NCBI GenBank assembly: GCA_029573975.1
Contig: JAKQBU010000428.1
Location: 1-18,184 of the forward strand
Direction of reading: 5' to 3'
DNA: 18,184 nt
From: Planctomycetota bacterium
Lineage (GTDB): Bacteria; Planctomycetota; Phycisphaerae; Sedimentisphaerales; SM23-30
A program made the translations under genes and the position numbers. Below, piece by piece: positions 1 through 18,184 of the stretch. How positions within the stretch are numbered: the stretch's first letter is position 1; each line of letters begins with the position of its first letter. Under the pieces are notes generated by a model. It was not told the DNA's origin, did no database searches, and saw only the letters and a program-made list of their open reading frames with translations.

Positions 1-2852
1 ACCGGCTGGTCGGCGGGGACGTGGTTTCCATTGTGCGCAAACGCCGGGGGTGTGTTATAAGGGCACTGCGAATCCATCCAGGCACTCCGAGCTGCCATCC
101 AGTTCTTCAAATAATCAACTTCTTGCTGATAGGTAGGAAAGGCATTCGCAATGCACGTTCCCTGGAAAGTACAAATAATCTTTCCCATTACCGGCCAGCG
201 CTGGAAATTACGTACCTGAGCTTTGGCAAATTGAGCTGCCTTCGTATCGGTATCCGCCTGTAATTGGGAAACTCGAAATTCATTGCGCCGCAACTGGCAC
301 CAGCGGTCCCACCATGCCAGATAAAATTCAGGATCCTGGTACAGCCGATGATAGGCGCGCATATGAGGCCAGGAGTCTCCCCGCTCATCTTTATACCAAA
401 TCGAAGGGAGCGAGAGGTTGCAAAAGCTGAACAATCCGAAGATTTGGTCCTGATCCCAGGCCGGTCCCATGGTAAGCTTGCCGGACCTGTCCTTGTGCAG
501 ATACGTGCTGAACATATTGCCGTCGTTATTTTTATAGAATTCCATTAATATGTCCAAATCAATGTAGCTGGGGATATCGATATATTTACTATAGCCGTTC
601 ACCGGATCAGCGAAATTACTGCTATACAATACATTCCCGAACTCATTAAGGTAATTTTGAATCCAGGCGCTCTGGGCAGGGGCAGAGGTTATTTGCGCGG
701 CATCCGGTTCGACATATTCAAAATCGGCGTAAGAGGTGGTAAAGGTGTTATTCCAGTCCGACTGGAGAATATAACCGCCGGTCATTTCCGGCTCCGCGAC
801 GTCTTCAGGTTCCAGTTTGGCGATATCCACGCGGTAAGGTCCGGACTTTATTTTTTCCATCAGGACATAAAAACCGACATAATCACCCGGATAGTCATAG
901 GGAGAATCCGGATTTACATCTCCCAGGTCCCCCAGGACCACATTGCCGCCGTTGGTATTTAAAAACATTTCACAATACCGGGTACGCGGGGCATAGCGGC
1001 CGATTTCATTACTCCATTGAAACGCCAGGATAGCCCGCATCAAGGTCTTATCAAAAATCGGCCCAAAAAACGCCCAATCGGATTCCGCGGGCATACCCAG
1101 AAGCGAAACATTTTTTTCCTCAGACACTTTATTCCAGGTCTCGAATTTGTACCCTTTTTTCGGCATCAAAGCCGAAGACTGCCCCCGTACCCGAATCCCG
1201 CCCAGCCCGGCATAATAAGGGATATTAGTTATATCGGCCCAGCCGGCAATGGGATCCACATCGATAAATACCGCATTGGCCAGCGTGTAAACATTTCTTT
1301 CGTTCACATCAATCTCGTTACCGAACGTATCAATTACCACAATCGGTATGTCACTATTAAAAGCCTGGGTAGTGGGATCCAGCTTGGAATAGCCCTGGGC
1401 GGCCACCTTGCTCCAGCCGATACCCGGCTCATACACCGCGGCTTTCACCAGGGTGCCGGCGGTAATGGCGATCGGACCGGAATAGACCGGCGAAGAAGAA
1501 GTCGGATCGGACCCATTCAGGGTATAATAAATAACAGCGGAGGGAGAATCCGCCGTCAGTTCCAGATTGAAATTCTCCGTAAACAAACAGCAGGAGCGGG
1601 AAAAATGCGGAGCCACAATATAAGGAGTACCGCCGCTATTTTTTACTCCGGGAGTAGGGCCGGCAAAAAACATGGGAACATCGGTATCGTATTCCGTTTG
1701 CAGAGTCGCCGCCAGTTCCGGCAGAATCAGCATATCGGTACTGGTGGTATAATTACAATTCAAGGTGTGGATCGCCAGGACATTGTCGCTGTCGCTGCGA
1801 AGCTGAGGAATATGGGCCGATATATCATATTCAACAAAGGCAGAAGAATCCAGAGGGCAACTCAGGGCCGGGGAGTTCCACAGGGCCGGATCGGGGGCAT
1901 ATTCACTGCGGGCCACTTCGGCACCATTCAGATAGGCGACAAAAGCATCGTCATATCTGACCCGTACTATCAAATGAGTGATTTCGGAAGAATTTTCGAC
2001 CAAAAAATGAAACCGGGAATAAAAAGTCGGAATATGTACCGGCACGGTTGCATTAATCAGATTATAGTAGTTTTCCGGGGAGGTTTCGTACCCGATGCCG
2101 GAATAGCCGGAGTTCCAGGAAGAGTCATCGAAGTCCGCTTCCGTCCAGGTCAACTCCAGGGAACTGTCGGGAGGTACCAGATACTGCGCGGGATAAGGAG
2201 AGGAAATCAGAGTCGTGGTCCCGGTTGATTTGAGTCCCAGGCCAAAAGAGACATTATCCGTCTGGTCGGGATACTCCGGCGTATAGGCGTGGATTACCTT
2301 GTTACTGTGAACCAGGGCCAGATATTCACCGCCGCCATCCAGCTTAAAATTGACATGATAATAACCGGCGGGATCGGGGCTGGAATAATAGGCCGCTTTT
2401 TCAGAGGCAAAAACCAACAGATACCCTCCACCGGCAATACTGGCTGTGCCGGGAAAGGGCCATTTATGTAAATTATTGGGATCGTCGGTCAAATACCAAT
2501 CCTGTAAAGAAACCGAACCGGGCAAGGGATTATAAATTTCAATCCAATCCGGGTAGGTTCCGATACCATCGGAGAAGTAATGGTCATTTTGAGCCATAAA
2601 TTCGCTGATCACCAAGGGAACATAAAGCCAGTTCTGAGAAAAAACGGCATAATCCGACAGATTGACCCCATCTTCACCCACCAAATCAGCAGTACCACCC
2701 GGAGAATCCAGCCATTGCCGGGCAAACAGCGTCATATCCTCTATATTCACTATTTTATCATCATTGAGATCGCCAATCGGTGAGTCGAAAGCCTCTGCTT
2801 GGGCAATCAAGAAGATAAAAGGCAGGAATATCAATAATATGGTTTTTTTCAT
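1..2852 (-). CDS. Exported dockerin-like / lamin-tail / chitobiase-like / CotH-kinase protein (C-terminus missing)
   Basis: The frame stays open from ATG at 2852 to the window edge, giving 950 visible codons; the 3' end lies outside. Residues 1-21 are a clear signal peptide (MKKTILLIFLPFIFLIAQAEA). Residues about 25-77 hold two dockerin-like repeats, the first GDLNDDKIVNIEDM with EF-hand-like Asp/Asn spacing. Residues about 80-210 form a lamin-tail domain (VISEFMAQN, WIEIYNP). Residues about 230-385 look like a beta-sandwich of galactose-binding type. Residues about 410-490 resemble the chitobiase C-terminal fold (YYTLNGSDPTSSSP). From about 505 onward comes a CotH kinase domain with GIRVRGQSS and the acidic active-site motif GPAWDQDQIFG (D800, D802). 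CotH kinases phosphorylate proteins; in planctomycetes such exported multidomain proteins have no established role. The start lies 6 nt after the yqhD stop, so it is probably co-transcribed with the catabolic genes. Domain calls rest on motifs only. Confidence 0.9.
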   Translation of the reverse strand, partial: MKKTILLIFLPFIFLIAQAEAFDSPIGDLNDDKIVNIEDMTLFARQWLDSPGGTADLVGEDGVNLSDYAVFSQNWLYVPLVISEFMAQNDHYFSDGIGTYPDWIEIYNPLPGSVSLQDWYLTDDPNNLHKWPFPGTASIAGGGYLLVFASEKAAYYSSPDPAGYYHVNFKLDGGGEYLALVHSNKVIHAYTPEYPDQTDNVSFGLGLKSTGTTTLISSPYPAQYLVPPDSSLELTWTEADFDDSSWNSGYSGIGYETSPENYYNLINATVPVHIPTFYSRFHFLVENSSEITHLIVRVRYDDAFVAYLNGAEVARSEYAPDPALWNSPALSCPLDSSAFVEYDISAHIPQLRSDSDNVLAIHTLNCNYTTSTDMLILPELAATLQTEYDTDVPMFFAGPTPGVKNSGGTPYIVAPHFSRSCCLFTENFNLELTADSPSAVIYYTLNGSDPTSSSPVYSGPIAITAGTLVKAAVYEPGIGWSKVAAQGYSKLDPTTQAFNSDIPIVVIDTFGNEIDVNERNVYTLANAVFIDVDPIAGWADITNIPYYAGLGGIRVRGQSSALMPKKGYKFETWNKVSEEKNVSLLGMPAESDWAFFGPIFDKTLMRAILAFQWSNEIGRYAPRTRYCEMFLNTNGGNVVLGDLGDVNPDSPYDYPGDYVGFYVLMEKIKSGPYRVDIAKLEPEDVAEPEMTGGYILQSDWNNTFTTSYADFEYVEPDAAQITSAPAQSAWIQNYLNEFGNVLYSSNFADPVNGYSKYIDIPSYIDLDILMEFYKNNDGNMFSTYLHKDRSGKLTMGPAWDQDQIFGLFSFCNLSLPSIWYKDERGDSWPHMRAYHRLYQDPEFYLAWWDRWCQLRRNEFRVSQLQADTDTKAAQFAKAQVRNFQRWPVMGKIICTFQGTCIANAFPTYQQEVDYLKNWMAARSAWMDSQCPYNTPPAFAHNGNHVPADQP

Positions 2853-2858
2853 GTCCTT

Positions 2859-4016
2859 TTACCAGCAATCCTGTAAAATCTGCCGGATTTGCGGGGCGGT
2901 GATGTTTTTTCTTTCGCCCAGTACGAATTTTTGATTTTGAAAATATTGTACCACATTTTCCAGAGAATCTTTTTCAATCTGATAATCGCGCAGCCGGGTC
3001 GGCATATCCAAGGAATGGAAAAAATCGACTGTTCGGTCGATGGCAGCCCGGGCTTTCATTTCTTTGCTTTCGTTCCGAATATTCCAGATCCGGTCGGCAT
3101 ACTGGGCTAATTTATCGATTTTGTTCATGAGTTGATGTTTCCAGAGGGCGGGTAAAACCACGGCTATCGATTCGGCATGTGCCAGGCCGAAAAAAGCGGT
3201 CAATTCATGGCCGATATCATGCGAGGCAAAGTCCGCCACACCGCCGCAGCCAATCAGGCCGTTCAGGGCCTGGGTGGAACACCACATAAAACTGGCCCGC
3301 GCCTCGAAGTCAGGATTGTTTTCCTGAATCCGCGGGGCCAGTTCCAGCAGGGTCAGCAGGATCGCCTCGGCCTGCCGATCCTGAAGCGGTGTTTGCAATT
3401 CATAGGTAATATACTGCTCCAGGACATGGACAAAGGAATCGACAATGCCGTTGCGAAGCTGCTTTTGGGGCAAGGAATAGGTGGTTTCCGGATCCAGGAT
3501 GGAAAACCGGGGAAAGGTATGGGGACTGATGACGGTACGTTTTTCATGCAGGGCGGCGCGGGAGATGACCGAGCCGCAATTCATCTCCGAACCGGTGGCC
3601 GGCAGGGTCAGGACGCAGGCCAGGGGCAAGGCTCTTTGAATGATATCCCCGCGTGAAGTGCAGATTTCCCAGGGGTCCTTGCCCTCGTAACAGGCAGCCG
3701 CAGCGATAAATTTAGTTCCATCCACTACGGAACCACCACCGACCGCCAATAGGTAGTCCACGTGCTGTTTGCGGATCGAATCGACGGCCTGGAGACAGGT
3801 ATCATATTGCGGATTGGGTTCGATACCCGGAAACTCGACCAGGCAGTAATGTCTCAAGGCCTGGAGTACCTGATTATAAACACCATTGTGTTTGATGGAA
3901 CCGCCGCCATAGATCACCATGATTTTTTTGTCGGTCGGAATGAATTCCGAAAGTTTTGCAATGGAACCTTTGCCAAAAACCATCTGAACCGGATTGTAAT
4001 AGGTGAAATTATTCAT
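2859..4016 (-). CDS. yqhD: YqhD-type iron-containing NAD(P)-dependent alcohol/aldehyde dehydrogenase
   Basis: The 385-aa product matches E. coli YqhD along its length, which is close to the same size. Shared features are the start MNNF, FGKGSIA, YGGGS (residues 36-40), GIEPNP, AVGGGSVVDGTKFIAAA, LTLPATGSE and LNGLIG. The metal ligands expected from YqhD are present with a one-residue offset: D193, H197, H266 and H280. The family reduces short aldehydes to alcohols in the cytoplasm, usually with NADPH, and is often protective against reactive aldehydes. An AGGA ribosome site lies about 10 nt before the ATG. It follows dhaL by 25 nt and precedes the CotH gene by 6 nt. In this operon it probably reduces or detoxifies an aldehyde made from the unknown substrate; 4-hydroxybutyrate dehydrogenase activity is an alternative because that enzyme is also an iron ADH, but the sequence looks closer to YqhD. 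Confidence 0.93.
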   Translation of the reverse strand: MNNFTYYNPVQMVFGKGSIAKLSEFIPTDKKIMVIYGGGSIKHNGVYNQVLQALRHYCLVEFPGIEPNPQYDTCLQAVDSIRKQHVDYLLAVGGGSVVDGTKFIAAAACYEGKDPWEICTSRGDIIQRALPLACVLTLPATGSEMNCGSVISRAALHEKRTVISPHTFPRFSILDPETTYSLPQKQLRNGIVDSFVHVLEQYITYELQTPLQDRQAEAILLTLLELAPRIQENNPDFEARASFMWCSTQALNGLIGCGGVADFASHDIGHELTAFFGLAHAESIAVVLPALWKHQLMNKIDKLAQYADRIWNIRNESKEMKARAAIDRTVDFFHSLDMPTRLRDYQIEKDSLENVVQYFQNQKFVLGERKNITAPQIRQILQDCW

Positions 4017-4041
4017 AAGACGTTTTCCTGCAATGGTATAT

Positions 4042-4692
4042 TCATCCCGTTGTGGTAAAACTTTCCGAAAAACCCTGAAAAATCAGGGCGGTGGAGGTAG
4101 CGCCGGGATCGGCATGGCCGAGGGTACGGTCGCCGAGATTTCTGGCCCGGCCGAAGCGAGCCTGCATGTTTTTGGTAGCCTCCGCTCCCTGGGCGGCAGA
4201 AGCGGCGGCCTGCTGTAAGGCGGTCGGAATCGAAACGTTTTGTTCGATGGCGTTTTGAAAGGCTGCTACGGCTGGGACCAGGGCGTCGATCATGGTTTTA
4301 TCCCCGACTTTTGCCGCGGTAAGGGTACGCACCTGTTCGAGTCCACTGGTGAACATGGCGGCCATTTGTGTGCCGGCTATGGTCTGGCCATCGGTCAGCG
4401 ACTCGGCCATACCGGAAAAGAAACTGCCCATTAACGGGCCGGTAGAACCGCCATCAACGCCCATAACCGCCCAACCAATCTTTTCCAGCCGGTCTTTGAG
4501 CGGTTCCACCGGATACTCACGGATGGTCCGTTCGATCGACTGGGCCACCCGCAGCATGGCGGTTCCGTGGTCGCCATCCCCGGTAGCGGAATCGAGTTTC
4601 GAGAGATAGGCATGATGGGCCTTGATTTTCTCCACCGCACCCAGAATCATCCTGATCATCTGTTCGTTGGTACATGATTCATTCATATTCAT
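4042..4692 (-). CDS. dhaL: Dihydroxyacetone kinase nucleotide-binding subunit DhaL
   Basis: The 216-aa protein is a stand-alone DAK2-type subunit of normal length. The Mg-nucleotide site is intact: DSATGDGDHGT at residues 34-44, whose three aspartates D34, D39 and D41 match the metal-binding aspartates of DhaL. GGSTGPLMGSFF (near residue 80) and HADPGATSTALI (near the C-terminus) are the other family signatures. With DhaK it phosphorylates dihydroxyacetone or a related ketose. The start overlaps no gene and lies 12 nt after the dhaK stop; the ribosome site is weak (purine-rich GAAAAAG), so translational coupling to dhaK is likely. No DhaM phosphotransferase gene is visible, so whether this pair uses ATP directly or a PTS donor encoded elsewhere cannot be told from this window. 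Confidence 0.93.
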   Translation of the reverse strand: MNMNESCTNEQMIRMILGAVEKIKAHHAYLSKLDSATGDGDHGTAMLRVAQSIERTIREYPVEPLKDRLEKIGWAVMGVDGGSTGPLMGSFFSGMAESLTDGQTIAGTQMAAMFTSGLEQVRTLTAAKVGDKTMIDALVPAVAAFQNAIEQNVSIPTALQQAAASAAQGAEATKNMQARFGRARNLGDRTLGHADPGATSTALIFQGFSESFTTTG

Positions 4693-4704
4693 CTTTTTCG
4701 TATT

Positions 4705-5703
4705 TTATTGGACTGTATAGTACGGCGTATCACAGGGGGCATTCCAAAGAGACCAGAGTTCCTGGTCCATTTTCGCGGCGAACATCTGAAAGCCGGCCAT
4801 TTCCTGTACGGTCAGATATTCATCGATGCGGGCCACTACGTCGATTTTCTGCTCTTGAAGGAGACGATGGATACGACGGAAGATAATGAACAATTCCATT
4901 AAGGTGGTGGCGCCGGAGCCGTTGAGGAGCATGAGAAGGCTGTCGCCTTTTTGAGCTTTGACTGCTTTGAGCAGGCTGGGGAGCATGACCTCGGCGGTCT
5001 GATCGGCAGTCATCATCTTAGAGCGGCCGGTGCCCCCTTCCCCGTGCTGGCCCATGCCGATTTCCATTTCATCATCAGCCATCTCGAAGATGCTTTGTCC
5101 GGTGGAGGGATGGGTGGCGGTTTTTACGGCCACGGCCAGAGTAGCCATATTATTGTTGAATTTCTCTGCCACACGGTACACATCCTCCAGCGGCTGGCCG
5201 GCTTCGGCGGCGGCCCCGGCAATCTTGAACAGCGGCACGCAGCCCACTAGGCCGCGGCGGTCTTCCGGAGGGACATCGATGCCGGGGGCGATGTCTTCGT
5301 GGGTGAGAATCATTTTCACATGGAGACCTTCCTTTTTCGCCATCTGCATAGCAACGTTGGAGCTCATCACATCACCGGCATGGTTGAGAACGATGAACAG
5401 AACGCCCGCCGGGCGATTGGCCAGGCGAAGGGCTTCGATCACCTTGGGCGGTCCGGGGGCGGCGAAGATTTCGCCGACGACATTAATATCCAGCATGCCT
5501 TCGCCGACGAAACCGCCGGAGGCCGGCTCGTGGCCGGCACCGCCTAATGAGACGATGGCCACCTTATTTTTGTCTTTTGGTTTGGCCCGGGTCACCAGCT
5601 TATCGGAGAGGAGTTTTATTTTGTCGGCATAGGCCAGGGCAAAACCTTCCAGCAATTCTCTGGTCAGATCGGCCGGGTTGTTAATGAATTTTTTCATAAC
5701 CAT
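4705..5703 (-). CDS. dhaK: Dihydroxyacetone kinase substrate-binding subunit DhaK
   Basis: The 332-aa protein has the DAK1 fold signatures: GGAGHEPASGGFVGEGML around residues 54-71 (H58 is the second active-site histidine), GD at 110-111, and GQHGEGGTGR with H220 at the position of the histidine that forms the covalent hemiaminal with the ketone substrate. The binding-site stretch LNHAGDVMSSN differs from the E. coli form, which has a tyrosine and NF at comparable places, so the true substrate may be another ketose or ketone, for example erythrulose, rather than dihydroxyacetone. The start at 5703 is supported by AAAGGG 7-8 nt upstream; an in-frame ATG two codons later is possible. It sits directly before dhaL. 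Product phosphate esters would enter glycolysis as DHAP or be cleaved by the LsrF-like enzyme of operon B. Confidence 0.93.
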   Translation of the reverse strand: MVMKKFINNPADLTRELLEGFALAYADKIKLLSDKLVTRAKPKDKNKVAIVSLGGAGHEPASGGFVGEGMLDINVVGEIFAAPGPPKVIEALRLANRPAGVLFIVLNHAGDVMSSNVAMQMAKKEGLHVKMILTHEDIAPGIDVPPEDRRGLVGCVPLFKIAGAAAEAGQPLEDVYRVAEKFNNNMATLAVAVKTATHPSTGQSIFEMADDEMEIGMGQHGEGGTGRSKMMTADQTAEVMLPSLLKAVKAQKGDSLLMLLNGSGATTLMELFIIFRRIHRLLQEQKIDVVARIDEYLTVQEMAGFQMFAAKMDQELWSLWNAPCDTPYYTVQ

Positions 5704-5774
5704 ACAAGCACCCTTTACCTTGGGATTTCTGGTTTCAAGAAATTATTTCCACATCCATGCGGCAAACCGGTTTG

Positions 5775-6095
5775 TCATTCATCAAACTGCATCAGCTCGA
5801 TGGGGGCGCCATCTTCAGTCAGGATGAAGGCGGCCCGCATACCTTTAAAGGGGGAAAACGGCTCGATGATGACATTCTTGCCTTTTAGCTCTGCATCCAG
5901 ATCATCCACTTTGAAAGCGACATGGGCATATTTTTTGGTCACTTCCGGAACGGGGGAATCCGGTTCATGGCGGACCCATTCGACCCGGTAGGGATGCGTC
6001 TCGAAATCGGTGATATACGCCTTGGCATCGGGAATATAGGTCTCATTGTTGTGCTTTTCGGTCGTTACGATTCCTACATGATGGAACTCTCTCAT
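5775..6095 (-). CDS. Small VOC-superfamily protein (glyoxalase/epimerase-like)
   Basis: The 106-aa protein is a short single VOC module. HHVGIV at residues 5-10 is the typical first strand with metal ligand H6; YAHVAFKVDDLDAEL places a second ligand at H58; PIELMQF gives E100 as the last. E39 in VEWVRHEPDS may be the remaining ligand. VOC metalloenzymes include glyoxalase I, methylmalonyl-CoA epimerase and ring-cleaving dioxygenases, and normally pair two modules, so this one should dimerise. A clear AAGGAG site lies 6-7 nt before the ATG. It sits between the LarA-like gene and dhaK, which suggests isomerisation or epimerisation of a hydroxy-keto intermediate, but the reaction cannot be named from sequence. 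Confidence 0.85.
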   Translation of the reverse strand: MREFHHVGIVTTEKHNNETYIPDAKAYITDFETHPYRVEWVRHEPDSPVPEVTKKYAHVAFKVDDLDAELKGKNVIIEPFSPFKGMRAAFILTEDGAPIELMQFDE

Positions 6096-6132
6096 ACTAT
6101 TTCTCCTTATGAATTGATTATGGTTCTGATGA

Positions 6133-7410
6133 TTATATCATTTTCTGTAATTTCTGTACCGTACAGATCATTTTGGCACTTTTGTATAAGATATTGATGG
6201 TAGCGGAGGCGCCGTGATACTCCAGGGCATCTCGCAGGGCGGCGGCGGCATCCGGCGCCCAGCGAAAACCCATTGCGAGGGCATCTGCCCGGGAAATACC
6301 CCTGCTGACGAGGATCACGCGGGCTTTTTCCAGCAGTTTTCTTCCCAGATACATATTACCACCGACACATTTGTCCAACTGGCCGGAGGCGACCATCGCT
6401 CGAATCTTTTCCTCCGGCATATAACCGTAGGTAGTCAGCTCATGATGCTGACTGCTGGCACCTTCGGGACAGGGGGTGACAAGAATGACAGTTCCGCCTT
6501 TTTTCACAGTACCGCACGCGGCGTTTAGAGCCTTCAAAGCCTGCCAGAAATCCAAATCCGCCGGATAGGAATCGGCCAGAACGATATCCGTTTGTTCCCG
6601 TATCGGCACCAGACAAGTCCTTCGGGCGAACTCACAAGCCTGCCGGTGGGCCAGGATGGGATCCCCGGCAAAGGCGCCGGCGACTTGCCCATGACTGTCC
6701 GGTACATCATTCAGGATAAACTTCAGACCGGCCTTGATTCCGATTTCGTCTATCACCTTCCGCACCGCGTTATCCCGTACAGCAAAAAGCCCGTCTTCCG
6801 CTACCGTACTGCTGAGCCAGTGCATTTCCGCAATGGTAGAGCCATCCGCACAGCCGGGATTTATGATTTTGCAGCCGCCGCCAAAACCGGCGATCATGTG
6901 GGGAATGGTTTGTCCTACCCCAATGACAAAATCGGATTCCAAAATCGCCTTGTGAATGCGGATGTCAAAGCCTGCGCTGGAAGAACCGATGCTTTGATAG
7001 GATGCGCGATCCTGCCAATCGGGATTGATAAAGGAATACTTTTCAACAACCGGTGCCGTATATTTATCCTCCATTTCCCGGCGGCTCATCCGCCGATGCG
7101 TCCCCAAGGCAATCAGGATGCGAATGGCCCGGCGGGGAATCGCCGCGGCCGCCAGCTCCTGCAAAATCATCGGCAACATCAAGTCGGTCCGGGTGCTGCG
7201 GCTGCTATCGTCCACCGTGATAAGAATCTTCATGCCGGGCTTTACTGTATGGGAAAGCCTGGCACAGCCAATAGGCACTTCCAAAGCTGCCTGGATAATC
7301 TCAAGACTATCCAGCGCGTTCCCGCTATCCGGCAGGCGGTACACACCGGATATATTTGCATCTGGAACTTCGATCGAATCCAAACCGGCATAAGGAAACT
7401 GATGTCGCAT
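6133..7410 (-). CDS. LarA-family nickel-pincer racemase/epimerase (DUF2088)
   Basis: The 425-aa protein is the usual length for LarA. Key residues of lactate racemase fall here with a constant offset of minus 3: H105 in ALGTHRRMS (LarA H108), H171 in TIPHMIAGF (H174), K181 in GGGCKIINPG (K184, which tethers the nickel-pincer nucleotide) and H197 in AEMHWLS (H200, the nickel ligand). The phosphate-binding DDSSRSTR at 67-74 is also present. The family racemises or epimerises alpha-hydroxy acids by hydride transfer; many members are not lactate racemases. The larB, larC and larE cofactor genes are absent from the window and would have to lie elsewhere. It starts 19 nt after the cupin stop with only a weak ribosome site, so coupling is likely. 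Expected role: epimerising a sugar acid or hydroxy acid of the pathway. Confidence 0.9.
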   Translation of the reverse strand: MRHQFPYAGLDSIEVPDANISGVYRLPDSGNALDSLEIIQAALEVPIGCARLSHTVKPGMKILITVDDSSRSTRTDLMLPMILQELAAAAIPRRAIRILIALGTHRRMSRREMEDKYTAPVVEKYSFINPDWQDRASYQSIGSSSAGFDIRIHKAILESDFVIGVGQTIPHMIAGFGGGCKIINPGCADGSTIAEMHWLSSTVAEDGLFAVRDNAVRKVIDEIGIKAGLKFILNDVPDSHGQVAGAFAGDPILAHRQACEFARRTCLVPIREQTDIVLADSYPADLDFWQALKALNAACGTVKKGGTVILVTPCPEGASSQHHELTTYGYMPEEKIRAMVASGQLDKCVGGNMYLGRKLLEKARVILVSRGISRADALAMGFRWAPDAAAALRDALEYHGASATINILYKSAKMICTVQKLQKMI

Positions 7411-7429
7411 GGAAAACCACTAGAAGAAA

Positions 7430-7939
7430 TTATTCATCGACTTCCAGGTAGGTCGTACCCCATTGCCGTTGCCGCATTTCATAGATATCATTACCGCCGG
7501 GGGCGGGCTGACCGGGCCAGACGGTAATAAATTCAAAATCTTCCGTTTTGCTGAGATTTTTTACGGAATGAAAGGTATGAGCCGGGATAAAGACAATATC
7601 CCCTCTTTGGATAATATATTCCTTATAATCGAGATTGAGCAGGGCCTGGCCGTTAAAGGCAATGTAGATTTCATCGTGGGGGCCATGATCGCCGCCCGGC
7701 ACGCCACAGCCGGGCTTGAGCAGGCCATGATTGACCTGAAGCTTTTCCGATCCGGAGTTATAAACATCGATTAACATCCGGGAAACATACTCGCCGGTGG
7801 GATATTGCACTGGAAAGGGCTTAACTTTGGTAATCCGTACTACCTTACCTTTATGTTTTACTTCTGCAGCTGGCTGAACTCGTTCCAAACCTGTTTGGGT
7901 TTGTTTATCCCGTTTTTCATTTTTAGCTTTGATAACCAT
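7430..7939 (-). CDS. Single-domain cupin protein, first gene of operon A
   Basis: The 169-aa protein has about 60 residues of charged N-terminal sequence followed by one cupin barrel. The first cupin motif is PGGDHGPHDEIYIAFNG at residues 81-97, giving H85, H88 and E90 as likely metal ligands; the second is GDIVFIPAHTFHSVKN at 113-128, with H124 as the fourth ligand. Small cupins act as isomerases, epimerases, dioxygenases or ligand sensors, and similar ones occur in uronate and sugar-acid pathways; the reaction here is not recognisable. An AAGG ribosome site lies 7 nt before the ATG. It is transcribed from a strong promoter at 8022-7994 with an operator candidate at 7983-7971, and it leads the operon with the LarA-like gene. 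Confidence 0.88.
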   Translation of the reverse strand: MVIKAKNEKRDKQTQTGLERVQPAAEVKHKGKVVRITKVKPFPVQYPTGEYVSRMLIDVYNSGSEKLQVNHGLLKPGCGVPGGDHGPHDEIYIAFNGQALLNLDYKEYIIQRGDIVFIPAHTFHSVKNLSKTEDFEFITVWPGQPAPGGNDIYEMRQRQWGTTYLEVDE

Positions 7940-7970
7940 AATAAAACCTTAAAATATTTATAACACAATA

Positions 7971-7983
7971 CTTATCACATAGG
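7971..7983 (-). promoter_or_regulatory. Operator candidate OA, CCTATGTGATAAG
   Basis: This 13-bp near-palindrome (pattern C-N-TAT-GTG-ATA-N-G) lies over the transcription start region of operon A. A 19-bp stretch containing it (7971-7989) recurs without a mismatch at 15670-15688 ahead of the exported hydrolase, and a one-mismatch copy of the 13-mer lies ahead of operon B. The local GntR protein is the natural candidate to bind it. Confidence 0.72.
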
Positions 7984-7993
7984 ATATATGTTA

Positions 7994-8022
7994 AGTATAT
8001 TGGAATATTTTTAAGGTGTCAA
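7994..8022 (-). promoter_or_regulatory. Sigma-70-type promoter of operon A
   Basis: Read on the minus strand, TTGACA (8022-8017) is followed after exactly 17 bp by TATACT (7999-7994), an almost consensus promoter. Transcription would start near 7987, giving a leader of about 48 nt before the cupin ATG. The operator candidate begins 10 nt after the -10 box, overlapping the expected start point, as expected for repression. Confidence 0.85.
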
Positions 8023-8177
8023 CACAAAAGCAGACCAGAAAGAAATTTCACCATCAAAGTTAATATAAGTCATTATTAAATATGATATTATGAATAATAA
8101 GTATTTTATATATTGCCATTTGTTGAGCTTTTCTCTTAGGTGGTTTTCGGGGTAAAAAGTAATTTTGAAATTTCTTA

Positions 8178-8206
8178 TTGACCCAACATCGAGAAACGAA
8201 TAGGAT
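8178..8206 (+). promoter_or_regulatory. Sigma-70-type promoter of operon B
   Basis: TTGACC (8178-8183) and TAGGAT (8201-8206) are separated by exactly 17 bp. The predicted start near 8213 leaves a leader of about 130 nt before the ATG at 8344. The spacing to the operator copy matches the operon A promoter exactly, which supports both calls. Confidence 0.75.
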
Positions 8207-8216
8207 GGTTTTATAA

Positions 8217-8229
8217 CCTATGTGTTAAG
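8217..8229 (+). promoter_or_regulatory. Operator candidate OB, CCTATGTGTTAAG
   Basis: This site differs from the operon A copy at one of 13 positions and starts exactly 10 nt after the -10 box, as there. Here the palindrome extends outward: ATAAC at 8213-8217 pairs with GTTAT at 8229-8233, giving a 21-bp imperfect dyad, which fits binding by a dimeric winged-helix repressor. Confidence 0.72.
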
Positions 8230-8343
8230 TTATGAGTGCTGTTGTAAATTTTAGATTTAATAGATTGTCAGATAACCATGTAACAATGCCGAGTGCCAGC
8301 AAACACCTTACAGGAATCTGACGGATCGGCTAAGGAGGTATTC

Positions 8344-9225
8344 ATGCCAGGCGAAGATACGAGTCAGAAAGAGAAGGAATTTTTTGTAGATATTCCCCAG
8401 CAGACACCGGGATTTTTTCTGAAAGGGGCGGGCCATCTGGAATGGGGAATGAAATATCGGCTGGCCCGAATTTTCAATCCGAAAACCGGTCGCACCGTGA
8501 TGATTGCCATAGATCACGGGTATGTGCAAGGCCCCACCACCGGTTTGGAGCGTATTGATCTGACCATCGTACCGCTCATGCCGTTTGCCGACGCGTTAAT
8601 GCTCACCCGCGGGATTCTGCGGACAGTGGTCCCCCCCACTCTCGGCAAACCGGTGGTGATGCGCTGCAGCGGCGGGCCCAGCATATTAAAGGAAATGTCG
8701 GATGAGGAAATTGCCGTGGATATCGAAGATGCCATCCGGATGGATGTGGCGGCATTGACCTGTCAGGTGTTTATCGGTGGAATCCACGAAACCCGCACGG
8801 TTAATAACATGGCCAAACTGATTAATACCGGCCTTCGTTATGGTATCCCAACCCTGGCGGTGACCGCCGTCGGCAAAGAAATGGTACGTGATGCCAAATA
8901 TCTCCGGCTGGCCTGCCGGATTTGCGCGGAGCTAGGGGCGCATTTTGTAAAGACCTATTATGTCCCGGAAGATTTTGAAACCATCGTGGCTTCCTGTCCG
9001 GTACCGCTGATTATGGCCGGAGGCAAGAAACTGCCGGAGCTGGAGGCCCTGACCATGGCCTACCGGGCAATCCAGGAAGGCGCGGCCGGGGTGGATATGG
9101 GACGAAATATATTTCAGAGTGAATCCCCCCAGGCCATGATACAGGCGATCGGTAAGGTCGTTCATGAAAACATGAAACCCAAAGATGCCTTTGATTATTA
9201 CCAGACCATGAAAAATAAATCCTGA
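8344..9225 (+). CDS. lsrF: LsrF-family class I aldolase / acyl-CoA-forming thiolase
   Basis: The 293-aa protein strongly resembles E. coli LsrF, sharing LKGxGxLx[25 protein letters not shown], VGKx[13 protein letters not shown] and DMGRNIFQS stretches with almost no length difference. K203 (FVKTYYV) matches the active-site lysine and H58 the conserved DHGY histidine. LsrF transfers the acetyl unit of phosphorylated 3-hydroxypentane-2,4-dione to CoA, giving DHAP and acetyl-CoA. No lsrABCD, lsrK, lsrG or luxS gene is here, so an autoinducer-2 role is unlikely; a related phospho-ketone made by DhaKL is an alternative substrate. The start at 8344 is fixed by AAGGAGGT at 8332-8339; an upstream GTG at 8293 has no ribosome site. 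It leads operon B. Confidence 0.88.
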
Positions 9226-9290
9226 ATCCCCAGGGACAGGAGTATCGGTTTGATTCATTTGTAAATCATGCTGCATAAGGAGAGCCATTT

Positions 9291-10364
9291 GTGTCTAAAC
9301 TGAACGTAGGAATTATCGGTGTGGGGCATATATCGGCCATGCATTACGAAGGGTATAATAAGGAAACAAGTCCGGGCCGACTGTACGCAATCGCGGATGT
9401 CGATCCCAAGCGGCTGGAGCAGCGGAAAGCCGAATGGAAAGTTGAAAAAGCGTATCTCGACTACCGGGATTTGCTAAAAGATCCGAAGGTGGAGGCGGTC
9501 GAAGTGATTGTTCCTCATAATTTACATGCGAAAATCGGAGTAGATACCCTGGAGGCTGGCAAACCGCTTTCCCTGCAAAAACCGATGGCCATGACCGTAG
9601 CCGAATGCGATGCGATCATCAATGCCTCGAAACGAAGCGGTACCATGCTGCGGGTCTTCGAGAATTTCCGGTATTATCCGCCGCTGGTCAAGGCGATGGA
9701 GCTTTTGCAGGCCGGGGAGATCGGCGATCCGCTTTCCATGCGGATGAAAGTAACGCTGGGTTCACTCAAAGGGTGGGATGTACAGGATGAGATGATGATC
9801 TGGCGTTACGACCCGGCCCGCTGCGGCGGAGGACGGGTCATCTTCGATTACGGTTATCACCTGTTTTCGGTGGCGATGTGGCTGATGGGAGATGTGGAGA
9901 AGGTACATGCCTGGATCACCTATCGTCCCACCAAATATGGAATTATCGACAGTCCCGTCGTAGTGACCTGGAAGTACAAAAATGCGGAAAAATACGGCAC
10001 CTACGAAGCCATCACGTCCGGGGATATGCTGGTCCGGTCCAAGTATTTCCCGGAAGACGAATGGTTTGAAATCACCGGCCGCCGCGGTTTTATCTGGGTG
10101 AACCGCTGTTCTTCCATGCTGCTGGACCGGCCACCGGTGGTGATGTACCGGGATGGAGTAACCACCGAATTTTCCAATCTGGATACCGATTGGGGCACCA
10201 GCTTTATCCTGGGAGTACACGACTTTGTCCATGCGGTCCGGGACGGCCGGCAGGCGGATTTGACCGGCGAGGAAGGCAAGCGGGTACATCAGTTCTGCCG
10301 GGCAATTCAGCGGTCCGCCAAGGAAGGGCGGGAAGTGAAGCTGGACGAAATTACGTCAGACTGA
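9291..10364 (+). CDS. Gfo/Idh/MocA-family NAD(P)-dependent sugar oxidoreductase
   Basis: The 357-aa protein has an N-terminal Rossmann domain (VGIIGVGHISAMHYEG, residues 6-21), DVDPKRLE after strand 2, and the family lysine K97 in LQKPMAMT. The family motif is usually EKP; here it is QKP. The C-terminal half carries GGGRVIFDYGYHLFSVAMWLMG (residues 179-200) with D186 and H190 at the positions of the catalytic Asp and His. Such enzymes oxidise a hydroxyl of a sugar, inositol or glycoside with NAD(P) in the cytoplasm. Translation starts at GTG 9291, supported by AAGGAG at 9277-9282. It follows the LsrF-like gene by 65 nt in operon B, consistent with oxidising the sugar-like substrate to a keto compound before phosphorylation or cleavage. 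Substrate unknown. Confidence 0.9.
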   Translation: MSKLNVGIIGVGHISAMHYEGYNKETSPGRLYAIADVDPKRLEQRKAEWKVEKAYLDYRDLLKDPKVEAVEVIVPHNLHAKIGVDTLEAGKPLSLQKPMAMTVAECDAIINASKRSGTMLRVFENFRYYPPLVKAMELLQAGEIGDPLSMRMKVTLGSLKGWDVQDEMMIWRYDPARCGGGRVIFDYGYHLFSVAMWLMGDVEKVHAWITYRPTKYGIIDSPVVVTWKYKNAEKYGTYEAITSGDMLVRSKYFPEDEWFEITGRRGFIWVNRCSSMLLDRPPVVMYRDGVTTEFSNLDTDWGTSFILGVHDFVHAVRDGRQADLTGEEGKRVHQFCRAIQRSAKEGREVKLDEITSD

Positions 10365-10408
10365 TTTTCTACATTATACTCTAAGCGAGCCAGACAGGAA
10401 GAAAAGAC

Positions 10409-11905
10409 ATGGTTGTTTCCCCAAAAGCCAAAAATAAATTGATGACCGGTGAAGAATACCGGCAGAGTCTGCGAAATCGAAAATCGCTTACTGTCTATTT
10501 AAATGGTGAGAAAATCGAAAATGTGGTGGACCACCCGATTGTGAAATTGTCCATCAATTCGGTGGCCTTGACCTATGATCTGGCTCACGACCCACAGTAT
10601 CGCGATCTGGCCACCGCGCAATCCGCCCTGACCGGCAACACCATCAACCGGTTTTGCCATTTGCATCAAAGTATCGACGACCTGATGAAAAAGGTCAAAC
10701 TGCAGCGGGTTCTGGGGCGGCTGACCGGAACCTGTTTTCAGCGTTGCGTGGGAATGGATTCTTTAAACGCCACGTACATAACCACTTATGAAATCGACAA
10801 AAAACACCAAACCGACTACCATCGGCGTTTTCGAGATTATATGCTTCAGGTAGAAGAAAATGATTGGACGATTGACGGGTGCATGACCGATGTCAAAGGG
10901 GACCGCAGCAAGCGTCCCGCGGATCAGGCGGACCCGGATCTGTATGTGCGGGTGGTGGAACGCAGAAAAGACGGGATTGTCATTCGGGGCGCCAAGGCCC
11001 ATCAGACCGGGGCCATCAATTCGCATGAGCATTTGCTGATGCCTACGATCATGATGCGGCCGGAAGATAAGGATTACGCCCTCTGTTGCGCGGTACCGGC
11101 AGAAGCCGGGGGAATCACTTATATTTACGGCCGGCAGGCTTCCGACCTGCGCAAGCTGGATGCGTCGCCGGAAGGGAAAATCGACTGCGGCAACAGTTGT
11201 TACGGGGGGCAGGAATGCCTGGTTATTTTCGATGATGTTTTCGTACCCGCCGAACGGGTGTTCATGGATGGGGAATACGATTTCACCTCCCTGCTGGTGG
11301 AGTGTTTTGCCGGATATCACCGGCAAAGCTACGGCGGGTGCAAGGTGGGCGTGGGTGATGTGATGATCGGGGCCGCCGCCGCCATAGCCGATTACAACGG
11401 CGTCAAAAACGCCTCGCATGTGAAGGATAAGATTATCGAAATGTGCCACTTGAACGAAACCATGTTCTCCTGCGGGATTGCCTGTTCCGCCCAGGGGGCC
11501 AGGACCGGCTCCGGGGTATATCTGATCGATATTCTGCTGGCGAACATCTGCAAACAGAATGTGACCCGGTTCCCGTACGAGATCGCCCGCCTGCTCCAGG
11601 ATATTGCCGGCGGCCTGATGGTCACCGCCCCTTCCGCCAAGGACTGGCGGGATCCCCAGGTCCGGGCGTATCTGGAGAAATATCTGGTTGGCGGGGAAGG
11701 GATTTCGATGGAAAACCGGATGAAACTAATGCGGCTGATTGAGAATATGACGATCGGGTCTTCCGCGGTGGGATATCTGGTCGAATCTCTGCATGGGGCT
11801 GGTTCCCCCCAGGCCCAGCGAATTATGATCGGCCGCCTGTCGAACCTGGAAGACAAGAAAAAACTGGCTAAAAAGCTGGCACAAATTCAAGAGAATGACA
11901 AATAA
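10409..11905 (+). CDS. abfD: 4-hydroxybutyryl-CoA dehydratase (FAD and [4Fe-4S])
   Basis: The 498-aa protein belongs to the HpaB/AbfD flavin family and resembles the clostridial 4-hydroxybutyryl-CoA dehydratase. All four cluster ligands are seen: C109 and C113 in TGTCFQRCVGMD, H304 and C311 in AGYHRQSYGGCKVG, with the expected spacings of 4 and 7. These cysteines are absent from the hydroxylases of the family, so this is a dehydratase and not HpaB. The enzyme dehydrates 4-hydroxybutyryl-CoA to crotonyl-CoA by a ketyl-radical mechanism and also isomerises vinylacetyl-CoA; it is oxygen-sensitive. AGGAAG lies 7 nt before the ATG. The crotonase, dehydrogenase and thiolase that take crotonyl-CoA to acetyl-CoA follow in the same operon. 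No 4-hydroxybutyrate CoA transferase or ligase is present in the window. Confidence 0.93.
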   Translation: MVVSPKAKNKLMTGEEYRQSLRNRKSLTVYLNGEKIENVVDHPIVKLSINSVALTYDLAHDPQYRDLATAQSALTGNTINRFCHLHQSIDDLMKKVKLQRVLGRLTGTCFQRCVGMDSLNATYITTYEIDKKHQTDYHRRFRDYMLQVEENDWTIDGCMTDVKGDRSKRPADQADPDLYVRVVERRKDGIVIRGAKAHQTGAINSHEHLLMPTIMMRPEDKDYALCCAVPAEAGGITYIYGRQASDLRKLDASPEGKIDCGNSCYGGQECLVIFDDVFVPAERVFMDGEYDFTSLLVECFAGYHRQSYGGCKVGVGDVMIGAAAAIADYNGVKNASHVKDKIIEMCHLNETMFSCGIACSAQGARTGSGVYLIDILLANICKQNVTRFPYEIARLLQDIAGGLMVTAPSAKDWRDPQVRAYLEKYLVGGEGISMENRMKLMRLIENMTIGSSAVGYLVESLHGAGSPQAQRIMIGRLSNLEDKKKLAKKLAQIQENDK

Positions 11906-11921
11906 AGAGTAAGGTTGGCAA

Positions 11922-13103
11922 ATGAGAAAGGTATTTGTTATCGCCGCGAAACGAACCGCTATCGGAACGTTCGACGGAAATCTGAAAATCGTCAGCGCTG
12001 TGGATATGGCGGCGGCCGTAGCCAGAGAGTTGATTGCGGAAAGCGGTATCGACGCTGGGACTATCGAGGAAGTGATATTCGGCAATGTGTTATCTGCCGG
12101 CCTGGGACAGAATGTAAGCCGGCAGACCGCCATCCAGGCCGGCCTGAGTGCTGAAATTCCCGCCTTCACCGTGAACAAAGTTTGTGCCTCCGGCATGAAG
12201 GCCGTACAACTGGCCTTTCAAGCGATTGCCTGCGGGGAGGCAGAGGTAATTCTGGCCGGGGGGACGGAAAATATGAACCAGGCTCCCTATCTGGTTCCCG
12301 GCGCCCGCTTCGGCTTGCGGATGAATGACGCTCCGCTGGTCGATTCCATGGTGAAAGACGGGTTGTGGTGTGCTCTCAACGACTATCATATGGGTATAAC
12401 GGCGGAAAACCTGGCGGAAAAATATCATATTTCCCGCCGGCAGCAGGATGAATTTTCCGTCCAGAGCCAGCAGAAGACCGCCCAGGCCCTGGCCGGCGGG
12501 GCCTTTGCCGAGGAAATCGTTGCGGTCCCGGTTAAAAATCGCAAGGAAACCATCGAATTTAAAACCGATGAACATCCCCGCCCGGACACGACGCTGGAGG
12601 TGCTGGCCAAGCTCAAACCCGCTTTCCGGAAAGATGGAACGGTCACCGCCGGCAATTCCTCTGGTATTAATGACGGGGCGGCAGCGCTGCTGCTGGCCGG
12701 CGAAGATGTGATCCGGGAGAAAAACCTGACGCCACTGGCGGAGCTGATCGGCTTTGCCTCTGCCGGTGTTGATCCGGCCATTATGGGAATCGGCCCCGCC
12801 GCCGCCATCCCCAAAGTATGCCGCCAAACCGGTATCCGCCTGGATGCGATCGATCTTTTTGAATTGAACGAAGCCTTTGCCGCTCAATCCCTGGCGGTAC
12901 TGCAGGAAACCGGAATCGACCGGGCCAAAGTTAATGTCAACGGCGGTGCCATCGCTCTGGGGCACCCCATCGGGGCCTCCGGCGCCCGGATTCTGGTTAC
13001 GCTGTTACATGCGCTGCGAAAACGAAATCGAAAAACCGGTCTGGCTTCCCTGTGCGTCGGCGGCGGCATGGGCATGGCCTGTATAGTAAAAAGGAGTGAT
13101 TAG
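11922..13103 (+). CDS. atoB: Acetyl-CoA acetyltransferase (thiolase II)
   Basis: The 393-aa protein has the full thiolase signature set: nucleophile C88 in VNKVCASGMKAV, NEAFAAQ at 316-322, H348 in GGAIALGHPIGASGAR and C378 in CVGGGMG. Length and motifs fit the biosynthetic/degradative acetoacetyl-CoA thiolase. In this operon it should cleave acetoacetyl-CoA with CoA to two acetyl-CoA, the last step after hbd and the crotonase; the reverse direction is chemically possible. It begins 16 nt after the dehydratase stop with AAGG 7 nt upstream of the ATG. The gene is separated from hbd by only three bases. Confidence 0.95.
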   Translation: MRKVFVIAAKRTAIGTFDGNLKIVSAVDMAAAVARELIAESGIDAGTIEEVIFGNVLSAGLGQNVSRQTAIQAGLSAEIPAFTVNKVCASGMKAVQLAFQAIACGEAEVILAGGTENMNQAPYLVPGARFGLRMNDAPLVDSMVKDGLWCALNDYHMGITAENLAEKYHISRRQQDEFSVQSQQKTAQALAGGAFAEEIVAVPVKNRKETIEFKTDEHPRPDTTLEVLAKLKPAFRKDGTVTAGNSSGINDGAAALLLAGEDVIREKNLTPLAELIGFASAGVDPAIMGIGPAAAIPKVCRQTGIRLDAIDLFELNEAFAAQSLAVLQETGIDRAKVNVNGGAIALGHPIGASGARILVTLLHALRKRNRKTGLASLCVGGGMGMACIVKRSD

Positions 13104-13106
13104 ACC

Positions 13107-13976
13107 ATGGAAATCCAAGAAGTAACCGTCATCGGGGCCGGGACCATGGGGGCCGGAATTGCCTCCGCCGTACTATCCGCCGGTTTTACCGTGCATATGG
13201 TTGATATCACCGAAGACCTTCTGGCCAAAGGGAAAAAGAGTGTGGAGAAAATCCTGGCACGCAGCATCGAAAAAGAAAAAATGACAGAAGCCGAGCGAGC
13301 CAAAGCCCTGCGGAACATTCATTATGGCACCGATTTGACCGCCGCCTCTTCCAGCCAGTTGGTAATCGAAGCGGCGACGGAAAACCGGGAGGTAAAAACC
13401 AAACTATTTGCCCTGCTTGCCGGTATAATCTCCCCGCAAGCCATTCTTGCCTCGAATACCTCGGCGCTAAAAATCAGCGAACTGGCGGAATCGGCATCCG
13501 CGCCGGAACAAGTAATCGGCATGCATTTTTTCAATCCGGTCCCCGCCATGAAACTGGTGGAACTGGTGAAAACCCCGGCCACCTCCCCACAAACCTTTGA
13601 ACAGGCCCGGCAGTTTGTCCTGAAACTGGGCAAGGAACCGGTGACGGTCAATCAGTCGCCCGGTTTTATCGTGAATCGCCTGCTGATTCCCATGATTAAT
13701 GAAGCAGCCTGCCTGTTCGGCGATGGGATTGCCTCCGCGGAGGATATCGACAAAGCCATGCAGCTCGGGGCCAATCACCCCCTCGGTCCTCTGACGCTGG
13801 CCGATTTAATCGGCCTGGATGTGTGCCTGGCCATTATGGAAACGCTGCAAGCGCAGCTCAAATCCGCCAAATACCAGCCCGCACCCGTCCTGCAGAAACT
13901 GGTGCGGGAAGGTAAACTCGGCAAAAAAACCGGTTCCGGTTTTCATGCCTATCCCCCAGAGGGCCGCAAATCATGA
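13107..13976 (+). CDS. hbd: 3-hydroxybutyryl-CoA dehydrogenase
   Basis: The 289-aa protein has the NAD(P)-binding start VIGAGTMGAGIA (residues 8-19) and the family active site: S117 in SNTSA, H140 in GMHFFNPVPAMKLVE with partner E152, and N190 in PGFIVNRLL. Length is typical of stand-alone short-chain Hbd, with no fused hydratase domain. It interconverts 3-hydroxybutyryl-CoA and acetoacetyl-CoA. AAGGAG at 13091-13096 lies 10 nt before the ATG. Its TGA overlaps the ATG of the crotonase gene by 4 nt (ATGA), indicating coupled translation. Confidence 0.95.
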   Translation: MEIQEVTVIGAGTMGAGIASAVLSAGFTVHMVDITEDLLAKGKKSVEKILARSIEKEKMTEAERAKALRNIHYGTDLTAASSSQLVIEAATENREVKTKLFALLAGIISPQAILASNTSALKISELAESASAPEQVIGMHFFNPVPAMKLVELVKTPATSPQTFEQARQFVLKLGKEPVTVNQSPGFIVNRLLIPMINEAACLFGDGIASAEDIDKAMQLGANHPLGPLTLADLIGLDVCLAIMETLQAQLKSAKYQPAPVLQKLVREGKLGKKTGSGFHAYPPEGRKS

Positions 13977-14746
13977 ACTATTTTCTGCTGGAACAAAACG
14001 ACCATATTGCCATCGTAACGATGAATCAGCCGCAGGTCCTCAACAGCTTCAGCATGGAGGTCCAGAAGGAATTTCTGTCGCTGCTGGAGGATTTGGAAAA
14101 CACTCCTTCCCTACAGGGTCTGATTATTACCGGAGCCGGCAAGGCCTTTGCTGCCGGCGCCGATATCAAACAGATGGCAAATATGAATGCCGGGGAGGCC
14201 CTGGAATTTTCCCGGCTGGGCAACCGGGTCTTCGACAAAATCGAGAATTTCAAAGCCGTTACTGCCGCCGCCATCAACGGCACGGCACTGGGCGGCGGCT
14301 GCGAACTGGCCCTGGCCTGCGATTACCGCCTCGCCGCCGTGGAAGCCAAGCTGGGCCAGCCGGAGATCAACCTGGGTATCATCCCCGGCTGGGGCGGCTG
14401 CCGAAGATTGGCCCGTCTGGTGGGATTTCCTACCGCCCGCGACCTGGTTTTAGGCGGGAAAATCATCACCAGCACGGAAGCTTTGGTCCTGAAACTGGTG
14501 GATCAGGTGGTGGATAAAACCAACTTAATCGAAACCGCCGTCAACCTCATGCAAAATCTACTTAAAAATTCGCCCCTTATCCTGCGTTATGCCAAAGAGG
14601 CTTTGCAAGCCGGCCATAGGCTCCCCCCCGATCAGGCGGCCCAGAAAGAACAGGAACTGTTCAGCCGGTGTTTCCAAACCGAAGACCAGAAGGAAGGTAT
14701 GAAGGCCTTTCTCGAAAAAAGAAAACCGGACTTTCAAGGCCGCTAA
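13973..14746 (+). CDS. crt: Crotonase / enoyl-CoA hydratase
   Basis: The 257-aa protein is a standard crotonase. The oxyanion-hole stretch AAGADIKQM (residues 60-68) and GTALGGGCELALACD are present, and both catalytic glutamates are retained: E111 in GGCELA and E131 in GQPEINLGIIPG. It should hydrate crotonyl-CoA from the dehydratase to 3-hydroxybutyryl-CoA for Hbd. It is the last gene of operon B. Only 26 nt separate its stop from the end of the convergent exported hydrolase gene, and no terminator hairpin could be recognised there. Confidence 0.94.
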   Translation: MNYFLLEQNDHIAIVTMNQPQVLNSFSMEVQKEFLSLLEDLENTPSLQGLIITGAGKAFAAGADIKQMANMNAGEALEFSRLGNRVFDKIENFKAVTAAAINGTALGGGCELALACDYRLAAVEAKLGQPEINLGIIPGWGGCRRLARLVGFPTARDLVLGGKIITSTEALVLKLVDQVVDKTNLIETAVNLMQNLLKNSPLILRYAKEALQAGHRLPPDQAAQKEQELFSRCFQTEDQKEGMKAFLEKRKPDFQGR

Positions 14747-14772
14747 TCCCATCACCGGATAACATGTTGTAG

Positions 14773-15636
14773 TTACTGGCCTGCCTGAACTGGTGAGTCC
14801 TTCGGTTCCGATGCGCGCGGCGGCAGATCCATGATAAATTCGAGCATCGCCCGGGCATCCTCATAACTGGTCCCGTGGCCTTCGTTTTCCCGATAGAAAA
14901 ACAGGACCTTTCGTTTCATTTTTTGCAATACCCTGGCCAGCCGGGTCACGCTGTGCGGCGGAACCGCACCATCCTGGCCGCCCACCGACAACCCGATGGG
15001 CATGATAATATTTTCCGGCCAGTATTCGGCACTGCGATTTTTATATTCAAGGGGGATGTCCTCTTTCGTACCTTCAAATCCCTTCTGGATATACTCCTGA
15101 TAATTTTCATATTCCAGATAGTTGGCTGTGCCGTTCATGCTCATTACCCCATCGAACAAATACGGATGCCGGGCCGCCAGAGTCAATACGGCCGAGCCGC
15201 CCATCGACCCTCCGGCAATAAAAACCTTGTTAATAAGATACTGTCGTTGCAAATCAACCAGAATCTGCAGGGTGTCCGCCTCTCCCTTGGGTCCCATCCA
15301 CTGATCAATCCGATAATCGGGTGTCACCACAATCAAATTATTTTCGGCGGCAATTTCATAAATCGCCTGACTCGGCCCGTGATCCCGCAGCTCATACAAC
15401 TGCCAGCGATCCCCGTACATACCATGAAACATCAACAGTAAATCATGCCGCTTTTCCGGATTAAAGTTTTCAGGGAGAAGGATAGCATATTTTTGTTCCG
15501 TCCCGTCACATTTAGCCTGAAACGATACCTCCTTCCAGTGCGATTTATCCAGACCCCACAGAGACTTCTCTTCCGCCAGCAGTGAATGCCACGGCAGCAC
15601 CAACAGGAAATACCCGATAACCAACGTTTTTTTCAT
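14773..15636 (-). CDS. Exported alpha/beta-hydrolase (esterase-like)
   Basis: The 287-aa protein begins with a signal peptide (MKKTLVIGYFLLVLPWHSLLA, cleavage near residue 21) and has an esterase D / polyhydroxybutyrate-depolymerase-like fold. The oxyanion region is LLLMFHGMYGD (67-76); the nucleophile elbow is GGSMGG with S144; D222 (GGQDGAVPP) and H254 (NEGHGTS) complete the triad. It probably deacylates a polysaccharide or oligosaccharide outside the cytoplasm, for example removing acetyl or aromatic esters; the substrate is not recognisable. TAGGAGAA lies about 6 nt before the ATG. A copy of the 13-bp operator lies 33 nt upstream, tying it to operons A and B, so it may release the compound that those operons degrade. 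Confidence 0.88.
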   Translation of the reverse strand: MKKTLVIGYFLLVLPWHSLLAEEKSLWGLDKSHWKEVSFQAKCDGTEQKYAILLPENFNPEKRHDLLLMFHGMYGDRWQLYELRDHGPSQAIYEIAAENNLIVVTPDYRIDQWMGPKGEADTLQILVDLQRQYLINKVFIAGGSMGGSAVLTLAARHPYLFDGVMSMNGTANYLEYENYQEYIQKGFEGTKEDIPLEYKNRSAEYWPENIIMPIGLSVGGQDGAVPPHSVTRLARVLQKMKRKVLFFYRENEGHGTSYEDARAMLEFIMDLPPRASEPKDSPVQAGQ

Positions 15637-15669
15637 GTTATTCTCCTACAAAGGCTCACTAAGTTATAT

Positions 15670-15682
15670 CTTATCACATAGG
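15670..15682 (-). promoter_or_regulatory. Operator candidate OC, CCTATGTGATAAG
   Basis: The 13-mer is identical to the operon A copy, and identity extends over 19 bp (15670-15688). It lies 33 nt before the hydrolase ATG, compared with 31 nt for the cupin. No good -10 box sits 10 nt upstream here (CGCGTT), so the promoter geometry differs; AATATA at 15691-15686 with TTCTTA 17 bp upstream is a weak possibility. Confidence 0.66.
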
Positions 15683-15749
15683 ATATATATTCAACGCGAT
15701 AATGTTAATAAGAAATATAAAACCGGCGTTGGGAGTTTAGAATTTGTAT

Positions 15750-15777
15750 TTGACATATAATTAAGAGGTGTTATTTT
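15750..15777 (+). promoter_or_regulatory. Promoter of the GntR-family regulator gene
   Basis: TTGACA (15750-15755) and TATTTT (15772-15777) are separated by 16 bp on the plus strand. Transcription would start near 15784 and give an 80-90 nt leader before the ATG at 15868. Confidence 0.65.
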
Positions 15778-15787
15778 ACACCTTCAA

Positions 15788-15804
15788 TCCAAAGGATAAG
15801 TTAT
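15788..15804 (+). promoter_or_regulatory. Weak operator copy at the regulator's own promoter
   Basis: The 13-mer TCCAAAGGATAAG (15788-15800) matches CCTATGTGATAAG at 8 of 13 positions, including all six of the right arm GATAAG, and it continues with TTAT as in the operon B site. It begins 10 nt after the -10 box, the same offset as at operons A and B. A second partial match, ATAACCTAT at 15828-15836, is identical to the left half of the operon B site. Autoregulation is inferred. Confidence 0.4.
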
Positions 15805-15867
15805 AAAACTTAGGTAGTTTGGTAAAAATAACCTATCTCAGACCGGTTGAGGAGTAATGATTATAAG

Positions 15868-16698
15868 ATGTTAGACGATGCTGAATCCAATAAACTGACA
15901 GCGGAAAATAAGCCTCATGACTTTCTCAAACAGATTGTTCATTCAGAAACCTTGCCTGCAAACAGTACAAAACCCCAAATAAAACGAAAAAATATCGGGC
16001 CGCTGGATGAACCCAAAAGAGCGGAACGAATCGTTCCGGAATTGATAAAATATATCCAAAATCACAAGCTGGTTCCCGGCAGTAAACTTCCTTCCCAGCG
16101 CGAGTTATGTGAACTTTTACGGGTGGGAGCCAATTCGCTGCGGGAGGCTTTGTTTACCCTTCAGACCATTGGTCTGGTACAGTCCCGGCAGGGGGCGGGC
16201 TGGTTCGTGGGGAAGTTTGATCCGGTGGGTAGTTTGAAATTTCTTACCCCCATCCTGGAAACCTATACCGATACCAATGCCGAGATTATCATTGAAACCC
16301 GCATGGCCATCGAACCGGTTTTTGCCCGCCGAGCGGCGGAATATATCACCGAAGAAGGTCTGGCCAAATTAGAGCAAATCAACCATAAAATGGTGGAAGC
16401 TGCCGAACAGAAGAATTTCGAAACGTTCCGGGAATGTGATAAGTCGTTCCATGTGGTTTTGGCCCAGGAATCCCGCAGCGGGATTTTGTGTGTGCTGGGA
16501 TCATTGCTAAATAATCTATTTTTCTCCTATTGGACCCCTTTGTGCGTTGATTATGATTTACCCACCCGAACTCACGATGACCTGCTGAAAGCATTACGCG
16601 CACGGGATTCCCATCAGGCGGAAAAATACATGATTGAACATATTGAAACCGCCAGGACCTTTTTGACAAAAATTCGCAATAGGCTGGAAGAGGTTTAA
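15868..16698 (+). CDS. FadR-subfamily GntR transcriptional regulator
   Basis: From ATG 15868 the protein has 276 aa. Residues about 50-116 form the GntR winged helix (GSKLPSQRELCELLRVGANSLREAL-type motif, then a QSRQGAGWFV wing). Residues about 135-270 form an FCD ligand-binding domain; D191 and H195 (ECDKSFH), H236 (RTHDDLL) and H258 (EHIETA) fit its metal site, which binds organic acids or sugar acids. About 48 residues precede the winged helix, a longer N-terminal tail than usual. The start is not certain: GAGGAG at 15849-15854 lies 13 nt before this ATG, and a TTG at 15847 in frame has no ribosome site of its own. It is divergent from the exported hydrolase and is the likely repressor acting on the CCTATGTGWTAAG sites. 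Confidence 0.88.
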   Translation: MLDDAESNKLTAENKPHDFLKQIVHSETLPANSTKPQIKRKNIGPLDEPKRAERIVPELIKYIQNHKLVPGSKLPSQRELCELLRVGANSLREALFTLQTIGLVQSRQGAGWFVGKFDPVGSLKFLTPILETYTDTNAEIIIETRMAIEPVFARRAAEYITEEGLAKLEQINHKMVEAAEQKNFETFRECDKSFHVVLAQESRSGILCVLGSLLNNLFFSYWTPLCVDYDLPTRTHDDLLKALRARDSHQAEKYMIEHIETARTFLTKIRNRLEEV

Positions 16699-16729
16699 AT
16701 ACCAACGAAAGTTTTGCCGCAATCCGTTC

Positions 16730-18184
16730 TCATCCGCCTTTTACTTCAAAGGGGGATGTTTCGTGACCGTAACCTATAGTGGTATCAATCATTACATTGA
16801 TAGCGGCGGGTAAACCGCAGGCAAAGGCCCTCTCCAGTGCCGGTCGGATTTGCTGCGGCTTCTCCACTAACTCGCCGTAACCGCCCAGCGCCTTGACCAC
16901 TTCCTCGTAGCGGACAGGCCCCAGGCAACGGGCCGGCGGTTTGCTGCCCGGCGGAACGGAGGACCAACCCAGATTATTGCCAATCACCGAAACCACGGGA
17001 ATCCGGTGCCTGACCATGGTATCAAATTCCATGGCACTGAAACCGAAGGCACCGTCGCCGTGGATAATCAGGACCTGTTTATCCGGCCGGGCGAGTTTGG
17101 CAGCCAAGGCGAAACCGGTACCAACTCCCAGGCATCCCAGCCTCCCCGGATCGAGCCAGTGACCGGGATGGTGGATTTTCAGAATACGAGCGGCTGAGGA
17201 AACAATATCCCCGCCGTCTCCCACCACGATGGCATCCGGATTCAGGAAATCCCGGACCTCTTTGAGAAGACGAAGGGGGTGAATGGGAGTTGCATCGGAA
17301 TTCAGGAATGACGAAAATCCCTGCTCTTTTTGCTGTTCGTGGTCGCGCACTTTTTTCAACCAGCCGGAGCGATCCTTCATCCCGGCAGAATTCAATTCGG
17401 CCAGCAATTGCCTGATAACTTCTCTGGTGTCTCCCATAATACCGATGTCAACCGGCCGGTTATGGCCGATTTCGGTTTGGTCAATATCAATCTGGATCAC
17501 CCTGGTTTCCGGATGAAAGAAGGGAGGTTCACCATAATTTAAACGGAAGTCAATGGCGGTCCCGATCAGCAGCGTCACATCCGCCTGACTGAAGGCAAAG
17601 CGGCGCGAGTAAGTAAAAAACAGCGGGTGATCCGGCGAAATACATCCCCGCCCCATCCCATTCAGATAGGTGGGAGCCTGGAGTGTTTCGATAAACTGTT
17701 TCAGCTCGGCAGCCGCCTGAGACCAATAAACCGTATTGCCGGCAATGATGGCGGGCCTTTCCGCTTTGCGTAACCATTCCGCTGCTTTTCTGACTAGTTC
17801 CGGATTGCCCGGAACGGCAGAGCTGGTTCGCGAGCGGGCCGGTTCGGGAAAAATAACATCGGTCTCTTCGACAGGGGCATACAGTACATCCATTGGCAAT
17901 TCCAGCAAGACCGGACCGGGACGGCCCGCTAACGCATGACGAAACGCAATACTGATATATTCCGGAATTCTTTTGGTTTCATATACCGTTCGCGCCCATT
18001 TGGTAACGGGCCGGACAAACTCCAGGTGATCCATTTCCTGGAGCGGGCTTTTTTCATTGGAATTGATCGGACTGCGCCCCGCCAAAACCAGCATGGGACT
18101 GCCCGAGTAAAAGGCGTTGGCCAGGGCGGTAAAGATATTGGTCACGCCGGGCCCGGCAGTAACCATGGCCACACCGGGCCGGCC
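16730..18184 (-). CDS. Thiamine-diphosphate-dependent acetolactate synthase / 2-hydroxyacyl-CoA lyase-like enzyme (N-terminus missing)
   Basis: The frame is open from the window edge to the TGA at 16730, giving 484 residues; family members have about 550, so roughly 70 N-terminal residues, including the glutamate that activates thiamine, lie outside. Visible parts are the end of the pyrimidine-binding domain (VTAGPGVTNIFTALANA), the central domain, and the pyrophosphate domain with the Mg-binding motif GDGAFGFSAMEFDTM and the closing GNN 25-30 residues later. The C-terminus (NNLGWSSVPPG, YEEVVKALGGYGE, AINVMID) is closer to benzaldehyde lyase, oxalyl-CoA decarboxylase and 2-hydroxyacyl-CoA lyase than to anabolic acetolactate synthase. 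Such enzymes make or break C-C bonds next to a carbonyl. Its promoter is outside the window; it converges with the GntR gene across 31 nt. The reaction is not determined. Confidence 0.85.
   Translation of the reverse strand, partial: GRPGVAMVTAGPGVTNIFTALANAFYSGSPMLVLAGRSPINSNEKSPLQEMDHLEFVRPVTKWARTVYETKRIPEYISIAFRHALAGRPGPVLLELPMDVLYAPVEETDVIFPEPARSRTSSAVPGNPELVRKAAEWLRKAERPAIIAGNTVYWSQAAAELKQFIETLQAPTYLNGMGRGCISPDHPLFFTYSRRFAFSQADVTLLIGTAIDFRLNYGEPPFFHPETRVIQIDIDQTEIGHNRPVDIGIMGDTREVIRQLLAELNSAGMKDRSGWLKKVRDHEQQKEQGFSSFLNSDATPIHPLRLLKEVRDFLNPDAIVVGDGGDIVSSAARILKIHHPGHWLDPGRLGCLGVGTGFALAAKLARPDKQVLIIHGDGAFGFSAMEFDTMVRHRIPVVSVIGNNLGWSSVPPGSKPPARCLGPVRYEEVVKALGGYGELVEKPQQIRPALERAFACGLPAAINVMIDTTIGYGHETSPFEVKGG

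Follow-up and report, generated by a model that had tools for sequence, protein, structure and literature searches.

Two divergent intergenic regions and a shared element

The window, i.e., the whole stretch of DNA analysed (18,184 bp), is probably Planctomycetota DNA and contains two putative operons, a hydrolase gene and the gene for a GntR/FCD regulator. The features used below are these:

2859..7939, (-): operon A, proposed from gene layout; cupin, LarA-like, VOC-like, DhaK, DhaL, and YqhD-like Fe alcohol dehydrogenase
7967..7987, (-): operator candidate A; 13-bp core at 7983-7971, 21-bp dyad imperfect
7994..8022, (-): promoter of operon A; TTGACA-17-TATACT, 11/12, -10 ending 10 nt before the core
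8178..8206, (+): promoter-like sequence of operon B; TTGACC-17-TAGGAT, 9/12, -10 ending 10 nt before the core
8213..8233, (+): operator candidate B; core at 8217-8229, inverted repeat ATAAC-CTATGTGTTAA-GTTAT
8344..14746, (+): operon B, proposed from gene layout; LsrF-like, Gfo/Idh, 4-hydroxybutyryl-CoA dehydratase-like, thiolase, 3-hydroxyacyl-CoA dehydrogenase, and crotonase
14773..15636, (-): alpha/beta hydrolase (esterase-like), behind site C
15666..15686, (-): operator candidate C; core at 15682-15670, inverted repeat ATATC-CTATGTGATAA-GATAT
15680..15708, (-): weak promoter-like sequence at C; TTAACA-17-TATCCT, 9/12, overlapping site C
15750..15777, (+): promoter of the GntR gene; TTGACA-16-TATTTT, 10/12
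15766..15783, no strand: AGGTGT-N6-ACACCT inverted repeat, extending across the -10 of the GntR promoter
15788..15800, (+): weak site D; differs from the core at 5 positions, with GATAAG in common and a 10-nt gap from the GntR -10
15868..16698, (+): GntR/FCD regulator, the candidate binder; Pfam GntR and FCD above cut-off

The 13-bp sequence CCTATGTGWTAAG has three exact copies in the whole window: A at 7983-7971 (-), B at 8217-8229 (+), and C at 15682-15670 (-). All three are confined to two divergent intergenic regions (7940-8343 and 15637-15867), which cover 635 of the 18,184 bp and are ~70% A+T. Each copy precedes a gene that reads in the same direction: the cupin gene from 7939 (-) at A, the LsrF-like aldolase gene at B (ATG 8344 with a good ribosome site, or GTG 8293), and the hydrolase gene from 15636 (-) at C. 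The distance from the core to the start codon is 31 nt at A, 33 nt at C, and 114 nt to ATG 8344 at B. The window contains no further match at one or two mismatches and eight at three mismatches. The resulting total of 11 compares with 5.18 expected, and was reached by 6 of 200 shuffles.

A and C share more than the core: their copies sit within 19 identical bp (7971-7989 and 15670-15688), the longest exact repeat in the window; the second longest is 14 bp. Exact repeats of at least 19 bp are seen in 8 of 300 segment-wise shuffles of the whole window, a lax count that admits overlapping inverted copies, and thus the length alone is not decisive. When only the two intergenic regions were shuffled (n=3000), no 19-bp match between them appeared, the largest being 17, and no shuffle gave a triple comparable to A, B and C. 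The first-pass annotation had described the three copies, the 19-bp repeat and the matching gene orientation, and all of these are borne out. Its proposal that the shared cis element marks a local regulon is well supported by the copy statistics and the placement.

Promoter spacing and the inverted repeat

The 10-nt gap behind the -10 box of a 17-bp-spaced promoter, claimed earlier for A and B, is present at both sites (11/12 and 9/12 matches). In 2000 trials with shuffled flanks, a promoter of at least 9/12 at exactly 10 nt was obtained at frequencies of 1.25% for A, 0.2% for B, 0.55% for C, and 0.65% for D. At C, the sole 9/12 promoter match overlaps the core (gap -3), and two 8/12 matches lie at a gap of 31. 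Of the earlier argument that three copies and fixed geometry are hard to obtain by chance, the triple is borne out; the geometry is present at A and B and fails at C.

The core is strongly conserved, as first described. However, 13 bp do not describe the element best; it appears better represented by a 21-bp imperfect inverted repeat, ATAWC-CTATGTGWTAA-GWTAT. This repeat is clear in B and C about a common centre and poor in A. One arm pair covaries: it is T-A in C and A-T in B. In a test of the two-fold symmetry that would suit a dimer, designed only after the dyad had been noticed, the dyad score was reached in 0 of 3000 sets with shuffled flanks for B and C together, 26 for all three sites, and 33 for C alone. 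The corresponding counts are 281 for A and B, 315 for B alone, 404 for A alone, and 516 for A and C; for A, for A and B, and for A and C, the best dyad centre differs from the common one.

Two other descriptions were rejected. By eye, A contains an alternative 25-bp dyad (7971-7995, 9 of 11 arm pairs). It is not found in B, and the best score of A is reached in 404 of 3000 shuffles, so it does not serve as a common model. The halves of the CRP motif are TGTGA and TCACA; at the window sites they are in the wrong direction for a CRP-type site.

The GntR/FCD regulator and its relatives

The GntR gene is divergent from the hydrolase gene behind site C and, of the 16 window proteins searched with Pfam, only its product is a regulator. 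An N-terminal GntR winged helix (PF00392, 58.9 bits, cut-off 27) is followed by a C-terminal FCD domain (PF07729, 75.8 bits, cut-off 24.3). In FCD domains, conserved Asp and His residues form the ligand/metal pocket. The candidate residues D191 and H195 do not vary across 17 aligned sequences, and H236 is nearly invariant (the L086 piece ends earlier). In a by-eye alignment to FadR, Arg28, Asn39, Ser40, and Gly59 occupy the published contact positions, residues tied to the classical FadR-subfamily motif (PMC4494728).

Orthologues of 66-89% identity are known as proteins; their DNA, and hence orthologous promoters, was not found in the collections searched. A scan of genome contigs gave five loci, the best at 47%, and a scan of viral contigs gave no match. 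Among 297 relatives of a related genome, G001, 27 have matches at E <= 1e-15 (best outside G001, 4.8e-59). Three of 397 genomes drawn from the class have matches at E <= 1e-35, all three already found. At least eight members of the subfamily are encoded in G001 itself, with 8 of 27 candidates scored; the organism of the window may therefore carry several too.

The nearest GntR with DNA in the collections searched, L001, is 45-47% identical and lies at another locus. The shared motif is absent from its promoter. There, TTGACA-17-GATAAT is followed by three copies of CAATAAG at exactly 20-bp spacing, and a like triple is seen in 5 of 5000 shuffles. Upstream of L087, a same-genome paralog, TTGTAGCATATG occurs twice, the first copy starting 7 nt after the -10 (0 of 300 shuffles). 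In only these 2 of 12 GntR upstream stretches is the repeat matched by less than 5% of the shuffles; taking L081 from its earliest start makes it 3 of 12. For the two possible starts of L081, the direct repeat is reached in 23 and 265 of 300 shuffles, and the inverted repeat in 105 and 235. L001 and L087 thus show that members of this subfamily can have repeats near the promoter, behind the -10.

The first-pass annotation also placed a weaker site, D, at the promoter of the GntR gene itself. The 10-nt gap is there, but with five mismatches the site is inseparable from the background by sequence: besides C, its region contains ten 13-mers with at most five mismatches, D included, and one of them has four. 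The spacing and the common GATAAG hint at possible autoregulation through candidate site D. The repeat AGGTGT-N6-ACACCT is a weak candidate for an alternative autoregulation site. Repeats of this type with at least three G/C per arm are seen in 54 of 1000 shuffles, and those of equal arm length in 205 of 300 shuffles of 200 nt.

A candidate GntR regulon and its alternatives

With a probability of roughly 0.6, the element is the operator of the local GntR/FCD protein (15868-16698), which would repress operons A and B and the hydrolase gene. The GntR protein is plausible as the binder because it is the only regulator seen and adjoins site C. In favour of this reading are the shuffle statistics of the three copies, the 10-nt offset at A and B, the common-centre repeat of B and C, and the repeats behind the -10 of L001 and L087. 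Against it stand the missing FadR-subfamily consensus in both regions, the contact residues typical of the classical motif, the poor dyad in A, the lack of promoter geometry at C, the absence of the motif from the L001 promoter, and the small share of the 12 GntR upstream stretches with a significant repeat. We infer the binder, the repression and the effector in the following form. The operator would be the 21-bp imperfect inverted repeat with its strongly conserved core. Since sites A and B lie directly behind the -10 box, a protein bound there would cover the transcription start. An intermediate of the catabolic pathway may bind the FCD domain and release the GntR protein.

It is possible, though rather unlikely, that the element is a genuine operator whose regulator is encoded at another locus, for example a paralogous GntR or a factor for a common substrate, with the local GntR acting through a different site, for instance AGGTGT-N6-ACACCT on its own -10. 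The misfit of the shared motif to the FadR-subfamily consensus, the several subfamily members in G001, and the lack of a good motif copy at the GntR promoter are consistent with this. However, site C lies in the divergent region of the GntR gene, no second regulator is found among the 16 scanned proteins, and the AGGTGT repeat does not exceed what chance would give. A general promoter or leader element of the lineage would account for the constant sense orientation and for the position just behind the promoter at A and B. It is improbable given the genome scans, which show no excess of the motif over a backward-read control. G001 contains 44 matches with at most two mismatches versus 111 for the control, and 148 relatives of G001 contain 59 matches to the 18-mer versus 73 (summed, at most two mismatches), these genomes being of uncertain closeness to the organism of the window.

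Even less probable is an RNA element of the 5' leader, a riboswitch or an RNA-protein site. The same sense at three sites and the similar distances to the start codon at A and C would suit it, but the 114 nt at B would not, Rfam gives no match in the window at gathering score, and the three leaders fold no better than shuffles (z 1.51, 0.56, and -0.17). The least credible reading is that the copies arose by chance or by a recent local duplication and have no function. The A+T-rich composition of both regions would favour it, whereas the 3000 shuffles without a comparable triple and the third copy, with its matching change on both arms, argue against it. The most likely interpretation is a local GntR regulon of an ordinary kind, whose candidate operator is non-canonical.

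Known operators of the family offer partial parallels. The published FadR-subfamily consensus is TKGT-N2/3-ACMA (PMC4494728). It is absent from 7940-8343 and 15637-15867, and also from the 12 GntR upstream stretches scanned, L081 from both starts; its only occurrence in the window, at 10524, is intragenic. The intergenic regions contain a single GT-N2/3-AC, at 8013; it overlaps the -35 box of A and bears no relation to the sites. FadR, LldR, GlcC, and PdhR, with operators of this consensus (PMC4494728), resemble the window protein in domains; their operators differ from the window sites in sequence and half-site spacing. For one group, PMC4494728 describes a divergon with separate sites near each operon, similar to the layout here. 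BioR, with TTATMKATAA sites (PMC4494728), is a case of a FadR-subfamily member whose A/T-rich sites depart from the common consensus; the BioR site is shorter and of another sequence.

E. coli NanR, a GntR/FCD repressor of sialic acid genes, is an FCD-type GntR like the window protein. It is the nearest NCBIfam model by score (96.3, far under the cut-off of 260), and its structure 6on4 ranks third among 22 PDB matches of the regulator. Both proteins have an N-terminal extension. According to PMC8012715, the NanR operator is downstream of the polymerase site, comparable to the candidate sites downstream of the -10 at A and B. NanR binds GGTATA repeats, whereas the candidate sites of the window are single inverted repeats; exact GGTATA is absent from both strands of the two intergenic regions, and no sialic acid enzyme is named among the scanned window proteins.

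The targets of the shared element look like one catabolic programme, for which no match to a known pathway was found. LsrF relatives at E <= 1e-40 are present in 67 of the 297 relatives of G001, and relatives of the 4-hydroxybutyryl-CoA dehydratase-like protein at E <= 1e-60 in 3. Among 19 of the 67 LsrF surroundings sampled, one (L130) contains other window genes, DhaK and DhaL, at 32-34%; the other 18 have none at E <= 1e-8, several of the 19 lying on contigs of only 3.6 to 5.2 kb. A cupin search gave one protein at 96% and the rest at 63% or less, as proteins without genomic context. In the literature, nine papers contain one of four motif letter strings and, by title, deal with human, animal or parasite work; among the 12 titles listed of 470 matching papers, none was a dedicated study of this topic in Planctomycetota.

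Control by a regulator at a promoter-near operator is of an ordinary kind. It can be speculated, quite tentatively, that an expanded FCD-GntR subfamily in this Planctomycetota lineage has diversified its recognition helix, with private non-canonical operators just behind the -10 of the targets. Here, the 21-bp repeat would control a so far undescribed pathway in which LarA-like, DhaKL, LsrF-like, and 4-hydroxybutyryl-CoA dehydratase-like steps are combined. If the preferred GntR reading is right, the operator would join two divergent operons and the hydrolase gene into one catabolic programme and help to assign the pathway of the window genes, and a non-canonical site would be added to the FadR/FCD subfamily.

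Copies and symmetry of the shared element

The 13-bp core CCTATGTGWTAAG has three exact matches in the window, at the positions reported by the first-pass annotation: two on the minus strand within an exact 19-bp repeat, and one on the plus strand. No further match is present in the window at 1 or 2 mismatches, and 3 mismatches add eight more.

Copies of the core and the inverted repeats around them
7983–7971, minus strand: site A, core CCTATGTGWTAAG, exact match
8217–8229, plus strand: site B, core CCTATGTGWTAAG, exact match
15682–15670, minus strand: site C, core CCTATGTGWTAAG, exact match
8213–8233: inverted repeat at site B, ATAAC-CTATGTGTTAA-GTTAT, centred on the same base as at site C
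15666–15686: inverted repeat at site C, ATATC-CTATGTGATAA-GATAT, centred on the same base as at site B

All three sites lie inside two divergent intergenic regions, 7940–8343 and 15637–15867 (635 of 18,184 bp), and each is upstream of a gene in the matching orientation, as had been claimed. The 19-bp repeat embracing cores A and C is the longest exact repeat in the window, where the second longest measures 14 bp. Its length is not decisive alone, because a repeat of at least 19 bp occurs somewhere in 8 of 300 segment-wise shuffles of the whole window (a lax count). When only the two intergenic regions are shuffled, the match between them is at most 17 bp in 3000/3000 shuffles, and a triple comparable to A, B, and C is seen in 0/3000. 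The shared element is taken as real. With up to 2 mismatches allowed, the Planctomycetota genome G001 has 44 matches to the 13-mer and 111 to the backward-read control. The same tolerance for the 18-mer gives 59 matches in 44 of 148 G001 relatives versus 73 for the control (sums of the table), the best match having 1 mismatch. In these genomes the element is no general component of promoters; they may not be near the organism of the window.

For sites B and C, an inverted repeat about the common centre would be a better description than the core. A single arm pair distinguishes the two repeats, and it is altered on both arms. All dyad centres were scored. In a test devised after the dyad had been seen (12-nt flanks shuffled round the fixed core, 3000 trials), the observed score was reached in 0 trials for B+C, 26 for A+B+C, 281 for A+B, and 516 for A+C, and for single sites in 404 (A), 315 (B), and 33 (C). 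The best centre for A, A+B, and A+C differs from that common to B and C, and the outer right arm of site A is, by eye, one base out of register.

Promoter geometry and the weak site

The core starts 10 nt past the -10 box of TTGACA-17-TATACT at site A and of TTGACC-17-TAGGAT at site B, so the offset noticed at first for both operons is observed. With shuffled flanks (2000 trials), this geometry arises in 1.25% for A and 0.2% for B. Site C misfits: its sole 9/12 promoter match overlaps the site, and two 8/12 matches are 31 nt off. Three copies with fixed geometry had been considered hard to get by chance; this holds for the triple, and for the geometry at A and B but not at C. Promoter-like matches in the window number 23 versus 17.9 expected (sd 4.2), hardly any excess, and therefore only the promoter of A (11/12) is convincing by itself.

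A weaker site had been proposed at the promoter of the GntR gene (site D, 15788–15800, plus strand). Its 10-nt offset stands, from a 16-bp-spaced promoter; its sequence likeness does not, with 5 mismatches to the core. Besides C, the region holds ten such 13-mers, D included, one of them better than D. Because GATAAG is common to D and the core, site D may still serve GntR autoregulation. Two other inverted repeats are seen here. AGGTGT-N6-ACACCT (15766–15783) lies over the -10 box of the GntR promoter and is within chance by shuffles. TAAGTT-ATAA-AACTTA (15797–15812) is perfect, lies just behind the promoter and overlaps site D; its meaning is uncertain because it is A/T-rich.

The candidate binder and its relatives

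The protein encoded at 15868–16698 (plus strand) contains GntR and FCD domains. Its nearest NCBIfam model is NanR, with a score far under the cut-off, and NanR (6on4) is also the third of its 22 PDB matches. The protein search shows it to be rare: apart from the protein itself, there are four relatives at 66–89% and one at 39%, and the rest of the 52 matches listed are at 38% or less. Suvorova and others (PMC4494728) describe TKGT-N2/3-ACMA as the operator that FadR-subfamily regulators have in common, with exceptions including NanR and BioR. Both intergenic regions lack this consensus and exact GGTATA. When the protein is aligned to FadR (our own alignment), Arg28, Ala38, Asn39, Ser40, and Gly59 stand at the contact positions; most of these residues are tied to the classical motif in that paper, which argues somewhat against this GntR as the binder of A, B, and C. 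RNA-level explanations of the element find no support. With a probability of about 0.6, the local GntR is the leading candidate for the binder. The element is judged a real operator candidate, most likely reflecting an ordinary kind of regulation at a non-canonical site.

The closest GntR in the genomes searched (L001, Planctomycetota MAG UR.bin216; 47% in the best segment, 45% overall) is at a different locus, adjoined by a sulfatase/LTA-synthase-like gene on reading of the translation. The core is absent from L001 even when 3 mismatches are allowed. Downstream of the TTGACA-17-GATAAT promoter of the L001 GntR gene, CAATAAG recurs at intervals of exactly 20 bp, at 2062, 2082, and 2102 (span 2062–2108); such a triple is seen in 5/5000 shuffles. 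Repeats were surveyed in 12 GntR upstream stretches, that of the window among them. In L087, TTGTAGCATATG occurs twice with 39-bp spacing, 116 and 77 nt upstream of the start of the GntR gene (0/300 shuffles), the first copy starting 7 nt past the -10 box; an inverted repeat there is reached by 62/300. L001 has an additional 10-nt repeat (11/300), and L085 has a direct (33/300) and an inverted repeat (26/300). In L081 the values depend on the start chosen (direct 23/300 or 265/300, inverted 105/300 or 235/300). All other repeats are reached by at least one third of shuffles. The classical consensus is found in 0/12. Members of this GntR subfamily may thus have promoter-proximal operators, each with a private sequence.

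G001, which contains L001, L003, and L083–L088, encodes at least eight members of the GntR/FCD subfamily, differing in residues at recognition-helix positions. In L084, GAGCATATGCTC forms the centre of a long inverted repeat that lies upstream of a GntR paralog, about 245 nt from its start.

Genes behind the sites

Genes behind sites A, B, and C (operons assigned from layout)
2859–7939, minus strand: operon A; cupin, LarA-like, VOC-like, DhaK, DhaL, YqhD-like alcohol dehydrogenase
8344–14746, plus strand: operon B; LsrF-like thiolase/aldolase, Gfo/Idh dehydrogenase, 4-hydroxybutyryl-CoA dehydratase/vinylacetyl-CoA isomerase relative, thiolase, 3-hydroxyacyl-CoA dehydrogenase, crotonase
14773–15636, minus strand: esterase-like hydrolase, behind site C

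The LsrF-like protein scores 481.7 in NCBIfam (cut-off 297) and matches structure 3gkf; the dehydratase/isomerase relative matches 1u8v. A large CotH-kinase/LTD-domain protein (3–2852, minus strand) runs off the window; near its start is a repeat that looks dockerin-like by eye. This repeat and the Planctomycetota origin of the closest GntR, L001, together suggest that the window too is from Planctomycetota.

Forty stretches round GntR relatives were sampled for related enzyme genes. LarA relatives (39–41%) are divergent from the GntR gene in two, and one further stretch has a LarA relative (32%) about 7 kb away. A cupin relative (59%) lies about 1 kb downstream in one, and Gfo/Idh relatives (22–32%) are present in one.

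Neighbouring enzyme genes in other genomes
L063 8367–10451 and L069 7666–10320: LarA relative divergent from GntR/FCD (two genomes)
L065 9470–11442: cupin relative (third genome)

These neighbours weakly support a link between GntR/FCD regulators of this kind and such enzymes (LarA, cupin, Gfo/Idh). Operon A, operon B, and the hydrolase are likely to form a joint catabolic programme, and the gene set at 2859–14746 is possibly an undescribed catabolic pathway.
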